Shown piece after piece: positions 1 to 64,000 of a stretch of DNA of 64,000 nucleotides (position 1 is its first letter; every line of letters begins with the position of its first letter). Both the position numbers and the translations under genes were made by a program. A model generated the notes under the pieces. It was not told the origin of the DNA, ran no database searches, and was given only the letters and a program-made list of their open reading frames with translations. Source of the DNA: Mobilicoccus massiliensis (GTDB lineage Bacteria; Actinomycetota; Actinomycetes; Actinomycetales; Dermatophilaceae); the NCBI RefSeq assembly GCF_000826525.2, contig NZ_LN651326.1, positions 1 to 64,000 on the forward strand, read 5' to 3'.

Positions 1-11
1 GCCTCATTCCT

Positions 12-99
12 CCCCGATGTCCCCGATGTCCCCGATGTCCTCGTTCCTCCCCGATGTCCCCGATGTCCCCGATGTCCCCGATGTCCCCGATGTCCCCGA
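12..99. repeat. 9-bp tandem repeat (CCCCGATGT)n
   Basis: Three units of CCCCGATGT (12-38), a 10-base interruption CCTCGTTCCT, then five more units and a partial unit (49-99). A near-identical interruption (CCTCATTCCT) precedes the first block at 2-11, so there is a higher-order pattern. The window begins inside it and it probably continues upstream. Read in one frame it would encode Met-Ser-Pro repeats, but nothing else supports translation. Confidence 0.9.
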
Positions 100-388
100 T
101 CATCGTCACACCCGTAGGTCGCGATGCCGTCATGCTCGGTTCCCGCACCGCACGTCGTGACCCTCAAGTGCATGCCCACGACAGCCCGCGGCCGCCGTGC
201 AGTCGGCGACAGAGCGTGGGACAGGCGACCGGACGCACGTGCAGTCAGTCGGGGACGAGCGCCCCGCGTGGTGAGCACCTCGACCAGGTGTCGATTTCGG
301 TAGACACAAGCCAGCGCGGGAAGTACCAGGTGACACGCGCCATCGCCACCAGGAGACGACGTACGCACGCGGCAGATCCGCGCGGTTC
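100..388. other. Gene-free stretch
   Basis: Between the 9-bp repeat and the mazF-like gene I see no reading frame with a believable start, composition or family match. The open frames here have shuffled Arg/Pro/Ser-rich translations typical of antisense GC-rich DNA. The stretch may be part of a degraded accessory region. Confidence 0.5.
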
Positions 389-727
389 TCAAAGGTCAAT
401 GAGGAGTGCGATGGTCTCGCGCACCTCACCGAGGATCACCGGTCCCACGTTGCCAGCAGTGGCCACGATGCGACTCACCGCGACGGAACGGACATGTTGG
501 CACTGAGCAGCCGACGTGTCGGCCAGATGATTCCCGGGGTTCGGCTCCACCAGCACCTCGGTGCTGCTGCGTCGGATCGACCGCGTCAGCGGAACCACCT
601 GAACGACGTTCGGGCCGCCGCGAAGGATCCGCCGCGCCGTGACGACGATGGCCGGCCGGCGAAGGCCGGCTTCGCTTCCCGTCGGAGTGCCGAGATCCAG
701 CTGGACGACATCACCCGGCGTCAGCAT
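389..727 (-). CDS. MazF/PemK-family toxin (mRNA interferase)
   Basis: A 112-residue protein of PemK/MazF type: an N-terminal GDVVQLDLGTPTGSE strand, then RRPAIVVTARR, the NVVQVVPLT strand, and the HVRSVAVSRI segment near the C-terminus that matches the QxRxVDxxRL region of MazF proteins. Members cleave single-stranded RNA at short motifs. I chose the ATG at 727 because the protein fold begins there (MLTPGDVV). The frame is open further upstream, but that sequence reads as the antitoxin in another frame. It overlaps the antitoxin gene by 17 bases, so translation is probably coupled. The target sequence cannot be predicted. Confidence 0.85.
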   Translation of the reverse strand: MLTPGDVVQLDLGTPTGSEAGLRRPAIVVTARRILRGGPNVVQVVPLTRSIRRSSTEVLVEPNPGNHLADTSAAQCQHVRSVAVSRIVATAGNVGPVILGEVRETIALLIDL

Positions 728-908
728 CCAGCCACTCCGACTCCTCGGAATCCAGGTCCCGCGCCATGTCGACGGCCATCGAGTCCTGGCGCAGCGCGCG
801 GAGGGCGGCGCGCACGGTGTCATCGATCGTTTCGTGCCGCTCGCGAGCCAGTCGTGTCACGTGGGCGTGCGTGCCCTTGCTGACCCTGATGGTCGTGGTC
901 TGAGTCAT
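711..908 (-). CDS. Antitoxin of the MazF-type module (ribbon-helix-helix type)
   Basis: A 65-residue protein. The N-terminal TTTIRVSKGTHAHVTRLARE has the beta-strand plus two-helix pattern of ribbon-helix-helix DNA-binding antitoxins. The acidic C-terminus (DLDSEESEWLDADAG) would be the toxin-wrapping tail. It lies immediately upstream of, and overlaps, the MazF-like gene, the normal order for a type II module. By analogy with the family it neutralises the toxin and represses its own promoter. A palindrome just upstream (928-945) is a good operator candidate. Confidence 0.8.
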   Translation of the reverse strand: MTQTTTIRVSKGTHAHVTRLARERHETIDDTVRAALRALRQDSMAVDMARDLDSEESEWLDADAG

Positions 909-927
909 GAGTCCAGGGTAGGTCTGT

Positions 928-945
928 GTAGACGGGTTCGTCTAC
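928..945. promoter_or_regulatory. Candidate operator of the MazF-type module
   Basis: Perfect inverted repeat GTAGAC-N6-GTCTAC, centred about 28 bases upstream of the antitoxin start codon. The position and symmetry fit autoregulation by the ribbon-helix-helix antitoxin. Binding is inferred. Confidence 0.5.
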
Positions 946-1020
946 GGCGCACCGCGGCGCTTGGGGGCCGAGGCGACAGCGGCTGGACCGGGTGTAGTCG
1001 ATTGTTATACGGTATCCTCC

Positions 1021-1335
1021 ATGAGCGAACGGTTCGATCCCGAGGCGCTCGATGACACCGAGCCCTTCGAGGTCGACCGGCAAGCCGCTCACCTGTTCAA
1101 GCACCCGCACCTGGGGCTGGACGACGTGATGGACGCCTGGCACAGCGACCCGCTGTTCTATCCGGCCAAACCGCCGGCTCACTGGCTGATGTTCGCTGAG
1201 GTCGGTGGGCGAGTTCTCATCGTCCCACTGGCCCCCTCCCGCTCGGGGGATCCGAGCACGTGCAGACCGATCGGCTGCTACGAGGCGTCTTCGGGCCTTG
1301 CCGCCACCTACCGAAGGGACCGTGATGAGCACTGA
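1021..1335 (+). CDS. BrnT-like toxin candidate
   Basis: A 104-residue acidic protein starting MSERFDPEALDDTEPFEVD, followed by a KHPHLGLDDVMDAWHSDPLFY stretch. The KH...L..DV...W..DP pattern and the small size resemble BrnT-type RNase toxins, but the match is weak. The strongest evidence is context: its last codons overlap the start of a ribbon-helix-helix protein, the toxin-first order seen in brnTA modules. A short inverted repeat ATAC-G-GTAT (1007-1015) lies just before the start codon. No purine-rich ribosome site is visible, so the mRNA may be leaderless. It could also be an unrelated toxin family. Confidence 0.5.
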   Translation: MSERFDPEALDDTEPFEVDRQAAHLFKHPHLGLDDVMDAWHSDPLFYPAKPPAHWLMFAEVGGRVLIVPLAPSRSGDPSTCRPIGCYEASSGLAATYRRDRDEH

Positions 1336-1570
1336 CAACAGCTCCCAGCAGATGACGCCCGAGCAGGAGCACGCGTTCTACGCCGACCCGCGCAACCAGG
1401 AGCCCCAGGGCCCCCCGCGGCGTCGCAAGCGCCCACTGAACACACCCGTCCCCGTGCGTTTCCCGGCAGACCTGCTCGAAGAGGTCAAGCGCGCGGCCGA
1501 GGCCGACGACCGCTCTGTCTCCGCCTGGATCCGCCGAGCTGTCGAGCACGAGCTGTCGCGCTCCGCCTGA
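1325..1570 (+). CDS. Ribbon-helix-helix antitoxin (BrnA-like)
   Basis: An 81-residue protein. After a charged N-terminal tail (residues 1-40) comes NTPVPVRFPADLLEEVKRAA, then DDRSVSAWIRRAVEHEL, the classic strand-helix-helix of MetJ/Arc-type repressors (VPVRFP as the DNA-contacting strand). It starts at an ATG inside the end of the upstream gene (11-base overlap), so the two are translationally coupled. The RHH domain is C-terminal. Expected role: binds the upstream toxin and represses the operon. Confidence 0.7.
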   Translation: MSTDNSSQQMTPEQEHAFYADPRNQEPQGPPRRRKRPLNTPVPVRFPADLLEEVKRAAEADDRSVSAWIRRAVEHELSRSA

Positions 1571-1935
1571 CCCGCCAAGGTGCCCTCCGGGGACCCGCGG
1601 GGATGCAGCCCACTTCCCACCAGCGACCCAAGGTCGGCCACCTTGGCCAGGATCCGGTCGAGGGTGCGGATCTCGGCGGCGGAGGTGCACCACGCCTTCG
1701 CAGCGGGCGCAAAACCAGCCACCGCCCTCATCGTCCTCACGCCCGGGGTCGAGCGACTCGACTACTTCCGCCTCCTCGCCGCCGCCCTCGGCGGTCAGGC
1801 CGGTCTATCGCTCCTCGACCCCGCCCAGGAGCGTTTCGACAACCATTTCGTGGACTCACCGGTCTGGGACGAGCACCTTCGCGAACTCCAACAGCCTCCG
1901 ACCGGGCGGAGCGTCGCCCCGATGAGAGGGCGTGA
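1571..1935. other. Degenerate stretch, no intact gene
   Basis: One forward frame around 1690-1890 has a fairly natural composition (for example LDYFRLLAAALGGQAGLSLL, then DPAQERFDNHFVDSPVWDEHL). It has no proper start region, matches no family I recognise, and runs into low-complexity Ser/Pro sequence. With the broken DUF4267 gene directly after it, this looks like a decaying segment. Confidence 0.4.
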
Positions 1936-2302
1936 CCCGCGCTGCTCGCAGCCACTGTCACGGCCGTCGTCGGGTGCCTGGCCATCATCGCCATCGGACT
2001 CCGCCTCCTCCTCAGCCCCGACCGGGCGACGCGCGATTTCGGCGTCGAGCCCGGACACGTCCCCGCACTGACCCAGATCAAGGCCCGTCCGCGACATCGC
2101 CTCCGGCGCCGTCGGCCTGGTCGTGTGGGGCATGGCTACGCCGACCACGCTCGGCTGGGTGCTGCTCGTACAGGCCAACACGCCGGTCGCCGACGCCGTC
2201 ATCGTCATCCGCAACGGCGGCTCGGCCCGGCATGCCGTCGCGGTGCACGCCACCACCGCAGCCCTGCTGATCGCGACCGGATCGGTGCTCATCCTTCGCT
2301 GA
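1936..2302 (+). pseudogene. DUF4267 membrane protein, frameshifted
   Basis: The first frame reads ATVTAVVGCLAIIAIGLRLL, then LLSPDRATRDFGVEPGHVPAL (a membrane helix followed by the typical xFGV... segment). At about 2080-2085 the family sequence continues one frame over as VRDIASGAVGLVVWGMATPT, then TLGWVLLVQANTPVADAVIV, ending in LLIATGSVLILR before a TGA. This is the usual order of DUF4267 proteins (about 130 residues). No ATG or GTG start is found in frame at the 5' end, where a stop lies at 1933-1935. Either one base is lost in the genome or there is a sequencing error. The missing start argues for a real pseudogene. Confidence 0.6.
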
Positions 2303-2305
2303 CGC

Positions 2306-2962
2306 TCACGAATGCAGGGAACGCGCCGCGGGTGCCACCCGGAGAACGAGTCCGACGAGGAAGGAGCGATACCACTCGTGGATCTGTGGCTCGCCCCAGC
2401 CGAGGTCGAGAAGGTCCAGGTAGGACGCCGGAGAACCGAGCAGCCAGATCCGGTCGCGCGCCTGCGGGTGCGGAACCCGGAGCCAACCCAACCCCTCCCA
2501 GTGGGCAGCGGTCCGGTCGGCACCCGTCATCCGCTCCGCGTCGGTCGCGCGAACGAAGTCGGCCAGGGCCGGTTCGCCGGCCTGAGCTCGGAGGGCGAGC
2601 GCGATCAGAGGCGCGCTGCGGGCGTTGATGGTCAGGGCATGGGCGGCCCAGGCATCGGCCGCCTCGTCGGGGGTCGCGGCGGCCCGGAGCCGGACAATCC
2701 CCTCCCTCTCGGCGATGGGAATCGGAGCGTCGTCCCCGGCGATCCGCACGTCGTAGACGCTTTTGAGCAGGGCGGCCTTGCTGCCGAAGCCCTTGTAGAT
2801 CGTCTCCGGCGAGACCTCGGCCTCGCGTGCGATCGCGCGGATCGTGGTCCCGGCCCATCCGTCCCGCAGCAGCAAGCGTTCCGCCGCGGTGAGGACGCGA
2901 ACGCGGGTGGCTGCAGCAGATTCGGCTCTTGACGTGGGTGGGTGCGAGGCGGAGGATTTCAT
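2306..2962 (-). CDS. TetR-family transcriptional regulator
   Basis: 218 residues. A TetR helix-turn-helix lies at about 20-65 (RVRVLTAAERLLLRDGWAGT, then TTIRAIAREAEVSPETIYKGF). The remainder is a helical ligand-binding domain with no recognisable ligand. I chose the ATG at 2962 because the HTH starts close behind it. The open frame extends further, but that sequence is antisense to the neighbouring gene. It diverges from the SnoaL-like gene, and its start codon overlaps a perfect 16-bp palindrome, so it very likely represses itself and its neighbour. Confidence 0.9.
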   Translation of the reverse strand: MKSSASHPPTSRAESAAATRVRVLTAAERLLLRDGWAGTTIRAIAREAEVSPETIYKGFGSKAALLKSVYDVRIAGDDAPIPIAEREGIVRLRAAATPDEAADAWAAHALTINARSAPLIALALRAQAGEPALADFVRATDAERMTGADRTAAHWEGLGWLRVPHPQARDRIWLLGSPASYLDLLDLGWGEPQIHEWYRSFLVGLVLRVAPAARSLHS

Positions 2963-2977
2963 TACAGTCAACTGTAA
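2962..2977. promoter_or_regulatory. TetR operator TTACAGT-CA-ACTGTAA
   Basis: A perfect inverted repeat (7-bp arms, 2-bp spacer) in the 30-base gap between divergent start codons. It touches the TetR start codon and lies 15 bases before the SnoaL-like ATG. Its AT-richness against GC-rich surroundings also suits a promoter. Assignment to the adjacent regulator is inference. Confidence 0.75.
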
Positions 2978-2992
2978 CGAGAGGAGGGCGCC

Positions 2993-3511
2993 ATGTCGAC
3001 GCCGACACCCGAGGCAGTGGCCATCCAGAGCCTCCACGCCATGGCCATCGGCGATCAAGCCGCCCTGGCCACGCTGATCCACCCCGAGGCGACCAATCGG
3101 GAAGCCATCGACGAACCGGCCGACTGCCGGGTGCAGGGGCCGGCCGCGTTCACGGCCACCTCGCAATGGCTCCGTCAGGCGTGGAGCGACATCGCATTCA
3201 CCGCCGACACCTGCGTTGCGCGCGACGACCTCGTGGTCACATACGGGACGATGTCCGGCCGACACACGGGGCCTTTCACGGTGTACGACGACCGAGCGCA
3301 GATCGCGCAGGTCTTCCCGGCCACCGGTCGGTCGTTCACCGTGGACCATGCCCACTTCTTTCGGATGAAGGACGGCCGGATCGTCGAGCACTGGGCCGTC
3401 CGCGATGACCGCTCCCTCGGCGAACAGCTCGGCTGGGCGCCGCCCAGCCCGATCTACGCCCTGCGCATGAGCCTGGCGACCGCCCTGGCTCGGCGACAAT
3501 CGAAGCGGTAG
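2993..3511 (+). CDS. SnoaL/NTF2-like ester cyclase-type protein
   Basis: 172 residues with the cone-fold pattern of SnoaL-like proteins: an N-terminal helix (MAIGDQAALATLIHPEATNR), a WLRQAWSDIAFTADTCVARD strand pair, a central TYGTMSGRHTGPF strand, and the late FFRMKDGRIVEHWAVRDD motif typical of ester cyclase/polyketide cyclase homologues. The substrate is unknown; many members bind small hydrophobic molecules or are detoxifying. A GAGGAG ribosome site precedes the ATG. It is divergently transcribed from a TetR regulator, whose inducer may be this protein's substrate. Confidence 0.75.
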   Translation: MSTPTPEAVAIQSLHAMAIGDQAALATLIHPEATNREAIDEPADCRVQGPAAFTATSQWLRQAWSDIAFTADTCVARDDLVVTYGTMSGRHTGPFTVYDDRAQIAQVFPATGRSFTVDHAHFFRMKDGRIVEHWAVRDDRSLGEQLGWAPPSPIYALRMSLATALARRQSKR

Positions 3512-3575
3512 CGGGTCGGTCGCGGACCGACGACCTTCGCCTTCCCACGCCACGTCGAGAGCGATCGAAGCGCAG

Positions 3576-3614
3576 CGTCGGGGGCCGGCTCCCCCGAGTC
3601 ACCGGCCCCCGACG
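3576..3614. terminator. Bidirectional hairpin terminator
   Basis: A perfect 13-bp stem (CGTCGGGGGCCGG and its complement) around a 13-base loop, lying between two convergent genes and ending one base before the stop codon of the minus-strand gene. There is no clear T-run, as is common in high-GC actinobacteria. Confidence 0.7.
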
Positions 3615-3615
3615 G

Positions 3616-4071
3616 TCAGTTCACCGGCACGCGCGGGGGACGTGGCGGCATGCAGCGGTCCATACCGCCGGGCTGCGCGTTCACGGTCTTGCACGGCACC
3701 GGCACGGGCACCGGCCACGGACGGCACAGCGCCGGATGCACCCGGTCGTCGTCGGACCAGGGCAGGCACGGCTGCGGCGGCTTGCACGGCCACGGGAGCC
3801 GCCCGTCCGTGACCTTGCACGGCCACGGCAGGCATGGGCCACGGAGCAGCCCGTCGACGCCGTGCACCGGCTGACACACCCGCCCGCGATCTCGGGTCAG
3901 GTCGGACGACGGGTCGGCGCCCCGCTCCGCGGCCTGCGCGCCGGGCGCGCCCGCGAAACCGACGGCGGCGAGCCCGGCGAGCGCCGTCGCCCGTCGGAGG
4001 CGGGCAGCGTGGCGCGTACGGCTGGGCCGCCGGTCGTGGGTGCCGGTCGTGAATGCGGTCATGGTCCTCAT
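3616..4071 (-). CDS. Secreted Cys/Pro/Trp-rich small protein
   Basis: 151 residues. An N-terminal Arg-rich region and hydrophobic stretch (RATALAGLAAVGFAGAPGAQA) form a signal peptide with cleavage after AQA. The mature part of about 105 residues is dominated by repeated CLPWPCK-type units (GPCLPWPCKVTDGRLPWPCK, then PPQPCLPW, CRPWPVPVPVPCK). Evenly spaced cysteines suggest a disulfide-stabilised or metal-binding extracellular peptide. I recognise no family. The ATG at 4071 gives the best signal peptide. It lies downstream of, and on the same strand as, the sensor kinase gene. Confidence 0.6.
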   Translation of the reverse strand: MRTMTAFTTGTHDRRPSRTRHAARLRRATALAGLAAVGFAGAPGAQAAERGADPSSDLTRDRGRVCQPVHGVDGLLRGPCLPWPCKVTDGRLPWPCKPPQPCLPWSDDDRVHPALCRPWPVPVPVPCKTVNAQPGGMDRCMPPRPPRVPVN

Positions 4072-4213
4072 CGGGTCGTCCCCTCCCTGACGTCCCGGGC
4101 GGGACGTCGCTCTCGAATCGACCCTTCGAGAATCCGCCGCCGGGTGCAGGGCGGGCGTCGGCCGCGTGGACGATCCTGCGCTACGTCGGCGCGATGACGC
4201 GCGGGCCTCGAGG

Positions 4214-5461
4214 TCAGTGGGAGGCGGACACCGGACGGCGACGCGGCAGGGTCGCGCGGATCGTGAACACCTCACCGGGCTCGACCGCAAAGAGACCGCC
4301 GCAGGCGGTGACACGTCCCTCGAGTCCGCGCAGACCGCGCCCGCTGCCGTGGGCGCGCAGGGCCGCGTCCCGGCCGGCTCCCGCGGTACTGCTCAACCGC
4401 AGCCCGAGTTCGTCGACGCCCCAAGCGACCACGAGGTCGACGTGGCTGCCGCGACCGCCGTGCCGGAGCGCGTTCGCCAGGCCCTCCTGGACGAACCGGT
4501 AGGCGGCGTGGTCCTGATCCGCGGCGAGCGGGAACGGTCGGCCGCGGGCGTCCAGTCGGACCGTCACGCCGCAGGCGCGGGTCGAGCGCACAAGGCCGCC
4601 GATCGCGTCCAGTCGACCGAGCTCCACGAAATCCACACCGGCGTCATCGGCCGCCCGCGCACCACCCTCGGCAAGAAGTCCGAGCAGGCGACGCAACTCC
4701 TGCATCGATGACGTGCTCGTCGACTGGATCGCCTCCAGGGCCGCCAGCACGCGCGCATCGGAGTCGGGTTCGCCCGCCGCCACCGCCCGGGCGCCCGCCG
4801 CCTGCAGAGCGATGGCCCCCATCGAGTGGGACAGCGCATCGTGCAGCTCCCGGGAGAGCGCGAGCCGATCCTCCTGTCGGGCGAGACGGGCGCGCGTCGC
4901 GAGCGCCTCCTCGCGCAGGCGCGCGTTCTCCTCGGCGCGGAATCCGGAGCGTCCCGCCATCCACGTCAGCGACGTGATCACGCCCCACAGCGCGGCGGTG
5001 ACGGCGACTCCGGCCGCGTCCATGGCCACCAGCGTCGCCGCGTTCGCCGTGTTGAGCGCCCAGGCCGGCACGCAGCCCACCACGAACGGCAGCGCCGCTC
5101 GCAGCGGTAGGCGGCGCGCGGCGTCGAACAGGGCGATGGTCAGCGCGGTGAACGGCTGATACTCGGGCAACGTCACGCCCCAGAACACCGTGTAGGCGAG
5201 CGCCACGCAGAAGGCCCACCCCGTACGCCCTCGCAGCACGGCCAGACCGCCGTAGGTGAGCAGTCCACTCGCCACGAGAACCCACAGCGGGAGCTCGCCT
5301 CCCCAGCGCAGGGTCGTCCCGCCGCTCCACATCGTCAGGTCGAGGACGAACGCGGCGGCGAACAGGGCGATCGTCAGTGCGGTGCGGGAGGGTCGCCGTC
5401 CTGGGTGGTTGCGCACGACGGCTAGCGGCACCCCCGGCATCCCGGCCAGATCCGGCACCAC
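4214..5461 (-). CDS. Sensor histidine kinase (NarL/DesK type, HisKA_3)
   Basis: 415 residues. About four to five membrane helices (27-170) precede a coiled linker rich in Arg/Glu (175-200) and the dimerisation box LSRELHDALSHSMGAIALQA with phospho-acceptor His207. The HATPase_c part follows: the N-box FVQEGLANALRHG near 325 and the glycine box GSGRGLRGLEGRV near 378. It is the partner of the LuxR-type regulator 470 bases upstream. The GTG at 5461 overlaps the preceding ORF by 40 bases. The ATG at 5440 is an equally good start. Confidence 0.9.
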   Translation of the reverse strand: MVPDLAGMPGVPLAVVRNHPGRRPSRTALTIALFAAAFVLDLTMWSGGTTLRWGGELPLWVLVASGLLTYGGLAVLRGRTGWAFCVALAYTVFWGVTLPEYQPFTALTIALFDAARRLPLRAALPFVVGCVPAWALNTANAATLVAMDAAGVAVTAALWGVITSLTWMAGRSGFRAEENARLREEALATRARLARQEDRLALSRELHDALSHSMGAIALQAAGARAVAAGEPDSDARVLAALEAIQSTSTSSMQELRRLLGLLAEGGARAADDAGVDFVELGRLDAIGGLVRSTRACGVTVRLDARGRPFPLAADQDHAAYRFVQEGLANALRHGGRGSHVDLVVAWGVDELGLRLSSTAGAGRDAALRAHGSGRGLRGLEGRVTACGGLFAVEPGEVFTIRATLPRRRPVSASH

Positions 5462-5931
5462 CAGGGCCGGCGGGCCGGCGACGGTCGTGGGCGCCTCGTG
5501 TAGCCGGTCGCCTCCGGCTTCTCGGGCGGAGGGGCCGTGTCGCGGGCCTCGTGATCGGCCAGGAAGCGTTCGAGGTCGTCGAACTCGGACTCCGGCGTGC
5601 CCAGGGCCGGAGCGGGCAGCTTCTCCGGCGTCTCCGCGATCGGCATGTCGAGTTCGAGGGCCACCGCGTCCTCGGGAACGCCGTCGTTCGGCAGCACGAC
5701 GCTGCCGTCCACGACGTAGCGCGCGAACGGAGTGTCGACGGCGACACGCGCCCGAGTGGCCTCCCGTCGCCTCCGCAGCGCGCAGGCCGTCTTCGGGTGA
5801 AGGACGACGAAGTCTGTCGCGGCGAGCACGCCGGCCCCCAGGTAGGGTCCGGTCCGCTCTCCGGAGAGGGCCCAGACGCTCACCCGGTAGCCCGCTCCCG
5901 GTGGCTGCGGATCGGATACGTATTCGGTCAC
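5422..5931 (-). CDS. Unknown protein, possible degenerate trypsin-like fold
   Basis: 169 residues, GTG start overlapping the response-regulator stop as GTGA, so translationally coupled. The middle reads SVWALSGERTGPYLGAGVLA, then ATDFVVLHPKTA, and later DAVALELDMPIAE. This order (GxLxxxxFVLxxxxA, then DVALLELDxP) recalls S1 peptidases, but the catalytic histidine segment (TAAHC) reads LHPKTA and no GDSGG motif is present. The C-terminus is Pro/Arg-rich and probably only partly real. Sitting between regulator and kinase genes, it may be an accessory input protein. The fold call is speculative. Confidence 0.55.
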   Translation of the reverse strand: MTEYVSDPQPPGAGYRVSVWALSGERTGPYLGAGVLAATDFVVLHPKTACALRRRREATRARVAVDTPFARYVVDGSVVLPNDGVPEDAVALELDMPIAETPEKLPAPALGTPESEFDDLERFLADHEARDTAPPPEKPEATGYTRRPRPSPARRPWWCRIWPGCRGCR

Positions 5932-6647
5932 GGTTTCTCCTTCGTGGAACGTGCGCCTCCCGGCGCGCTCGGCACGAGCCCGGAACGGAAGGCGAGCACG
6001 ACGGCCTGCGTGCGGTCCCGGGAATCGGTCTTCATGAGAATGCGAGAGACGTGCGTGCGGACCGTCGCCTCGCTGACGAAGAGTCCACGGGCGATCTCCG
6101 CGTTGCTCAGCCCGTCCGCGAGGAGGGTGAGGATCTCGAGCTCGCGCTCGGTGAGGCCTGCCAGGCGTTCGCCCAGCGTGGCGCGATCCGGGGGGTTCGC
6201 CCGCCGCAGCGCGTCGATGACGGGAGTCGTGACCGTCGGGTCGAGCCAGCCCCGACCGGCGGCGATCGTGCGAATCGCGGCCGGGAGATGCAGCGGCGCG
6301 GAGTCCTTGACGATGAAGCCGCTCGCGCCCGCGTGCAACACCGCGAGCACGGTCTCGTCGTCACCGAACGTCGTGAGTGCCAGCACCCGCGGCGTCGCGC
6401 CGTCGAGGGCGGAGTCGTCGATGATCGCCCGCGTCGCCTGCACCCCGTCGAGGCCGGGCATGGACAGGTCCATGAGGACGACGTCGGGGCGCAGCTCGCG
6501 CGCCGCGGCCACGGCGTGCAGCCCGTCCGCGACGGCGCCGGCCACTTCCAGGTCCGGATGGGCCGACACGAGCATCTCGATGCCGCTGCGCACCATCGCG
6601 TCGTCGTCGACGACGAGGACGCGCGTGACCCCGATCGGATCGCCCAT
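5928..6647 (-). CDS. LuxR/NarL-type response regulator
   Basis: 239 residues. The receiver domain has the acidic cluster DDD (14-16), the phospho-acceptor Asp60 in VVLMDLSMPGLDG, the conserved Thr in LALTTF and the Lys in FIVKDS. The GerE helix-turn-helix occupies the C-terminal third (LTERELEILTLLADGLSNAE, then IARGLFVSEATVRTHVSRIL). The start at 6647 is preceded by an AAGGGG ribosome site; the longer open frame has no receiver homology. It is the first gene of a three-gene cluster with an unknown ORF and the cognate histidine kinase. Confidence 0.95.
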   Translation of the reverse strand: MGDPIGVTRVLVVDDDAMVRSGIEMLVSAHPDLEVAGAVADGLHAVAAARELRPDVVLMDLSMPGLDGVQATRAIIDDSALDGATPRVLALTTFGDDETVLAVLHAGASGFIVKDSAPLHLPAAIRTIAAGRGWLDPTVTTPVIDALRRANPPDRATLGERLAGLTERELEILTLLADGLSNAEIARGLFVSEATVRTHVSRILMKTDSRDRTQAVVLAFRSGLVPSAPGGARSTKEKP

Positions 6648-6712
6648 GACGAATTCCCCTTGCGCCGTGCGCTTATGCCAAGCATGAGGTGGATGGGGGT
6701 CGCGGTCAACGA

Positions 6713-6758
6713 CGACGGGGGCGGTGGCCGGCCGTCCCTCCGACCATCGCCCCCGTCG
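6713..6758. terminator. Hairpin between two minus-strand genes
   Basis: Perfect 11-bp arms CGACGGGGGCG / CGCCCCCGTCG separated by 24 bases, located 37 bases beyond the stop of the small secreted-protein gene. It is likely its terminator, although no T-run follows. Confidence 0.5.
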
Positions 6759-6795
6759 CCCGAGACCCCCCGAGTTGCGAGCGTCTGCTCCGGGT

Positions 6796-7023
6796 TTACT
6801 CCGCGACCCAGGAACTTCCGTTCGCATCCACTGTGTGGTTGGTGAGCATGACCCCGCCGCTGTCGTTCGTGTAGCGGTAGTAGGTCTTGCCGTCGACCGT
6901 GCGTGTCGAGTGCAGCTTCCACCCGTCTGCGGCCGACGCGGACTCCGCCGTCGCCACCGACAGCCCACCGAGACCCACCAGCGCCACCATCGCGGCGGCC
7001 ACCATCCTCTTCTTCATCTCCAC
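6796..7023 (-). CDS. Small secreted protein
   Basis: 75 residues. It has a textbook signal peptide (MEMKKRMVAAAMVALVGLGG, then LSVATAESASA) with cleavage near residue 31. The mature part of about 43 residues (KLHSTRTVDGKTYYRYTNDS and following) has no cysteines and ends in WVAE. A GGGGGATGTG purine stretch lies just before the ATG. I do not recognise the family. It resembles the small exported proteins often placed near two-component systems, and the kinase cluster is next to it on the same strand. Confidence 0.65.
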   Translation of the reverse strand: MEMKKRMVAAAMVALVGLGGLSVATAESASAADGWKLHSTRTVDGKTYYRYTNDSGGVMLTNHTVDANGSSWVAE

Positions 7024-7226
7024 ATCCCCCTCCTGATGACGGTGATCCGGGTGATCACCGTGCTTCGAAGGTAGGAAACGGGGCAGGGTCGATGCGTCGG
7101 CCGCGCTACGTATCCGCGCGTACGTCGGCAGGCGTACGTCGCCGCGGTCACATCGGCGCCCGGGCGGGGGACGCCGGCCGGCTTATCGACGGCCCCGGAC
7201 GCAGCTCTCTCGAACGACCCTGACCC

Positions 7227-7257
7227 TCAATTCTTTTTGAATATCAATCAGATTTGA
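7227..7257. promoter_or_regulatory. Two MarR-type operator sites in an AT-rich promoter
   Basis: Two copies of the inverted repeat TCAA-N6-TTGA (7227-7240 and 7244-7257), 17 bp centre to centre, in an AT-rich island immediately upstream of the MarR gene. Binding by that regulator is inferred from position and symmetry. Confidence 0.65.
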
Positions 7258-7271
7258 GTAACCATCACGTC

Positions 7272-7793
7272 ATGGAGAACGGACCGCAGGCGCCGCAGGA
7301 CGAAACGCGGGCGATCGCCTTCGGCCTCCAGCGGATCCTCTTCCTCGCCAACCAGACGGAGCGGGAGGTGGGGCGGCTCCTCGGTCTCAGCGCGACGGAC
7401 TATCGAGCCCTGTCGACGCTCATGCAGGCAGGGCCGATGACCGTCGGCGAACTGGCGAGTGCCGTCGGCGCGACCTACGCGACGACCACGGCCCTGGCCA
7501 CTCGGCTCGAGGCCGCAGGCCACGTCCGGCGCGCACGGGACGACGCCGATCAACGCAAGGTGCGGTTGCACGTCGAACCGGCCACGGCTGCGCGGGTGCT
7601 CGACCTCATGCGCTCTCCGATGGAGGCCACGACGACTTACGTCGCCGACCTGCCCGACTCCGACCGCGCAGCCGTGGCCGCGTTCACCACGACCGTGGCC
7701 GGCGCCCTCGCCGATCACCTGCGCACCCTCACCGACATCTCCGAGCCCGACGCCTGCCCCCGTCGCTCCCCGACCCGGAAGGACCGTCCATGA
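7272..7793 (+). CDS. MarR-family transcriptional regulator
   Basis: 173 residues. Winged helix: LLGLSATDYRALSTLMQAGP, MTVGELASAVGATYATTTAL (recognition helix), then ATRLEAAGHVRRARDDADQR, where the DxR wing signature of MarR proteins is clear (DDADQRK). I prefer the ATG at 7272; a TTG at 7254 overlaps one of the operators. The stop overlaps the next ATG as ATGA, so it is co-transcribed with a flavin monooxygenase and an SDR. It probably represses the operon until a phenolic or similar ligand is bound. Confidence 0.9.
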   Translation: MENGPQAPQDETRAIAFGLQRILFLANQTEREVGRLLGLSATDYRALSTLMQAGPMTVGELASAVGATYATTTALATRLEAAGHVRRARDDADQRKVRLHVEPATAARVLDLMRSPMEATTTYVADLPDSDRAAVAAFTTTVAGALADHLRTLTDISEPDACPRRSPTRKDRP

Positions 7794-9196
7794 CGATGCG
7801 GGATGACACCGCGCCGACCCACCCCTCCCCCGCCGAGCCGAACGACGTCATCGTCGTCGGCGCCGGGCCGGTCGGTCTGGCCTCGGCGCTGCTGCTGGCG
7901 CAGCAGGGACGAACCGCCACCGTGTACGAGAGCCGGGACGAACTGCTGCTCACCGACGAGAACAGCTACCCGATCGGGGTCAACGTGCGCGGCCAGGAGG
8001 CGCTGCGCCGCATCGATCCTGCTCTCCTGCACGCCTTGCGCGACACGGGGGAGCTCGTCGAGGGGTTCGTCATCCGCAACGGCACCCGGACCGTCGCGAA
8101 GCTCCCCTCGGGCACGCTCATCGGGACGACCAGGGCCCGCCTCACCCGCATCCTCTTCGATGCCGCCGGCAGAGAGCCGCGGATCCGAATCGTCACCGGC
8201 CACCGGCTGCGCACCCTCGACCGCGACGCCCGGCGCCTGGATTTCACGACATCCGCCGACGAGTCGGTCACCGTCGACGCGAGCCGCGCGATCGTGCTGG
8301 CCTGCGACGGCGTGTGGTCCCCGGCCCGCGCCTCCCTCGCCAAGTCGGTGACTGGGTTCGACCCGGTCGTCGGGGACTGGGGCGTGCAGTTCCGCGTCCT
8401 GTTCTCTCAGGCCGGAGCGACGGCGCCCGGCCTGGACCCCGCGCAGCACCACATCTTCACGAGCAACGGCATCTACACCGCCACCCTGCCGAACGGCATC
8501 TGGTGCATCGCAGTGACGGCGATCAAGGGCGACCCGGCCGAAGGCCTGCTCCTCGCCACGGACGCCACCGACGAGAACGTCGCCGCCCTGCGCGCCCACC
8601 TCGCCGAGCACGCCCCGCTCGTCCCACCGCTGCTGCGCGAGCAGGACTACCGGGCCTACTTCTCCCGCAAGCCCTTCGGCGGCGCGGTCGTCCGGTGCTC
8701 GCGCATCGCGTTCGACGAATGGCTCGTCCTGCTCGGCGACGCTGCGCACAGCGTCATCCCGCCCACGGGCGAGGGCGTCAACTCCGGGTTGGAGGACGCG
8801 TTCCTCGTCGCCGACGCGCTCGCGACCGATTCGCCCACACCCCTGGCCGACTTCGAGCGGGACCGCTTACCCGACCTGGAGGCGCTCGGCGAGTACGCGT
8901 GGCAGCTCAAGGAGAACCTGCGGACCACCGACCCGGTCGAGACCGCGAGCAACGTCATCGTGCGGATCCTCTCGAGCGTCGCCGCCCGCTTCGGCCGGCG
9001 TGACGGCGAGGTCGAGCAGCGCCTGTTCGGTCCCGACGCCGACCTCACCCGCTACGCCGAGACGATCGGCCCGTGGATCGCGTTCCGCGACCGCTGGACC
9101 CCCGTGGCCCGCACTGCCGTCCGCGGCGTGCTCGGCGTCCGGCCGGCCGTGCGCCGCGTCATCACCCGCATCCGTCAGCAGAAGGGACAACCGTGA
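7790..9196 (+). CDS. FAD-dependent aromatic-ring-type monooxygenase
   Basis: 468 residues of the group A flavoprotein monooxygenase family (kynurenine 3-monooxygenase/PHBH-like). Visible: the dinucleotide motif VIVVGAGPVGLASALLL at about 20-36, the DG-type motif around LACDGVWSPAR, and the second FAD motif LVLLGDAAHSVIPPTGEGVN near 315-335. The substrate is unknown. It overlaps the MarR stop (ATGA) and its own stop overlaps the next gene's GTG. The arrangement suggests a MarR-controlled oxidation of an aromatic or polyketide-like compound. Confidence 0.85.
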   Translation: MTMRDDTAPTHPSPAEPNDVIVVGAGPVGLASALLLAQQGRTATVYESRDELLLTDENSYPIGVNVRGQEALRRIDPALLHALRDTGELVEGFVIRNGTRTVAKLPSGTLIGTTRARLTRILFDAAGREPRIRIVTGHRLRTLDRDARRLDFTTSADESVTVDASRAIVLACDGVWSPARASLAKSVTGFDPVVGDWGVQFRVLFSQAGATAPGLDPAQHHIFTSNGIYTATLPNGIWCIAVTAIKGDPAEGLLLATDATDENVAALRAHLAEHAPLVPPLLREQDYRAYFSRKPFGGAVVRCSRIAFDEWLVLLGDAAHSVIPPTGEGVNSGLEDAFLVADALATDSPTPLADFERDRLPDLEALGEYAWQLKENLRTTDPVETASNVIVRILSSVAARFGRRDGEVEQRLFGPDADLTRYAETIGPWIAFRDRWTPVARTAVRGVLGVRPAVRRVITRIRQQKGQP

Positions 9197-9807
9197 ACAT
9201 CACCATCGTCGGCGCCTCGTCGGGCACCGGAGCAGAACTCGCCCGTGAGGCGCTCGTGCGGGGCCACGCGGTCACCGCGATCTCCCGCAGCGGCAACGTG
9301 CCGGAAGGGGTCACGGCCGTCACCGGCGACGCGACCGACCCGGCCGTGGCGCGCCGCGCCATCGACGGCGCGGACGCGGTGTTCGTCACCGTCGGCGGCT
9401 CCAAGGGCGCCCAGAATCCCCGCACCGCCGTGACGCGATCCGTCATCGCCGGCATGCAGGAGCCCGGCGTACGTCGGCTGCTCGTGCAGACCTCCCTCGG
9501 CGCGGGCGGCTCGGCCCGCCAGTTGCCGTGGCCGCAAAGCGTGCTCGCTCCGCGCATCCTCGCCGGCCCCCTGGCCGACCACGACGCCCAAGAGGATCTC
9601 GTACGCGCCTCCGGGCTGGACTGGACCATCGTGCGCCCGGCCGGACTCACCAACGGCACGGCCACCGGCGCCTGGCGGGCGCTGCGCAGCACCGACCCGG
9701 GCCGGGTCAAGGGCCGCATCTCCCGCGCCGACGTCGCCGGCTACCTGCTGCACTGCCTCGACTACCCCGCCACCGTCGGGGCAGAGATCGGGCTCAGCAA
9801 GGACTGA
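9193..9807 (+). CDS. NAD(P)-binding atypical short-chain reductase
   Basis: 204 residues with an N-terminal Rossmann motif ITIVGASSGTGAELAREAL (glycines at 7, 11, 13) and the atypical-SDR order typical of NmrA/YwnB-like NAD(P)H-binding proteins (WTIVRPAGLTNGTATGAWRA near 155-175). No YxxxK catalytic pair is seen. The GTG start overlaps the TGA of the monooxygenase. It is the last gene of the MarR operon and may act on the oxidised product or on quinones. Confidence 0.8.
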   Translation: MNITIVGASSGTGAELAREALVRGHAVTAISRSGNVPEGVTAVTGDATDPAVARRAIDGADAVFVTVGGSKGAQNPRTAVTRSVIAGMQEPGVRRLLVQTSLGAGGSARQLPWPQSVLAPRILAGPLADHDAQEDLVRASGLDWTIVRPAGLTNGTATGAWRALRSTDPGRVKGRISRADVAGYLLHCLDYPATVGAEIGLSKD

Positions 9808-10185
9808 CGGCGCGCCCCGCGGCCCGGCGTCCGGCCGTTCGTCGGAATGGACAGCGGCAAAGTCTTGCGCCTGTTCAAGCGCCCAGCCTTCATGTCGTGC
9901 ACGCCGAAGCGACCGCCGCGGCCGTTGAGATCCTCCACCGCGCCGCCCGCATCAACGCCGTCGATCCATCCATCGCGAAAGCCAGCTCTGGAAGATCACC
10001 CGGACCGGCGAACTCCTCTCCGAGTCGCCCTGTTCCAGGGCGAGGCGCACTATGCACGTCGTAGGTGGTCTGCACAGCTGACCCAGCCCGTGCACGGATG
10101 ACAGGCCCGCCCCGTGCGTCATTGCCGCTCAACCGTTTGTCATCGCCACCGGCGAGAACTCCCTGATAACCTGTCATCAATCGTT
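9808..10185. other. Intergenic leader with candidate structured RNA
   Basis: No convincing protein gene. Several short inverted repeats are visible: GCCCTG-TTC-CAGGGC (10027-10041) and GCACGG/CCGTGC (10092-10117). TGTCAT occurs at 10138-10143 and 10171-10176, and its complement ATGACA at 10098-10103. With the terminator-like hairpin that follows and the Abi gene behind it, a small RNA in the last 100-150 bases is plausible. Confidence 0.35.
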
Positions 10186-10224
10186 CAGCCCGCCCGGTTC
10201 GCCGGTGCGGGCTGGATCTCTTTT
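10186..10224 (+). terminator. UUCG-capped hairpin plus T-run, directly before the Abi gene
   Basis: CAGCCCGC-CCGG-TTCG-CCGG-T-GCGGGCTG: an 8-bp outer and 4-bp inner stem, one bulged T and a UUCG tetraloop, followed by GATCTCTTTT (10215-10224). This is the best intrinsic-terminator shape in the window, yet it lies only 6 bases before the first GTG of the downstream gene. It would end a transcript made upstream, or attenuate the Abi mRNA. Confidence 0.75.
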
Positions 10225-10229
10225 CGGGG

Positions 10230-11225
10230 GTGGTGGCGGTGGCGACGGTCAAGCCGTACACGACCGTCGACGAGCAGGTCGCGCTGTTGCAACGTCGCGG
10301 GATGGTGCTCGACCCGTCGGACGCGTCCCATTGGCTTCGCGCGGTGGGGTATTACCGGCTCAGTGGCTATTGGTATCCGTGGAGACTCCCCGGCTCCGCC
10401 GACACATCGAGACGATCGGACGACTTCGCCCCCGGCACGCGATTCGCCGATGTCGTGGCCCTGTACGAGTTCGACCGCAAACTGCGCACGCTGTTGCACG
10501 ACGGCATCGAACGCATCGAGGTGGGCCTGCGCGCGCACGTCGGCGACCTGCTGGCCGCCAAGGCCCCGCTCGCGTACCGCGACCCCGGCACATTCCGTCC
10601 GACGTTCGACCACCGACGCTGGCTGACGACCGCCCGGCAACGCGTGGCTCGGGCCTCTCGGCACCACACCGCGCTGCAGCACCATCAGCGTGCCTACGGC
10701 GGAGACCCACCGGTGTGGATCCTCACCGACGTCCTGGACTTTCGAGACACGTCGATGCTGTACGCCGGGCTGCGCACCGAGGACCAGTGGACGATCGCGG
10801 ACGCGCTCGGCGTGCATGTCGATCTCGGAGCGCTGCAGGGCAATCAGCGCGAGAAGGCGCGCCGCTCGCACCCCCTGACCCGGTGGTTCGAGCAGCTCAC
10901 GGTGATCCGCAACAGCGTCGCGCACCATGCCCGCGTCTGGAATCGCTCGTTCGTCCCGGCCAGTACCGCCGCCCTCCGCGCCGTCCCGGGACTCGAAGAA
11001 CTCCCCGAAGGGCAGAGCGAGCAGCTTTACGGCGCGCTCACGCTCATGGGTGTCCTCATCGAGTCACTCTCCCCGGGAACGTCCTGGCCCGAACGCGTCG
11101 AACGCCTCTTCACAGAGGAGTTCGACACGATCCCCGGCCGTAGCCGCACCGAGATCGGGTTCCCGACGGACATCACAGCCCCCCAGCACCTCCCGCGGGT
11201 GGAGTTGCCTACCCCTGCCGCCTGA
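10230..11225 (+). CDS. Abi_2-family abortive infection protein (HEPN type)
   Basis: 331 residues. The N-terminal LRAVGYYRLSGYWYPWR motif is the signature of Abi_2 (AbiD/AbiF) proteins. A second block, FDRKLRTLLHDGIERIEVGL, follows near 85-105. The HEPN RNase motif R-x4-H appears as R227-NSVA-H232 in VIRNSVAHHARVWNRSF. Family members block phage propagation, and HEPN proteins of this type are presumed RNases. Three GTG codons (10230, 10233, 10239) could start it; GTG 10239 is best spaced from GGGGG. The upstream hairpin suggests RNA-level control. Confidence 0.85.
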   Translation: MVAVATVKPYTTVDEQVALLQRRGMVLDPSDASHWLRAVGYYRLSGYWYPWRLPGSADTSRRSDDFAPGTRFADVVALYEFDRKLRTLLHDGIERIEVGLRAHVGDLLAAKAPLAYRDPGTFRPTFDHRRWLTTARQRVARASRHHTALQHHQRAYGGDPPVWILTDVLDFRDTSMLYAGLRTEDQWTIADALGVHVDLGALQGNQREKARRSHPLTRWFEQLTVIRNSVAHHARVWNRSFVPASTAALRAVPGLEELPEGQSEQLYGALTLMGVLIESLSPGTSWPERVERLFTEEFDTIPGRSRTEIGFPTDITAPQHLPRVELPTPAA

Positions 11226-11251
11226 TCGACCTGTGACGCAGGGTCCTGGCC

Positions 11252-11374
11252 ATGGGGGTTGGTGACGCCGTCCTCCGGCCGACGGTGCGCATGCTCGGGG
11301 TGGACCCGGCGGCCGCGACGTCGATCTCACGCCGCGACCTGCCGGATCTGCCCGAGTACACGGCGTGGGCCTGA
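11252..11374 (+). CDS. Short ORF, possible gene remnant
   Basis: 40 codons from ATG 11252: MGVGDAVLRPTVRMLGVDPA, then AATSISRRDLPDLPEYTAWA and TGA. The composition is protein-like, but no ribosome site stands out and no family is recognised. It may be the surviving C-terminus of a lost gene between the Abi gene and the convergent flavodoxin gene. Confidence 0.25.
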   Translation: MGVGDAVLRPTVRMLGVDPAAATSISRRDLPDLPEYTAWA

Positions 11375-11399
11375 GCCCGATCCGCCGAGCCGGGCGTTG

Positions 11400-12065
11400 T
11401 CATCGCTTTCGTCGCAGTTGCCCGGCCAAGTCGGCGCCCCACGCTCGGATCGCGTCGAAGTCCCGGAAGTCGCCGGAGGTGTCGTTGCCCGCGAATCCCC
11501 GGTAGACCAGTCCGTTGATCGGAGCCATGCGGCCGTAGTCGAGGAACCCACCGAAGGGACGCATCGCGATCGGTGTGAGCGACGGGGCCTGCCGGGCCAC
11601 CTGTTCGAGGATCGCGCGCTTCGCCCGATCCTGCCGGGCGCGATCCGGGTCGATGCCGTAGCTCATCGACGTGAGGAACAGCGCCACCGGGATCTGCCTT
11701 AGACGATCGGCGTGACCGGAGAGGAACGCCGTCGCCTCCTCCTTCCAGGCATCCCGATGAACCGGGGCCCCGAGAACCGCCGCCTGGTATCGGTCGAGAT
11801 CGATGCCCTCCCCGACCCGGCGAACCTCCGAACGCCATCCGGCGGCGCCGAACTCGTCGGCGATGGCGACCGCGACGTCGCCCGTGCTGCCGTACGCGGA
11901 GTCGTATCCGACGAGAACGTGACGACCGTTGCCCGGCCCGCGGTCGCCGTGCGCGAACGACGGCGTCGGCCCCGACGCTGCCCACACCCCGACCCCGGCG
12001 AGGGCGGCAGCTGCGGCGCCGCCCGTCAGCAGGGTTCGACGACTGACCTCGGGGTGCCCGCTCAT
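11400..12065 (-). CDS. Exported flavodoxin-domain protein
   Basis: 221 residues. The N-terminus has a twin-arginine signal (SRRTLLTGGAAAAALAGVGV). The mature part is a flavodoxin: VLVGYDSAYGSTGDVAVAIA is the FMN phosphate loop, AAVLGAPVHRDAWKEEATAF the second FMN contact, and IPVALFLTSMSYG follows. It resembles HemG/protoporphyrinogen-oxidase-like flavodoxins but is exported, so a cell-envelope redox role is likely. It overlaps the upstream DUF1772 gene by ATGA, so the two probably act together. Confidence 0.8.
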   Translation of the reverse strand: MSGHPEVSRRTLLTGGAAAAALAGVGVWAASGPTPSFAHGDRGPGNGRHVLVGYDSAYGSTGDVAVAIADEFGAAGWRSEVRRVGEGIDLDRYQAAVLGAPVHRDAWKEEATAFLSGHADRLRQIPVALFLTSMSYGIDPDRARQDRAKRAILEQVARQAPSLTPIAMRPFGGFLDYGRMAPINGLVYRGFAGNDTSGDFRDFDAIRAWGADLAGQLRRKR

Positions 12066-12649
12066 GCCGGCACCTCCGCATCGACGCGCCGGACGCCGAA
12101 GGCGAGCGCGGTGAGGAGCAGCGCCGCACCGCTGACGGCGGTGCGAGTGATGTTGCCCATCTGCCAACTGGCCGAGTAGTCGGTCCAGATCGTCCGCGCG
12201 GTCTCGGCATCGAGCGGGCCGGTGTGCGCGGCGAGCCCCGTGTTGAGGGGCACGTTGTAGGCGAGGGTGAGGCCGACGCCCCCGACCGCGTAGAGCACGG
12301 TGGCGGCGACGAAGAGCAGCGAGGCGCGTCGGCGTCGCGCCCCGTGCGCGGCCAGGGCGGCCGCCAGACAGATCGGCGCGGTGCCGAAGAACACGGTCCC
12401 GAACACCGGGTTGCGGACCGAGGCGTTCATGGCCTGCATGGCCTCGATCGCGGTTGTAGAGGCGATCCCGTCCAGCCCCCACATCGTCGAACACACCCAG
12501 GCGTAGAAGAAGCCGAAGATCGCCCCGGTGAACAGGACTGCGAACAGTCCGAGCAGGTCGGCCATCCACCGAATCGAGTCAGGTGGGGCAGCCGTCCTGA
12601 GTGGAGATGGGGCCGGATTCGGCGTCGAGGTCGAGGTGAACAGCGTCAT
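12062..12649 (-). CDS. DUF1772 (anthrone oxygenase-like) membrane protein
   Basis: 195 residues with four predicted membrane helices: LLGLFAVLFTGAIFGFFYAW, an AICLAAALAAHG-like segment near 115, SLLFVAATVLYAVGGVGLTL with the NVPLN motif, and a C-terminal helix ALLLTALAFGV. YNVPLN and the W-x-x-Y-x-x-W pattern (IWTDYSASW) are typical of DUF1772. I chose the ATG at 12649, which has a GGAGA site. It is the first gene of an operon with the exported flavodoxin and diverges from a TetR gene. Confidence 0.8.
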   Translation of the reverse strand: MTLFTSTSTPNPAPSPLRTAAPPDSIRWMADLLGLFAVLFTGAIFGFFYAWVCSTMWGLDGIASTTAIEAMQAMNASVRNPVFGTVFFGTAPICLAAALAAHGARRRRASLLFVAATVLYAVGGVGLTLAYNVPLNTGLAAHTGPLDAETARTIWTDYSASWQMGNITRTAVSGAALLLTALAFGVRRVDAEVPA

Positions 12650-12669
12650 GATGTCTCCGCTCGTCGAAG

Positions 12670-12713
12670 CGTACTGATCCGTACGGTTATGAGTATTCGT
12701 ACGCATCGGTACG
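12670..12713. promoter_or_regulatory. Pair of TetR operators CGTAC-N6-GTACG
   Basis: Two 16-bp inverted repeats with identical arms, CGTAC-TGATCC-GTACG (12670-12685) and CGTAC-GCATCG-GTACG (12698-12713), 28 bp centre to centre, in the gap between the divergent DUF1772 and TetR genes. They almost certainly control both genes. Confidence 0.8.
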
Positions 12714-12721
12714 CTGACAAG

Positions 12722-13369
12722 GTGAGCTCACCAAGATCAGGGTCGCGTCGGGGACGTCCCCGAGCCGCGGACGTCCCCGCACGCCAGACCGCCGTTCTGA
12801 AGGCCGCACTGACCGAGCTGCAGAGCTCCGGGTGGGGCGGGTTCACGATGGAGGCCGTGGCCCGCCGGGCGGGAGCGTCGAAGGAGACCCTGTACTCGTG
12901 GTTCGGGAACAGGGACGGCCTCGTTCGTGCGCTCATCCGGCGCAATGCCGAAAGCTCCCTGGAGACCCTCACTGCGGGCCTGGAGTCGAGCGGTTCCCTG
13001 GAGACCGTCCTGCAGCAATACGCCTACGAACTGCTGACCTTGCTCACCGGTCCCGCCTCCGTCGCGCTCAATCGCGCCGCGATGACCTCCCCGGATCTCG
13101 CACAGGCTCTGCGCAGCGAGGGTCGGCACCGCGTCGGCCCTCTCGTCGAGGCGTTCCTGGCCGAGCACACCCGCGCGGGCCGGATCGACTGCCCGGATCC
13201 GGGGGGCGCGTTCGCAGTGCTCTACGGCCTCGTCGTGCGAGACACCCAGATCGAGGTGCTTCTCGGTGCCGACCCGCCCACCGATATCCAGCGCCGAGCC
13301 CGGGCCGATGAGGCGATCACCGCTTTTCTCCGCCTCTACGCGCCCCGAGACCACCCCGACGGCGAGTGA
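12722..13369 (+). CDS. TetR-family transcriptional regulator
   Basis: 215 residues. HTH at about 20-65: VLKAALTELQSSGWGGFTME, AVARRAGASKETLYSWFGNR. The C-terminal part fits the TetR_C family used by AcrR-like repressors (a region following PDLAQALRSEGRHRVGPLVE). I favour the GTG at 12722, because an ATG at 12689 would put coding sequence across the operator pair. It divergently controls the DUF1772/flavodoxin operon. Confidence 0.9.
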   Translation: MSSPRSGSRRGRPRAADVPARQTAVLKAALTELQSSGWGGFTMEAVARRAGASKETLYSWFGNRDGLVRALIRRNAESSLETLTAGLESSGSLETVLQQYAYELLTLLTGPASVALNRAAMTSPDLAQALRSEGRHRVGPLVEAFLAEHTRAGRIDCPDPGGAFAVLYGLVVRDTQIEVLLGADPPTDIQRRARADEAITAFLRLYAPRDHPDGE

Positions 13370-13413
13370 CTCGAGCCAGAGAACCGCGTCCGACGCAGGG
13401 ACCGCCCGAAACT

Positions 13414-13526
13414 CGCGCAACAATGACCGGTCACTCACGTGCGACTTCTAACCCGCCGAGGCGTCACGCCTGGTCAGCGGCCTGCGTCCCTACCGCGCCC
13501 CGCGCGTGACCGGTCTTTGTTGCGCG
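13414..13526. repeat. Inverted-repeat element, copy 1 (113 bp)
   Basis: Ends are 20-bp inverted repeats: CGCGCAACAATGACCGGTCA (13414-13433) and TGACCGGTCTTTGTTGCGCG (13507-13526), one mismatch, with a 73-base interior. A second element with the same ends and nearly the same length lies at 14796-14909. Each end contains the palindrome TGACCGGTCA or a one-base variant. It looks like a small non-coding mobile or REP-type element. Confidence 0.75.
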
Positions 13527-13644
13527 AGATCTCGAGGCGCCCCCACAGCCGTGCCTCGACCCGCCTCGACCAGGCCATATGCGCCCACGTGTCGCGCCGC
13601 TGCCCTGGGCACGGCATTCTCGACACCGCTCACTGTCGGGAGCG

Positions 13645-13748
13645 GCCGCCGCATGATGAGCCCCCGCCCCAACCATGAGCCTCCCCGCCTGACCCCGCCG
13701 CCGCATGATGAGCCCCCGCCCCAACCATGAGCCTCCCCGCCTGACCCC
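13645..13748. repeat. 52-bp perfect tandem duplication
   Basis: Two identical adjacent 52-bp units (13645-13696 and 13697-13748), beginning GCCGCCGCATGATGAGCCCC and ending CCTCCCCGCCTGACCCC, directly upstream of the epimerase-like gene. The unit's end (CTCCCCGCCTGACC) also occurs at 14881-14894, next to the right end of the second inverted-repeat element, so the two repeat types share ancestry. Copy number may vary. Confidence 0.9.
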
Positions 13749-13761
13749 TTGACCAGGAGTG

Positions 13762-14700
13762 ATGACACCCGTGCAAACCATCCTCGGCGCGAACGGCCCG
13801 ATCGGCGAGGAGCTCGCTCGCGAGCTGCATCGCCGCTTCACCCATGACATCCGCCTGGTCGGGCGCAAGCCGGCCAAGGTCAACGACGGCGACGAGTTGG
13901 TCGTCGCCGACCTCACCGACCCCGAGGCCACCGAGCGTGCCGTCGCCAGCAGCGAGATCGCCTACCTCACGGTCGGTCTCCCGATGGATTCGGCATTGTG
14001 GGAGCAGAAGTTCCCCGTCATGATGCGCAACGTCATCGACGCCTGCGCCACGCACGGCACCAAGCTCGTGTTCTTCGACAACACCTACATGTACCCGGGC
14101 ACGCCCACCCCGCAGACGGAGTCGATCGCCTTCGCACCCAACGGCCGCAAGGGCCGCGTGCGTGCGCGGCTCGCGACGATGCTCCTCGACGCGATGGCCG
14201 AGGGCCGCCTGGAGGCGCTGATCTGCCGCGCACCGGAGTTCTACGGCCCGGGCAAGACCAAGAGCCTGACGAACTCCCTCGTCTTCGACCGCATCGAAGC
14301 GGGCAAGATTCCCCTCGTGCCGGTCAGCGCCCGCACCCGTCGTTCGCTGATCTGGACCCCCGATGCGAGCCGGGCCATGGCGTTGCTCGGCAACACCCCG
14401 GACGCCTACGGGCAGACCTGGCATCTGCCGATCGACCCGGACCGCATGACCTACGCCCAGCTCATCCACATTGCCGGCGAGGTCACCGGCCGACGCATCC
14501 GCTACGTCGTGCTGCCCGAGCTCCTGCTCACCCTCGGGGGCCGCGTCAACGCCCAACTGCGCGAGGTCACAGAACTGCTGCCGCGCTACCGAGGTGACAA
14601 CGTCTTCGACGCTTCGGCGTTCACCGCTCGATTCCCCGACTTCCCCGTGACGACGTACCGAGAGGGCATCACCGAACTCCTCACCCGAGGCGGTAGGTGA
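13762..14700 (+). CDS. NAD-dependent epimerase/dehydratase-family protein
   Basis: 312 residues. N-terminal Rossmann motif ILGANGPIGEELARELHRRF. Later LVFFDNTYMYPG provides the extended-SDR active-site tyrosine region, although the usual YxxxK is not clear, and RAPEFYGPGKTKSLTNSLVF is the substrate-side segment of NAD-epimerases. Starts compete: ATG 13762 lies too near AGGAG (13755-13759), and GTG 13771 gives MQTILGANG with longer spacing. It stands alone between two inverted-repeat elements, which suggests it moves or was captured as a unit. Confidence 0.8.
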   Translation: MTPVQTILGANGPIGEELARELHRRFTHDIRLVGRKPAKVNDGDELVVADLTDPEATERAVASSEIAYLTVGLPMDSALWEQKFPVMMRNVIDACATHGTKLVFFDNTYMYPGTPTPQTESIAFAPNGRKGRVRARLATMLLDAMAEGRLEALICRAPEFYGPGKTKSLTNSLVFDRIEAGKIPLVPVSARTRRSLIWTPDASRAMALLGNTPDAYGQTWHLPIDPDRMTYAQLIHIAGEVTGRRIRYVVLPELLLTLGGRVNAQLREVTELLPRYRGDNVFDASAFTARFPDFPVTTYREGITELLTRGGR

Positions 14701-14795
14701 CCTCACCTCCACCGTCACAGAGGCGCTCGCCCCCGCCCGCCTGCGCGTGTCATCGGAGGGATCGCATCCCCAAGGTCGCGGGTCGCGCGCTACCC

Positions 14796-14909
14796 CGCGC
14801 AACAAAGACCGGTCAGTCTCTCCCACCTGATGAGGCCGTACCCCCGTGACCAGCACTGATGTCTGACGCGGCCACTGCACCTCCCCGCCTGACCGGTCTT
14901 TGTTGCGCG
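14796..14909. repeat. Inverted-repeat element, copy 2 (114 bp)
   Basis: Perfect 20-bp inverted ends CGCGCAACAAAGACCGGTCA (14796-14815) and TGACCGGTCTTTGTTGCGCG (14890-14909) around a 74-base interior. The right end is identical to that of copy 1 at 13507-13526. The interiors differ substantially. Together the two elements bracket the epimerase-like gene. Confidence 0.8.
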
Positions 14910-14970
14910 ACATCTGCGCAGACCAGCAGGCAGCCCGTGGCGGCTCTCATCGCCACGGGCCATCTGGGTC

Positions 14971-15372
14971 TCACGCGCGGCGGTGACGACCGAGCAGAAC
15001 TCCCACACCGGTTCCGATGGCCGCAGGCACCCCGACGAGCCCGATGACGAAAGGGGTGAGGCCGATGAAGTCGGCCGAGAGGACACCCGCATCGAGCCCC
15101 GCCACCAACCCCTGAGCCATGACGGCGCTGGCGACGCCGACCAGCACCCCGACCGCCAACCACCGCAGGAACGTCGGCCCGAAACGCGCCGACCTGCGTC
15201 CGTCGAGGAGCGACCAGAGCAGCGTGACCACGATGACGATGACGAAGGCGAGCAGGCCGGCCCCGATGTTCGCTCCGACGCTCTCGTCACCCAGGTCGAC
15301 CAGCCACGCCGTGAGAGCGGCCAGTGCGACGACGACGACGGCTCTTACCACGACCGCGATGACCTCATGCAT
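14971..15372 (-). CDS. Four-helix membrane protein of unknown function
   Basis: 133 residues almost entirely in four hydrophobic helices: VIAVVVRAVVVVALAALTAW, GAGLLAFVIVIVVTLLWSLL, WLAVGVLVGVASAVMAQGLV and LTPFVIGLVGVPAAIGTGVG. A short charged loop (DGRRSARFGPTF) joins helices 2 and 3. The C-terminus GRHRRA is basic and cytosolic. There is no catalytic signature. It resembles small actinobacterial integral membrane proteins of undefined role. It is transcribed away from the following DUF4126 gene. Confidence 0.65.
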   Translation of the reverse strand: MHEVIAVVVRAVVVVALAALTAWLVDLGDESVGANIGAGLLAFVIVIVVTLLWSLLDGRRSARFGPTFLRWLAVGVLVGVASAVMAQGLVAGLDAGVLSADFIGLTPFVIGLVGVPAAIGTGVGVLLGRHRRA

Positions 15373-15617
15373 TCACCCATGTTTCCAGCCTCGACCGCCG
15401 GTCGCCGTCCGACACGCGTGACGCCGGTCGATGCGCCGTGATCCCGATTCGAACGGGGCACCCCGCAGCACCGTGCCGGGTCCCACCCCGGGAATCGACA
15501 CCGCGTGTGCGATGTTGATACGGAGTCCGGGTGCGGCCCGGGCCCCGCGGCGGGTCGCCGATCTCGACTCGGTTCGCACCGATACACGGTCGGTGCGACT
15601 CACCCGATCGGAGTCAC

Positions 15618-16211
15618 ATGGGAGCCGAACTCCTCGCCTGGTCGTTCACCTCGGGCTGGGCCAGCGGCATCAACGCGTACGCGGTGGTGCTGGTCATGGG
15701 CCTCATCGAGCGGTTCTGGCAGATCACCGAGATCCCCGACGTGCTCGCCCGCACCGACGTGCTCATCGTCGCCGGGGTGTTGTTCCTGTTGGAATCCGTC
15801 GCCGACAAGATTCCGTACCTCGACTCGGCGTGGGATGCGATCCACCTCGCGGTGCGGCCGGTCGTCGGCGCGGCGCTCGGCTACCTCATCGGCGCCGAGC
15901 AGTCGACGTCGCTCGCGGCTGCTCTCGCCGCGACCGGAGGCATCACGGCGCTGCTCGCGCACCTCACCAAGGCCGGCGTGCGCGCGGGGGTCAACCTCTC
16001 CCCTGAGCCGGTGAGCAACGCCGTCGTCAGCGTCACCGAGGACGCCACGGTCGTCGGTGTCGTCGGGCTCGCCGCCGCGTTCCCGCTGGTCGCCGCAGGG
16101 ATCGCCGGGGTTCTGCTGCTGGCGGGGATCGTCGTCGGGATCCTCGTGGCCAGGGCGGTCATGCGACTGCGTCGGCGCCGCCGCGACGCCGCCATGGCCG
16201 ACCGGATCTGA
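15618..16211 (+). CDS. DUF4126 membrane protein
   Basis: 197 residues. SGWASGINAYAVVLVMGLIE at the N-terminus and LESVADKIPYLDSAWDAIHL, then VRPVVGAALGYLIG in the middle are the family hallmarks of DUF4126. Helices alternate with an AALAATGGITALLAHLTKAG segment, and the last helix ends in an Arg-rich tail (LRRRRRD). The function is unknown; it is integral to the membrane. The ATG at 15618 follows GGAG. It is probably monocistronic. Confidence 0.8.
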   Translation: MGAELLAWSFTSGWASGINAYAVVLVMGLIERFWQITEIPDVLARTDVLIVAGVLFLLESVADKIPYLDSAWDAIHLAVRPVVGAALGYLIGAEQSTSLAAALAATGGITALLAHLTKAGVRAGVNLSPEPVSNAVVSVTEDATVVGVVGLAAAFPLVAAGIAGVLLLAGIVVGILVARAVMRLRRRRRDAAMADRI

Positions 16212-16427
16212 TCTTCGGGCCCCACCGCCACCCGTCGACACGCACCACGACCCCGCTACGCGCGCCGGGCGAGGCTCCCGGCGTTCCCTCGGTTCGCCAC
16301 GAACGTAGAAACCAGGACCGGCCTCGCCACACCGCGTTCCGATCTGGACGTGATGTCATTCCGGGGTGATCGACACCCTCCGCCCGGCCACCTGCAAGGC
16401 CCGGGCGAACATCTCCGGGTTCCGCCC

Positions 16428-17429
16428 ATGAAACGGCCCCCGCCGGCGGCCGCGCCCTCGCCCTCGACCGGCCCCGCTCCGCAGCGCATTCCGTGGCAGC
16501 TCAAGTTCGTTCTCCTCGCGCTCATCTGGGGATCGAGCTTTCTGCTCATGAAATTCGGTCTGCTCGCGCTCGCGCCGGTTCAGATCGCCGCGATCCGCAT
16601 CTGGTCGGGGGCCCTCACCGTCCTCGTGCTGCTGCGGCTCTCGGGCGGCAGGCTCCCGCGGGGCAGGCGAGTCTGGGCGCATCTCACGGTGGCCGGCTTC
16701 TTTCTCACCGCGCTGCCGTTCACGTGTTTCGCACTCGGCGAGACCCGCGTCTCCTCGGCGCTCGCGGGCATCGGCAACTCGTTCACGCCGATCGCGATGG
16801 TGCTCGTGGCCCTCGTCCTCATTCCCGCCGAACGGGTGACCCGCCCCAAGCTGTTCGCGATCGGCCTCGGGTTCGTCGGGGTGCTCGTCATCAGCGAGTT
16901 CTGGGCCGTGCAGGCCCGCCCTGATCCCCTGGGGTTCGGGCTGACCGTCGCGGGCGGCACGTGCTACGGCATCGGCTGGCCCTACCTGCGACGACACCTC
17001 GGGCACGTCGATCTGGGAGGGCTGTCTCAACCGGCTGCCCTGCTCGTCGCCGGCTCCGTACTCGTGCTGCCGATGACGCTCGCGTGGTGGTGGCTCACCC
17101 CGCAGTTCGCGGCCCCGTGGTCGACCCTGCCCGCCGCGACACCGTTCGACGTGTGGGTCGCGATGCTCGCGACGCTCGTCCTCGGGGCCATCGGAACGGG
17201 ATTCGCCTACACCCTTCAGTTCGACATCGTGCGCGCCGCGGGCACGGTCATCGGCTCGACCGTCACCTACGTCATCCCCGTCGTGTCGGTCGTCCTCGGC
17301 GTTCTCGTGCTCGGCGAGAACCTCGACGCCCCGCAGCTCGCCGGTTTCGCACTCGTCCTCACCGCGGCGCTCATCATCGGCCGCCCTGCCGCCGGCTGGC
17401 GGGCGTTGCTGCGTCGGCGCAGACGCTGA
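16428..17429 (+). CDS. EamA-family (drug/metabolite) transporter
   Basis: 333 residues with ten membrane helices in two EamA repeats. The first begins FVLLALIWGSSFLLMKFGL and contains FALGETRVSSALAGIGNSFT. The second begins GGTCYGIGWPYLRRH and ends with PVVSVVLGVLVLGENLDAPQ, the usual exit motif. The ATG at 16428 is chosen because the upstream frame lacks homology and the N-terminal tail (KRPPPAAAPSPS) is short and cytosolic. The substrate is unknown; family members export amino acids or metabolites. Confidence 0.85.
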   Translation: MKRPPPAAAPSPSTGPAPQRIPWQLKFVLLALIWGSSFLLMKFGLLALAPVQIAAIRIWSGALTVLVLLRLSGGRLPRGRRVWAHLTVAGFFLTALPFTCFALGETRVSSALAGIGNSFTPIAMVLVALVLIPAERVTRPKLFAIGLGFVGVLVISEFWAVQARPDPLGFGLTVAGGTCYGIGWPYLRRHLGHVDLGGLSQPAALLVAGSVLVLPMTLAWWWLTPQFAAPWSTLPAATPFDVWVAMLATLVLGAIGTGFAYTLQFDIVRAAGTVIGSTVTYVIPVVSVVLGVLVLGENLDAPQLAGFALVLTAALIIGRPAAGWRALLRRRRR

Positions 17430-17515
17430 CGGCCAGCGCTCCGCACCCCCCGGCCCGCACGGCACAGACTCCCCGATCCCCAACCCCCGCGCGACCCGGC
17501 GGCACGGATGGTGTC

Positions 17516-19585
17516 ATGGCAGTCATGACCAACTCGCTGTTGCAACCCTCGGAGTTGCCCTTCGCCCTGCCCGACTACGCCACGCTCACCGACGCGGACT
17601 ACCGCGAAGGCCTCGAGGCCGGCATGCGGGAGCAGTTGGCCGCCCTGCGGGAGCTCGCCGACGACCCCGAGCCTGCGACCGTCGAGAACGTCCTCCACGC
17701 CTGGGAGGCCTGCGGAGCCACCCTGGCGCGTGTCTCCCACGCGTTCTGGGTCGCCCGCTCGGCCGACACCAACGACGAGCGCGACGCCATCGCCACCGAG
17801 TTCGCGCCGCGCCTGGCCGCGCACGCCGACGCGATCATGCTCGACCCCGGCCTCTACGCGCGGCTGCGGGCCCTGCGCGAGCGCGCCGATGCCGGCGAGG
17901 TCACCCTCGACGCCCAGGACGACTTCGTTCTCACCGAGCGGATGCGCGCGTACGAACGCGCCGGTGTCGCCCTGCCCGCGGACGACCAGGAACGCCTGCG
18001 CGAGCTCAACTCCGCGCTCGCCACGGCCGAGAACGAGTTCGAGCAGCTTCTCGTCAAGGGTCGTAACGCCGCCGCGGTTCACGTCGCGCACGAGTCCGAG
18101 CTGGCCGGGCTGGACGACGACGACAAGGACGCACTGGCGCAGAACGCCCGCGCTGCCGGGCTCGACGGTTGGCTCATCCCGATCGTCAACACGACCGGCC
18201 AGCCGATCCTCGACTCCCTCGAGTGCCGCCCTCTGCGCGAGCGCATCTTCCACGCCTCGACCAGGCGTGGCCTCGACGGCGAGTTCGACACCCGGGAGAT
18301 CGTGGTGCGCATCGCCCGCCTGCGCGCCGAACGAGCCGACCTGCTCGGCTACCCCCACCACGCCGCTTACGATCACGAGGACACGTGCGCCGGGTCGACG
18401 AAGGCCGTCGACGACCTGCTCGCGAGCCTCGCCCCCGGCGTCGTCGAGCTCGCCGGGCGCGAGGCCGAGACGCTGCGCATGCGCCTCGCCGTCGACGACC
18501 CCCGCGCGACCCTCGAACCGTGGGACTGGCAGTACCTCGCCGCCAGGAGCGACGCCGAAAGCGGCATCGACCCCGAGCAACTCAAGAACTACCTCGAGTA
18601 CTCGACCGTGCTGACCAGCGGCGTGTTCGCGGCCGCCACCGCCCTCTACGGCATCACCTTCCACGAACGTCCCGAGCTCACCGGCTACACGCCCGACGCC
18701 ACCGTCTACGAGGTGCGCGAGGAGAACGGTGACGTGCTCGGCGCGGTCGTCCTCGACCCGTACACGCGCCCGACCAAGCGCGGCGGCGCGTGGATGACCT
18801 CGATCGTCGAGCAGTCACACCTGTTCGGCGACCTGCCCGTCGTCACCAACACGTGCAACGTGCCACCGCCTGCGCCCGGCTCGCCGAGCCTCATGACGTG
18901 GGACAACGTCATCACGCTCTTTCACGAGTTCGGCCACGACCTGCACGGGCTGCTCAGCGACGTGCGGTACCCGTCCCGCTCCGGTCCCCACGTGCCTCGT
19001 GACTTCGTCGAGTTCCCCAGCCAGGTCAACGAGATCTGGGCGTTCGAGCCCTCGCTCATCCGCCAGTACGCGGTGCACCACGAGACCGGCGAACCGATGC
19101 CCGAGGCGTGGATCGACGCCCTCGTGGCCGACCGCCGCGAGCCCGCGTATCGAACGATCGAGCTGCTCAAGGCCATGATCCTCGACCAGGCCTGGCACCA
19201 GGCGACGCTCGAGGATCTCCCGGAGGACGCCTCCGGGGTCGAGGAGTTCGAGGCCGACGCCCTCCAGCGGGCCGGAGTCGCGTTCCCGCTCGTGCCGCCG
19301 CGCTACCGCTCGACGTACTTCAGTCACATCTTCGGCGGTGGCTACGCGGCCGGGTACTACTCCTACCTGTGGTCGGAGGTCATGGACGCCGACACCGTCG
19401 CCTGGTTCCGCGAGCACGGCACCCCCGAGGCGCCGAGCGGCCTGACGCGGGAGGCCGGCGAGCGGTTTCGCCGCGACATGCTCGGACGCGGAGGGTCACG
19501 CGAGGCCATGGAGACCTACTGCGGCTTCCGCGGCGCCGACCCCGACGTGCGCCACCTCCTCGCCCGTTTCGGATTGACGGACTGA
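17516..19585 (+). CDS. M3-family peptidyl-dipeptidase (Dcp type)
   Basis: 689 residues, the normal length for Dcp/oligopeptidase A. The zinc motif is HEFGH (His470, Glu471, His474) in LFHEFGHDLHGLLS, and the third ligand is probably in the FVEFPSQVNEIW segment about 25 residues on. The upstream motif GGAWMTSIVEQSHLFGDLPV and the C-terminal YFSHIFGGGYAAGYYSYLWS, which binds the substrate carboxylate, are both present. It is cytosolic, with no signal peptide, and probably cleaves C-terminal dipeptides from peptides. The ATG at 17516 is the first in frame with homology. Confidence 0.95.
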   Translation: MAVMTNSLLQPSELPFALPDYATLTDADYREGLEAGMREQLAALRELADDPEPATVENVLHAWEACGATLARVSHAFWVARSADTNDERDAIATEFAPRLAAHADAIMLDPGLYARLRALRERADAGEVTLDAQDDFVLTERMRAYERAGVALPADDQERLRELNSALATAENEFEQLLVKGRNAAAVHVAHESELAGLDDDDKDALAQNARAAGLDGWLIPIVNTTGQPILDSLECRPLRERIFHASTRRGLDGEFDTREIVVRIARLRAERADLLGYPHHAAYDHEDTCAGSTKAVDDLLASLAPGVVELAGREAETLRMRLAVDDPRATLEPWDWQYLAARSDAESGIDPEQLKNYLEYSTVLTSGVFAAATALYGITFHERPELTGYTPDATVYEVREENGDVLGAVVLDPYTRPTKRGGAWMTSIVEQSHLFGDLPVVTNTCNVPPPAPGSPSLMTWDNVITLFHEFGHDLHGLLSDVRYPSRSGPHVPRDFVEFPSQVNEIWAFEPSLIRQYAVHHETGEPMPEAWIDALVADRREPAYRTIELLKAMILDQAWHQATLEDLPEDASGVEEFEADALQRAGVAFPLVPPRYRSTYFSHIFGGGYAAGYYSYLWSEVMDADTVAWFREHGTPEAPSGLTREAGERFRRDMLGRGGSREAMETYCGFRGADPDVRHLLARFGLTD

Positions 19586-19661
19586 GAGCTCACGGGCTCA
19601 CGGACTCACCGGCTCCGCGGCAACCCGCGAGGCCGGCGCCCTCGGTGCACGCCGAAGGACG

Positions 19662-19731
19662 ACCGTGCCCGCCTCGGGTATCCGGTCCACGCCGTGCGAG
19701 GCGTGACCGGTGTACCCGAGGCGGGCACGGT
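19662..19731. terminator. 70-base hairpin with 19-bp perfect outer stem
   Basis: Outer arms 19662-19680 and 19713-19731 are perfectly complementary (ACCGTGCCCGCCTCGGGTA). An inner stem CGGT(C)CACGCC/GGCGTGACCG continues with one bulged C. It lies between convergent peptidase and DUF2382 genes and probably terminates both. Confidence 0.75.
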
Positions 19732-19797
19732 GATGTTCGGAGTTCGAGACCCGGGCGTCAGGCTCGCCTGGCCGGGCGCCGCCCAGCGACGATGACG

Positions 19798-20394
19798 TCA
19801 GGTCTGGTCCGCGCGCCCGCGCGGAACGTCCTGTTCGAGCACGGCTTCCTCGTGGTCGACCTGCGCGCTCACCCGCTCGGTGTCGGTGACGGTCGCACGG
19901 CTGACGCGGACGCGCTCGACGGCCACGGTCTTCAGGGTGACGACCGGCTCCTCGGCGCGCAGGACGATCTCGAAGTCACCCTCGGGCGTGCGACGCAGGT
20001 CATCGACGGCCGCGTGGTCGGTGCCCGAGTCGAGCCGCTCACCGCCGAGGGCCGGCTCGTCGGCGTAACCCATCGGGTCACCGGGAACCCCGGCCTCCGG
20101 GTCGAATCGGCCCTGGTTCGCGCCGGCGACGGACGCGTCAGCGCTCTCGTCCTCGAGGATCTCGAGTTCCTCACGACGAACCGTGACGACGACGGTGCGC
20201 TCCTCGGTGACGACTCGCTTGCGGAACGTCACCCGCCCGTACGGCACCCGTTCGGTGCGGACCCGCAGTTCCTCCTCGCGGAGGACGACGCCGTCACCCT
20301 CGTGGCGCCCCGCTCCACCCTCACCGGAACGGTCGAGGTCGGCACGATCACGGAGCGGGTCGTGCTCTCGGGGCAGGTCGTGGTCGTGAGTCAT
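19798..20394 (-). CDS. DUF2382 (YsnF/AvaK-type) stress protein
   Basis: 198 residues. Two copies of the DUF2382 half-motif are visible: VVLREEELRVRTERVPYGRV, then TFRKRVVTEERTVVVTVRRE; and VLRAEEPVVTLKTVAVERVR, then VSRATVTDTERVSAQVDHEE. Both follow the E-E-x-L...R-V-x-K/S-x-V pattern. The His/Asp-rich N-terminus (MTHDHDLPREHD) and acidic linkers are typical. Such proteins are general-stress or desiccation-associated and often carry a PRC-barrel domain, absent here. Start at ATG 20394. Confidence 0.8.
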   Translation of the reverse strand: MTHDHDLPREHDPLRDRADLDRSGEGGAGRHEGDGVVLREEELRVRTERVPYGRVTFRKRVVTEERTVVVTVRREELEILEDESADASVAGANQGRFDPEAGVPGDPMGYADEPALGGERLDSGTDHAAVDDLRRTPEGDFEIVLRAEEPVVTLKTVAVERVRVSRATVTDTERVSAQVDHEEAVLEQDVPRGRADQT

Positions 20395-20477
20395 GGTTGC
20401 GCTCCTCCTCGGGCGACGATCGTGTCGCGTCGAGAGTGGCACGTCGAGACGCCACAGGCGACCGGAAGCGAAGACCG

Positions 20478-20563
20478 CCGAGACAGCCGTCGTTTCCGCC
20501 CCGACCGACGCCGCGATCCACGGACCGACGCCGCAGGACCGGAAACGGCTGCCGTCTCGACGG
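20478..20563. terminator. Imperfect hairpin downstream of the oxidoreductase gene
   Basis: CCGAGAC...CGTTTCCG (20478-20498) pairs with CGGAAACG...GTCTCGACGG (20540-20563), with an 8-bp perfect core, one bulge and one mismatch. It lies 15 bases past the stop of the minus-strand oxidoreductase gene, consistent with its terminator. Confidence 0.5.
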
Positions 20564-20577
20564 TTTGGGTGGCGGGG

Positions 20578-21513
20578 TCAGTCCGCGACGTCGATGACGA
20601 TCTTGCCGGCGGTGTGTCCCTCCTGGCTGCGGGCGAAGGCGTCGGCGACCGCGTCGAGGGGGAAGGTCTCGACGACGTTGACGCGCAGCCTGCCCGCATC
20701 GACGAGATCGGAGAGGTAGGTGAGGTCGGCGGCATCGGGCCGGACCCACATCCATTCGCCACCGGCGCCGAGCACGTCGGGGTCGGCGATCGAACCGTGG
20801 TGCCCACCCTCGGCGAGCACGGCTGTCGTCACGTCGACGACCCCGCCGACGAAGTCGGCGACCGCGTCGACCCCGCCCGGCGCGAGCTCGCGAACGCGCT
20901 CGACGAGTCCATCTCCGTACGTCACCGGGTCGGCGCCGAGCTCACGCAGCAGGTCGTGGTTGCCCTCGGACGCGGTGCCGATGACGCGGGCGCCGAGCTC
21001 ACGAGCGATCTGGACGCCCATCTGCCCGACTCCGCCGGACGCGCCGTGGATGAGCACGCTCGTGTTCGGCCCCACGCCCAGCCGGCGCAGTACCTGGTAG
21101 GCGGTCAGCCCGGCGAGCGGAAGCGCCGCGGCCTCCTCCCACGAGGCCGAACGAGGCTTGCGGGCGAGGGTGCGCACCGGCACCGACACGTACTCGGCGA
21201 ACGTGCCTCCGTGAACGACGTCCTTGCGGGCGTAGGCGATGACCTCGTCACCCACCGAGAACTCGGGCACGTCGATCCCGACCTGCTCGACGACGCCGGC
21301 GACGTCCCACCCGGGGACCACCGGGAAGTAGCTGTCCATGAGCGCGTCGAGGCCGCCGCTCATGATCTTCCAGTCGACGGGGTTGACCGACGCCCGCCGT
21401 ACCTTGACGAGCACCTCCCCCGGGGCGACCTTGGGCCGCAGCTGCTCGGTGACGGACAGGACCTCGGGGCCCCCGAACTGCTCGTACGTGACGGCGCGCA
21501 TCGTCTCGGTCAT
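20578..21513 (-). CDS. NADP-dependent quinone-oxidoreductase-like MDR enzyme
   Basis: 311 residues of the medium-chain dehydrogenase superfamily, without catalytic-zinc cysteines. The N-terminal GroES-like half reads AVTYEQFGGPEVLSVTEQLR with PVVPGWDVAGVVEQVG. The Rossmann motif SVLIHGASGGVGQMGVQIAR (near 148-167) matches quinone oxidoreductases/zeta-crystallins. The C-terminus SQEGHTAGKIVIDV is the family end. It probably reduces quinones or alpha,beta-unsaturated carbonyls with NADPH. Start at ATG 21513 with GAGGGAACG upstream. Confidence 0.9.
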   Translation of the reverse strand: MTETMRAVTYEQFGGPEVLSVTEQLRPKVAPGEVLVKVRRASVNPVDWKIMSGGLDALMDSYFPVVPGWDVAGVVEQVGIDVPEFSVGDEVIAYARKDVVHGGTFAEYVSVPVRTLARKPRSASWEEAAALPLAGLTAYQVLRRLGVGPNTSVLIHGASGGVGQMGVQIARELGARVIGTASEGNHDLLRELGADPVTYGDGLVERVRELAPGGVDAVADFVGGVVDVTTAVLAEGGHHGSIADPDVLGAGGEWMWVRPDAADLTYLSDLVDAGRLRVNVVETFPLDAVADAFARSQEGHTAGKIVIDVAD

Positions 21514-21733
21514 CGTTCCCTCGCTTCGATGGAGATGTTCCGTGGTGCCCGCGTCAACCGAGGGCGACGGGGCGCCTATTCCGTGGTCGTCCTGATCGCG
21601 GCCTCGACGCCCCGCCCGGTGAACGATCGCGTGGTCTCCGGGACCCTCCGCGCACACCCGAGCCGAGACGGTTGAATGGGGTGCCGCAGGGTCACGAGCT
21701 GCTGCGAGACAACGAAGCGAGAGGAGCACGGTC

Positions 21734-22498
21734 GTGCGGAGGTTGCGGATCATCGGCATCGGGGTGGGAGATCCTGGATTCGTCACGGCGGATGCCGCCC
21801 AGGCGATGCGAGAACTCGACGTCGTGTTCGTCCTCGACAAGTCCGGTCCCGCGCACGAGCTCACCCTCGCGCGGCAGGCGGTCCTCGAGCACTTCGTTCC
21901 GGAGCCACCGCGCGTCGTCGTCATCCCCGACCCCCCTCGCGACCGGCAGGACCCGGACTACGAGGGCGCCGTCCACCGCTGGCGTGAGGCTCGCGTCGAC
22001 GTGCTCGTCGAGGCCCTCGAGAACGAGCTTCCGAGCGGCGGACAGGCCGGCATCCTCGTGTGGGGAGACCCGTCGCTGTACGACGGAGCGATCCGCGTGG
22101 CCCGTGACCTCGTGGCGCGCGATCCGCAGATCGAGTTCGACGTCATCGCGGGCATCAGCAGCATCCACGCCCTGTGTGCGCGTCACCGCATCCCGCTCAA
22201 CCGGGTGAGCGGTGCCGTGGAGATCACGACCGGCCGACGTCTCAAGGAGGCCTGGCCCGAGGGCGTCGACGACGTGTTCATCATGCTCGACTCCCACCTC
22301 GTCTGCCGCGAGTACGCCGGTGAGGAGATCGACATCTACTGGGGCGCCTACCTCGGCACCCAGGACGAGATCCTCGTCGCCGGCCGACTCGGCGAGAAGA
22401 TCGACGAGATCCAGCGCCTGCGCGACGAGGCCCGCGAGCGCAAGGGCTGGGTCATGGACAGCTACCTGCTCCGCCGCAACCCGGCCGACGCGACCTGA
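21734..22498 (+). CDS. cobF: Precorrin-6A synthase (deacetylating)
   Basis: 254 residues, the right length for CobF, which adds the C1 methyl group and releases acetate in aerobic cobalamin synthesis. The tetrapyrrole-methylase fold is clear: IIGIGVGDPGFVTADAAQAM (SAM loop), ILVWGDPSLYDGAIRVARDL, then FDVIAGISSIHALCARHRIP. GTG start behind GAGAGGAGC. The gene stands alone: no other cobalamin gene lies within this window, so the pathway genes are elsewhere or the methylase has been retained by itself. Confidence 0.9.
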   Translation: MRRLRIIGIGVGDPGFVTADAAQAMRELDVVFVLDKSGPAHELTLARQAVLEHFVPEPPRVVVIPDPPRDRQDPDYEGAVHRWREARVDVLVEALENELPSGGQAGILVWGDPSLYDGAIRVARDLVARDPQIEFDVIAGISSIHALCARHRIPLNRVSGAVEITTGRRLKEAWPEGVDDVFIMLDSHLVCREYAGEEIDIYWGAYLGTQDEILVAGRLGEKIDEIQRLRDEARERKGWVMDSYLLRRNPADAT

Positions 22499-22507
22499 CA
22501 CCCACTC

Positions 22508-22560
22508 GCTCGAACAGGCGGTTCGTCCCAGGACGCGGGGACGAAACCGCCTGTCCGAGC
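22508..22560. terminator. Hairpin terminator after cobF
   Basis: Arms GCTCGAACAGGCGGTTCGTCCC (22508-22529) and its near-perfect complement (22538-22560), loop of 8 bases. It begins 10 bases after the cobF stop. It shares the motif CGAACAGGCGG with the second hairpin at 22629. Confidence 0.75.
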
Positions 22561-22628
22561 GCTTCGCGCCCTCCTGATGTCGACGTCATCGCCCGTTCCA
22601 ACCCCCGCCACGCGCGTCCCTCCTCGCG

Positions 22629-22667
22629 CGAACAGGCGGCCTGCCCCCGGGGCAGACCGCCTGTTCG
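22629..22667. terminator. Hairpin terminator facing the secreted hydrolase gene
   Basis: CGAACAGGCGGCCTGCCCC (22629-22647) and GGGGCAGACCGCCTGTTCG (22649-22667) form a 19-bp stem with one mismatch. It ends 17 bases past the stop of the minus-strand hydrolase gene. Same motif family as the hairpin at 22508. Confidence 0.75.
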
Positions 22668-22683
22668 AGTGAGATCGATGAAC

Positions 22684-24363
22684 TCAGTCGAGGGTCGTGA
22701 AGAGGTCGTGATCAGGGCGACAGATCTTGTCGGTCGCGGGCAGGGTGCCACTGATGAGGTAGTTGTTGCGGGCCTTGGTGGCACAACCGCTGGAATCCAG
22801 AGCGCCGTGTCCCCAGCCGGAGACGGTGATCATGCGCGAACCGGGTGAGAGCGCGTGCATCTGGCGGGCACCCGGGAACGGCGTGGCCGGGTCGTGCTTG
22901 GTCGTCATGACGAGGATGCCGCCGGCGGGCTTGGTCGTGAACGGCCCCTGGTAGGCGTTCTTGCCCATGGCGGGCCAGCCGGCGCACACCGACGAGCTCG
23001 AGGTCCACAGCGGCCCGAAGCCGGGTGCCCGACGGTCGGCCATCGCACCGGCCGAGATCCAGCTCCGTGCGTTGTCGGGGTTGCGCGTCTCGCTGCAGAT
23101 CACGCCCTCGAACCCGGCCCACCACGACGGCGGGTACTCCTCCTCGGGCGTGGGCTCCGGCGGGTTGTAACCGATGCGGTTCGCGCGGTTCTTGCGGTCC
23201 CGCTCGGTCACACGGTCGTAGGCCCGCTTCAGCGCGGCGGCCGGCGCCTTCTTCTGCTGCGCGTCGGGCTGTTCGGCGGCGACCCGGTATTGGTGCACGA
23301 ACGCCAGCAGGTCGGGGATGCCCTCGGGGTCGTAGAGAGAGCCGAGGGTGAGCGCGATGAACACGTCGTAGGTCAGCTCCATGCCCTCCTCACCGGGGGT
23401 GACGTTGACCGTCTCGTTGCGCAGGCGGGTCGTGACCGCGGCCCAGTCGTCGCGAATCGTGTCGTGCTCCCGGCACCCGCTCTCTCCCACCGCCTCGCAT
23501 TCCGCGATGGCCGACATGAGCGACTCGTGCGCCCCGATGTCGCTGCGCAGTCGCGTCGTCACCGGGATGCTCGCGGATTCCCCACCGCGGCCGGTGGCCC
23601 ACGCGACCGGATCGAGCACACCGTCGACGACCATCGTGCGCACCCGGGAGGGGAACATGTTGGCGTAGGTCGCACCGAGGTAGGAGCCGTAGGAGACGCC
23701 GTAGTAGTTGAGCTGCTTCTGCCCGAGCGCCTCGCGAACACGGTCCATGTCGCGAGCGACGTCGGCCGTCGTCATGTACGGCAGGATCTTCGGACGGGAT
23801 TCCCGGCACAGGTGGCGCTTGAACTCGTCGACCGCGAGGAAGGGACCGATCTGCTCCTCGCGCCACGGGAACAAAACGTTGCTCTCCGGCGGCTTCTCAC
23901 CCTTCTTGCCCTCACAGATCGCGAGGTCGGAGCCCCCGACGCCGCGGGGGTCGATCCCGACGATGTCGAACTGGGACCGCACGTTGCGTCCGAGGACCTG
24001 CGCGAAGATCGGCACACTGCCCACCGCCGAACCGCCTGGGCCGCCGGGGTTGACGAAGATGACGCCCTTCTTCTTGGCCTGGTTGTCGGCGGGGCGGCGC
24101 CCGATGGCGAGCGTCGTCGTTCCCTTGGAGGGGTCGGCGTAGTCGAGGGGCACCTCGAGCTCCCCGCACTGGATTCCCCAACAGCGGGTCCAACGGATGG
24201 GTGTCGGCGTGGCCGCGGCGGCCTGCGTCTGGGTCGTCGGCGCCGGCGCCGGTGTGGGCGCGGCCGACGACGTCTGGGGGCTTGCTCCGACGAGCGGCGT
24301 GGCGACGAGGGCAGCGACGCCGGCGAGAGCCGCGAGTCGCGATCGGCGGGAACAGATGACCAT
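22684..24363 (-). CDS. Secreted alpha/beta hydrolase, tripeptidyl aminopeptidase-like
   Basis: 559 residues. The signal peptide (RRSRLAALAGVAALVATPLV) is followed by a Pro/Ala/Thr-rich linker (48-67) and a hydrolase with VIFVNPGGPGGSAVG (oxyanion region), the nucleophile elbow GVSYGSYLGA, Asp in TTKHDPATPFPGA and His in SGWGHGAL. The cysteine-bearing C-terminal TAP-type domain fits Streptomyces SlpD/tripeptidyl aminopeptidases. It probably trims N-terminal peptides outside the cell. I chose the ATG at 24363; one at 24399 is possible. Confidence 0.9.
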   Translation of the reverse strand: MVICSRRSRLAALAGVAALVATPLVGASPQTSSAAPTPAPAPTTQTQAAAATPTPIRWTRCWGIQCGELEVPLDYADPSKGTTTLAIGRRPADNQAKKKGVIFVNPGGPGGSAVGSVPIFAQVLGRNVRSQFDIVGIDPRGVGGSDLAICEGKKGEKPPESNVLFPWREEQIGPFLAVDEFKRHLCRESRPKILPYMTTADVARDMDRVREALGQKQLNYYGVSYGSYLGATYANMFPSRVRTMVVDGVLDPVAWATGRGGESASIPVTTRLRSDIGAHESLMSAIAECEAVGESGCREHDTIRDDWAAVTTRLRNETVNVTPGEEGMELTYDVFIALTLGSLYDPEGIPDLLAFVHQYRVAAEQPDAQQKKAPAAALKRAYDRVTERDRKNRANRIGYNPPEPTPEEEYPPSWWAGFEGVICSETRNPDNARSWISAGAMADRRAPGFGPLWTSSSSVCAGWPAMGKNAYQGPFTTKPAGGILVMTTKHDPATPFPGARQMHALSPGSRMITVSGWGHGALDSSGCATKARNNYLISGTLPATDKICRPDHDLFTTLD

Positions 24364-24517
24364 CTGACGACTCCTTGGCGAGGCGATCGGGAGCCCCATC
24401 AGAGCACGCCAATTCGCTGCTGTCGTGGGCGAATCGGCGAAATCAGACCCTCGCGCCGCAGGTTCATCCCCAGGTATGACGCGCGCCCTGCCGAGCGGGT
24501 CGGAAACCGCCGAAATG

Positions 24518-25066
24518 TCAGGCGCTCCCGGGGGTGCTCAGCGTCCAGTAGTCGTACGAACCGGAGTCCCGCAGGCTCGCGAGGTACGCCGCCGGGTTGC
24601 TCGGGTCGAGCCACACCGTGCGACCCCCGATCGGGGGGTGCTCACCGTGCGGCGCGTAGCTCGTGGTGAGCAGGACGAGGTCGACCGGGGCCAGCCAGTC
24701 GGCCTGGGCCCCGGGGGCGTCGGGGGTCTCGAGGAGCAGCGACAACTGCTTGTCGGCCTCGAGGACGACGAGCAGGCCGCGGTCGTCGGGGTCGGCCGGG
24801 TCGAACGTGCCGCGGCTCGTCGCGTCGGCGATGCGGAGCCGTTGAGCCTCCTGGGCCGCCACGTCGGCGTGCCGGACGAGCGCCTCGGCCTGCTCGTCGG
24901 CGGGGAGGGTCGACCACCCCGCGATCACCTCGTCGAGAACCTCGTCGACCGTGTCGGCGTAGACCGTGCTCGAGTCGCGCAACGTGAGGACGTGCGACCA
25001 TTCGGAGCCGTCGGCTCTCGTGGGGACGTAACCGCAACACCCGGCGTGGAAGTTCCGAAAGCGCAT
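24518..25066 (-). CDS. Hypothetical acidic protein
   Basis: 182 residues, no signal peptide or membrane helix. Begins MRFRNFHAGCCGYVPTRADG, has a Cys-Cys pair at 10-11, a central helical segment (DEVLDEVIAGWSTLPADEQA) and a strand region LAPVDLVLLTTSYAPHGEHP. I recognise no family. The natural codon pattern and lack of overlap support a real gene. It is upstream of, and on the strand opposite to, nothing obvious; the NYN-domain gene on the same strand is its near neighbour. Confidence 0.6.
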   Translation of the reverse strand: MRFRNFHAGCCGYVPTRADGSEWSHVLTLRDSSTVYADTVDEVLDEVIAGWSTLPADEQAEALVRHADVAAQEAQRLRIADATSRGTFDPADPDDRGLLVVLEADKQLSLLLETPDAPGAQADWLAPVDLVLLTTSYAPHGEHPPIGGRTVWLDPSNPAAYLASLRDSGSYDYWTLSTPGSA

Positions 25067-25092
25067 GGGATCACTCTTCCACCCGCCTCACC

Positions 25093-25458
25093 TCACCGGC
25101 CGGGATGGAAGTCCCGCGGACCGGTGATCGCTGCTCCGAGCGGGGTGAGGCGGGCGATGAGACCGCGGTCGGCCGTCGCGACCGTGACGTCGTCGCCGCG
25201 TTCGGCGAGAACCCGGCACTGCGCGACGATCTCGTCGTCGCCCTCGCCGGGCGCGTGGATGGTCGTCAGCCCGTCGGTCACGCCGGCCTCGACGCCCTTG
25301 CGGGCCTGGCCCTCGACGACGAGCACGACCTGGTCGTACGGCCACTGCCCCCGCGCGAGGCCGTCGTGCAACCGGGACGCGGCGCCGGCCCGGTCGCGCC
25401 ACCACCCGTCGGGAACGCTGCCCACGACGTTCGCCCCGTCGACGATGAGCACCTTCAC
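25093..25458 (-). CDS. NYN/PIN-like domain protein
   Basis: 121 residues. It begins VKVLIVDGANVVGSVPDGWW, where the early Asp-Gly-Ala-Asn is the metal-binding start of NYN nuclease domains. DQVVLVVEGQAR, GDDEIVAQCRVLAERGDDVT and VATADRGLIARLTPLGA supply the remaining acidic residues (the DD, then ATADRGL). The fold is a single-domain ribonuclease; the substrate is unknown. GTG start at 25458. The longer open frame has no homology and runs into the upstream terminator. Confidence 0.75.
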   Translation of the reverse strand: MKVLIVDGANVVGSVPDGWWRDRAGAASRLHDGLARGQWPYDQVVLVVEGQARKGVEAGVTDGLTTIHAPGEGDDEIVAQCRVLAERGDDVTVATADRGLIARLTPLGAAITGPRDFHPGR

Positions 25459-25495
25459 GACATCGATCGTGCCACGCGTGCCCGAACCGAAGAAG

Positions 25496-25522
25496 GGCCC
25501 GGACCCGCAGCGGGTCCGGGCC
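25496..25522. terminator. Intrinsic-type hairpin GGCCCGGACCC / GGGTCCGGGCC
   Basis: A perfect stem of at least 11 bp around the loop GCAGC, 14 bases beyond the stop of the PepSY lipoprotein gene, which reads toward it on the minus strand. It isolates that gene from the NYN gene. Confidence 0.8.
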
Positions 25523-25536
25523 ACTTCACCGGGTCG

Positions 25537-26187
25537 TCAGAGCAGGTTGCCGCTCATGGCGTCGACCTGGACCTCGCGGTCATCGGCAGAGCCCGCGGGC
25601 AGGATGTCGAACTCGTACTGCACGCGGCCGGTGTCCTTGCCCTCGATCTTCCACTTCGTGACGGTGCCGTCCTGGCTCGACAGCGCGGTGCGGCTCGCGG
25701 CGTCGAGCGGAACGACCTTGGTGGGATCGAACGTCTTGGCCTTGGCCTCGGCCTTGTCGTCGGCGTCGATCTTCTCCCGCTTCTCCGAGAGCTTCTGCAG
25801 CGAATCGGCGTCGTACTGCACGGCGTACTTCTCGGTGTCGGAGTACAACTCGACCTTGTACTCGAGGCTGCCACCCGTGCGGGATTCGAGCTCGATCTTG
25901 CTGGGGTTGCCCGGGAACGCCTGCTTGGCGGCGGTGAGGGCGTCCTGCCACGACTTCTGGGGTGCCTGGGCGATCACGTCGCGCTTGGCGGCGCTGGAGG
26001 CGGGCGCGGCGGCGGATGACGTGGCACCGCTCTCAGTGGGGGTGCCGGCGCTGGTGGACGCGGGGGCGCTGGTGGCGGGGGCAGGCGCGGGAGCCGAACC
26101 CGAGTTCTGCTGCTGGTCACCGCCGCCGCAGGCCGAGAGGGTCAACAGTGCGGCCAGGCCGGTGGCCAGTAGGGGTGTCTTACGCAT
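25537..26187 (-). CDS. PepSY-domain lipoprotein
   Basis: 216 residues. A type II signal peptide with lipobox LSAC (MRKTPLLATGLAALLTLSAC), then a Ser/Ala/Pro/Thr-rich spacer (to about 67). Two PepSY-like repeats follow: SWQDALTAAKQAFPGNPSKI, then ELESRTGGSLEYKVEL; and a later half ending VQYEFDILPAGSADDREVQV, then DAMSGNLL. ATG 26187 is best spaced from AGGAGG. PepSY lipoproteins are thought to modulate extracytoplasmic peptidases or redox proteins. The partner is unknown. Confidence 0.8.
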   Translation of the reverse strand: MRKTPLLATGLAALLTLSACGGGDQQQNSGSAPAPAPATSAPASTSAGTPTESGATSSAAAPASSAAKRDVIAQAPQKSWQDALTAAKQAFPGNPSKIELESRTGGSLEYKVELYSDTEKYAVQYDADSLQKLSEKREKIDADDKAEAKAKTFDPTKVVPLDAASRTALSSQDGTVTKWKIEGKDTGRVQYEFDILPAGSADDREVQVDAMSGNLL

Positions 26188-26366
26188 GAACATTCCTCCT
26201 TCTCTCAGATTCGGGTGAACTTCATCCCACACAAATGGACAAATACCCGATAGGGGACCGAACAAACCGGCGCCTTCACCGGTCGGGTTTGGCGTCGGCA
26301 GGTCCTGCGAACGCGCGGTGGACGCCCTCGCGGTGCAGGCTGGGGTTCGAACCGAAAGGGAGGACG

Positions 26367-27581
26367 ATGACGATCACGGACGTGCTGTCGGGTATCGACG
26401 AGGTCACCCCGTGGCAGGAGGCGCTGTACAAGGACCTGCACCGCCATCCTGAGCTGAGCATGCAGGAGCACCGCACGGCCGAGAAGATCACCGCAGAGCT
26501 CACCGCCCTGGGCTACGACGTGCATCGGGTCGGCGGGGGCGTGGTCGGGGTGCTGGCCAACGGCGACTGGCAGACGGTGTTGTTCCGGGCCGACGTCGAT
26601 GCGCTGCCCGTCGAGGAGGAGACCGGCCTGCCGTACGCCTCCACGGTGACGGCGACGACGCCCGGCGGTGCCGCGGTGCCGGTCATGCACGCCTGCGGCC
26701 ACGACATGCACACCGCCGCCGCGCTCGGCGCGGCACGCCTGCTCGCCACCCACCGCGACGCCTGGGCCGGCACCTACATCGCGCTCTTCCAACCCGGTGA
26801 GGAGATCGCCGCCGGCGCACGCGCGATGGTCGACGATTCGCTGACCGCCGTCGTCCCTCGCCCCGACGTGGCGTTCGGTCAGCACGTGCTGGGCGCCCTG
26901 GTCTCCGGACACGTGGGCACGGTCGCCGGCCCCGTCCTGTCCACCGCGGTGAGCCTGCGCATCACCGTGTACGGCAAGGGGTCTCACGGGTCGATGCCTC
27001 ACCTGGGCGTCGATCCGGTCCTGCTGGCGAGCACCATCGTCGTGCGCCTGCAGTCGATCGTCGCGCGAGAGATCGCGCCGGACGACTTCGGCGTCGTCAC
27101 CGTGGGCAGCGTGCAAGCGGGCAACTCGGCCAACGTCATCCCCGAATCGGCGACCCTGCTGGTCAACGTGCGCGCCTACGACGATTCCATCCGTGACCAC
27201 ATCGTCGCCGCGATCGAACGGATCGTGCGGGCCGAATGCGAGGCCTCCCGCACACCCCGAGAGCCCGCCTTCGAGGTGTTCGACTCCTACCCGCTCACCA
27301 CCAACGACACGGACGTGACGGAGAGGGTGACGGCGGCGCTCGTCGAGGCCCTGGGAGCCGGACGTGTGGAGAAACTCGCCCCGCAGACCGCGTCCGAGGA
27401 CTTCTCCGTCATCCCCGACGCGTGGGGCACGCCCTACGCGTACTGGGGGTTCGGCGCGTTCACCGAGGATCAGGAGGTGCTGCCCAACCACAACCCGGGT
27501 TTCGCCCCCGCGATCCAGCCGACCCTGCGCACCGGGACCGAAGCGGCGGTGGCGGCCGCCCTGGCCTACCTGGCGCGCTGA
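26367..27581 (+). CDS. M20D-family amidohydrolase (hippurate hydrolase-like)
   Basis: 404 residues. Metal-binding motifs of M20 enzymes: FRADVDALPVEEETGLPYAS, HACGHDMHTAAALGAARLLA, and LFQPGEEIAAGARAMVDD (catalytic Glu pair). The dimerisation domain contains KGSHGSMPHLGVDP. The C-terminal SEDFSVI and NHNPGFAPA motifs complete the set. Members hydrolyse N-acyl amino acids or aminoacyl conjugates. It is cytosolic. ATG 26367 follows AAAGGGAGG. It lies divergent to the PepSY lipoprotein gene. Confidence 0.95.
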   Translation: MTITDVLSGIDEVTPWQEALYKDLHRHPELSMQEHRTAEKITAELTALGYDVHRVGGGVVGVLANGDWQTVLFRADVDALPVEEETGLPYASTVTATTPGGAAVPVMHACGHDMHTAAALGAARLLATHRDAWAGTYIALFQPGEEIAAGARAMVDDSLTAVVPRPDVAFGQHVLGALVSGHVGTVAGPVLSTAVSLRITVYGKGSHGSMPHLGVDPVLLASTIVVRLQSIVAREIAPDDFGVVTVGSVQAGNSANVIPESATLLVNVRAYDDSIRDHIVAAIERIVRAECEASRTPREPAFEVFDSYPLTTNDTDVTERVTAALVEALGAGRVEKLAPQTASEDFSVIPDAWGTPYAYWGFGAFTEDQEVLPNHNPGFAPAIQPTLRTGTEAAVAAALAYLAR

Positions 27582-27669
27582 TCACGCACCGGGCCCCCAG
27601 GACCTCCCGCGACGCCCGCAACGAGCCGGCCGAGCAGTCGATCCCGGCCCGCCGCCACTCCTCGCCGAT

Positions 27670-29841
<2,172 letters not shown>

Positions 29842-29910
29842 TTAGGTGGAGGTCACGGTGTTGCGCCGGCGCGCGACGCGTGCCCGATCCACCTCACGAG
29901 GGAGACCGCC

Positions 29911-31452
29911 GTGCCGCAGACCGACCGCGACGAACTGCACCGTCGACGCACCGAGGCCCTGGCCGGAGGTGGCGAGAAGGCACAGGCCAGGCGCCACGAA
30001 CGGGGCCTGCTCACGGCACGCGAACGACTCGACCGGCTCTTCCAGCCCCGCACCTTTCAGGAGTCCGGCCTCCACGCCCAGCACTCGTGCGAGGAGCTCG
30101 CCGGCAAGTCGCTCCCGGCCGACGGCGTCGTCACCGGCACCGGGTACGTCGACGGCGAACTGGTGGCCGCGTTCGCGCAGGACGCCACGGTCGCCGCGGG
30201 CACGCTCGGGCGCCGGCACGCGCAGAAGATCGTCGAGCTCATGAACACGGCGATCCGCGTCGGGGCTCCGCTCGTGGCGTTCCAGGAGTCCGGCGGCGCC
30301 CGCATCCAGGAGGGCGTCGACGCGCTGTCGGGCTACGGCGAGGTCTTCTACCACAACGTGCTCATGTCGGGTGTCGTGCCGCAGATCGCCGTCATCTGCG
30401 GGCCGTGCGCGGGCGGCGCGGCCTACTCCCCCGCGCTCATGGACTTCATCGTCATGACCAGGCAGAACTCCCAGATGTTCATCACCGGGCCCGACGTCAT
30501 CAAATCGGTGACCGGACGCTCCACCACCCTCGACGAGGTCGGTGGCGCGCAGATGCACGCGAGCGTCAGCGGCAACGTGCACTTCCTCGCCGAGGACGAT
30601 GACGACGCCGTGCGCATCGTCAAGGAGTTGCTCTCCTACCTGCCCCCGAACAACACCGAGGACCCCCCGCACGACCTCGCCTCGCAACTGCGGCTCGACC
30701 GCGACGAGGGCATGAACGACCTCGTCCCCGACGACCCGTCGATGCCGATGGACGTCCGCGCGGTCATCACCCGCCTCGTCGACGACGGCCGCCTGCTCGA
30801 GGTACAGGCCGACTTCGCCAAGAACCTCATGGTGGGATTCGCCCGCATCGAGGGCATGGTCGTCGGCATCGTCGCCAACCAGCCCCTGCACCTCGCGGGG
30901 GCCCTCGACATCGACGCCTCCGACAAGGGCGCCCGGTTCGTGCGCTTCTGCAACGCCTTCAACATCCCGCTCGTCACCCTCGTCGACGTGCCCGGATTCC
31001 TGCCCGGTGTCGAGCAGGAGCGCGGCGGCATCATCCGCCACGGCGCCAAGATGCTCTTCGCCTACGCCTCGGGCACGGTGCCCAAGATCACCGTCATCCT
31101 GCGCAAGGCGTACGGCGGCTCCTACCTCGCGATGTGCAGCAAGGAGATGGGCACCGACTACGTCTACGCATGGCCCAACGCCGAGATCGCGGTCATGGGC
31201 GGCGCGGGCGCGGCGAACATCCTCTACCGGCGCGAGATCGAGGCGGCCGAGGACGAGGCGGCCAAACGTGCCGAGCTCGTCGAGCGCTACCGCGAGGAGC
31301 ACGCCACGCCGTACCGCTCCGCGGCGCGCGGGTACATCACCGACGTCATCGACCCCTCCGAGACCCGGGCAGCGCTCGCCCTCAGCCTGCGCAAGACCCT
31401 CAACAAGCGTGAGCTGAGGCCCGGCAAGAAGCACGGGAACATCCCGCTGTGA
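29911..31452 (+). CDS. Carboxyltransferase subunit, methylmalonyl-CoA decarboxylase alpha/PccB-like
   Basis: 513 residues of the acyl-CoA carboxyltransferase family. GERTARERLDxLxD-like LLTARERLDRLFQPRTFQES opens it. FQESGGARIQEGVDALSGYG and ICGPCAGGAAYSPALMDFIV form the first oxyanion site. VDVPGFLPGVEQERGGIIRH and the AYGGSYLAMCSKEMG/MGGAGAANILYRREI region form the second. Alone it would be called PccB, but the next three genes supply a biotin carrier and the OadG/OadB membrane pump, so decarboxylation is more likely. Start GTG 29911. Confidence 0.85.
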   Translation: MPQTDRDELHRRRTEALAGGGEKAQARRHERGLLTARERLDRLFQPRTFQESGLHAQHSCEELAGKSLPADGVVTGTGYVDGELVAAFAQDATVAAGTLGRRHAQKIVELMNTAIRVGAPLVAFQESGGARIQEGVDALSGYGEVFYHNVLMSGVVPQIAVICGPCAGGAAYSPALMDFIVMTRQNSQMFITGPDVIKSVTGRSTTLDEVGGAQMHASVSGNVHFLAEDDDDAVRIVKELLSYLPPNNTEDPPHDLASQLRLDRDEGMNDLVPDDPSMPMDVRAVITRLVDDGRLLEVQADFAKNLMVGFARIEGMVVGIVANQPLHLAGALDIDASDKGARFVRFCNAFNIPLVTLVDVPGFLPGVEQERGGIIRHGAKMLFAYASGTVPKITVILRKAYGGSYLAMCSKEMGTDYVYAWPNAEIAVMGGAGAANILYRREIEAAEDEAAKRAELVERYREEHATPYRSAARGYITDVIDPSETRAALALSLRKTLNKRELRPGKKHGNIPL

Positions 31453-31522
31453 GCAGCACTTCTTCGCCGGATTCCCTCACGAGGGGGCCGGAGCCGACGA
31501 CTCGGACGACAAGGAGGCACGG

Positions 31523-31870
31523 ATGCTCGAAGTGACCCTGACGGTGGCCGTCATCGTCCTCGTGGTGTCGATGCTCGTCGCCGTCGTCATCAAGGGCCTC
31601 GTCGCGCTCCTGGGGCGGCAGGGCGCCGCTGCCTCGGCGTCCGCCGTCGTCCCGGCCGCCCCCGTCGTTCCCGCGGCGCCGACCACCGCGGGCGGTCACC
31701 CGCCCGAGCACGTCGCGGCCATCGCCGCCGCGGTCTCGTCGGTGTTCGACGACGGGGTCGTGGTCGTCAACATCGAACCGGTCCGCGGCCCGGGCACCGG
31801 CTCGGGCTGGACCTCCGAGGGCCGCGCCGCCCATCACACCTCCCACAACCTGGGCCGATTCCCCCGTTAG
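31523..31870 (+). CDS. OadG-like small membrane subunit of Na+-pumping decarboxylase
   Basis: 115 residues: one N-terminal membrane helix (VTLTVAVIVLVVSMLVAVVI), an Ala/Pro-rich linker, and a short C-terminal segment HPPEHVAAIAAAVSSVFDDG as in gamma/delta subunits of oxaloacetate and methylmalonyl-CoA decarboxylases. Its role in known complexes is to tether the carboxyltransferase and biotin carrier to the beta subunit. It sits 70 bases after the carboxyltransferase gene and 63 before the biotin carrier gene. Confidence 0.75.
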   Translation: MLEVTLTVAVIVLVVSMLVAVVIKGLVALLGRQGAAASASAVVPAAPVVPAAPTTAGGHPPEHVAAIAAAVSSVFDDGVVVVNIEPVRGPGTGSGWTSEGRAAHHTSHNLGRFPR

Positions 31871-31933
31871 ACCAACCGTTGGCCGCGGATCCGTCCCGGC
31901 CCGAACCCACGCAGGACAAGGAGTGACGTCCCG

Positions 31934-32383
31934 ATGTTGCGACACCTTCGCGTGACCGTCGAAGGACACGCCTACGACGTGACGGTCGAGGACCTCACCG
32001 ACACGGGCAACACGCTCTACCCCGACAACCGCTCGATGACCCCGACGAACGCCACCGCTCCGGTGACCGCGCCGACTGCGGCGCCCCGTGGCTCCGGTGG
32101 CTCCGGCCCCGCGCCGAGCGCTGCCCCCGCGTCCACCCCTTCGGCGTCCGCGTCTGCGGCGGCGGCCGGGGGGTCGGCCGTGCTCGCGCCGATGAGCGGG
32201 GTCGTCGTCGAGATCTCCGTCCAACCCGGAGACACAGTCGGCGCCGGCCAGATCGTCGCCGTCATGGAGGCGATGAAACTGAAGAGTCCCATCGTCGTCG
32301 ACACGGCCGGCACGGTCGCGACCGTCGACGTGGCCGTCGGTGACGCCGTGGAGTCCGGCGCCTCGATCCTCACCCTCTCCTGA
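31934..32383 (+). CDS. Biotin carboxyl carrier subunit
   Basis: 149 residues. The N-terminal strand (LRHLRVTVEGHAYDVTVEDL) leads to an Ala/Pro/Ser-rich hinge (about 45-78) and a biotinyl domain with the modified lysine K115 in VMEAMKLKSP. SVQPGDTVGAGQIV and DAVESGASILTLS are the flanking biotinyl-fold strands. This is the gamma-subunit/MmdC architecture that shuttles carboxybiotin between the carboxyltransferase and OadB. The next gene starts 10 bases after its stop. Confidence 0.9.
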   Translation: MLRHLRVTVEGHAYDVTVEDLTDTGNTLYPDNRSMTPTNATAPVTAPTAAPRGSGGSGPAPSAAPASTPSASASAAAAGGSAVLAPMSGVVVEISVQPGDTVGAGQIVAVMEAMKLKSPIVVDTAGTVATVDVAVGDAVESGASILTLS

Positions 32384-32393
32384 GGGGCCCGGC

Positions 32394-33599
32394 GTGGATC
32401 TCTCCGATCTCGGCGGCATCTTCCAGGGCATCGGCACCCTGTTCATGCAGGAGCCGAGCATCGCCTTCGGCCGCCTCGTGCTCATCGTCCTCGGCTTCGG
32501 GCTCGTGTACCTCGGCAAGAAGGAGATTCTCGAGCCGCTGCTCATGATCCCGATGGGCCTCGGGATGTCGGCGGTCAACGCGGGCGTACTCGTCCTCAAC
32601 ACGGGCCGCACGGGGACACTGTTCGTGGATCCGCTCGTCAAGGACCCGAACGACGTCGTCAACGTGTTGCAGATCAACTGGCTGCAACCCATCTACACGT
32701 TCATGTTCAGCAACGGCCTCATTGCCTGCCTGGTGTTCATGGGCATCGGTGTGCTGCTCGACGTCGGCTACGTCATGGCCCGCCCGTTCCAGAGCATGAT
32801 CATCGCGTTGTTCGCCGAGGCCGGCACGTTCGTCGTGTACCCCCTCGCCCTGTGGCTCGGCATGTCGCCGGGACAGGCGGCCTCGGTGTCGACGATCGGT
32901 GGCGCCGACGGACCGATGGTGCTCTTCACCTCGCTCATCCTCTCCCCAGACCTCTTCGTGCCCATCACGGTCGTCGGCTACCTCTACCTCGGCCTCGCCT
33001 ACGGCGCCTTCCCCTACCTCGTGCGCGCCCTCGTTCCCGCGCGACTGCGGGGACTGCCGATGCCGGCCGGGCCCCAGACGCGGATCACCTCGGGGCAGAA
33101 GCTCGCGTTCGCGGTCGTCGTCTCCACCCTGTTGTGTCTGCTGTTCCCAGTGGCGGCACCGCTGTTCCTGTCGCTGTTCGTGGGCGTGGCCGTGCGCGAG
33201 GCGGGCATCGTGCAGTTCCAGGAGTTGTTCAGCAAGGTCTTCCTCTACGGCGCGACGTTCTTCCTCGGACTCACCCTCGGCGTGCTCTGTGAGGCGGGCA
33301 CCCTGCTCGACCCGGTCGTCCTCAAGCTGCTCCTGCTCGGCATGCTCGCGCTGACGATCTCGGCCGTCGGCGGCATCATCGGCGGGTACGTCATGTATTT
33401 CGCGACGGGCGGCAAGGTCAACCCCGTCGTCGGCATCGCCGGTGTGAGTTGCGTGCCCACCACCGCCAAGGTCGCCCAGAAGATCGCCGGTCACGAGAAC
33501 CCGGCGGCGATCGTCATGCCGCAGGCCCTCGGCGCCAACATCAGCGGCGTCATCACCTCCGCGATCATCGCCGGCACGTTCGTCGCGCTCCTGCGCTGA
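32394..33599 (+). CDS. Sodium-pumping decarboxylase beta subunit (OadB family)
   Basis: 401 residues with about nine to eleven membrane helices and the expected OadB motifs: EPLLMIPMGLGMSAVNAGVL, the GGADGPMVLFTSLILSPDL loop that holds the key Asp, VVGYLYLGLAYG, and GVSCVPTTAKVAQKIAGHEN, then PQALGANISGVITSAIIAGT at the end. It decarboxylates carboxybiotin and exports Na+. GTG 32394 after GAGGGGC. It completes a four-gene pump operon, an uncommon find in aerobic actinobacteria. Confidence 0.92.
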   Translation: MDLSDLGGIFQGIGTLFMQEPSIAFGRLVLIVLGFGLVYLGKKEILEPLLMIPMGLGMSAVNAGVLVLNTGRTGTLFVDPLVKDPNDVVNVLQINWLQPIYTFMFSNGLIACLVFMGIGVLLDVGYVMARPFQSMIIALFAEAGTFVVYPLALWLGMSPGQAASVSTIGGADGPMVLFTSLILSPDLFVPITVVGYLYLGLAYGAFPYLVRALVPARLRGLPMPAGPQTRITSGQKLAFAVVVSTLLCLLFPVAAPLFLSLFVGVAVREAGIVQFQELFSKVFLYGATFFLGLTLGVLCEAGTLLDPVVLKLLLLGMLALTISAVGGIIGGYVMYFATGGKVNPVVGIAGVSCVPTTAKVAQKIAGHENPAAIVMPQALGANISGVITSAIIAGTFVALLR

Positions 33600-33645
33600 T
33601 CCGGGCTCGCCACCCGCACCGGAGGCAAGACACCCCCCACGACGT

Positions 33646-33730
33646 CGACGTGGCAGATGGGATGGCAGCCAGAGTGGGGTCCCGACCCCCTCGCCGCTGC
33701 CATCCCATCTTCCATCTCGGCGAGGCGGGG
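33646..33730. repeat. 85-bp palindromic element, copy 1
   Basis: ACGTGGCAGATGGGATGGCAGCC on the left pairs with GCTGCCATCCCATCTTCCAT on the right, and an inner hairpin GGGGTC-CC-GACCCC lies between. Similar elements are at 34471 and 39020. It follows the OadB gene and precedes the methyltransferase. Confidence 0.85.
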
Positions 33731-33777
33731 CTCGGATCCGGGCCACCGCGTGGCAGCTCGGTTGCCAGACTGGCGGC

Positions 33778-34428
33778 ATGGAGCAGGACGAACTCATGGT
33801 GCGCCGGGCCTACGACGAGGTCGCCGATTCCTACGCCGACGTCTTCCGCACGACCGAGGGCGAACAGCCGATCGAGCTCGCGATGATCCGGCATTTCGTC
33901 CAGCACCTGCCCGTCACGGACCCGGAATCGCCACGGGTGCTCGATGCCGGGTGCGGAGCCGGACGCATGCTGCCCCTGCTCGCCGGCCTCGGCTGTGACG
34001 TCGAGGGCATCGATCTCTCACCGGAGATGATCCGGCGGGCGCGGATCGACCATCCTCGGTTCACGACCGACGTGGCCTCGATCACCGACCTCCCTTTCGC
34101 CGACGCGTCGTTCGACGGGGTCTTCTCCTGGTACTCCACGATCCACGGCGACGATGCCGCCCTCGCGCTCGCGGTGAGCGAGTTCCATCGGGTGCTGCGG
34201 CCCAGCGGCCTCGTCCTGGTGGCCTTCCAGGCCGGCGACGAAGTGTGCGATGTCGCACCCGCCTATCGCGCACACGGTCACGAGATCGTGCTCCTTCGAT
34301 GGCAACGCACCCCCGATCGCGTAGGGGCCGCTCTCGACTCGGCCGGTTTCACCGAGCACGCCCGTCTCGATCGAGCTCCCGTCGGGCACGAACGCGATCG
34401 CCAGGGGGTCATCGTGGCGAAGAGGTGA
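33778..34428 (+). CDS. Class I SAM-dependent methyltransferase
   Basis: 216 residues. Motif I VLDAGCGAGRMLPLLAGLGC, the motif II region DVEGIDLSPEMIRRAR, acidic motif near ITDLPFADASFDGVFSWYST, and RVLRPSGLVLVAFQ as motif III. Small-molecule methyltransferase of the UbiE/Tam group; substrate unknown. ATG 33778 is directly preceded by TGGCGGC without a strong ribosome site. It stands between two copies of the palindromic element. Confidence 0.85.
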   Translation: MEQDELMVRRAYDEVADSYADVFRTTEGEQPIELAMIRHFVQHLPVTDPESPRVLDAGCGAGRMLPLLAGLGCDVEGIDLSPEMIRRARIDHPRFTTDVASITDLPFADASFDGVFSWYSTIHGDDAALALAVSEFHRVLRPSGLVLVAFQAGDEVCDVAPAYRAHGHEIVLLRWQRTPDRVGAALDSAGFTEHARLDRAPVGHERDRQGVIVAKR

Positions 34429-34470
34429 CGGGCAGGGTGAGCAGTGGCGGCGCGAGCACCTCCCCCGGCC

Positions 34471-34555
34471 GCAACGTGGAAGATGGGATGGCGGCAGAAC
34501 CGGGGTGATCACCCCCTCGACGCTGCCATCCCATCTTCCATCTCGGGGAGGCGGG
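34471..34555. repeat. 85-bp palindromic element, copy 2
   Basis: The best-preserved copy: GGAAGATGGGATGGCGGC on the left with CGCTGCCATCCCATCTTCC on the right, and a perfect inner palindrome GGGGTGATCACCCC (34502-34515). The inner stem differs in sequence but not in pairing from the other copies. Confidence 0.85.
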
Positions 34556-34582
34556 AACGCGCCCAGTCGACGCGCCGCACCC

Positions 34583-34612
34583 TGCACGGCGTGCAGATTT
34601 GCACTGTGTGCA
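34583..34612. promoter_or_regulatory. Two TetR-type operators TGCAC-N3-GTGCA
   Basis: Perfect palindromes TGCACGGCGTGCA (34583-34595) and TGCACTGTGTGCA (34600-34612), 17 bp centre to centre, 24 bases upstream of the TetR start. They probably mediate autorepression and control of the downstream exporter gene. Confidence 0.75.
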
Positions 34613-34635
34613 CGATCGCGCCTACCGTCTTCCTC

Positions 34636-35271
34636 GTGACTCTCGTGACCGGTCGCCGCGAGGCGAACAAGATGCGCACGCGCACGGCCCTCCTCGATGC
34701 CGTCTACGAGCTGCTCGACGCCGAGGGGCCGGACGCCGTCACCGCCGAACGGCTCGCCGAGGCCGCGGGCATCTCGCGGCGCACGTTCTTCAACTACTTC
34801 GAATCCGTGGACGCGCTGGTCGCCTCCGGGACCGACGACATCCTCGACTGCGTGCGCAGGGCTCTGTCCGCCCGCCCCGGCGACGAGCCGGTGCTCGACG
34901 CGGCGTACGCCGTGATCTCCGAACTGTTCACCGTCGAGTTCCTCGCCGAGGCCACCCGCGCCTGGCGGGCGATCGACCGGCACCCGGGTGCGCGCCGGTT
35001 CGCGCTCGAGGCGAGCGTCGGGCACACGACGCGCCTCGCGCAGGATCTCGCGCAGCGCCACATCGATCCCGAGAACCGCGACCCGCTGCGGTCCGCGGTG
35101 CTCACCGCCATCCTCCTCACGGCGTTCGACGAGGCACGCCGCGCCTGGCTCGACCATCACGACGGCCCGGTGGACGACGAGGCACTGGGCGCCCTGCTCG
35201 AACAGGTGCGACGCGCCTTCGACATCGTCCGTCCCGTCTTCGACGGCCCCGCACCTCACGACCTGGGCTGA
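34636..35271 (+). CDS. TetR-family regulator of the MMPL exporter
   Basis: 211 residues. HTH at about 15-60: RTALLDAVYELLDAEGPDAV, TAERLAEAAGISRRTFFNYF. The C-terminal domain is unassigned. GTG 34636 or GTG 34645 could be the start; the HTH begins soon after either. It precedes the giant MMPL transporter by 75 bases on the same strand and has a double palindrome upstream, so it is probably its autoregulated repressor. Confidence 0.88.
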   Translation: MTLVTGRREANKMRTRTALLDAVYELLDAEGPDAVTAERLAEAAGISRRTFFNYFESVDALVASGTDDILDCVRRALSARPGDEPVLDAAYAVISELFTVEFLAEATRAWRAIDRHPGARRFALEASVGHTTRLAQDLAQRHIDPENRDPLRSAVLTAILLTAFDEARRAWLDHHDGPVDDEALGALLEQVRRAFDIVRPVFDGPAPHDLG

Positions 35272-35346
35272 GGCCCGCCTCTGTTCGAGCCCGGCCGCTC
35301 ACCGTTCGCGCGCCCGGCTCCCGACCTCCGCACGAGGAGCTCATAC

Positions 35347-38300
35347 ATGTCCGTCTTCCTCTACCGCCTGGGGCGGTTCGCCGCCCGGCGCGCCTGGATC
35401 GTCGTCGCCACCTGGGCGTTGATCCTCGGCATCGTCGGTGGCGGCGCCGCGACGCTTCAGAAACCCTTCACCAAGGAACTGACCATCCCCGGCACCGAGT
35501 TCCAGCAGGTGCTCGACGACCTCGACCGCTCCCTGCCCGACGCCGCGGGCGGTCGCGCCGGAGTGGTGTTCTCCACCGTCGACGGCACGCCGTTCACGCC
35601 GGAGCAGAAGAAGGCGGTCGCAGCGGTGACCGCGTCGTGGGACGGCATCGACGGCGTCGACGAGGCGACGGACCCGTTCGCCACCCAGCACGACCTCGAC
35701 GAGGGGCGCCGCAAGCTCGCCGACGGCCGCACGAAGCTGGCGGACGGTGAGAAGGAGATCCGAGAGAACACCGACAAACTCGCCGAAGGCAAGGAGAAGC
35801 TCGCCGACGGCCGTCAGAAGATCGACGAGAACGCGGCAAAGCTCGCCGAGGGCGAGTCCAAGCTCACCGAGGGCGAGCAGAAGCTCGCGGACGGACGCCG
35901 GGAGATCGCGCGGAACGAGGCCAGGCTCGACGCCGCGCGAGCCGAACTCGACGCCGGCCAGCGCAAGATCGACGAAGGCCGCCCGCAGTTGGCCGCCGGC
36001 CGCGAGAAGCTGCGCGCCGGGCAGGCCGAGCTCGAGGCCAATCGGGCCAAGATCGCCGAGGGCGAACGGCAGCTCGCACAGGCCCGCGCCAAGGTCGAGG
36101 CCGGTGAGGCCCAGCTCGCGCCGGCCGAGAAGAAGCTCGCCGACGGGCGGCGCCGGCTCGCCGCGGGCAAGGCCGAACTCGCCGACGGACGCCGCGAGCT
36201 CGAGGCAGGCAAGAACAAGGTGGCCGACGGCCGCCGGCAGCTCGACGCGGGCCGGCAGAAGATCAGCGCGGGTCGCGCGCAGCTCCCCGCCGGCCAGCAG
36301 CGCATCGACGGCGGGCGTGCCCAACTCGAGCAGAGCCGCGCCCAGGCCGATGCCCTCGCTCGAGAGCTCGGCGACGACGATCCCCAGGTGGTCGAGGCAC
36401 GCCGTCAGGTGGAGGCGAAGGAGGCCGAGCTCAGCGCGGCTCAGCGCCGACTCGACGGCCAGAAGGCCGAACTCCAGGCCGCGGAGCAGGCGCTTCCCCG
36501 GCGAGAGGCCGAACTCGACGCCGCGGCCAAGAAGCTCGCCGCGAAGGAGTCGGAGCTCGAGGCCGGCGAGACGCAGATCCAGGAGCAGGAGGCCGCGCTC
36601 CGCGCCGGCGAGAAGCAACTCGCGGAGAAGTCGGCGCCCCTGGTCCAGGCACGCAGGACGCTCGACGAGAAGACGGCCGAGCTGCAGGCCGGCAAGCGCA
36701 AGCTCGCCGAGGGACAGCGTCAGCTCGACGCGGGCCGTGCCACGTTGAACCAGAAGGCGGCCGAGCTCGAGACCGGTCAGCGCAAGATCGACGCCGGTCG
36801 CGCGAAGCTCGCCGACGGGCAACGCAAGTTGGAGGCGGGCAAGGCCGAGCTCGCGCGCGGGCAGGCGGAGATCGCGAAGAACCGGACCAGGCTCAACGCG
36901 GGCAAGGAGCAACTCGCCCAGGGCCGCATCGACATCGAGCGGGCCGCGAAGCAGTTGCGCTCGGGTGAGGCGAAGCTCGCCGACGCCCGCACGACCATCG
37001 CGGACAAGAAGGTCGAGTTGCGCCGCGGCGAACGTCGTCTCGCGCTCATCGACGGGCTGCGCGCCGTCAACACCCGCGGCGACGTCGCGATGTCGAGCGT
37101 GTCGTTCGACGTGCCCATCAACGAGGTCACCCCCGAGACCAAGGCGCAACTCCCCCAGCGCGCGAGCGACCTCGCGGCCGAGGGCGTCCAGGTCGACTAC
37201 TCCAAGGACATCGCCGACAACCTCGAGATCGGCGGCATCTCCGAGGTCATCGGTCTGCTCATCGCCGCCGTCATCCTGTTCGTCATGCTCGGCTCGCTGC
37301 TCGCCTCCGGGCTCCCGCTGCTCATCGCGCTCATCGGCGTCGGCACGGGCATCCTCTCGGTGCTCGCGCTGACCCACTGGGTGGAGATGAGCGACATCAC
37401 CCCGGCGCTCGCGATCATGCTCGGCCTCGCCGTCGGTATCGACTACGCCCTGTTCATCGTCCACCGCCACCGAGAGAACCTCGCCCAGGGCGAGACCGAC
37501 GTCGAGGAGTCGATCGGCCGCGCCACCGGTACCGCCGGCAGCGCCGTGCTCTTCGCGGGCGCCACGGTGGTCGTCGCCCTCGCGGCCCTGACGCTCGTGG
37601 ACATCCCGTTCCTCGGGATCATGGGCCTGGCCGCCGCCGGTACGGTCACCGCCGCCGTCCTCGTCGCGCTGACGTTGACGCCGGCACTGCTCAAGCTCAT
37701 CGGCATGCGGGTCCTCTCCCCCAGGGCGCGCCGGTCGATGGCGGCCGCCCGCGAGCGCGAGGAGGCCGAGGCCGCGACCGAGGACGCCGAGGAACGCCGG
37801 GCCGAGGAGAGCGGCGGCCACGCCCACGTGCGCGGCCACGGCTGGGGTGGCCTCGTCACGAATCATCCCGTGCTCGCCGGCATCGCGGGCACCCTGCTGC
37901 TCCTGCTCATCGCGATTCCCGCAGCGAGCCTCAAGCTGGGTCTGCCCGACGCGTCGCAGGATCCGCAGGACTCGACCTCGTACCGGTCGTACATGAAGAT
38001 CGAGGAGGGCTTCGGCCCGGGCCAGAACGCCGCGATCCTCGCCGTCGCGAAGGTGCCGGCGAAGGAGGCCTCGAACCTCACCGAGAACCAGCTCACCGAC
38101 CTCGAACTCGACGTCGCCGAGCAGCTCAAGGCACACGACGACGTCGCGTACGTCATCCCCGCGGCAAGCAGCGAGGACAAGCAGACCCTCGTCTTCCAGA
38201 TCGTGCCCGAGGGCGGGCCGAACGACGACTCCACCCAGCAACTCATCCACGAGCTGCGCGACGACCGGTCGGCGATCATCGACTCCACCGTCGTCGACTC

Positions 38301-39015
38301 CGTCGGGTTCGCCGGGCAGACCGTGGCGAACATCGACATGTCGGAGCTGCTCGCCAAGGCGCTGCCGACCTACCTCGCGGTCGTCGTCGGGATCTCGATC
38401 GTGCTGCTGCTGCTCGTGTTCCGCTCGATCGTCGTGCCGTTGCTCGCCACCGGCGGGTTCCTGCTCTCGGTCGCGGCCTCGCTCGGTGCCGTCGTCGCGG
38501 CGTACCAGTGGGGTTGGGGCGGAGCCCTGTTCGGTGTCGAGGCGCCGGGGGTGATCCTCAGCTTCCTGCCCACGCTCGTCATCGGCATCCTCTTCGGGCT
38601 GGCGATGGACTATCAGATGTTCCTCGTCTCCGGCATGCGCGAGGCGTGGGCCGGCGGTCACACCGCCCGCACCGCGGTGCGCACCGGCTTCTCGCACGGA
38701 GCCAAGGTCGTCACGGCGGCGGCGCTCATCATGACCGGCGTGTTCTCGAGCTTCATGCACTCGCCGACGACGATGATCCGCCCGATCGGCTTCGCCCTGG
38801 CCGCGGGTGTGCTGTTCGACGCGTTCGTCGTGCGGATGACCCTCATGCCCTCGGTGATGCACCTGCTCGGCGAGAAGGCCTGGTACCTGCCCAGGTGGCT
38901 CGACCGCGTCCTGCCCGACCTCGACGTCGAGGGCACCCGACTCATCGCGCAGCGGGAGGCCGCGGACGAGGGGGCCGAGAACCCGGAATCCGGCCCGGCA
39001 CCGGCAGCGGCCTGA
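35347..39015 (+). CDS. MMPL-family exporter with a ~450-residue coiled-coil domain
   Basis: 1222 residues. A first membrane helix (RRAWIVVATWALILGIVGGG) starts the porter domain. Residues about 119-570 are a very long helical region built of heptad-like units (KLADGR, KLAEGE, ELEAGK, QIQEQE and variants). Then follow membrane helices of the first MMPL half (SEVIGLLIAAVILFVMLGSL; IDYALFIVHRHRE, the proton-relay Asp-Tyr region) and a second half with GLAMDYQMFLVSGMREAWAG. Normal MMPL proteins are about 700-1000 residues. It probably exports lipids or amphiphiles across the envelope. Confidence 0.9.
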   Translation: MSVFLYRLGRFAARRAWIVVATWALILGIVGGGAATLQKPFTKELTIPGTEFQQVLDDLDRSLPDAAGGRAGVVFSTVDGTPFTPEQKKAVAAVTASWDGIDGVDEATDPFATQHDLDEGRRKLADGRTKLADGEKEIRENTDKLAEGKEKLADGRQKIDENAAKLAEGESKLTEGEQKLADGRREIARNEARLDAARAELDAGQRKIDEGRPQLAAGREKLRAGQAELEANRAKIAEGERQLAQARAKVEAGEAQLAPAEKKLADGRRRLAAGKAELADGRRELEAGKNKVADGRRQLDAGRQKISAGRAQLPAGQQRIDGGRAQLEQSRAQADALARELGDDDPQVVEARRQVEAKEAELSAAQRRLDGQKAELQAAEQALPRREAELDAAAKKLAAKESELEAGETQIQEQEAALRAGEKQLAEKSAPLVQARRTLDEKTAELQAGKRKLAEGQRQLDAGRATLNQKAAELETGQRKIDAGRAKLADGQRKLEAGKAELARGQAEIAKNRTRLNAGKEQLAQGRIDIERAAKQLRSGEAKLADARTTIADKKVELRRGERRLALIDGLRAVNTRGDVAMSSVSFDVPINEVTPETKAQLPQRASDLAAEGVQVDYSKDIADNLEIGGISEVIGLLIAAVILFVMLGSLLASGLPLLIALIGVGTGILSVLALTHWVEMSDITPALAIMLGLAVGIDYALFIVHRHRENLAQGETDVEESIGRATGTAGSAVLFAGATVVVALAALTLVDIPFLGIMGLAAAGTVTAAVLVALTLTPALLKLIGMRVLSPRARRSMAAAREREEAEAATEDAEERRAEESGGHAHVRGHGWGGLVTNHPVLAGIAGTLLLLLIAIPAASLKLGLPDASQDPQDSTSYRSYMKIEEGFGPGQNAAILAVAKVPAKEASNLTENQLTDLELDVAEQLKAHDDVAYVIPAASSEDKQTLVFQIVPEGGPNDDSTQQLIHELRDDRSAIIDSTVVDSVGFAGQTVANIDMSELLAKALPTYLAVVVGISIVLLLLVFRSIVVPLLATGGFLLSVAASLGAVVAAYQWGWGGALFGVEAPGVILSFLPTLVIGILFGLAMDYQMFLVSGMREAWAGGHTARTAVRTGFSHGAKVVTAAALIMTGVFSSFMHSPTTMIRPIGFALAAGVLFDAFVVRMTLMPSVMHLLGEKAWYLPRWLDRVLPDLDVEGTRLIAQREAADEGAENPESGPAPAAA

Positions 39016-39019
39016 CTCC

Positions 39020-39104
39020 CGACGTGGCAGATGGGATGGCAGCCGAACGGGGGTCCTGACCCCCTGATGGCCGCCATCCCATCGTCCTTCTTCGGGGGCG
39101 GGGA
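39020..39104. repeat. 85-bp palindromic element, copy 3
   Basis: GACGTGGCAGATGGGATGGC starts as in copy 1. The right arm GCCGCCATCCCATCGTCCTT has diverged, but the inner hairpin GGGGGTC-CT-GACCCCC is intact. It lies 5 bases past the MMPL stop. Confidence 0.8.
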
Positions 39105-39254
39105 GACCGTTCACCCCCGTGTTCCGGATGTCAGACGGAACATCGTGGGGCCGGCCCGAGCAGCCGAGCGACCAGGGTCGACCGTGGCTACGATCGACGA
39201 AGGCGGGCGACGCCGGTCACCCGTCCGGGGCGATCAGGGCAGGAGCGACGAGCC

Positions 39255-40823
39255 ATGTCGACGGACGCAGCACACACCTCCGACCGCACTCGGCGCCGCC
39301 GCAGCTTCAGCGTCCCGTCGGCGTTCACCATCCTCTTCGTGCTGACGATCCTCGCGGTGTTCGCGACGTGGGTCGTGCCCGCCGGGGCCTACTCCAAGCT
39401 CGTGTACGAGGGTGGGCAGCTCAGCCTCACCCAGCCCGACGGCAGCGCAAAGTCGCTGCCCGCCACCCAGCAGAGCCTGGAGCAGCTCGGGGTGCAGATC
39501 GACATCTCGAAGTTCACCTCGGGCGCCATCAACAAGCCGGTCTCGGTGCCGGGGACGTACGAGCGGCTCGCGCAGAACCCGGCCGGGATCTCCGACATCA
39601 CGACGAGCATGGTGCAGGGCACGATCGAGGCGGCCGACATCATCGTGTTCATCCTCGTGCTCGGCGGCCTGATCGGGGTGGTCAAGGCCACCGGGGCGTT
39701 CGAGTCGGGGCTGGTGGCGCTGACGAAGAAGACCAAGGGTCACGAGTTCCTCCTCGTCCTCGTCGTGTCCGTGCTCATGGTGCTCGGCGGCACGACGTGC
39801 GGTCTGGAGGAGGAGGCGGTCGCCTTCTATCCCATCCTCGTGCCGATCTTCATCGCGATGGGGTACGACTCCATCGTCTGCGTCGGCGCGATCTTCCTCG
39901 CCGGATCGATGGGTACCGCGTTCTCGACCATCAACCCGTTCTCGGTGGTCATCGCCTCGAACGCGGCCGGCACGTCGTTCACCGAGGGGCTCGCGTGGCG
40001 CGTCGGCGGTTGCATCGTGGGCGGCATCGTCGTCATCGCCTACCTGTACTGGTACAGCGCCAAGGTGCGGGCGAACCCGGAGTTCTCGTACGCCTACGAG
40101 GACCGGGAGACCTTCGCCCGGCAGTGGGCCGTCTCCCCGGGAGACGCGACGGCCGAGGAGGTCGGCTTCACCTGGCAGAAGAAGGTCGTGCTCGTCCTCT
40201 TCGTGGCCGCGTTCCCGATCATGGTGTGGGGCGTGATGTCGCAGGGCTGGTGGTTCCCCGAGATGGCCGCCTCGTTCCTCGCGATCGCCATCGTCGTGAT
40301 GTTCCTCGCCGCCACCGGGCGGAGCCGCCTGAGCGAGAAGGAGCTCGTCGACGCGTTCTCCGAAGGCGCCGCCAGCCTGGTCGCCGTCTCCCTCATCATC
40401 GGTCTCGCCCGCGGCATCAACCTCGTCATGAACCAGGGCCTGATCTCCGACACGCTGCTCGACTCGGCCTCCCACCTCGTGGCCGGCATGAGCGGCCCCC
40501 TGTTCATCCTCATGATGCTGGCGATCTTCTTCGTCCTCGGCTTCGTCGTGCCGTCGTCCTCGGGCCTGGCCGTGCTCTCGATGCCGATCCTCGCGCCGCT
40601 CGCCGACACCGTCGGCCTCGAGCGCTGGATCATCGTCTGCGCCTACCAGTGGGGGCAGTACGCGATGCTCTACCTCGCCCCGACCGGGCTCGTCATGGCG
40701 ACGCTGCAGATGCTCGACATGAAGTACTCGCACTGGCTGCGGTTCGTGTGGCCGATGGTCGTTTTCCTGCTCGTGTTCGGCGGAATCCTGCTCGTCGCAC
40801 AGGTTCTCGTCTACGGGGCGTGA
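39255..40823 (+). CDS. YfcC/DcuC-superfamily carrier
   Basis: 522 residues, about 12 membrane helices. FSVPSAFTILFVLTILAVFA, TWVVPAGAYSKLVYEGGQLS is the typical YfcC opening. GGTTCGLEEEAVAFYPILVP, SMGTAFSTINPFSVVIASNA and FVVPSSSGLAVLSMPILAPL are the conserved re-entrant regions. The family is linked to basic amino acid/peptide or C4-dicarboxylate uptake; the substrate cannot be read here. ATG 39255 follows GGCAGGAGCGACGAGCC. Isolated between the MMPL and ABC genes. Confidence 0.88.
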   Translation: MSTDAAHTSDRTRRRRSFSVPSAFTILFVLTILAVFATWVVPAGAYSKLVYEGGQLSLTQPDGSAKSLPATQQSLEQLGVQIDISKFTSGAINKPVSVPGTYERLAQNPAGISDITTSMVQGTIEAADIIVFILVLGGLIGVVKATGAFESGLVALTKKTKGHEFLLVLVVSVLMVLGGTTCGLEEEAVAFYPILVPIFIAMGYDSIVCVGAIFLAGSMGTAFSTINPFSVVIASNAAGTSFTEGLAWRVGGCIVGGIVVIAYLYWYSAKVRANPEFSYAYEDRETFARQWAVSPGDATAEEVGFTWQKKVVLVLFVAAFPIMVWGVMSQGWWFPEMAASFLAIAIVVMFLAATGRSRLSEKELVDAFSEGAASLVAVSLIIGLARGINLVMNQGLISDTLLDSASHLVAGMSGPLFILMMLAIFFVLGFVVPSSSGLAVLSMPILAPLADTVGLERWIIVCAYQWGQYAMLYLAPTGLVMATLQMLDMKYSHWLRFVWPMVVFLLVFGGILLVAQVLVYGA

Positions 40824-40998
40824 GCCGGGGCGCCACCACCCGGTGGTGAGCGGGGCGGGCGTGCCGGGCCGTGCGCGACTACGACGCGGGGAATGAGTGG
40901 GGGGTCGCAGGCCGTTCAACTCCTGGGCCGCGTCCGTGCTGCCCCTCCCGCGCGGACGCGGCTCCGCACGCCGTTCCCACTCGCCCCGAGGTGACCGT

Positions 40999-42849
40999 AT
41001 GACGCAACACGCCGATCGCCACAGCACTGCGACACGGGTCGACGACGACCCGGGCGAGGGCCTGTTCGGTTCTCTGGTCTCGATCGTGCGGTTCACCGGC
41101 GAGCTGCGGCAGTACTACGTCGCGGTCATCGTGTGCGCGCTGCTCACCGCCGCGGCCGGGCTCGCGACCCCGTTCCTCGTGGGACGCGCCACCGACCTCA
41201 TCGTCGGCGCGGTGAACTCCGGCCAGAGCGCGGGGGCGGTGCCGATGCTCGCCCTGCTCGCGGGCGCGATCCTCGTCACCGAACTCATCTCGACCGTCGT
41301 GCAGAACCTCGGCGGCTGGGCCGGTGACGTGCTCTCCAACCGTCTGCGCGCGATCCTCTCGACGCGCTACCTCGACAAGCTGCTCAGGCTGCCGCAGCAG
41401 TGGTTCGACGAGGAGTTGACCGGCACGATCATCGCGCGGCTCAACCGCTCGATCGCCGAGATCTCCCAGTTCGTCAAGTCGATGTCGAACACGTTCTTCG
41501 CGATGCTCCTGCAGACGATCGCCGTGCTCGTCATCAGCGCGATCTACTACTGGCCGCTCGCGGTCATGCTCGCCGTCGTCTTTCCGGTGTACGTGTGGCT
41601 CACGGGCCTGACGTCCCGCAAGTGGCAGCGGCTCGAGGCCGACAAGAACAGCCACATCGACTCCGCGGGCGGGCGGTTCGCCGAGGTCATCGGCCAGATC
41701 CGCGTCGTGCGTTCGTTCGTGCGTGAGCGCCACGAACTCGAGACGTTCACCGACCACTTCGATCGCACCGATGCGACGACCCGCGAGCAGTCGCGGTACT
41801 GGCACACGATGGACGTCATCCGCCGCGGCGTGCTCAACGTCGTGTTCGCGGGAATGTACTTCCTCATCTTCTGGCGCACCCTGCAGGGCGGGTTCACCGT
41901 GGGTGAGATGGTGCTGCTCATCCAGCTCGTCACCATGGCCCGCACGCCGGTGGAGATGATGAGCTGGGTGCTCGACACGGCCCAGCGTGCCGTCGCCGGG
42001 TCGCGCGACTACTTCCGTGTCATGCGCGCCACCGAGGTCTACGCGCCCGCCCGCATGCCTGAACTGCCGGCGCGCCCGAAGGATGCGCCGGTGCTCGAGT
42101 TCGAGGACGTCCGGTTCGGCTACGGCGACGGCCCCGACGTGCTGCGGGACGTGACGTTCGACGTGCGCCGCGGCGAACGCGTCGCGCTCGTCAGCGAATC
42201 CGGCGGAGGCAAGACGACGCTGGTCAACTTGCTGCTCGGGCTCTACCCGCTGCGCTCGGGCCACATCCGTCTCGACGGCGTCGACATCGCGACCATGCCG
42301 CCGGAGGAGTTGCGCCGCCGTGTCTCCATCGTCTTCCAGGATCCGTCGCTGTTCTCCGACACCGTCGGCGAGAACATCCGCTACGGCTACCCCTCGGCCT
42401 CCGAGGACGACGTGGAGCTCGCCGCCGAACGCGCCAATGCCGGCGACTTCATCGAGGGACTCGACGGGGGCTTCGACGCCCTCATCGGTGAGCGGGGGCT
42501 CAAGCTCTCCGGGGGCCAGAAGCAGCGGATCTCCGTGGCCCGGGCCATGCTCAAGGACGCCTCGATCCTCGTGCTCGACGAGGCGACGAGCGCCCTCGAC
42601 ACCCGCTCCGAACGCGCGGTTCAGGAGGGTCTGGAGGCCCTGATGAAGGGCCGCACTTCCCTCGTCATCGCCCACCGCCTCTCGACGATCGCGAACGTCG
42701 ACCGCATCGTCACTCTCAAGAAGGGCGTGGTCGACGAGATCGGCACCCCGGCCGAGCTTGCGCGAACCGGGGGCGTCTACGGCGAGCTGCTCGCCCTCCA
42801 GCGCCGGGGCGAGGACTCCTACCTCAACGCCTACCAGACGGCACAGTGA
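40999..42849 (+). CDS. ABC exporter, fused membrane and ATPase domains
   Basis: 616 residues. Six membrane helices (residues about 30-310), then ATPase: Walker A S399-E-S-G-G-G-K405-T, signature LSGGQKQR (503-510), Walker B LVLDEAT with Asp527/Glu528, and switch IAHRLSTI. The first Walker A residue is Ser rather than Gly, a minor oddity. Half-transporter of the MsbA/MdlB type, functional as a homodimer. It probably exports lipids or hydrophobic compounds. ATG 40999; the upstream frame has no homology. Confidence 0.95.
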   Translation: MTQHADRHSTATRVDDDPGEGLFGSLVSIVRFTGELRQYYVAVIVCALLTAAAGLATPFLVGRATDLIVGAVNSGQSAGAVPMLALLAGAILVTELISTVVQNLGGWAGDVLSNRLRAILSTRYLDKLLRLPQQWFDEELTGTIIARLNRSIAEISQFVKSMSNTFFAMLLQTIAVLVISAIYYWPLAVMLAVVFPVYVWLTGLTSRKWQRLEADKNSHIDSAGGRFAEVIGQIRVVRSFVRERHELETFTDHFDRTDATTREQSRYWHTMDVIRRGVLNVVFAGMYFLIFWRTLQGGFTVGEMVLLIQLVTMARTPVEMMSWVLDTAQRAVAGSRDYFRVMRATEVYAPARMPELPARPKDAPVLEFEDVRFGYGDGPDVLRDVTFDVRRGERVALVSESGGGKTTLVNLLLGLYPLRSGHIRLDGVDIATMPPEELRRRVSIVFQDPSLFSDTVGENIRYGYPSASEDDVELAAERANAGDFIEGLDGGFDALIGERGLKLSGGQKQRISVARAMLKDASILVLDEATSALDTRSERAVQEGLEALMKGRTSLVIAHRLSTIANVDRIVTLKKGVVDEIGTPAELARTGGVYGELLALQRRGEDSYLNAYQTAQ

Positions 42850-42899
42850 AGCTGGCCGCAGAAGGCACGCAGAGAGCGAAGAACACGAAGGAGCGGGCA

Positions 42900-42917
42900 G
42901 GCGGACGGCCGTCCGCC
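42900..42917. terminator. Bidirectional GC-rich palindrome
   Basis: Perfect 18-base palindrome GGCGGACGGCCGTCCGCC between the convergent ABC exporter and reductase-like genes. It is likely a shared terminator; the stem is short because the centre must open as the loop. Confidence 0.6.
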
Positions 42918-42921
42918 GAGG

Positions 42922-43839
42922 TCAGCGACGCATCTCGAACGCGAGCTGGCGGGCGACGTGGGCCGCGGCGTCGATCTCGGCGCGGCGGGTGGAGACGCTC
43001 TCGACGTTGAACCCGACCGGCACCCCGAGGTAGCGGCAGAACGCTCGCAGCTCGCGCGCGGTCTCCAAAGCGTGGACGACCGACTGGCCGAGCGGATCGG
43101 GGGTGTGCTTGAGCTCGTTCTGCACCCACTGCGGCACATCGACGCCGAGCCAGCCGAGGAACTTCAGCGTCTTGATCGATCCGCACAGCGAGAGGGTGAA
43201 CACGAGGCGGGCGGGCTCCATGCCCCGGGCGCGGCACGAGTAGGCGTAGTCCGAGGCGAGGTTCTTCGCGGCGGTCACGTCGTACACCACCTGGGAGACG
43301 AAGAAGCTGACGCCGGCCTCCTGCTTGGCGATGAGGCGCTTGTGCTCGTCGCCGCGGCCGGTGTGCCGCTCCGGGATCATCACGGCGCCGAGCGGAACGT
43401 CGGGACGCTCGGCGCGGCAGAGGGCCTGGGCGTCCGGCAGGGAGACCGCCGTGATCCGTTCCGACGACGGCGCGCCGACGAACACCGTCGGCTGCCCCTG
43501 CGGCACCGATCCGAGCCACGACGTGAGCTGGCCCTCGTCGTACTTCGAGATGCTGCGGTAGACGATCGCCGGGACCGTGAGCTCGGTGAGGTGCTCTCGG
43601 CGGAACACCGCCGGATCCATCGTCTCGAGATAGGGAAAGGGACGCTCCTCGTCGGTGCGTTCGCTCTCGTCGTCGAGGTCGTAGAGCACGAGGCCGTCGA
43701 TGTCGAGACCGGCGAGGCGGTGGAGCATCGCGGCGGCGATCTCACCGGCGCGTTCCTCGCTCACCGTCACTCGGGGCGGGGTCATGCCGAACAGCAGCAG
43801 GACGTCACGGTCGGCGAGGGAGGCAGCGAAGTCGGGCAC
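42922..43839 (-). CDS. Methylenetetrahydrofolate reductase-family protein
   Basis: 305 residues. MTPPRVTV opens the barrel; GLVLYDLDDESERTDEERPF, then PYLETMDPAVFRREHLTE, QPTVFVGAPSS, PLGAVMIPERH and AGVSFFVSQVVYDV follow the MetF-like (beta/alpha)8 order. Actinobacteria often carry such divergent MetF homologues in addition to true MetF, and the flavin-binding residues cannot be confirmed by eye. GTG start at 43839. Role in one-carbon metabolism is likely but unproven. Confidence 0.75.
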   Translation of the reverse strand: MPDFAASLADRDVLLLFGMTPPRVTVSEERAGEIAAAMLHRLAGLDIDGLVLYDLDDESERTDEERPFPYLETMDPAVFRREHLTELTVPAIVYRSISKYDEGQLTSWLGSVPQGQPTVFVGAPSSERITAVSLPDAQALCRAERPDVPLGAVMIPERHTGRGDEHKRLIAKQEAGVSFFVSQVVYDVTAAKNLASDYAYSCRARGMEPARLVFTLSLCGSIKTLKFLGWLGVDVPQWVQNELKHTPDPLGQSVVHALETARELRAFCRYLGVPVGFNVESVSTRRAEIDAAAHVARQLAFEMRR

Positions 43840-44011
43840 GACCGAAGGTTACGTGGGCGCCTGTTCGTGACGGCCGGCCCCCTCTCGCGCCCGCCGCTCA
43901 CCGACGTCGGCCCATGTGTCGAACTCGGACGAAACGGGTAAGGCAGAGACGAAACCGATCGATGCACATCAGATGCGTCGACGTGTACCCGCAACGGAAA
44001 GGAGCCCTCAC

Positions 44012-44563
44012 ATGGCCACCGACATCACCGGTACCAAGATCGCGTTCCTCCTCACCAACGGCGTCGAGCAGCCCGAGCTCACCCAGCCGTGGGACGAGGT
44101 GAAGAAGGCGGGCGGAACGCCTGTCCTCGTGTCTCCGGAATCCGGCTCGATCACCGCGATGAAGGGCGACTGGGACCACGCCGACTCCTTCGACGTCGAC
44201 GTCGAGGTCAAGAACGCCAAGCCCGACGACTACGACGCCCTCGTGGTTCCCGGCGGCACGGTCAACGCCGACACCCTGCGCACCGACGAGGACGCCCAGG
44301 CGTTCGTCACGGCGTTCTTCGAGGCCGGCAAGCCCGTCGCCTCCATCTGCCACGGGCCGTGGATCCTCATCGACGCGGGCGAGGCCAAGGGACGCAAGAT
44401 GACGTCCTACACCTCCATCGCGATCGACCTGAAGAACGCGGGCGCCGAGTGGGTCGACGAGGAGGTCGTCGTCGACGGCAACCTCGTGACCAGCCGCAAC
44501 CCGGGCGATCTCGACGCGTTCAGCGCCAAGCTCCTCGAGCAGGTCGCGGCCGCGAAGCAGTAG
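44012..44563 (+). CDS. DJ-1/PfpI-family protein
   Basis: 183 residues with the class I amidotransferase-like fold. GTKIAFLLTNGVEQPELTQP holds the conserved Glu near 20, DYDALVVPGGTVNADTLR is the central strand, and ASICHGPWILI has the nucleophile Cys. It fits YhbO/PfpI general-stress proteins (deglycase/chaperone activity is debated in the family). ATG 44012 after GGAAAGGAG. A strong terminator follows, so it is monocistronic. Confidence 0.9.
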   Translation: MATDITGTKIAFLLTNGVEQPELTQPWDEVKKAGGTPVLVSPESGSITAMKGDWDHADSFDVDVEVKNAKPDDYDALVVPGGTVNADTLRTDEDAQAFVTAFFEAGKPVASICHGPWILIDAGEAKGRKMTSYTSIAIDLKNAGAEWVDEEVVVDGNLVTSRNPGDLDAFSAKLLEQVAAAKQ

Positions 44564-44579
44564 GCTCTCGGTTCGATCA

Positions 44580-44617
44580 CGGTGCGGCACGGCGCGATTC
44601 GGCGGCGTGCCGCACCG
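44580..44617 (+). terminator. Intrinsic terminator after the DJ-1 gene
   Basis: Perfect 12-bp stem CGGTGCGGCACG / CGTGCCGCACCG, loop 14 bases, followed by GTCTTTCCC. It begins 17 bases after the stop. Confidence 0.85.
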
Positions 44618-44652
44618 GTCTTTCCCGTCGGTCTCCTCGCAGGAGCGTGGTC

Positions 44653-45213
44653 ATGCGGTTCACCCCGCCCACCCGGGCGCTCACCGTCCTCGGCCTGTGT
44701 GCCGTGCTGCTCGCCGGATGTTCGCTTCCGTCGATTCCCTCCGATCCCGACGGGACGCTGGAGCGGGTGCGCAGCGAGCGCGTGCTTCGTGCCGGCGCGT
44801 CTCCCAACGCGCCGCTCGTCCTCGCCGAGGCCGGCGGGCCGCCCACGGGGCCGGAGGTCGAGCTCGTCGAAGGCTTCGCCCAGAGCGTCGGAGCGCGGGT
44901 CGAATGGGTCGTCGGCGGCGAATCCGAGCTCGTCGGGCGCATGGAGGACGGCGAGATCGACGTCCTCGCCGGCGGATTGCTCAAGGACTCCCCCTGGGAG
45001 AAGCGCGTCACCCTGACCCGCCCCTACGGCAAGGCGGAGGCCGACGACGGAACCACGCGCGCCCACGTTCTCGCGACGCCGATGGGTGAGAACGCGTTGC
45101 TCACCGAGCTCGAGCGGTATCTCGACGAGCACGGGAGCGAGCACGGCAGCGAGCATGGCGGCGCGCAGAACGGCGCCGCTGCCGGCGGTGAGCACGCGGG
45201 GGTGAGCTCGTGA
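44653..45213 (+). CDS. One-lobe solute-binding lipoprotein with His-rich tail
   Basis: 186 residues. Lipoprotein signal (LGLCAVLLAGC). ERVRSERVLRAGASPNAPLV, EVELVEGFAQSVGARVEWVV and MEDGEIDVLAGGLL are lobe I of family 3 solute-binding proteins. VTLTRPYG leads almost directly to the C-terminal HVLATPMGENALLTELERYL, so the second lobe (about 80-100 residues) is missing. The tail DEHGSEHGSEHGG can bind metal. It overlaps the cation transporter start by 4 bases. AGGAG lies 7 bases before the ATG. Confidence 0.75.
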   Translation: MRFTPPTRALTVLGLCAVLLAGCSLPSIPSDPDGTLERVRSERVLRAGASPNAPLVLAEAGGPPTGPEVELVEGFAQSVGARVEWVVGGESELVGRMEDGEIDVLAGGLLKDSPWEKRVTLTRPYGKAEADDGTTRAHVLATPMGENALLTELERYLDEHGSEHGSEHGGAQNGAAAGGEHAGVSS

Positions 45214-46169
45214 CGAGCTTCGGCGACACCGGCCTGCCCGACGAACAACAGCACGCGCTGCGCAAGGCGATCCGTCTCGAGGTCGTCGGCCTCGTCTACC
45301 TCACGTCCTGCGTCATCGTCGTCGCCGCCGTCATGGGCAGCTCGCAGGCGATGAAGGTCGCGTGGGTCGAGGACATGCTCTCGCTCATCCCGCCGATCGC
45401 GTTCATCCTCGCGGCCCGGTACACGCGGCGCAGGCCCACGAGCGAGCACCCGTACGGATTCCATCGCGCGGTCGGCTCGGCCCACCTCGCGGCCGCGGTC
45501 GCGTTGTTGACGATGGGCATCTTCCTCATCGTCGACTCCGCCTCTGGTCTCATCGCGGCCGAACATCCGCCCATCGGCACGATGCACCTCTTCGGACACA
45601 CCGTCTGGGCCGGCTGGGTGATGATCGCCGCGATGGTCTACACGGGCATCGGGCCCGTCATCCTCGGCCACCTCAAGATGCCGCTCTCGGAGAAGCTGCA
45701 CGACAAGGTGCTCTACGCCGACTCCGACATGAACAAGGCCGACTGGGCCACCGCGCTCGGCGCGATCCTCGGCATCCTCGGCATCGGGATCGGATGGTGG
45801 TGGGCCGACGCCGTGGCCGCCCTCGCGATCGCGATCACAGTCGTCCACGACGGCGTCACCCAGATCCGCAACGCGACACGCGGTCTCATGGACGGTCGCG
45901 CTCGTCGGTTCGACGACTCGGCTCCCCATCCGCTCATCGGTGAGGTCGAGAGGCTCGTGGCGAGCCAGGCCTGGGTCGCGGACTGCGGCGTGCGCATCCG
46001 CGACGAGGGCCACCTCTTCCACACCGAGATCTTCTTCGTGCCCCGCGGACCGATGCCGCCGGTGAGCGAACTCCACCGACTTCGTCGCGCCGTCGACGAC
46101 CTCGACTGGAAGCTCCACGACGTCGTCATCGCCCCCGTCGAGACACTCCCTCCCCACCTGCGCGATTGA
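45210..46169 (+). CDS. Cation diffusion facilitator (CDF) transporter
   Basis: 319 residues with six membrane helices. AWVEDMLSLIPPIAFILAAR carries the acidic helix-2 site and HPYGFHRAVG the family HPYG turn; YADSDMNKADWATALG is the helix-5 region with a second Asp-x3-Asp-like pair. The C-terminal cytosolic domain is present. It is a likely metal (Zn/Fe/Mn-class) exporter. GTG 45210 overlaps the lipoprotein stop as GTGA, tying the two functionally. It is followed after 35 bases by DUF2243. Confidence 0.88.
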   Translation: MTSFGDTGLPDEQQHALRKAIRLEVVGLVYLTSCVIVVAAVMGSSQAMKVAWVEDMLSLIPPIAFILAARYTRRRPTSEHPYGFHRAVGSAHLAAAVALLTMGIFLIVDSASGLIAAEHPPIGTMHLFGHTVWAGWVMIAAMVYTGIGPVILGHLKMPLSEKLHDKVLYADSDMNKADWATALGAILGILGIGIGWWWADAVAALAIAITVVHDGVTQIRNATRGLMDGRARRFDDSAPHPLIGEVERLVASQAWVADCGVRIRDEGHLFHTEIFFVPRGPMPPVSELHRLRRAVDDLDWKLHDVVIAPVETLPPHLRD

Positions 46170-46204
46170 CGTCGATCGCGTTTCGCTCAGTGAAAGGACC
46201 GGCC

Positions 46205-46768
46205 ATGACCACCGAGCCCGACACACGACGACAGCCCGCTCGATCCATCACCCTGCCCGGCATCCTCCTCGGCCTCGGCCTCGGCGGATTCGTCGACGGC
46301 ATCCTCTTCCACCAGATCCTTCAGCTTCACCACATGCTCTCCAGCGCCGACACCGCCAACATCGACATCGGCTCGTATCCGGTGACGTCGGTTCACGGCC
46401 TGCAGATCAACACGCTGTGGGACGGGTTCTTCCACACGTTCACGTGGCTGTGCGTCCTCTCGGGCCTCGGCCTCCTCTACGCTCGCGTGACGAGTTCGCG
46501 CGGGCGGGTGTGGGCCTCCCGCACCCTGTGGGGATGGATCCTCGCCGGCTGGGGCATCTTCAACCTCGTCGAGGGCGTCGTCGACCATCACGTCCTCGGG
46601 ATCCACCACGTCGTCAGCGGGCCGTATCAGACGGTCGCGGACATCACCTTCCTCGTCGCCGGTGCGCTGCTCGTGGCGGCGGGCTGGGCGTTGCAGCGCT
46701 CGGGACGCGCGGTCGATCTCTGCGAAACGGCGGACGGGGCCACCGTCTCCGGCGCCCGCCGTGGGTGA
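46205..46768 (+). CDS. DUF2243 membrane protein
   Basis: 187 residues, four membrane helices. GLGLGGFVDGILFHQILQLH, HHMLSS is the family signature, and NLVEGVVDHHVLGIHHV a second His-rich block. The multiple His residues next to membrane helices suggest metal binding, but function is unestablished. It is co-transcribed with a CtaG-like gene (GTGA overlap), an association widely seen for DUF2243. ATG 46205 after GTGAAAGGACC. Confidence 0.85.
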   Translation: MTTEPDTRRQPARSITLPGILLGLGLGGFVDGILFHQILQLHHMLSSADTANIDIGSYPVTSVHGLQINTLWDGFFHTFTWLCVLSGLGLLYARVTSSRGRVWASRTLWGWILAGWGIFNLVEGVVDHHVLGIHHVVSGPYQTVADITFLVAGALLVAAGWALQRSGRAVDLCETADGATVSGARRG

Positions 46769-47628
46769 TCGTCGTGCTTCTCGCGCACGGACCGCACGAT
46801 CACGCCGCCACGAGCGGCGGGCTGCCGCTGGGGGCGTTCTCACTGGCCCTCATCGCGGTCGTCGGCGTCGCCTACGTCGTCGCAGCGATGCGACGCTCCC
46901 GCGAACCTCGTGGGTGGAGCCCGTGGCGCACCGCGTCGTTCGTCCTCGGGCTGGCCGTGCTCGCCGCGGGGGTCGTACCTCTCTCACCCTTCCCTGCCGG
47001 GAGCTTTCCCGAGCACATGTATCAACACATGGTGATCGGAATGTACGCCCCGCTCGGCCTCGTGCTCGGCGCGCCGGTCACGCTCCTGCTGCGTTCGACA
47101 CCGCGTTCGTTCGGGCGCGGGGTGATGCGGTTCCTCCGGCTGCCGCCGGTGCGGTTCGTCGCGAACCCCGTCACCGCGCTCGTCCTCGACATCGGCACGC
47201 TGTGGCTGCTCTACCTCACGCCACTCTTCACCCTCATGACGAGTCACGTGGCGCTGCACCACCTCGTGCACGTCCACTTCTTCGCCGCGGGGTACCTCTT
47301 CGCCTACGTCATCGCCGGCCCCGATCCGGCGCCGAGACGCCCGAGCGTGCCCGCCCGGCTCGTCGTCCTCGGCGTCGCGATCGTCGGCCACGCCGTCCTC
47401 GCGCAGCTCATCTACGCCGGCCTGTTCGCCGACCTGCCGGTGCCCGCCGGCGAGCGTCGGGCCGGCGGAGACCTCATGTACTTCAGCGGTGACATCGCCG
47501 AGCTCCTCCTCGCCCTCGCGATGGTGAGCACCTGGCGGCCCGAGCGACGCGCGTCCCGGGCGCTCGGCGATCCCCCGGATACCGTGGCCGTCGTCCCCGC
47601 CCGGACGCGATCGGATTCCGGGCGATGA
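46765..47628 (+). CDS. CtaG-type (caa3_CtaG) cytochrome c oxidase assembly protein
   Basis: 287 residues, about seven membrane helices. GVVPLSPFPAGSFPEHMYQH, MVIGMYAPLGLVLG, LWLLYLTPLFTLMTSHVALH and HLVHVHFFAAGYLFAYVIAG are the His-rich helices of the caa3_CtaG family, which helps deliver copper to oxidase subunit II (distinct from Cox11 CtaG). GTG 46765 overlaps the DUF2243 stop, and its own stop overlaps the nucleoside hydrolase ATG (ATGA), so a long coupled operon is likely. Confidence 0.88.
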   Translation: MIVVLLAHGPHDHAATSGGLPLGAFSLALIAVVGVAYVVAAMRRSREPRGWSPWRTASFVLGLAVLAAGVVPLSPFPAGSFPEHMYQHMVIGMYAPLGLVLGAPVTLLLRSTPRSFGRGVMRFLRLPPVRFVANPVTALVLDIGTLWLLYLTPLFTLMTSHVALHHLVHVHFFAAGYLFAYVIAGPDPAPRRPSVPARLVVLGVAIVGHAVLAQLIYAGLFADLPVPAGERRAGGDLMYFSGDIAELLLALAMVSTWRPERRASRALGDPPDTVAVVPARTRSDSGR

Positions 47629-48605
47629 CGACCGCCCCGAGACCCCACCCCACCGCAGGAGTCACCGTGCCGCGCAAGATCGTTCTCGATTGCGACCCCG
47701 GCCTCGACGATGCCGTCGCGATGCTGCTCGCCCACGGCAGCCCCGAGATCGACCTGCTCGCGGTGACGACGATCGGCGGCAATCAGACGCTCGAGAAGGT
47801 GACCCGCAACGCGCTCTCGATCGCGACGCTCGCGGGCATCACCGCACCCGTGGCCGCGGGCTGTGCGCGGCCGCTCGTGCAGCCGGTGCAGGTGGCGGGC
47901 CATGTGCACGGCGACTCCGGGCTCGGCGGAGTGACACCGCCCGAACCGACGCTGCGGCTCGACCCCCGTCACGCCGTCGACGTCATCGTCGAGACCGTCA
48001 TGGCGCACCCGCCGGGTGAGGTGACGCTCGTGCCGGTCGGGCCGCTGACGAACATCGCGCTGGCCGTGCGGCGGGAGCCACGGATCGTCGAGCGCGTGGC
48101 CGAGGTCGTGCTCATGGGTGGCGCCTGCCACATGGGCAACCAGTCGGCGGTCGCCGAGTTCAACATCGCGTGCGACCCCGAGGCGGCCGATGTCGTGTTC
48201 TCCGCCGGGTGGCCTCTGACGATGGTCGGCCTCGACCTCACCTACCAGGCCCGAGCGACCGACGAGGTCTTCGCCCGCATCGGCGAGATCGGCGGCCCGG
48301 TCGGCGAGTTCGTGCTCGGGATGCTCGGCTTCTACCGCGACGCCTACCGCCGCAACCGCGGGCTCGACAGCCCTCCCCTGCACGACCCGTGCGCCGTCGC
48401 CTACGTCATCGACCGTGCGGTCATGTCCACCCGCCGCGTGCCCGTCGCGATCGAGCTCACCGGCACCCTGACCCGCGGCATGACGGTCGCGGACTTCCGC
48501 TTTCCGCCGCCCGAGGACTGTCCCACCCAGGTCGGTGTCACGCTCGACGCCGAGCGGCTGTGGGATCTCGTTCTCGACGCTCTCGCGCGAGTCGCGTCCG
48601 ACTGA
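47625..48605 (+). CDS. Inosine/uridine-preferring-type nucleoside hydrolase
   Basis: 326 residues. The calcium-binding N-terminal signature DCDPGLDDAVAMLLA is at about 22-36. VTLVPVGPLTNIALAVR, MGGACHMGNQSAVAEFNIAC and HDPCAVAYVI supply the other metal and ribose contacts. It hydrolyses ribonucleosides to base and ribose. ATG 47625 overlaps the CtaG stop. A GTG at 47667 would give a start nearer the core motif. Its link with the metal operon may be only positional. Confidence 0.9.
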   Translation: MTTAPRPHPTAGVTVPRKIVLDCDPGLDDAVAMLLAHGSPEIDLLAVTTIGGNQTLEKVTRNALSIATLAGITAPVAAGCARPLVQPVQVAGHVHGDSGLGGVTPPEPTLRLDPRHAVDVIVETVMAHPPGEVTLVPVGPLTNIALAVRREPRIVERVAEVVLMGGACHMGNQSAVAEFNIACDPEAADVVFSAGWPLTMVGLDLTYQARATDEVFARIGEIGGPVGEFVLGMLGFYRDAYRRNRGLDSPPLHDPCAVAYVIDRAVMSTRRVPVAIELTGTLTRGMTVADFRFPPPEDCPTQVGVTLDAERLWDLVLDALARVASD

Positions 48606-48725
48606 GCGAACGCGACGCCCACGGACGCGTGATCCACACACGCCACCGCCGTGGCCGACGCCGTCCTCGGGCGACGTCCGTGCCACGCCCCGACCAACCG
48701 GGGTGGACTCGTACCTCAGGGCCCG

Positions 48726-50564
48726 TCAGCGGAGAACGGGATCGGTTCTCTCCGGTCGCCCCGCGAGTTCGACGGCGGCGTCGATCAGCGCGAGGTGGCT
48801 GAACGCCTGCGGCATGTTGCCGAGGAAGCGGCGCGCCTTCGGGTCGTACTCCTCCGACAGCAGCCCGACCTCGTTGCGGAGCCCGACGAGCCGATCCATG
48901 AGCGCGAACGCGTCGTCGCGACGACCGAGCAGAGCGTAGGCGCGCACGAGCCAGAACGAGCAGGCGAGGAACGGGCTCTCGTCGCCGGCCAGGCCGTCGA
49001 CCCCGGACGCCGTGCGGTAGCGCAGTACGAATCCGTCGCGCAGCAGGTCACGCTCGATGCGTTCGACGGTCTTGATGTAGCGCGGGTCGTCGGCCTCGAC
49101 GAACCCCGTGGTCGCGAGGAGCAGCAGCGACGCGTCGACCTCGTCGGTCTCGTCGTGCTGACGAAAATGCCCGTCGGGGGCGACGCCGCGGGTGAGCACG
49201 TCTTCGCGCACGGCGTCGCGCACCTCGCGCCACCGCTCGACCGACGCCTCGAGGCCGTGGGTCTCCACCCCGCGGATCGCCCGGTCGAGCGCGACCCACA
49301 CCATCGCCCGGCTGTGCGTGAACCGCCGTGCGGGGCCGCGGATCTCCCACAACCCGTTGTCGGGCCGGTCCCATGTGTCGGCGAGATGGTCGACGAGCGC
49401 GACCTGCAGCGCCCACGAGTCCTCCGATTCGGCGAGGCCGTGCTCACGCGCCATCTGCAGCGCGGCCATCACCTCGCCGAGCACGTCGAGCTGCCGCTGG
49501 TCGGACGCCGCGTTGCCGAGGAGCACGGGCCGCGAGCCGGCGTAGCCGGGCAGATGGTCGAGGACGCGTTCGGTGAGATCGCGGCGTCCGTCGACGCCGT
49601 ACATGATCTGCATCCGGCTCGGGTCACCCGCGACGGCCCGCAGGAGCCAGTCCCGCCAGGTCGCCGCCTCGTGGCGATACCCGCAGGTGAGGAACGCCTC
49701 GAGCGTGAGGGAGGCGTCGCGCAGCCAGCAGTAGCGGTAATCCCAGTTGCGCGGTCCGCCGAGTTGCTCGGGCAGGCCCATCGTCGCGGCGGCGACGATG
49801 CCGCCGGTGTCGCGGTCGGTGAGCCCGCGCAGCACGGCGAGGGACGTGCGCACCGCCTCGGCGTAGCGCCCGCGGTAGCGCGCGTGCGTGGTCCACGCGT
49901 GGTAGTTCGCGAGAGTCGTCGCCCGGGCCCGGGCGACGTCGAACGGCGGGGGTGGTGGGAGGTGCGAGGGCCACCACGACATGACGAACGTGGCGACCTC
50001 CCCCTCACGCACCGCGAACTCGTCGACGTGCGACAGTCCGTGCGGATGCGGCAGCCGGGGCCCGCGGAGCCCGACCGCGTTCGGGCCGGCGGTGGCGACG
50101 AGCATCTCGTCGGAGCCGAGGTCGCTGTGGTCGGGGATCCGGTGGATCCACGGTCGTGCATCGCCGTAACCGAACCGCAGGATCCACTCGTGCCGCATGA
50201 GGACCTCGCCCGACAGGCCGACGATCCGGCGCACGATGTGCGTGGCGTCCCCGGTCGTCGGCATGAAGTCCTCGACGGCAACCCGGCCGTCGGCCGTCTC
50301 GTGCTCGGCGCGCAGGACGAGTGTCCCCGCCTCGTACGAGCGGGTCGTCGTCGCCGGTTCGACCGTGCCGAGGAGCCACCGCCCGTTCTCGGGCGTGCCG
50401 AGCAGCGCCGCGAAGCACGCCTCGGAGTCGAACCGCGGCAGGCACAGCCAGTCGAGGGAACCCGCCGAGCTGACGAGTGCCGCCGTGCGCATGTCACCGA
50501 GCATGGCGTAGTCCTCGATGGGGGCGGGGCACGGCCGGTCCGCCGGCTCGTCGCGCCCGGTCAC
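48726..50564 (-). CDS. GH15-family glucosidase (glucoamylase/trehalase type)
   Basis: 612 residues. The N-terminal beta-sandwich domain opens with IEDYAMLGDMRTAALVSSAG, SLDWLCLPRFDSEACFAALL, the family hallmark. The (alpha/alpha)6 catalytic domain begins near GGPRNWDYRYCWLRDASLTL, and NGLWEIRG holds one catalytic Glu. The end FLGNMPQAFSHLALIDAAV is also typical. Actinobacterial members of this type are often trehalases. GTG 50564 overlaps the SDR stop (GTGA), so the two form an operon. Confidence 0.92.
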   Translation of the reverse strand: MTGRDEPADRPCPAPIEDYAMLGDMRTAALVSSAGSLDWLCLPRFDSEACFAALLGTPENGRWLLGTVEPATTTRSYEAGTLVLRAEHETADGRVAVEDFMPTTGDATHIVRRIVGLSGEVLMRHEWILRFGYGDARPWIHRIPDHSDLGSDEMLVATAGPNAVGLRGPRLPHPHGLSHVDEFAVREGEVATFVMSWWPSHLPPPPPFDVARARATTLANYHAWTTHARYRGRYAEAVRTSLAVLRGLTDRDTGGIVAAATMGLPEQLGGPRNWDYRYCWLRDASLTLEAFLTCGYRHEAATWRDWLLRAVAGDPSRMQIMYGVDGRRDLTERVLDHLPGYAGSRPVLLGNAASDQRQLDVLGEVMAALQMAREHGLAESEDSWALQVALVDHLADTWDRPDNGLWEIRGPARRFTHSRAMVWVALDRAIRGVETHGLEASVERWREVRDAVREDVLTRGVAPDGHFRQHDETDEVDASLLLLATTGFVEADDPRYIKTVERIERDLLRDGFVLRYRTASGVDGLAGDESPFLACSFWLVRAYALLGRRDDAFALMDRLVGLRNEVGLLSEEYDPKARRFLGNMPQAFSHLALIDAAVELAGRPERTDPVLR

Positions 50565-51328
50565 AGACCCACGCTGCCCTGCATGATCCCGCCGTCGACG
50601 ACGACGGTCGTCGCCGTGATGTACGAGGCGGCCTCGGACGAGACGAACGCGACGACATCGCCGATCTGCTGCGGGGAGGCGACGGTGCCGAGCGGGATGG
50701 CGCCGGTGAGCGTCCTGCGCTGCTCGGGATCGTTCATCGTCGCCGTGTTGATCGGGGTGTCGACGGCGCCCGGCGCGACGTTGACGACGCGGATTCCCTT
50801 GGGTCCCAGCTCGACTCCCGCCGTGCGGGTGAGCATTCGGATACCCCCCTTGGCGACGCAGTACGCCGTGTTGCCGGGCATGGGCCAGTCCTCGTGCACC
50901 GAGGAGACGTTGACGATCACCCCGCCGCCGCCCTGGTCGACGAACTGCCGCGCCGCGACCTGGGCCCCGAAGTACGACGCGGCGAGGTCGACCGCCATGA
51001 CCTTCTCGAAGTCCTCGCGCGTCGTCTCGAGCAGGCTTCGACGCGTCTCGATACCGGCGTTGTTCACCCATACGTCGAGCCGCCCGAAGTTCTCGACGGC
51101 GGCTGCGCGCAACGCCTCCAACCCGGCGTCGCACGTGATGTCGGCATCGACGGCGACGACCCGGCCACCCGTCTCCGCAACCTGCCGTTCGATGGCGGCG
51201 TTCGCCTCGGGGTGGGCGACGTAGTCCATGACGACGTTCGCGCCCGCTCGTCCGAAGGCCTCGACGATCGCGGCTCCGATCCCGGTGTTGCCCCCGGTGA
51301 CGACGACGCTCTGCGGTGTCCGGTCCAT
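50561..51328 (-). CDS. Classical SDR (glucose 1-dehydrogenase-like)
   Basis: 255 residues. VVVTGGNTGIGAAIVEAFGR is the TGxxxGIG cofactor loop; DVWVNNAGIE the NNAG strand; VNVSSV and NTAYCVAKGGIRM the catalytic Ser and Tyr-x3-Lys. The substrate is unassigned; it resembles glucose/3-oxoacyl-type dehydrogenases. Its role beside GH15 could be oxidation of released sugar, which is inference. ATG 51328 with GGAGG close by (minus strand). Confidence 0.92.
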   Translation of the reverse strand: MDRTPQSVVVTGGNTGIGAAIVEAFGRAGANVVMDYVAHPEANAAIERQVAETGGRVVAVDADITCDAGLEALRAAAVENFGRLDVWVNNAGIETRRSLLETTREDFEKVMAVDLAASYFGAQVAARQFVDQGGGGVIVNVSSVHEDWPMPGNTAYCVAKGGIRMLTRTAGVELGPKGIRVVNVAPGAVDTPINTATMNDPEQRRTLTGAIPLGTVASPQQIGDVVAFVSSEAASYITATTVVVDGGIMQGSVGL

Positions 51329-51525
51329 GACGGTCCTCCCTCGCTCGGTGCGAAACGCTCGATGCGGCTGCGTCGACGAACCCGATGCTCGGCATCAGCC
51401 CACCGATGTGGCGCCCACTGGCGGCGTCCGTGGCCACACTAGGGCCGCCCCGACCACCCGGCAGGTCGAGGCGCGGTGCGCCCGGATCCCCGAGCGAGGG
51501 GAACGGTCGGGCTAGCCTGACGTGC

Positions 51526-51909
51526 ATGAATCTCGAGAAGGTCGTCTTCTCCTTCGTCGTGCTGCTGGCCGCGACGCTCAACTTCGGCTTCTTCCTCGGC
51601 GACATCGCCGACCCGCGGGTGCACAGCCCGTGGGAGCTCTACGCCGCGGTCGTCGTCAACATCATCGCGCTGGTGCTGAAGTTCGGAGACCGCACGCAGA
51701 TCGGGGCGATCCACCTCGCGACCTCGCTCGTCGCCGTGCTGCAACTCGTGTCCGCCGCCTCTTTCCTGACGTACTGGCAGTCGCAGGAGGGCGAGATCAG
51801 CGTGCGCGCGATCTCGACCGTCGTCTCGCTCTCGGGTGGCGCGCTGCTCGCCAACCTCGTGTCGATCGCGCTGCTCGTCATCGAGACCATCTCGTTCCAG
51901 CGTCGCTGA
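51526..51909 (+). CDS. DUF6394 four-helix membrane protein
   Basis: 127 residues: VVFSFVVLLAATLNFGFFLG, ELYAAVVVNIIALVLKFGDR, a third helix with SLVAVLQLVSAASFLTYW and a fourth SLSGGALLANLVSIALLVIE. NFGFFxGD is the recognisable motif. It is immediately upstream (5 bases) of a channel gene, a known pairing, so it may be an accessory subunit. GAGCGAGGGGAACGG lies before the ATG. Confidence 0.8.
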   Translation: MNLEKVVFSFVVLLAATLNFGFFLGDIADPRVHSPWELYAAVVVNIIALVLKFGDRTQIGAIHLATSLVAVLQLVSAASFLTYWQSQEGEISVRAISTVVSLSGGALLANLVSIALLVIETISFQRR

Positions 51910-51914
51910 CGCAC

Positions 51915-53663
51915 ATGGCCAACCCGCTCCTGCTCCTTCTCAACGACTCGGCGACGCGACGGCGGCGGCGCCGGTTGCCCGTGCCGGTCCCGAGCGAGAT
52001 GCCGTCGACCGACGCGATCTTCGTCATGTTGCGGCGGCTGCGCATGCCGCTCACCGTGCTCGTCGTCATCCTCACGATCTCGGTCATCGGGCTCACCCTC
52101 ATCCCGAACGCCGACGGCACCCATCTCAGCCCCTTCGATGCCCTGTACTTCATGACGTACACGGCCGCGACCATCGGCTACACCGAGATCGTCGATTTCA
52201 CGACTCCCCAACGCATGTGGGTGACGTTCTGCATCTACCTCTCGGTCGTCGGGTGGGCGTACGCGATCGGCACCTCGCTCAACCTGCTGCAGAACGCGAC
52301 GGTGCGCGAGGCGTTCGCCACCCACCGCTTCGCCGCCGGGGTGAAGCGCATTCGCGAGGAGTTCGTCATCGTCGTCGGGTACGGCAAGGCGGGCCGTCAG
52401 GTGGTTCTCGAGCTCGACGCTCACGGGCGGCGCGTCGTCGTCATCGACAAGGACGAGGACGCGATCGACCGCCTCGGCACCGAGAGCCTTTTCGCCGACG
52501 TCCCGGGCCTCGCGGCCAACGGCGCGATCTCCGGCGTCCTCGGGCTCGCCGGCATGGGTAGTGCCAACTGCGCCGCCGTCCTGGCGCTGACCGACAACGA
52601 CGACGACAACCTCGCCATCGTCATGGCCGGCTCACTGCTGCGCCCCGACGTGCCGGTCATCGCCCGGTGCGACGACCGCCTCACCGCCGACCGCATGCGG
52701 GAGTTCGACGCCGGAGCCGTGATCCAACCCTCCGACAAGTTCGGCGAGTATCTCATCCTCGCGATGGAACGCCCGTCGACCTACCGGCTCATCACCTCGC
52801 TCATGTCGGACGACAACTCCAAGGACCCGCAGCGGCCCCCCGTTCCCGCCGACGGACGCTGGGTCGTGGTCGGTGACAACGAGTTCGCCCGCGAGGTCGC
52901 AGCCGATCTGCAGCAGGAGAGCCTGCCGGTCGACATCGTCGAGCCCCGCACGGAACACCCCGACGTCGAGGAGGCCGTCGGGTTCATCGCGGGCACCGAG
53001 AACGACACCCTCAACCTCGCGCTCGCCGAACAGGCACGAAGAGACGACGACGACCTCTTCATCGCCGTCCGCCAGAGCACCCACTCGCACCGCGCGCTGC
53101 TGCAGGCGTTGCAGATCGACGCGGTCTTCTCCCCCACCGACCTCGTCGCCAACGAGGCACTCGCGCGGGTGGTCACTCCCGTGATGTGGCAGTTCGTCGA
53201 GCACGCCCTGGCCCAGGACGACGAGTGGTCGCACCGGCTGCTCCAACGCATCGTCGAGCACTGCGGCGAGACCACCCCCGAGCGTCGCCTCATCCGCCTG
53301 GACCGGCGCGACGCTCCGGCGGCGGATCGCTGGATGCAACACTCCCCGCTCGTCGTCGGCGACCTCGACCGCCACCCCGACGACCGGGACGACTCGCTGC
53401 GGCTCACGACGCTGCTCATCATCCGCGACGACGACGCGATCTACGCCCCCGACGACGACGCCGCGCTGCGGCGCGGCGACCGGGTGCTCATCGCGGGCAC
53501 CCGGCAGTCGCTGGACGAGCTCTTCCAGACCCTCGACTACGACTCCGTCGTCGAGTACGTCGCCACCGGCCACCAGGTGCCCGACGGCTGGCTCTGGCGG
53601 CGCCTCACCCGCGCCCGCGCGCGCAGCGACGTGCACGCCGAGCGGCGCCGCGCCTCGGGTTGA
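51915..53663 (+). CDS. Kch-type potassium channel with two TrkA-N-like domains
   Basis: 582 residues. Two membrane helices (VLVVILTISVIGLTLI; MWVTFCIYLSVVGWAYAIGT) flank a pore with T86-IGY-T90-E91. The canonical filter is TVGYG(D), so the last Gly is replaced. FVIVVGYGKAGRQVVLELDA starts the first NAD-binding RCK-like domain; RWVVVGDNEFAREVAADLQQ the second. A C-terminal TrkA-C-like region (RRGDRVLIAGTRQSLDELFQ) ends the protein. ATG 51915 lies 5 bases after DUF6394. Confidence 0.9.
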   Translation: MANPLLLLLNDSATRRRRRRLPVPVPSEMPSTDAIFVMLRRLRMPLTVLVVILTISVIGLTLIPNADGTHLSPFDALYFMTYTAATIGYTEIVDFTTPQRMWVTFCIYLSVVGWAYAIGTSLNLLQNATVREAFATHRFAAGVKRIREEFVIVVGYGKAGRQVVLELDAHGRRVVVIDKDEDAIDRLGTESLFADVPGLAANGAISGVLGLAGMGSANCAAVLALTDNDDDNLAIVMAGSLLRPDVPVIARCDDRLTADRMREFDAGAVIQPSDKFGEYLILAMERPSTYRLITSLMSDDNSKDPQRPPVPADGRWVVVGDNEFAREVAADLQQESLPVDIVEPRTEHPDVEEAVGFIAGTENDTLNLALAEQARRDDDDLFIAVRQSTHSHRALLQALQIDAVFSPTDLVANEALARVVTPVMWQFVEHALAQDDEWSHRLLQRIVEHCGETTPERRLIRLDRRDAPAADRWMQHSPLVVGDLDRHPDDRDDSLRLTTLLIIRDDDAIYAPDDDAALRRGDRVLIAGTRQSLDELFQTLDYDSVVEYVATGHQVPDGWLWRRLTRARARSDVHAERRRASG

Positions 53664-53710
53664 CGCCGCGCTCGAGCTCACCTCGCGTCGCGGACGTGGC
53701 AGGGTCGGGC

Positions 53711-54082
53711 ATGGACGCCGAGTCCACCGAGCCGTACGGGCAGGGAGGCGGGATGGGCCGAGCAGAGGCAGTGGCGCGCATCGAGGCGCTCGCGGAACGC
53801 TACGACGACGACCCGGGAATCACGCGCGGCACGATGTTCCGGAGTCCGGGCCTTGCCGTGAGCGGACGCATCTTCGCGTTCGCGGGCTCCGGCGGGCGGA
53901 TCATCGTCAAGTTGCCTCGCGAGCGTGGCGGCGCGCTCGTCGAGGCCGGTGACGCCGAGCCGGTGACCATGGGGACGCGCACGATGCGCGAATGGTTCGC
54001 GATCACGCCCTCGGTGGGCGACGCGTCGCTGGGCGAGATCGCCGACGAGGCGAGCGGATTCGTCTCCGGCCTCGACGGCTGA
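53711..54082 (+). CDS. TfoX/MmcQ-like small protein
   Basis: 123 residues. RIEALAERYDDDPGITRGTM, FRSPGLAVSGRIFAFAGSGG and IIVKLPRERGGALVEAGDAE follow the order of the YjbR/TfoX-N fold, with the late MREWFAI segment. The role is unknown; such domains may bind DNA or partners. An in-frame ATG at 53753 is an alternative start, which would begin close to the fold. It is independent of the channel gene (about 50-base gap). Confidence 0.7.
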   Translation: MDAESTEPYGQGGGMGRAEAVARIEALAERYDDDPGITRGTMFRSPGLAVSGRIFAFAGSGGRIIVKLPRERGGALVEAGDAEPVTMGTRTMREWFAITPSVGDASLGEIADEASGFVSGLDG

Positions 54083-54126
54083 CGCTGCGGATCGCTCCGG
54101 CGCCTCAGGTCACTCCGGGCCCCGGA

Positions 54127-54504
54127 TCACTCCGGTACCGAGACGAGGCAGAACGGGTGCCCTTCGGGGTCGGCGTAGACGCGCCAGGCCTTCGGTCCAG
54201 GATTGATGACGTCGTCCAGGGGACGCGCTCCTGCCTCCTCGACCCGCGCGCAGGCGGCCTCGAAATCGTCGACGAGCAGGTCGAGGTGGGCGTGTTGCTC
54301 GCCGGTGCGGCCGGGCCACGGCGGCGGCTCGTACCCCGCGACCTCGTGAAAGGACAAGCGACCGACTGGCTCCCACGCCAGCGTGAGCCAGTCTGGGTCG
54401 CCGGTCGGCGGATCGAGATCGAGGATGTCGCGCCAGAACTCCACGAGCGAGGCGGGATCGGCGCATTCGAACACGAGCTGGGTCAGCGTTCCCACGGCAG
54501 CCAT
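54127..54504 (-). CDS. VOC (glyoxalase/bleomycin-resistance-like) protein
   Basis: 125 residues: LTQLVFECADPASLVEFWRD is the opening beta-alpha unit, GEQHAHLDLLVDDFEAACAR the mid-strand with a metal-type His, and VYADPEGHPFCLVSVPE the classic end with the Glu/His region. One VOC monomer, so a dimer is needed. Substrate unknown. I chose ATG 54504; a start further upstream adds a Cys-rich piece without homology. Confidence 0.88.
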   Translation of the reverse strand: MAAVGTLTQLVFECADPASLVEFWRDILDLDPPTGDPDWLTLAWEPVGRLSFHEVAGYEPPPWPGRTGEQHAHLDLLVDDFEAACARVEEAGARPLDDVINPGPKAWRVYADPEGHPFCLVSVPE

Positions 54505-54551
54505 GGGACACACGCTATGCGCAACCCGTACAGCGCACGCCAGGACGGGCA

Positions 54552-54896
54552 CATGGGGTCCTGCGCGACGCCGGACTCCTTGCTGCGGCCGCCGCGCGTC
54601 CCGCGGCCACCTTCGGTGGCGACGATGTCTACCCGGACGTCCTCACCAAGGCGGCTGCCCTCACTCTGTCGTTGGTCGGAAACCACGGCAACAAGCGCCT
54701 CGGCCTGGCCGGACTCATCGCCTTTCTCGGGATGAACGGCGCTCGCCTGACTGCAGGCAACGACGAGGCCTACCACCTCATCATGAGCGTCGCCGAGGAA
54801 AGGGTCACTACCGTGGAGCAGTTCACGGACCGCCTGGACGGCCTCGTCACGACGCCCTCGCCGCCTGCGCCCCTCACACCCCCTCGCGACTCCTGA
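54552..54896 (+). pseudogene. Doc (death-on-curing)-family toxin remnant
   Basis: The frame reads GVLRDAGLLAAAAARPAATF, GGDDVYPDVLTKAAALTLSL, VGNHGNKRLGLAGLIAFLGM, NGARLTAGNDEAYHLIMSVA. This is the Fic/Doc pattern from RDxGLLxSAxARPxxTFGG onward, but the active loop HPFxDGNKR has collapsed to NHGNKR, losing the Pro-Phe-x-Asp. The first 20 or so residues and any start codon are absent. It is a broken toxin with no antitoxin nearby. Confidence 0.7.
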
Positions 54897-54982
54897 ACTC
54901 CACCCTCGTGAGTCCTCATTGCCGTGTCGGGCCCCTCAGATCCCTGGGGTCCCGCCGCCCTCTGAGGGGTGACACTGGACCG

Positions 54983-55423
54983 GTGGGCGAATGGGACGAG
55001 ACCGTGCCAGGAGTCGTGGCCCTTCCCGACGGCCGTCGTATCCGGGGTACCGGCATGCGTCGACGACGCGGGGGCGTGGCGACGCCGGAGTTCGCCGTCT
55101 ACCTACTCGCCTCCGACCCGGAGGTCGAAGGGTGGACGTACCGATGGATCGCCTGGCCGGACTTTCGTTGCCCCCGCTCGACGCGGGACGCCGTCGCCGC
55201 ACTCCGTGAGGCCCACGCCCGAGCGGCGGACGAGCGCGTCGAGATCGCCTGCGGCGGCGGCGTGGGACGCACCGGCACCGCGCTCGCTGCCCTCGCCGTT
55301 CTCAGCGGCGTCCCTCCGCAGGATGCCGTCGCGTGGGTGCGGCAGCACTATCACCGTCGGGCCGTCGAGACCCCCTGGCAACGGCGATGGGTCGAGACGA
55401 CGCGGTTCTGCGGCGGCGCCTGA
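54983..55423 (+). CDS. Protein-tyrosine-phosphatase-like protein
   Basis: 146 residues. The P-loop IACGGGVGRTGTALAALAVL contains Cys-x5-Arg, and WIAWPDFRCPRS supplies a WPD-like loop with the acid Asp. The residue before the Cys is Ala rather than His, unusual for the family. GTG 54983 opens the protein as VGEWDETVPGVVALPDGRRI. The size suits a small dual-specificity or tyrosine phosphatase. No operon partner. Confidence 0.75.
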   Translation: MGEWDETVPGVVALPDGRRIRGTGMRRRRGGVATPEFAVYLLASDPEVEGWTYRWIAWPDFRCPRSTRDAVAALREAHARAADERVEIACGGGVGRTGTALAALAVLSGVPPQDAVAWVRQHYHRRAVETPWQRRWVETTRFCGGA

Positions 55424-55539
55424 ACCGGCGCCACCGCAGACCGAGCATGCCGACGCGCGCGAGGCGCGCCTGCCTCCCGGGCTCCTGGCGACCTCGGCGG
55501 CCTACGACGAAAGTCGGCGGCGATACGCGTCGAGGTCTC

Positions 55540-57282
55540 TCAGAACAACTGACGCCAGTTGGCGCTCGCGAGGTCGAGCAACTCGTCACCGCGGCCCGAC
55601 AACGTCGTGCGGATGGCGTAGAGCGCGAAGCCCTTGGCCTGCTCGGCGGTGATCGCGGGCGGGATCGTGAGCTCCTCGCGTTCGGTGACGACGTCGAGCA
55701 GCGCCGGCCCGTCGTGGTCGAGCACCTCCCGAACCGCACCGGGGAGGTCCTCCGACTTCTCGACGCGTACCCCCTTGATGCCCATGGCCTCCGCCACGGC
55801 GGCGAGGTTGGGGTTGACGAGTTCGGTGCCCCAGTCGACGAATCCGGCGGCCTTCATCTCCAGCTCGACGAAGTTGAGCGAGGAGTTGTTGAACACGACC
55901 ATCTTCACCGGCAGCTTGTTCTGGGTGACGGTGAGCAACTCGCTGAGCAGCATGGTGATGCCGCCGTCGCCGGAGAGGGTGACGATCTGCCGGTCGGGGA
56001 ACGCGCACTGCGCCCCGACGGCCTGGGGCACGGCGTTCGCCATCGAGCCGTGCAGCATCGACCCGATGATGCGCCGGCCGCCGCCGGCCTGCAGGTACCG
56101 GGCGACGTAGATGACCGGCGATCCGACGTCGGGGATGAACACCGCGTCGGGCGCGGCCATCTCGTTGACGAGGCGCGCGAGGTACTGGGGGTGGATCGCG
56201 CGCTTGCGACCGAACAACCCCGTCTTGGTGGGCTGGGCCAGGTCGTCGAGCTTGTCGCGGGTCTTGGCGTAGTGCTCGAGGGAGTCCTCGAGATGGCTGC
56301 GATCGGAGTGACGCTCGAGCATGGGCTTGAGCGCCTCGAGGGTGTCCTTGACGTCACCGACGAGGCCGAGTGCCAGCGGGGTGCGGCGTCCGAGCTGCTC
56401 ACCACGGATGTCGATCTGGACGACCTTCGCGTGGCGCGGAAAGAACTGCTGGTAGGGAAAGTCCGTACCGAGCATGACGACCGTGTCGGCGTCCATCATC
56501 GCGCGGTAACCGGAGGCGAACCCGAGCAGACCGGTCATGCCGACGTCGAACGGGTTGTCGTACTCGATGAACTGCTTGCCCCGGATGCTGTGGACGATCG
56601 GGGCGGCGAGAGTGTCGGCGAGCGCGACGACCTCGTCGTGGGCTCCCGCCACTCCTGCGCCCGCGAGGATCGTGACCTTCTTGCCGGTGTTGAGGATGTT
56701 CGCGCACTCGGCGAGCTGATCCTGGGCGGGAATGACCGTCGAACGGGTCGGTGTGATGGCCTCGACCCGGTCGTCGGGAACCTCCTTGAGCATGACGTCA
56801 CCGGGGATGACGACGACTGCGACGCCGCGTTCCTCGATCGCGGTACGCATCGCGATCTCGAGCACTCGCGGCATCTGCGAGGGGTCGCCGACGAACTCGC
56901 AGTAGACGCTGCACTCCTGGAAGAGGTTCTGCGGGTGCGTCTCCTGGAAGTACAGCGAGCCGATCTCCTCGGTCGGGACCTGCGCCGCGATGGCGAGGAC
57001 CGGCACACGGGTGCGGTTGGCGTCGAACAGGCCGTTGATGAGGTGGAGGTTGCCGGGGCCGCAGCTGCCGGCGCACACCGCGAGCTCGCCGGTGAGCTCG
57101 GCGTCCGCGCCCGCGGCGAACGCCGCACCCTCCTCGTGCCGGACGTGCACCCAGTCGATCGTGCCGTCACGACGCAATGCGTCGGTGAATCCGTTGAGCG
57201 AGTCACCGGGCAGTCCGTAGACCCGCTTCACGCCGTTCTTCACGAGGTGGTCGACCATGTTCATCGCGATCGTGCGCGCCAT
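55540..57282 (-). CDS. poxB: Pyruvate dehydrogenase (quinone)/PoxB-like ThDP enzyme
   Basis: 580 residues, the length of PoxB. YGLPGDSLNGFTDALRRDGT and VRHEEGAAFAAGADAELTGE hold the ThDP Glu. GPGNLHLINGLFDANRTRVP follows. The FAD middle domain contains LLGFASGYRAMMDADTVVML. LSGDGGITMLLSELLTVTQN with VVFNNSSLNFVELE is the Mg/ThDP motif. It converts pyruvate to acetate and CO2, passing electrons to quinones. The C-terminal membrane-contact region is present (LLDLASANWRQLF). ATG 57282. Confidence 0.92.
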   Translation of the reverse strand: MARTIAMNMVDHLVKNGVKRVYGLPGDSLNGFTDALRRDGTIDWVHVRHEEGAAFAAGADAELTGELAVCAGSCGPGNLHLINGLFDANRTRVPVLAIAAQVPTEEIGSLYFQETHPQNLFQECSVYCEFVGDPSQMPRVLEIAMRTAIEERGVAVVVIPGDVMLKEVPDDRVEAITPTRSTVIPAQDQLAECANILNTGKKVTILAGAGVAGAHDEVVALADTLAAPIVHSIRGKQFIEYDNPFDVGMTGLLGFASGYRAMMDADTVVMLGTDFPYQQFFPRHAKVVQIDIRGEQLGRRTPLALGLVGDVKDTLEALKPMLERHSDRSHLEDSLEHYAKTRDKLDDLAQPTKTGLFGRKRAIHPQYLARLVNEMAAPDAVFIPDVGSPVIYVARYLQAGGGRRIIGSMLHGSMANAVPQAVGAQCAFPDRQIVTLSGDGGITMLLSELLTVTQNKLPVKMVVFNNSSLNFVELEMKAAGFVDWGTELVNPNLAAVAEAMGIKGVRVEKSEDLPGAVREVLDHDGPALLDVVTEREELTIPPAITAEQAKGFALYAIRTTLSGRGDELLDLASANWRQLF

Positions 57283-57428
57283 GACGTGCCTCCAGCAGGA
57301 TTGGGGGATGACGAGTGGACGAGCCGAATCGGCCACTGTTCGCGACCCTAGTCGGCGCGGAGCGAGGTCGCAGGTCGAGGCGGTGGCCACGGATCGGCCT
57401 GGGACGAGCCGGAGTTGACCCGCGAAGT

Positions 57429-58946
57429 TCAGCGCCCGGGCTCGTCCGCCGAGGTCCAGCACAGTCCGTCGTCGAGGTCGGCCGCGGCCACCGCACGGCG
57501 GTCGCGCACGACGTCCTGCTCGTACGCCCACGGGTATTCGGGTCCGATCCGCGGCATGAGGCCGGCGGCGCGGCGCAGGTACCCGGCGTCGAGCTGGAGC
57601 ATCGGCGCGGTCTCGCTCAACCCTTCGGGAGGGACGGGCACGACCCGGGCCGCGCCGGTGTCGACGAGCCTGCGCAGGACGCGGGTCAACAGCCGAGCGG
57701 TCGCATCGGCCCGCAGCGTCCACGACGCGTTGAGGTAGCCGACGACGAAACCGAGGTTGGGTAGGCCGCTGAGCATCGCGCCCTGATACGCGACGGCGCG
57801 TGCGAGGTCGACGGGTCGTCCGTCGACGAAGAGCGGCACGTCGCCGAGCAGGCTGATCCGCAGGCCCGTGGCGGTGACGACGACGTCGGCGGGCACGGTG
57901 GTGCCATCGGTCATCCGCAGGCCGTCGCCGACGAACCGCTCGATGTGACCGGTGACGATCGTGGCCTCCCCGCGTCGGAGGGCGGCGAAGAAGTCGCCGT
58001 CCGGGGTGATGCAGACGCGTTGATCCCACGGGTCGTAATCGGGGGCCAGGTGCGCATCCACGACGGCAGCGGAGCCGACGGCCTTGACGGCCTGGGACCG
58101 CAGGACGTGCCGCATCTGGCGCGGCGCCCGTCGGCAGGCCCGGTAGAAGGCCCATTGTCGGAGGGCGTTCTTCGCGGCGACGACCAGATGCGCACGGGCC
58201 GGGGACAGGACGCGACGCGCCACGTCGGTGACGGCATCACGCCGGGGTTGAGCCACGACGTACGTCGGCGTGCGTTGCACCATCGTCACGCGCGCGCCGT
58301 GCTCGGTGAGAGCGGGCACGAGCGTGATCGCCGTGGCTCCCGAGCCGACGACGGCGACCCGCCTGCCGTCGACGTCGAGATCCTCCGGCCAGAACTGCGG
58401 ATGCACGACCCGGCCGTCGAAGGCATCGAGGCCGGCGAACACGGGATCGTGTGGCCGCGCGTAGTCGTAGTAGCCGGTGCACATGATGACGAAGCGCGGA
58501 GTGACGACCTGCTCCCCCGCCTCGGTCTCGAGAGTCACCCGCCAGCGAGCCGTCTCGCTCTGCCAGTCGGCGGAACACACCCGAACCCCGTACCGGATGT
58601 TGCGGTCGAGGTCGTAGTGACGAACCACGTCGTGGAGGTATTCGCGGATTTGTTCGCCACCCACGATCGCGTCCCGTCCACGCCAGGGGTGAAAGGGATA
58701 GGCGAGGGTGAAGAAGTCGGAGTCCGAACGCACGCCGGGATAGCAGAACAGATCCCACGTGCCTCCGAGATCGTCGCGCGCCTCCACGACGACGTAGTCG
58801 AGGTCAGGGCATTTCTCCCCCAGCCGAACGGCGACGTCGATTCCCGACAGACCCGCGCCGACGACCAAGACATCGGCGTCGGGCACAGCGGGCGGCACCC
58901 CGTTCATGTCTGCCCGGCCTCGACGACCGCGGGTGTCGAACGACAT
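57429..58946 (-). CDS. Baeyer-Villiger-type flavin monooxygenase
   Basis: 505 residues. VLVVGAGLSGIDVAVRLGEK is the FAD loop; DDLGGTWDLFCYPGVRSDSD the GGTW region; FDGRVVHPQFWPED the BVMO fingerprint (FxGxxxHxxxWP); VAVVGSGATAITLVPALTEH the NADPH loop. VVTATGL is the ATG-type motif. EthA/cyclohexanone-monooxygenase class; substrate unknown (ketones or thioamides). The 23-residue N-terminal extension before the FAD loop could be shortened to ATG 58907 (MNGVPP). Confidence 0.9.
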   Translation of the reverse strand: MSFDTRGRRGRADMNGVPPAVPDADVLVVGAGLSGIDVAVRLGEKCPDLDYVVVEARDDLGGTWDLFCYPGVRSDSDFFTLAYPFHPWRGRDAIVGGEQIREYLHDVVRHYDLDRNIRYGVRVCSADWQSETARWRVTLETEAGEQVVTPRFVIMCTGYYDYARPHDPVFAGLDAFDGRVVHPQFWPEDLDVDGRRVAVVGSGATAITLVPALTEHGARVTMVQRTPTYVVAQPRRDAVTDVARRVLSPARAHLVVAAKNALRQWAFYRACRRAPRQMRHVLRSQAVKAVGSAAVVDAHLAPDYDPWDQRVCITPDGDFFAALRRGEATIVTGHIERFVGDGLRMTDGTTVPADVVVTATGLRISLLGDVPLFVDGRPVDLARAVAYQGAMLSGLPNLGFVVGYLNASWTLRADATARLLTRVLRRLVDTGAARVVPVPPEGLSETAPMLQLDAGYLRRAAGLMPRIGPEYPWAYEQDVVRDRRAVAAADLDDGLCWTSADEPGR

Positions 58947-59008
58947 TCCATGCGCGCCAGCGTAGGTCGCGACGTCGATGCGCTCGTCGGGGTGCGGATA
59001 ATGCGCCC

Positions 59009-59491
59009 ATGGCCACGATCGGGGATTTCACGGCGGAGACGGCGAACGGCACGACGCGTTCACTCTCGGAATACGCGGGAAAGGTCTGCCTCGTGGTCAA
59101 CATGGCGAACACGAACGGGCACGCGGAACAGTACGCCGCACTCGAGGAATTGTGGCGGCGTCATCGCGATCGCGGGTTCGTCGTGCTCGGATTCCCGTGC
59201 CCTCAGCTCGCCCGCTCGGATTCCGCGCAGGGTGAGGACGCAGGGTTCTCCGTCACCGAATCCGACATCACCTTTCCCGTGTTCGCCGAGGTGAGTGTCA
59301 ACGGTCCCGCTGCGCATCCGCTCTGGGCGTGGCTTCGCCGCAGCGAACCGGGGCGATTCGGCGACCGCATCACGTGGAACTTCACCAAGTTCCTCGTGGG
59401 GCGCGACGGGCGCGTCGTCGCGCGCTACTCGCCGAGAATCACGACCGACGTGCTCGCCCAGGACGTGGTGGAGGCCTTGATGACGCGTTGA
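59009..59491 (+). CDS. Glutathione-peroxidase-family protein lacking the catalytic Cys
   Basis: 160 residues, the family length. VCLVVNMANTNGHAEQYAAL aligns with the NVASxCGxTxQYxxL motif, but the peroxidatic Cys is Asn36. VLGFPCPQLARSDS matches FPCNQF (Cys64 kept), and ITWNFTKFLVGRDGRVVARY matches WNFxKFLV. A second Cys lies at 27. The fold is intact but peroxidase activity is doubtful unless another Cys acts. ATG 59009; diverges from the monooxygenase gene. Confidence 0.8.
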   Translation: MATIGDFTAETANGTTRSLSEYAGKVCLVVNMANTNGHAEQYAALEELWRRHRDRGFVVLGFPCPQLARSDSAQGEDAGFSVTESDITFPVFAEVSVNGPAAHPLWAWLRRSEPGRFGDRITWNFTKFLVGRDGRVVARYSPRITTDVLAQDVVEALMTR

Positions 59492-59666
59492 GCGCGTCCG
59501 ACGGGAGCGTTGGCAGGTGCTCGGCGGGTGGCCGCTGCGCGGCCTGGTGGGGAGTCGCCGCAGGCAGGAGAGGGGATCGGACCACCGTCGTGGAAACCCG
59601 AGACAGGTGGCGTCTCTCGCGCCCATGATATGAGCGACCCTCCGCCCCACCCTCGGGAGTCCGCGC

Positions 59667-61835
59667 ATGCGTCGTCCGTCTCTGCCCAGGTCAACCACAG
59701 TGCGTGCGGCCCTCGCCGGCGCGCTCGTCGCGCTCACCGCGCTCGTCCTCGGAGTGCCGTCCGCGGCCGGGACCGCCGGCACCACCACGGCGCCCGCCAT
59801 CGCCACGCCCGCCATCGCCACGTCGAAGAACGCGACGGCAGCGAACGCAGCACCCTACCTCGTCGGCGCCGGGATGTACGACATCACCGGGGCCGCCGCC
59901 GAGACCGGTGCCTTCGGTTACGCCGCCCAGCAGGAGATGACCGGGCTGCACACGCGGCTGTACTCCCGCGCGTTCGTCGTCGGCGACCCGGCGACGGGCA
60001 AGCGCGTCGTGTTCGTCAGCGCCGATCTCGGCGCGATCTTTCCGTCGATCAAGACCGGCGTCGTGCGGCAGCTCCAGCAGCGATTCGGGTCGGCGTACAC
60101 CGACGCCAACGTCATGATCACCGCCACGCACACGCACGTGGCGACCTCCGGACTCGCCTACGAGACGCTGTACCAGATCGCGGGCGCCGACTCCACGGGC
60201 GCCGGCTTCGATCAGAGGAACCTCGACACCGTCGTCGGCGGCATCGTCGAGTCGGTCGCGCGCGCTCACGCGAACCTCGAGCCCGGCGACGTCGCGCTCG
60301 CCAGCGGAGAGCTGAGCGGCGCCACCAAGAACCGCTCGACCCCCGCCTACCGCGCGAACAAGGACGCGGCCAACTACCGCAGCGACGTCAACACGACGAT
60401 GACGCAGCTCAACCTCACGTCCGCCTCGGGGACGCCCATCGGCGTCGTCAACTGGTTCGCGACCCACCCCACCCAGTTCAGCCTCAAGACGACCCAGATC
60501 AGCGCCGACGCCAAGGGGTACGCGCAATACACATTCGGTCGGCGGATGGGACAGGATCCGAGCAAGAACAAGACCTTCGTCGCGGCCTTCGCCAACTCCG
60601 ACACGGGCGATGTCGTGTCGACACGAGGAAACTCGTTCTCCGCACCCGGCTACGAGGGGTTGCCGAACGACTACCGCAACGCCGAGATCGACGGTTCGCG
60701 TCAGTTCGACCGTGCCTCCCGGCTGTGGAACGACGGCGGCACGCCGTTGAAGGGTGGGGTCGATTCCCGCTCGCGCTGGGTCGACTTCGGCGGTTACACG
60801 GTGGACGCGGCGTACACGCAGGGCGAGGGCCCCAAGAAGCTGTGCGTCCCGGCGCGGGGTTTCTCGTTCGCGGCGGGCGGCGAGAACGGGCCGTCGAACA
60901 TCCCCGGCATCTACGAGGGCATGACCAAGGGGTCGTTCTCGGTGACCGACGCCTTCAATCAGGTGGACAGGTCGCCGCTGGGCTCCCTCGTTCGCGGCAC
61001 CCTCGGCGCGTTCGCCCTGGCGTTCCAGGACCCGTGTCAGGCGGAGAAACCGGTGCTGCTCGCCACGGGCGCGCTGGGTTGGGTGTCGACGACGCTGCAG
61101 GTGCAGCTCTTTCGGATCGGCGACCTTGCGATCGTCTCGATGCCCGGCGAACCGACGACGATGGCGGGGCGCCGCCTGCGCGAGACGGTGAGGGCCGAGC
61201 TCGCCGGCTCCGGCGTCACGAACGTGGTCATCGCCGGCCTCGCCAACGGGTACGCGGGCTACATCACGACCCGTGAGGAGTACGCGACTCAGCACTACGA
61301 GGGCGCCTCCACGGAGTTCGGTCCGCACGAGCTCGGTGCCTTTCGACAAGAGGCGGCCAAGCTCGCGAGCGCGATGCGTGAGGGCAGGCCCGTGACCGAC
61401 GACAGGCAGCCCTCCACGAGTCGGGGTCTCGGAACACAGCGGCCCGGCGTCGTCCTCGACGACAAGCCCGCGGGCCAGACGTTCGGGCAGGTGCTCGTGC
61501 AACCGAAGGACACCTACGCCAGGGGTGAGACGGCCGTCGCGACGTTCCGGGGCGGTCACCCCAAGAACGACTACCGCACGGGCGGCACGTTCCTGCGCAT
61601 CCAGCGTCTCGAGGGCTCGACGTGGGTGAACCACCTCGACGACGCCGACTGGGACACCTCGTTCATCTGGAAGCGGGAGGGCGCCTCGTACTCCCGCACG
61701 ACCGTCGAATGGCGCATCGGCGCCGAGACGCCCGCGGGCACGTACCGCATCGTCCAGACGGGTGACTGGAAGGACGGATGGACCGGCCGCGTCACGCCGT
61801 ACACCGGCACCTCGCAGCAGTTCACCGTGCGGTGA
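59667..61835 (+). CDS. Secreted neutral ceramidase
   Basis: 722 residues. Signal peptide (AALAGALVALTALVLGVPSA), Ala/Thr-rich linker, then YLVGAGMYDITGAAAETGAF (start of the ceramidase domain). VFVSADLGAIFPSIK, ITATHTHVATSGLAYETLYQ and NWFATHPTQFS supply the Zn ligands. FANSDTGDVVSTRG matches the nucleophile region (canonical GDVSPN, so not exact). The C-terminal immunoglobulin-like domain ends the protein. It hydrolyses ceramide to sphingosine and fatty acid outside the cell. Other actinobacterial skin/pathogen species have it. Confidence 0.9.
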   Translation: MRRPSLPRSTTVRAALAGALVALTALVLGVPSAAGTAGTTTAPAIATPAIATSKNATAANAAPYLVGAGMYDITGAAAETGAFGYAAQQEMTGLHTRLYSRAFVVGDPATGKRVVFVSADLGAIFPSIKTGVVRQLQQRFGSAYTDANVMITATHTHVATSGLAYETLYQIAGADSTGAGFDQRNLDTVVGGIVESVARAHANLEPGDVALASGELSGATKNRSTPAYRANKDAANYRSDVNTTMTQLNLTSASGTPIGVVNWFATHPTQFSLKTTQISADAKGYAQYTFGRRMGQDPSKNKTFVAAFANSDTGDVVSTRGNSFSAPGYEGLPNDYRNAEIDGSRQFDRASRLWNDGGTPLKGGVDSRSRWVDFGGYTVDAAYTQGEGPKKLCVPARGFSFAAGGENGPSNIPGIYEGMTKGSFSVTDAFNQVDRSPLGSLVRGTLGAFALAFQDPCQAEKPVLLATGALGWVSTTLQVQLFRIGDLAIVSMPGEPTTMAGRRLRETVRAELAGSGVTNVVIAGLANGYAGYITTREEYATQHYEGASTEFGPHELGAFRQEAAKLASAMREGRPVTDDRQPSTSRGLGTQRPGVVLDDKPAGQTFGQVLVQPKDTYARGETAVATFRGGHPKNDYRTGGTFLRIQRLEGSTWVNHLDDADWDTSFIWKREGASYSRTTVEWRIGAETPAGTYRIVQTGDWKDGWTGRVTPYTGTSQQFTVR

Positions 61836-61919
61836 CGACGGGGCAGATACGCGGGCCGGGGGTGGGTCGTCGGCCTTGACGTCGAAGGGCAGGCCTTGCG
61901 CGTGACGTGTGCCGCGTCC

Positions 61920-62792
61920 TCAGGTGAGGGCGCGGAGCATCTCCTCGATCGCGGCGGCCGCGTCGTCGACGTCGACGGTGTCGAGGTTGGGACCGCCCTC
62001 GATGTAGCGCACCTCCCGATCGGCGCGTGAGGCGGCGTACTCGTCGAGGATCGCGACCTCGCTCTCGTCGACGATCTCCTCGGGCACGATGTTCCACAGG
62101 ATCCCGTCGTAGGAGTCGCGCAGGTCGAGACCGTGCGGCTGCAGGAGGACGATGTCGAGGGCCTCGAAGAGGACGTCGCGTTCGGGGTAGCGGCGCCATC
62201 CGCCCGGCACGGCGCGCAGGTGGCGCGCGAAGTAGGCGCGCATCTGATCCGGTGGCACGTCGGCCGTGATCCAGTCGGTGCGCGTGCGGTCGACGAGTTC
62301 GTCGAGATACGCCTCGCGCGTCTCGGCCGGGCCGGATGCGAACAACGAGAAGCGTTCGACCCACACCGCCATCGCCTCGGGGCCGACCATCTCGGCCCAG
62401 TCCTGCCGGGCGGCCTCACCCCGCTGACAGCTGGCCACCGACATGAGCGCGAGGCCCACGGCGTCGAGGCCCGCGAACCTCGTGGGATCGAGGGCGAGGA
62501 GCTCTTCATGCTCGAGGACGACGAGGGGCCGTTCGAAGCCCAACGCCGCGGAGACCGCGGGCAGCTGGCCGGTGATCATGCCGATCTCCAGCACGTCGGC
62601 GGCGGACTGGCCGTGACCGCGCAGATCCACCGCGACGGGGTGGCAGAACTCCGCGAGCGCGGGAGCGAGCAGGCCCCACACCTGGGCGTTGGACGCGAGC
62701 TGGGACAGCAGGAGCACGTCGTGCCCTTCGCCACCGAAGTCGAGGGCCGCGTACTCGGCACCTTCCACGTCGAACCTCACGTCTCGAGCCAT
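61920..62792 (-). CDS. Alpha/beta-hydrolase-fold protein without a nucleophile
   Basis: 290 residues. GHDVLLLSQLASNAQVWGLL and VAVDLRGHGQSAADVLEI are clear alpha/beta-hydrolase starts. The elbow that should read GHSxG is LEHEELL (E94-H95-E96-E97), and the C-terminal catalytic His segment is also missing. The protein is otherwise full length, so it could be a binding or regulatory protein rather than an enzyme. ATG 62792. It is convergent with the ceramidase gene. Confidence 0.75.
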   Translation of the reverse strand: MARDVRFDVEGAEYAALDFGGEGHDVLLLSQLASNAQVWGLLAPALAEFCHPVAVDLRGHGQSAADVLEIGMITGQLPAVSAALGFERPLVVLEHEELLALDPTRFAGLDAVGLALMSVASCQRGEAARQDWAEMVGPEAMAVWVERFSLFASGPAETREAYLDELVDRTRTDWITADVPPDQMRAYFARHLRAVPGGWRRYPERDVLFEALDIVLLQPHGLDLRDSYDGILWNIVPEEIVDESEVAILDEYAASRADREVRYIEGGPNLDTVDVDDAAAAIEEMLRALT

Positions 62793-62975
62793 GGGGTCAG
62801 TGTGACCGATGCCCGCGCCATCACCCGTCCAACTTCTCTGAACTTCAATGCAACCCGCCCTGAACTGCGGCGATTCATGTGTGCAGCGCGGTCTCGGCGC
62901 CGAGCAGATCGGGAGTCGCGCAGCCACGCCGCCCTCCCGCTACGGTTGTGGCGGATCCACCACGAAAGGACCCCC

Positions 62976-63329
62976 ATGAAGCGTCTCGCTCCCCTGGCCC
63001 TCGCCCTGCTCTGCGCCGCACCCCTGGCCGCCTGCAGCGACGGTTCGGGCAATCAGTCCGCCCCGGCCGAGGCTCCCGCGACGGCGGCCTCGACGAGTTA
63101 CACGATGGCCGACGTGAACCAGCACAACACCAAAGACTCCTGCTGGACCGCGATCGACGGCAAGGTGTACGACGTCACCTCGTGGATCGGGCAGCACCCC
63201 GGCGGCGCGCAGCGCATCGAGAACCTCTGCGGCACCGACGGCAGCGGGGCGTTCAACGGGCAGCACGCCAAGGAGGACGACCCCCACAAGCGCCTCGCCT
63301 CGTTCCAGGTCGGCGTCCTAAAGGGGTGA
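62976..63329 (+). CDS. Cytochrome-b5-like heme-binding lipoprotein
   Basis: 117 residues. Lipoprotein signal with lipobox AAC (PLALALLCAAPLAACSDGSG), a short Ala-rich spacer, then YTMADVNQHNTKDSCWTAID, GKVYDVTSWIGQHPGGAQRI, with axial His in HPGG and a second likely in FNGQHAKED. Two cysteines (CWTAI and NLCGT) could form a disulfide. It is an envelope-anchored heme protein for electron transfer. ATG 62976 after GAAAGGA. Confidence 0.85.
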   Translation: MKRLAPLALALLCAAPLAACSDGSGNQSAPAEAPATAASTSYTMADVNQHNTKDSCWTAIDGKVYDVTSWIGQHPGGAQRIENLCGTDGSGAFNGQHAKEDDPHKRLASFQVGVLKG

Positions 63330-63381
63330 CGCGGGGCGCGCCGGTCACTCGTGACCGACGACCCGGGTCCACACTGACGAG

Positions 63382-63960
63382 GTGCGCGAACTCCCCCTCA
63401 TCGTCCTCGTCAACGGGCTGCCGGGCTCCGGCAAGACGACCGTGGCGGCCGGCCTGGCCGCGCGTCTGTCGCGGGCGGCCGTCGTCGAGGGCGACCACCT
63501 CCAGCACGGGATGACGGTGAGCGGCTGTGTCGGCCCGGGCGAGGAGCCCGCGGACGAGTCGTGGACTCAACTCGACCTGCGATGGCGCAACATCGCCGCG
63601 CTCGCCACGAACTTCTACGACGCGGGTTTCAGCGTCGTCGTCGATTCGCTCGTCATCCCGTCGCTGCTGCACGACCTGCGCAGTGCCCTCGGGACCCGGC
63701 CACTCGCCTATGTGCACCTCGACCCCGCCCGCTCGGTCGGTCTTGCCCGCGATGCGGCGCGTGGCACGAAGCGCATCGGTGATCGATTCGACTGGGTCGC
63801 CGCCGAGTTCGAGCCGTTGCGCGAGCTCGGCGTCTGGATCGACTCCACCGAGCAGAGTCCTCGGCAGACGGTCGACGCCGCCTACGACGCGCTCACGACG
63901 GGAGCGGCCCGGCTCGAACTGGACCTCGGCCGCCCCGTACCGGAACCCGCGAAGCCCTGA
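63382..63960 (+). CDS. P-loop kinase (zeta-toxin/AAA-like)
   Basis: 192 residues. Walker A GLPGSGKTT at 12-20 in IVLVNGLPGSGKTTVAAGLA; VVEGDHLQHGM follows, as in small-molecule kinases such as chloramphenicol phosphotransferase or gluconate kinase-like proteins; VVVDSLVI is the Walker-B-type strand. The substrate is not clear. GTG start at 63382 lies 52 bases after the heme lipoprotein gene, possibly the same transcript. Confidence 0.75.
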   Translation: MRELPLIVLVNGLPGSGKTTVAAGLAARLSRAAVVEGDHLQHGMTVSGCVGPGEEPADESWTQLDLRWRNIAALATNFYDAGFSVVVDSLVIPSLLHDLRSALGTRPLAYVHLDPARSVGLARDAARGTKRIGDRFDWVAAEFEPLRELGVWIDSTEQSPRQTVDAAYDALTTGAARLELDLGRPVPEPAKP

Positions 63961-64000
63961 CGTCTCACCACGATCGGCGCCGGAACGCCCCGGCGTCGAG

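Follow-up and report, generated by a model that had tools for sequence, protein, structure and literature searches.

The type III toxin-antitoxin systems ToxIN, CptIN and TenpIN combine an RNA antitoxin, a terminator and a toxin RNase gene in one transcript, and the antitoxin RNAs of ToxIN type are pseudoknot units, whereas the RNA analyzed here is a hairpin. PDB entry 8VZ6 is PbAbiF, a HEPN RNase solved with its inhibitory ncRNA. In C. difficile, abiF and the RNA RCd22 share a promoter and a transcript, most of the transcription stopping at a terminator before the gene; RCd22 neutralizes AbiF in trans through direct binding, and HEPN mutants of this AbiF lose toxicity (PMC12373285). A review describes one AbiFr per PbAbiF monomer and bulge nucleotides that inhibit the RNase (PMC12737573). 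In the same review and a further article, Cas13 is proposed to descend from AbiF-like proteins, its crRNA handle perhaps deriving from their RNAs (PMC12165695; PMC12737573).

We analyzed a 64,000-nucleotide stretch of Mobilicoccus massiliensis DNA (the window, to which all positions refer unless a locus is named), in which a sequence-only reading had placed a gene for an Abi/HEPN protein behind a hairpin. This gene was borne out (Table 1): its product matches Pfam PF07751 (E 5.5e-45, 154.4 bits, cut-off 25.6) and PADLOC AbiD (7.2e-51), and is the only Abi_2 match in its own genome. It keeps the HEPN catalytic motif RNxxxH, which aligns with the RN...HH stretch of 8vz6, and the R, N, A, H and H of the RNxxAHH motif are invariant among 21 aligned homologues. 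Searched against solved structures, the single sequence retrieved 8vz6 (E 9.4e-27) and one other row at E 1.8, and the profile of its clade retrieved 8vz6 alone (1.2e-61). The AlphaFold2 model (pLDDT 92.2) likewise had 8vz6_A as its sole Foldseek match at E <= 0.001 (E 2.6e-15, TM 0.73/0.80), so that the window protein shares the PbAbiF fold. It is thus a member of the known Abi_2 (AbiD/AbiF) HEPN family, a HEPN protein rather than one of ToxN fold.

Table 1. Features of the abi_2 locus in the window.
Feature	Position	Strand	Basis
Predicted extended -10 promoter element, TGA TAACCT (-10 at 10167-10172)	10164..10172	+	conservation
Hairpin RNA, ~46 nt, proposed antitoxin	10179..10225	+	R1 match, covariation
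Predicted ends of the hairpin RNA	5' near 10179; 3' in U-run 10221-10224	+	
Outer stem, 5' arm (GUUCAGCCCGC)	10183..10193	+	folding, covariation
Inner stem and loop (CCGG UUCG CCGG), variable in sequence yet paired in homologues	10194..10205	+	covariation
Single bulged U, 3' side, between inner and outer stem	10206	+	minimum-energy folds
Outer stem, 3' arm (GCGGGCUGGAU)	10207..10217	+	folding, covariation
Pyrimidine-rich tail CUCUUUUC, imperfect intrinsic-terminator tail	10218..10225	+	U count
GGGGG, possible Shine-Dalgarno for the start at 10239	10226..10230	+	read from sequence
Abi_2 (AbiD/AbiF-type) HEPN ribonuclease gene, proposed toxin	10230..11225	+	Pfam, PADLOC, PDB 8vz6 by sequence and fold
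Start codon candidates of the Abi_2 gene	GTG 10230, 10233 or 10239	+	

The hairpin directly before the gene is strong: the region 10175-10230 folds at -30 kcal/mol (z -4.35), and none of 200 shuffled sequences was equally stable. It had been described as a perfect UUCG hairpin of 8 + 4 bp; its strength stands, while the stem comprises 11 + 4 bp, the inner pairs joining 10194-10197 with 10202-10205, and is interrupted by the bulged U. This bulge at the junction of the two stems recurs, with one unpaired nucleotide on the 3' side in 26 of 29 minimum-energy folds of homologous loci and two in the other three. The loop varies among homologues and is closed in the window by G-C; the especially stable tetraloop cUUCGg is closed by C-G. 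The tail holds on average 4.55 U per 8 nt (29 loci), and the distance of six bases to the first possible start codon was read correctly, the U-run stopping at 10224 before the first GTG. Taken as a bare terminator pattern, such a hairpin is in no excess over chance (two sites in 5000-17000 against a mean of 2.5 in shuffled sequence); its meaning rests on comparison.

The same reading had taken a structured leader of 220 nt for the RNA and the hairpin for its terminator. Without the hairpin, the leader (10005-10172) shows no excess structure (z -0.73; 50 of 200 shuffles as stable). It is not conserved either: across 29 loci, conservation stays at ~0.1 bit per position between -240 and -20 relative to the RNA, rises to 0.48 between -20 and 0, and reaches 1.48 in the initial 20 nt of the RNA, meaning that the conservation expected among homologous loci holds strongly for the hairpin and fails for the leader. 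At the DNA level, a query of 9790-11420 against 99 genomes of the family, its own included, gave two short matches in the leader, of 39 nt (G002) and 62 nt (G1165). By contrast, a -10 motif, TAnnnT, lies 6-7 nt before an invariant AA in 28 of the 29 loci, L109 being the exception, compared with 23 of 1276 shifted control positions, and in 12 of the 29 a TGn also precedes it; eight duplicates and the weak rows L121 and L122 had been removed from this set, in which the near-copies L100/L101 and L097/L116 remain. Given that this conserved element separates the leader from the hairpin, the hairpin itself would be the RNA, and the position of the element together with the conservation profile indicates that the RNA most likely starts there. 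The conserved unit thus begins at the -10 element and consists of the hairpin, with the leader outside.

An antitoxin of ToxIN type in the leader, with the hairpin as mere terminator, would match the order of leader, terminator-like hairpin and toxin gene, and the window locus would share with ToxIN, CptIN and TenpIN the order of RNA, terminator and toxin. Unlike ToxIN, however, it lacks tandem repeats, with no family of direct repeats found in 9808-10240, and it encodes a HEPN/Abi_2 protein. On the absence of conservation, of excess structure and of direct repeats we rejected the leader as the RNA; with the conserved promoter element preceding the hairpin as well, this model is scarcely credible. 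An alternative pairing of 9999-10013 with 10197-10211 was judged a chance match, one of its arms lying inside the unconserved leader. The GC-rich spacer at 9811-10160, which follows an NAD(P)H-binding gene, contains frames that resemble a decayed gene fragment by eye. Repeat scans revealed no Cas13-like array, spacer or guide function at the window locus. Elsewhere in the window lie a short tandem array of a 9-bp unit in about ten copies (2-100), a perfect tandem duplication of 52 bp that closely precedes an epimerase-like gene (13645-13748), and several imperfect arrays of period 21 (35756-37792).

We fetched 80 homologous loci by protein, and all ten with 45-59% identity (L004-L013) carry the same RNA element directly before the gene, which in two of them, L004 and L013, is interrupted. 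As RNA, the element consists of the -10, 6-7 nt, AAYMGUUCAGCCYGC, a variable, bulged inner stem, the outer stem and a GAUYUCU-like tail, followed by the gene; as DNA, it reads TAnnnT, 6-7 nt, AA[TC][CA]G[TG]TCAGCC[CT]GC, a stem-loop that varies, then G[TC]GGGCTG (in two rows ACGGGCTG instead) and mostly GAT[CT]TCT. A covariance model built from the window and these ten homologues, named R1, finds the window at 10177-10222 (62 bits, E 5.8e-11), the window being itself one of the 11 rows. Run on genomes with stricter filters, by which some weak matches were lost, R1 hit 4 of 394 genomes of the class and 27 of 396 of the order, including the window's own.

The 39 aligned matches, among them the weak L121 and L122 (35.5 bits), reduce to 29 distinct rows. 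In these, 95.9% of the cells of the 16-pair stem are paired, compared with 83.8% after shuffling, and 53 cells show double changes, compared with 12.4, in an alignment that was fitted to the R1 model and so favors the structure. When the partner columns are offset by one to three, pairing falls to 24-52%, and a MAFFT alignment of the first 11 rows gave a similar picture over 13 pairs (97.2% against 82.9% paired; 20 against 6.0 double-change cells). Three stem positions are G-U in most rows, which favors an RNA over a DNA palindrome. A palindrome serving as an autorepression operator, or a chance terminator of the upstream gene, would agree with the inverted repeat that closely follows the -10 element and with a density of such matches expected by chance. 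Against these explanations stand the G-U positions, the conservation of AA and the following bases 5' of the stem, the unconserved upstream sequence (29 loci) and upstream genes that differ among three plasmid homologues; we regard them as very improbable.

The R1 RNA is closely linked to one clade of Abi_2 proteins. Of the 396 order genomes, which to judge by their handles are those of the R1 search, 93 have an Abi_2 match, and 19 of these group tightly at E <= 3.8e-112, the next place following at 1.6e-79. All 19 genomes with a gene of this clade have the R1 RNA, compared with 8 of the 377 others. Among the matches listed (71 of 110 for L123-L232), 18 of the 19 loci have the RNA closely preceding the gene, and in the 19th, L139 (G955), the gene stands at a contig end and the RNA on another contig. 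Viewed from the RNA, 21 of 29 loci (L094-L122, comprising the window's own and some duplicates) have an Abi_2 match, in L109 only to the contig end; L097, L103, L107, L114, L115, L118, L121 and L122, which account for 8 of the 27 RNA-bearing genomes, have no adjoining clade gene. L122 is probably a false positive, since it adjoins a tRNA-like stretch (by eye) and has no -10 element, and the stem of L121 is broken. The other six orphan RNAs appear intact or nearly so, and may be remnants or have a separate function. Matches to a gene in L103 (E 0.20) and L107 (E 0.055) are no better than reversed-sequence controls (best 0.039), and their position makes them possible remnants. A possible gene trace in L114 was seen by eye. 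In L097, the intact RNA (1501-1550, minus strand) lies ~200 nt before another gene whose product presumably resembles a Swt1-type HEPN protein (by eye); the idea that an orphan RNA feeds another toxin was set aside, this being a single case.

RNA and clade gene also occur together on prophages (L153, L154) and plasmids (L233-L235). One clade gene, in a relative from the same family (L238, G1117), lacks the RNA; it is truncated at its 5' end, no part of the locus matching approximately the first 42 residues. On plasmid L236 (38% identity), R1 gave no match better than E 0.41. Viral L231 (48% identity over a short stretch), which has no R1 RNA, was rejected as an RNA-less clade member: its protein is 95% identical to that of L173, in another clade, and it carries the hairpin of that clade. 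In the abi_2 gene of L231 (2995-5465), an interruption of ~1.7 kb separates the N-terminal from the C-terminal part. We built a tree of 82 Abi_2 proteins, some of them fragments of fewer than 210 residues; the 24 with R1 RNA make up one side of a branch (100/97). Over all labels, RNA type requires 11 changes on this tree, compared with 46.8 when shuffled, the labels other than R1 and abiF being set by eye and groups II, IIb and V not being single clades. This distribution suggests that RNA and protein have, on the whole, been inherited together, the R1 RNA with its gene in many actinobacteria.

The same data bear on whether the hairpin could act only in cis, as an attenuator or 5'-UTR regulator of abi_2 read-through or translation, perhaps bound by a phage or host protein, with no separate antitoxin. 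The hairpin ends directly before the possible Shine-Dalgarno sequence, and AbiD1 of Lactococcus lactis, from the same protein group and likewise with structured RNA upstream, is reported to be controlled through its 5'UTR; this 5'UTR is described as restraining translation in cis until a phage protein lifts the control, and a short transcript that ended prematurely has been observed upstream of that gene (PMC12373285). Moreover, the tail and start region fold better with their own partner than when swapped between loci (0 of 300 swaps as low), a comparison in which relatedness is uncontrolled and for which the structures disagree between loci. For these two reasons we do not claim a second hairpin (CUCU...GGGG) masking the Shine-Dalgarno sequence. 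Against regulation in cis alone, the sequence of the flanks and of the outer stem hardly varies, a constancy beyond what a terminator needs; RNA type follows protein clade; orphan RNAs persist without the gene; and RNA binding is reported for both characterized relatives, PbAbiF and the AbiF of C. difficile (PMC12373285; PMC12737573). We therefore consider a purely cis-acting element unlikely, and favor an antitoxin RNA.

We then compared this RNA with abiF (Rfam RF03085). The window gave no match at gathering score, and 9700-10400 none even at E 10; five further R1 loci (L008, L005, L010, L153, L233) likewise had none at gathering score; in the window and these five, no family of Rfam 15 reached its gathering score. 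Membership of the window RNA in Rfam abiF was rejected on this failed covariance-model match. In contrast, the abiF RNA stands directly before the gene in 7 of 18 related loci scanned, and was the only family that the Rfam scans placed immediately ahead of genes from this protein group. An abiF-type covariance model of 19 rows, R2, matched 70 of the 82 non-clade loci (of 93) at E <= 0.002, as a rule ~80 nt or less from the gene match, was weaker in three (L038, L091, L092) and absent in nine. Neither model matches the loci of the other in that place: R2 was found before the gene in 0 of 11 R1 loci, a 17.9-bit row in L008 sitting elsewhere, and R1 at E <= 1 had no match in the 82 non-clade loci, its twelfth row being an opposite-strand echo. 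Judged by these matches, R1 and abiF-type RNAs are alternatives at that place. Extra abiF-type copies were seen upstream in tandem in L016 (3732-3969) and downstream of the Abi_2 gene in L022 (5220-5345), and two loci, L123 (G838:C1:673215-676599) and L136 (G1012:C13:45339-47716), have two adjacent same-strand Abi_2 genes with very different scores.

The window locus resembles AbiF-AbiFr modules. It has an Abi_2 HEPN protein of the same fold with RNxxxH and, by sequence and comparison, a small RNA directly upstream on the same strand; as in abiF loci, this RNA is a hairpin that follows a -10 element, immediately precedes the gene and has a U-rich tail. The RNAs themselves differ: in the window type the outer stem has 11 bp with CAGCCCGC, a single nucleotide usually bulges out on the 3' side and the inner stem varies, whereas abiF has a CCCGCC / GGCGGG outer stem, a 3-bp inner stem and a 6-nt 3' internal loop. 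There is one copy in the window, in contrast to the two motifs given for RCd22 (PMC12373285). The proposal of a small RNA before the toxin gene, akin to abiF, was well founded in that the RNA recurs in 10 of 10 close homologues and the protein matches PbAbiF. The window RNA is most likely a new family within the known AbiF-type kind of RNA antitoxins, its antitoxin action being predicted from this kinship. The open-access literature that we searched contained no description of it; an earlier account may exist in Weinberg 2017, which is said to concern abiF, or in Zilberzwige-Tal 2025, reportedly on PbAbiF.

Many actinobacterial and viral Abi_2 loci have neither R1 nor abiF. In the same position they show, by eye, other hairpins such as CATCACGATCAGCCCG...CGGGCTGATTTTCTTT and GACCGGTTCCGC...GTCCAGGGCCGGTC; no Rfam family reached gathering score in 16 loci, 12 with other hairpin kinds and four of the R1 clade. 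Inspection of L253-L280 and L142-L152 by eye indicated at least five further hairpin types before other Abi_2 clades, none of them found in Rfam where scanned; one of these types, GACCGGUUCCGC...GUCCAGGGCCGGUC, is common. We used a generic pattern (a -10, a stem of at least 6 pairs and a U-rich tail), written after the upstream hairpins of these loci had been viewed. It matched 24 of 32 loci, compared with 8 of 883 windows drawn at random from these loci; the set consisted of the viewed loci except for five R1 loci and the near-copy L157, with L014, L021, L042 and L084 added, and the misses were L149, L156, L158, L163, L164, L170, L182 and L186. Unchanged, the pattern matched 38 of 40 held-out upstream regions, many from related genera and so not 40 independent cases. 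In controls it matched 2 of 40 windows lying farther upstream, and 34 of 800 sequences obtained by dinucleotide shuffling. The held-out loci came from the best 45 Abi_2 rows without a locus, of which five were left out, four for a missing N-terminus or late start and one as an apparent near-copy; many of the rows ranked below these 45 are partial. The two misses, L283 and L288, carry abiF RNA, with the -10 outside the 140-nt window by reading. In the 43 loci scanned, R2 was present in 13, and R1, weakly, in one (L253, E 0.064). These results suggest that most intact Abi_2 genes of the order are preceded by a promoter-driven, clade-specific hairpin. We lean, with some reserve, towards a wider view in which all Abi_2 HEPN ribonucleases would belong to RNA-antitoxin systems, their hairpin families having radiated as clade-inherited, clade-recognized and mutually orthogonal types, with abiF as one, the window RNA and at least five types as others, and the Cas13 handle arising from this library.

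Based on the sequence comparisons and on the analogy with AbiF, we propose, with a probability of about 80%, that the locus forms an RNA-antitoxin/HEPN-toxin module of AbiF type with a single promoter. In this scheme, in which we infer the transcript ends, termination, binding, neutralization, toxicity and phage defense at the window locus, RNA polymerase would start at ~10179, make the ~46-nt hairpin RNA and mostly stop in its imperfect U-tract, while occasional read-through, with the hairpin at the 5' end of the mRNA, would yield the Abi_2 protein. The free hairpin would bind the Abi_2 HEPN dimer and block its ribonuclease site, as in AbiFr/PbAbiF and RCd22/C. difficile AbiF, and as a terminator would also limit abi_2 expression in cis. 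Should the short RNA be lost, upon phage takeover or arrested transcription, the longer-lived protein would cut RNA and growth would stop. The recurrent 3' bulge might, by conjecture from AbiFr, be the RNase-inhibiting element. The sequence of the window RNA is unlike that of the abiF RNAs with demonstrated function, and its U-tract is weaker, by eye, than in abiF loci, so that termination may be poor.

AbiF and its RNA are proposed ancestors of Cas13. Besides abiF, the window locus defines a second, well-supported RNA family before genes of this protein group. If most intact Abi_2 genes of the order do have a hairpin of their clade, genes annotated as a lone "Abi family protein" would become complete RNA-antitoxin modules. 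R1 and the other hairpin-protein pairs would offer test material for how HEPN dimers recognize, and are silenced by, different RNAs, and the hairpins of Abi_2 genes material on how an antitoxin hairpin could turn into a guide handle.
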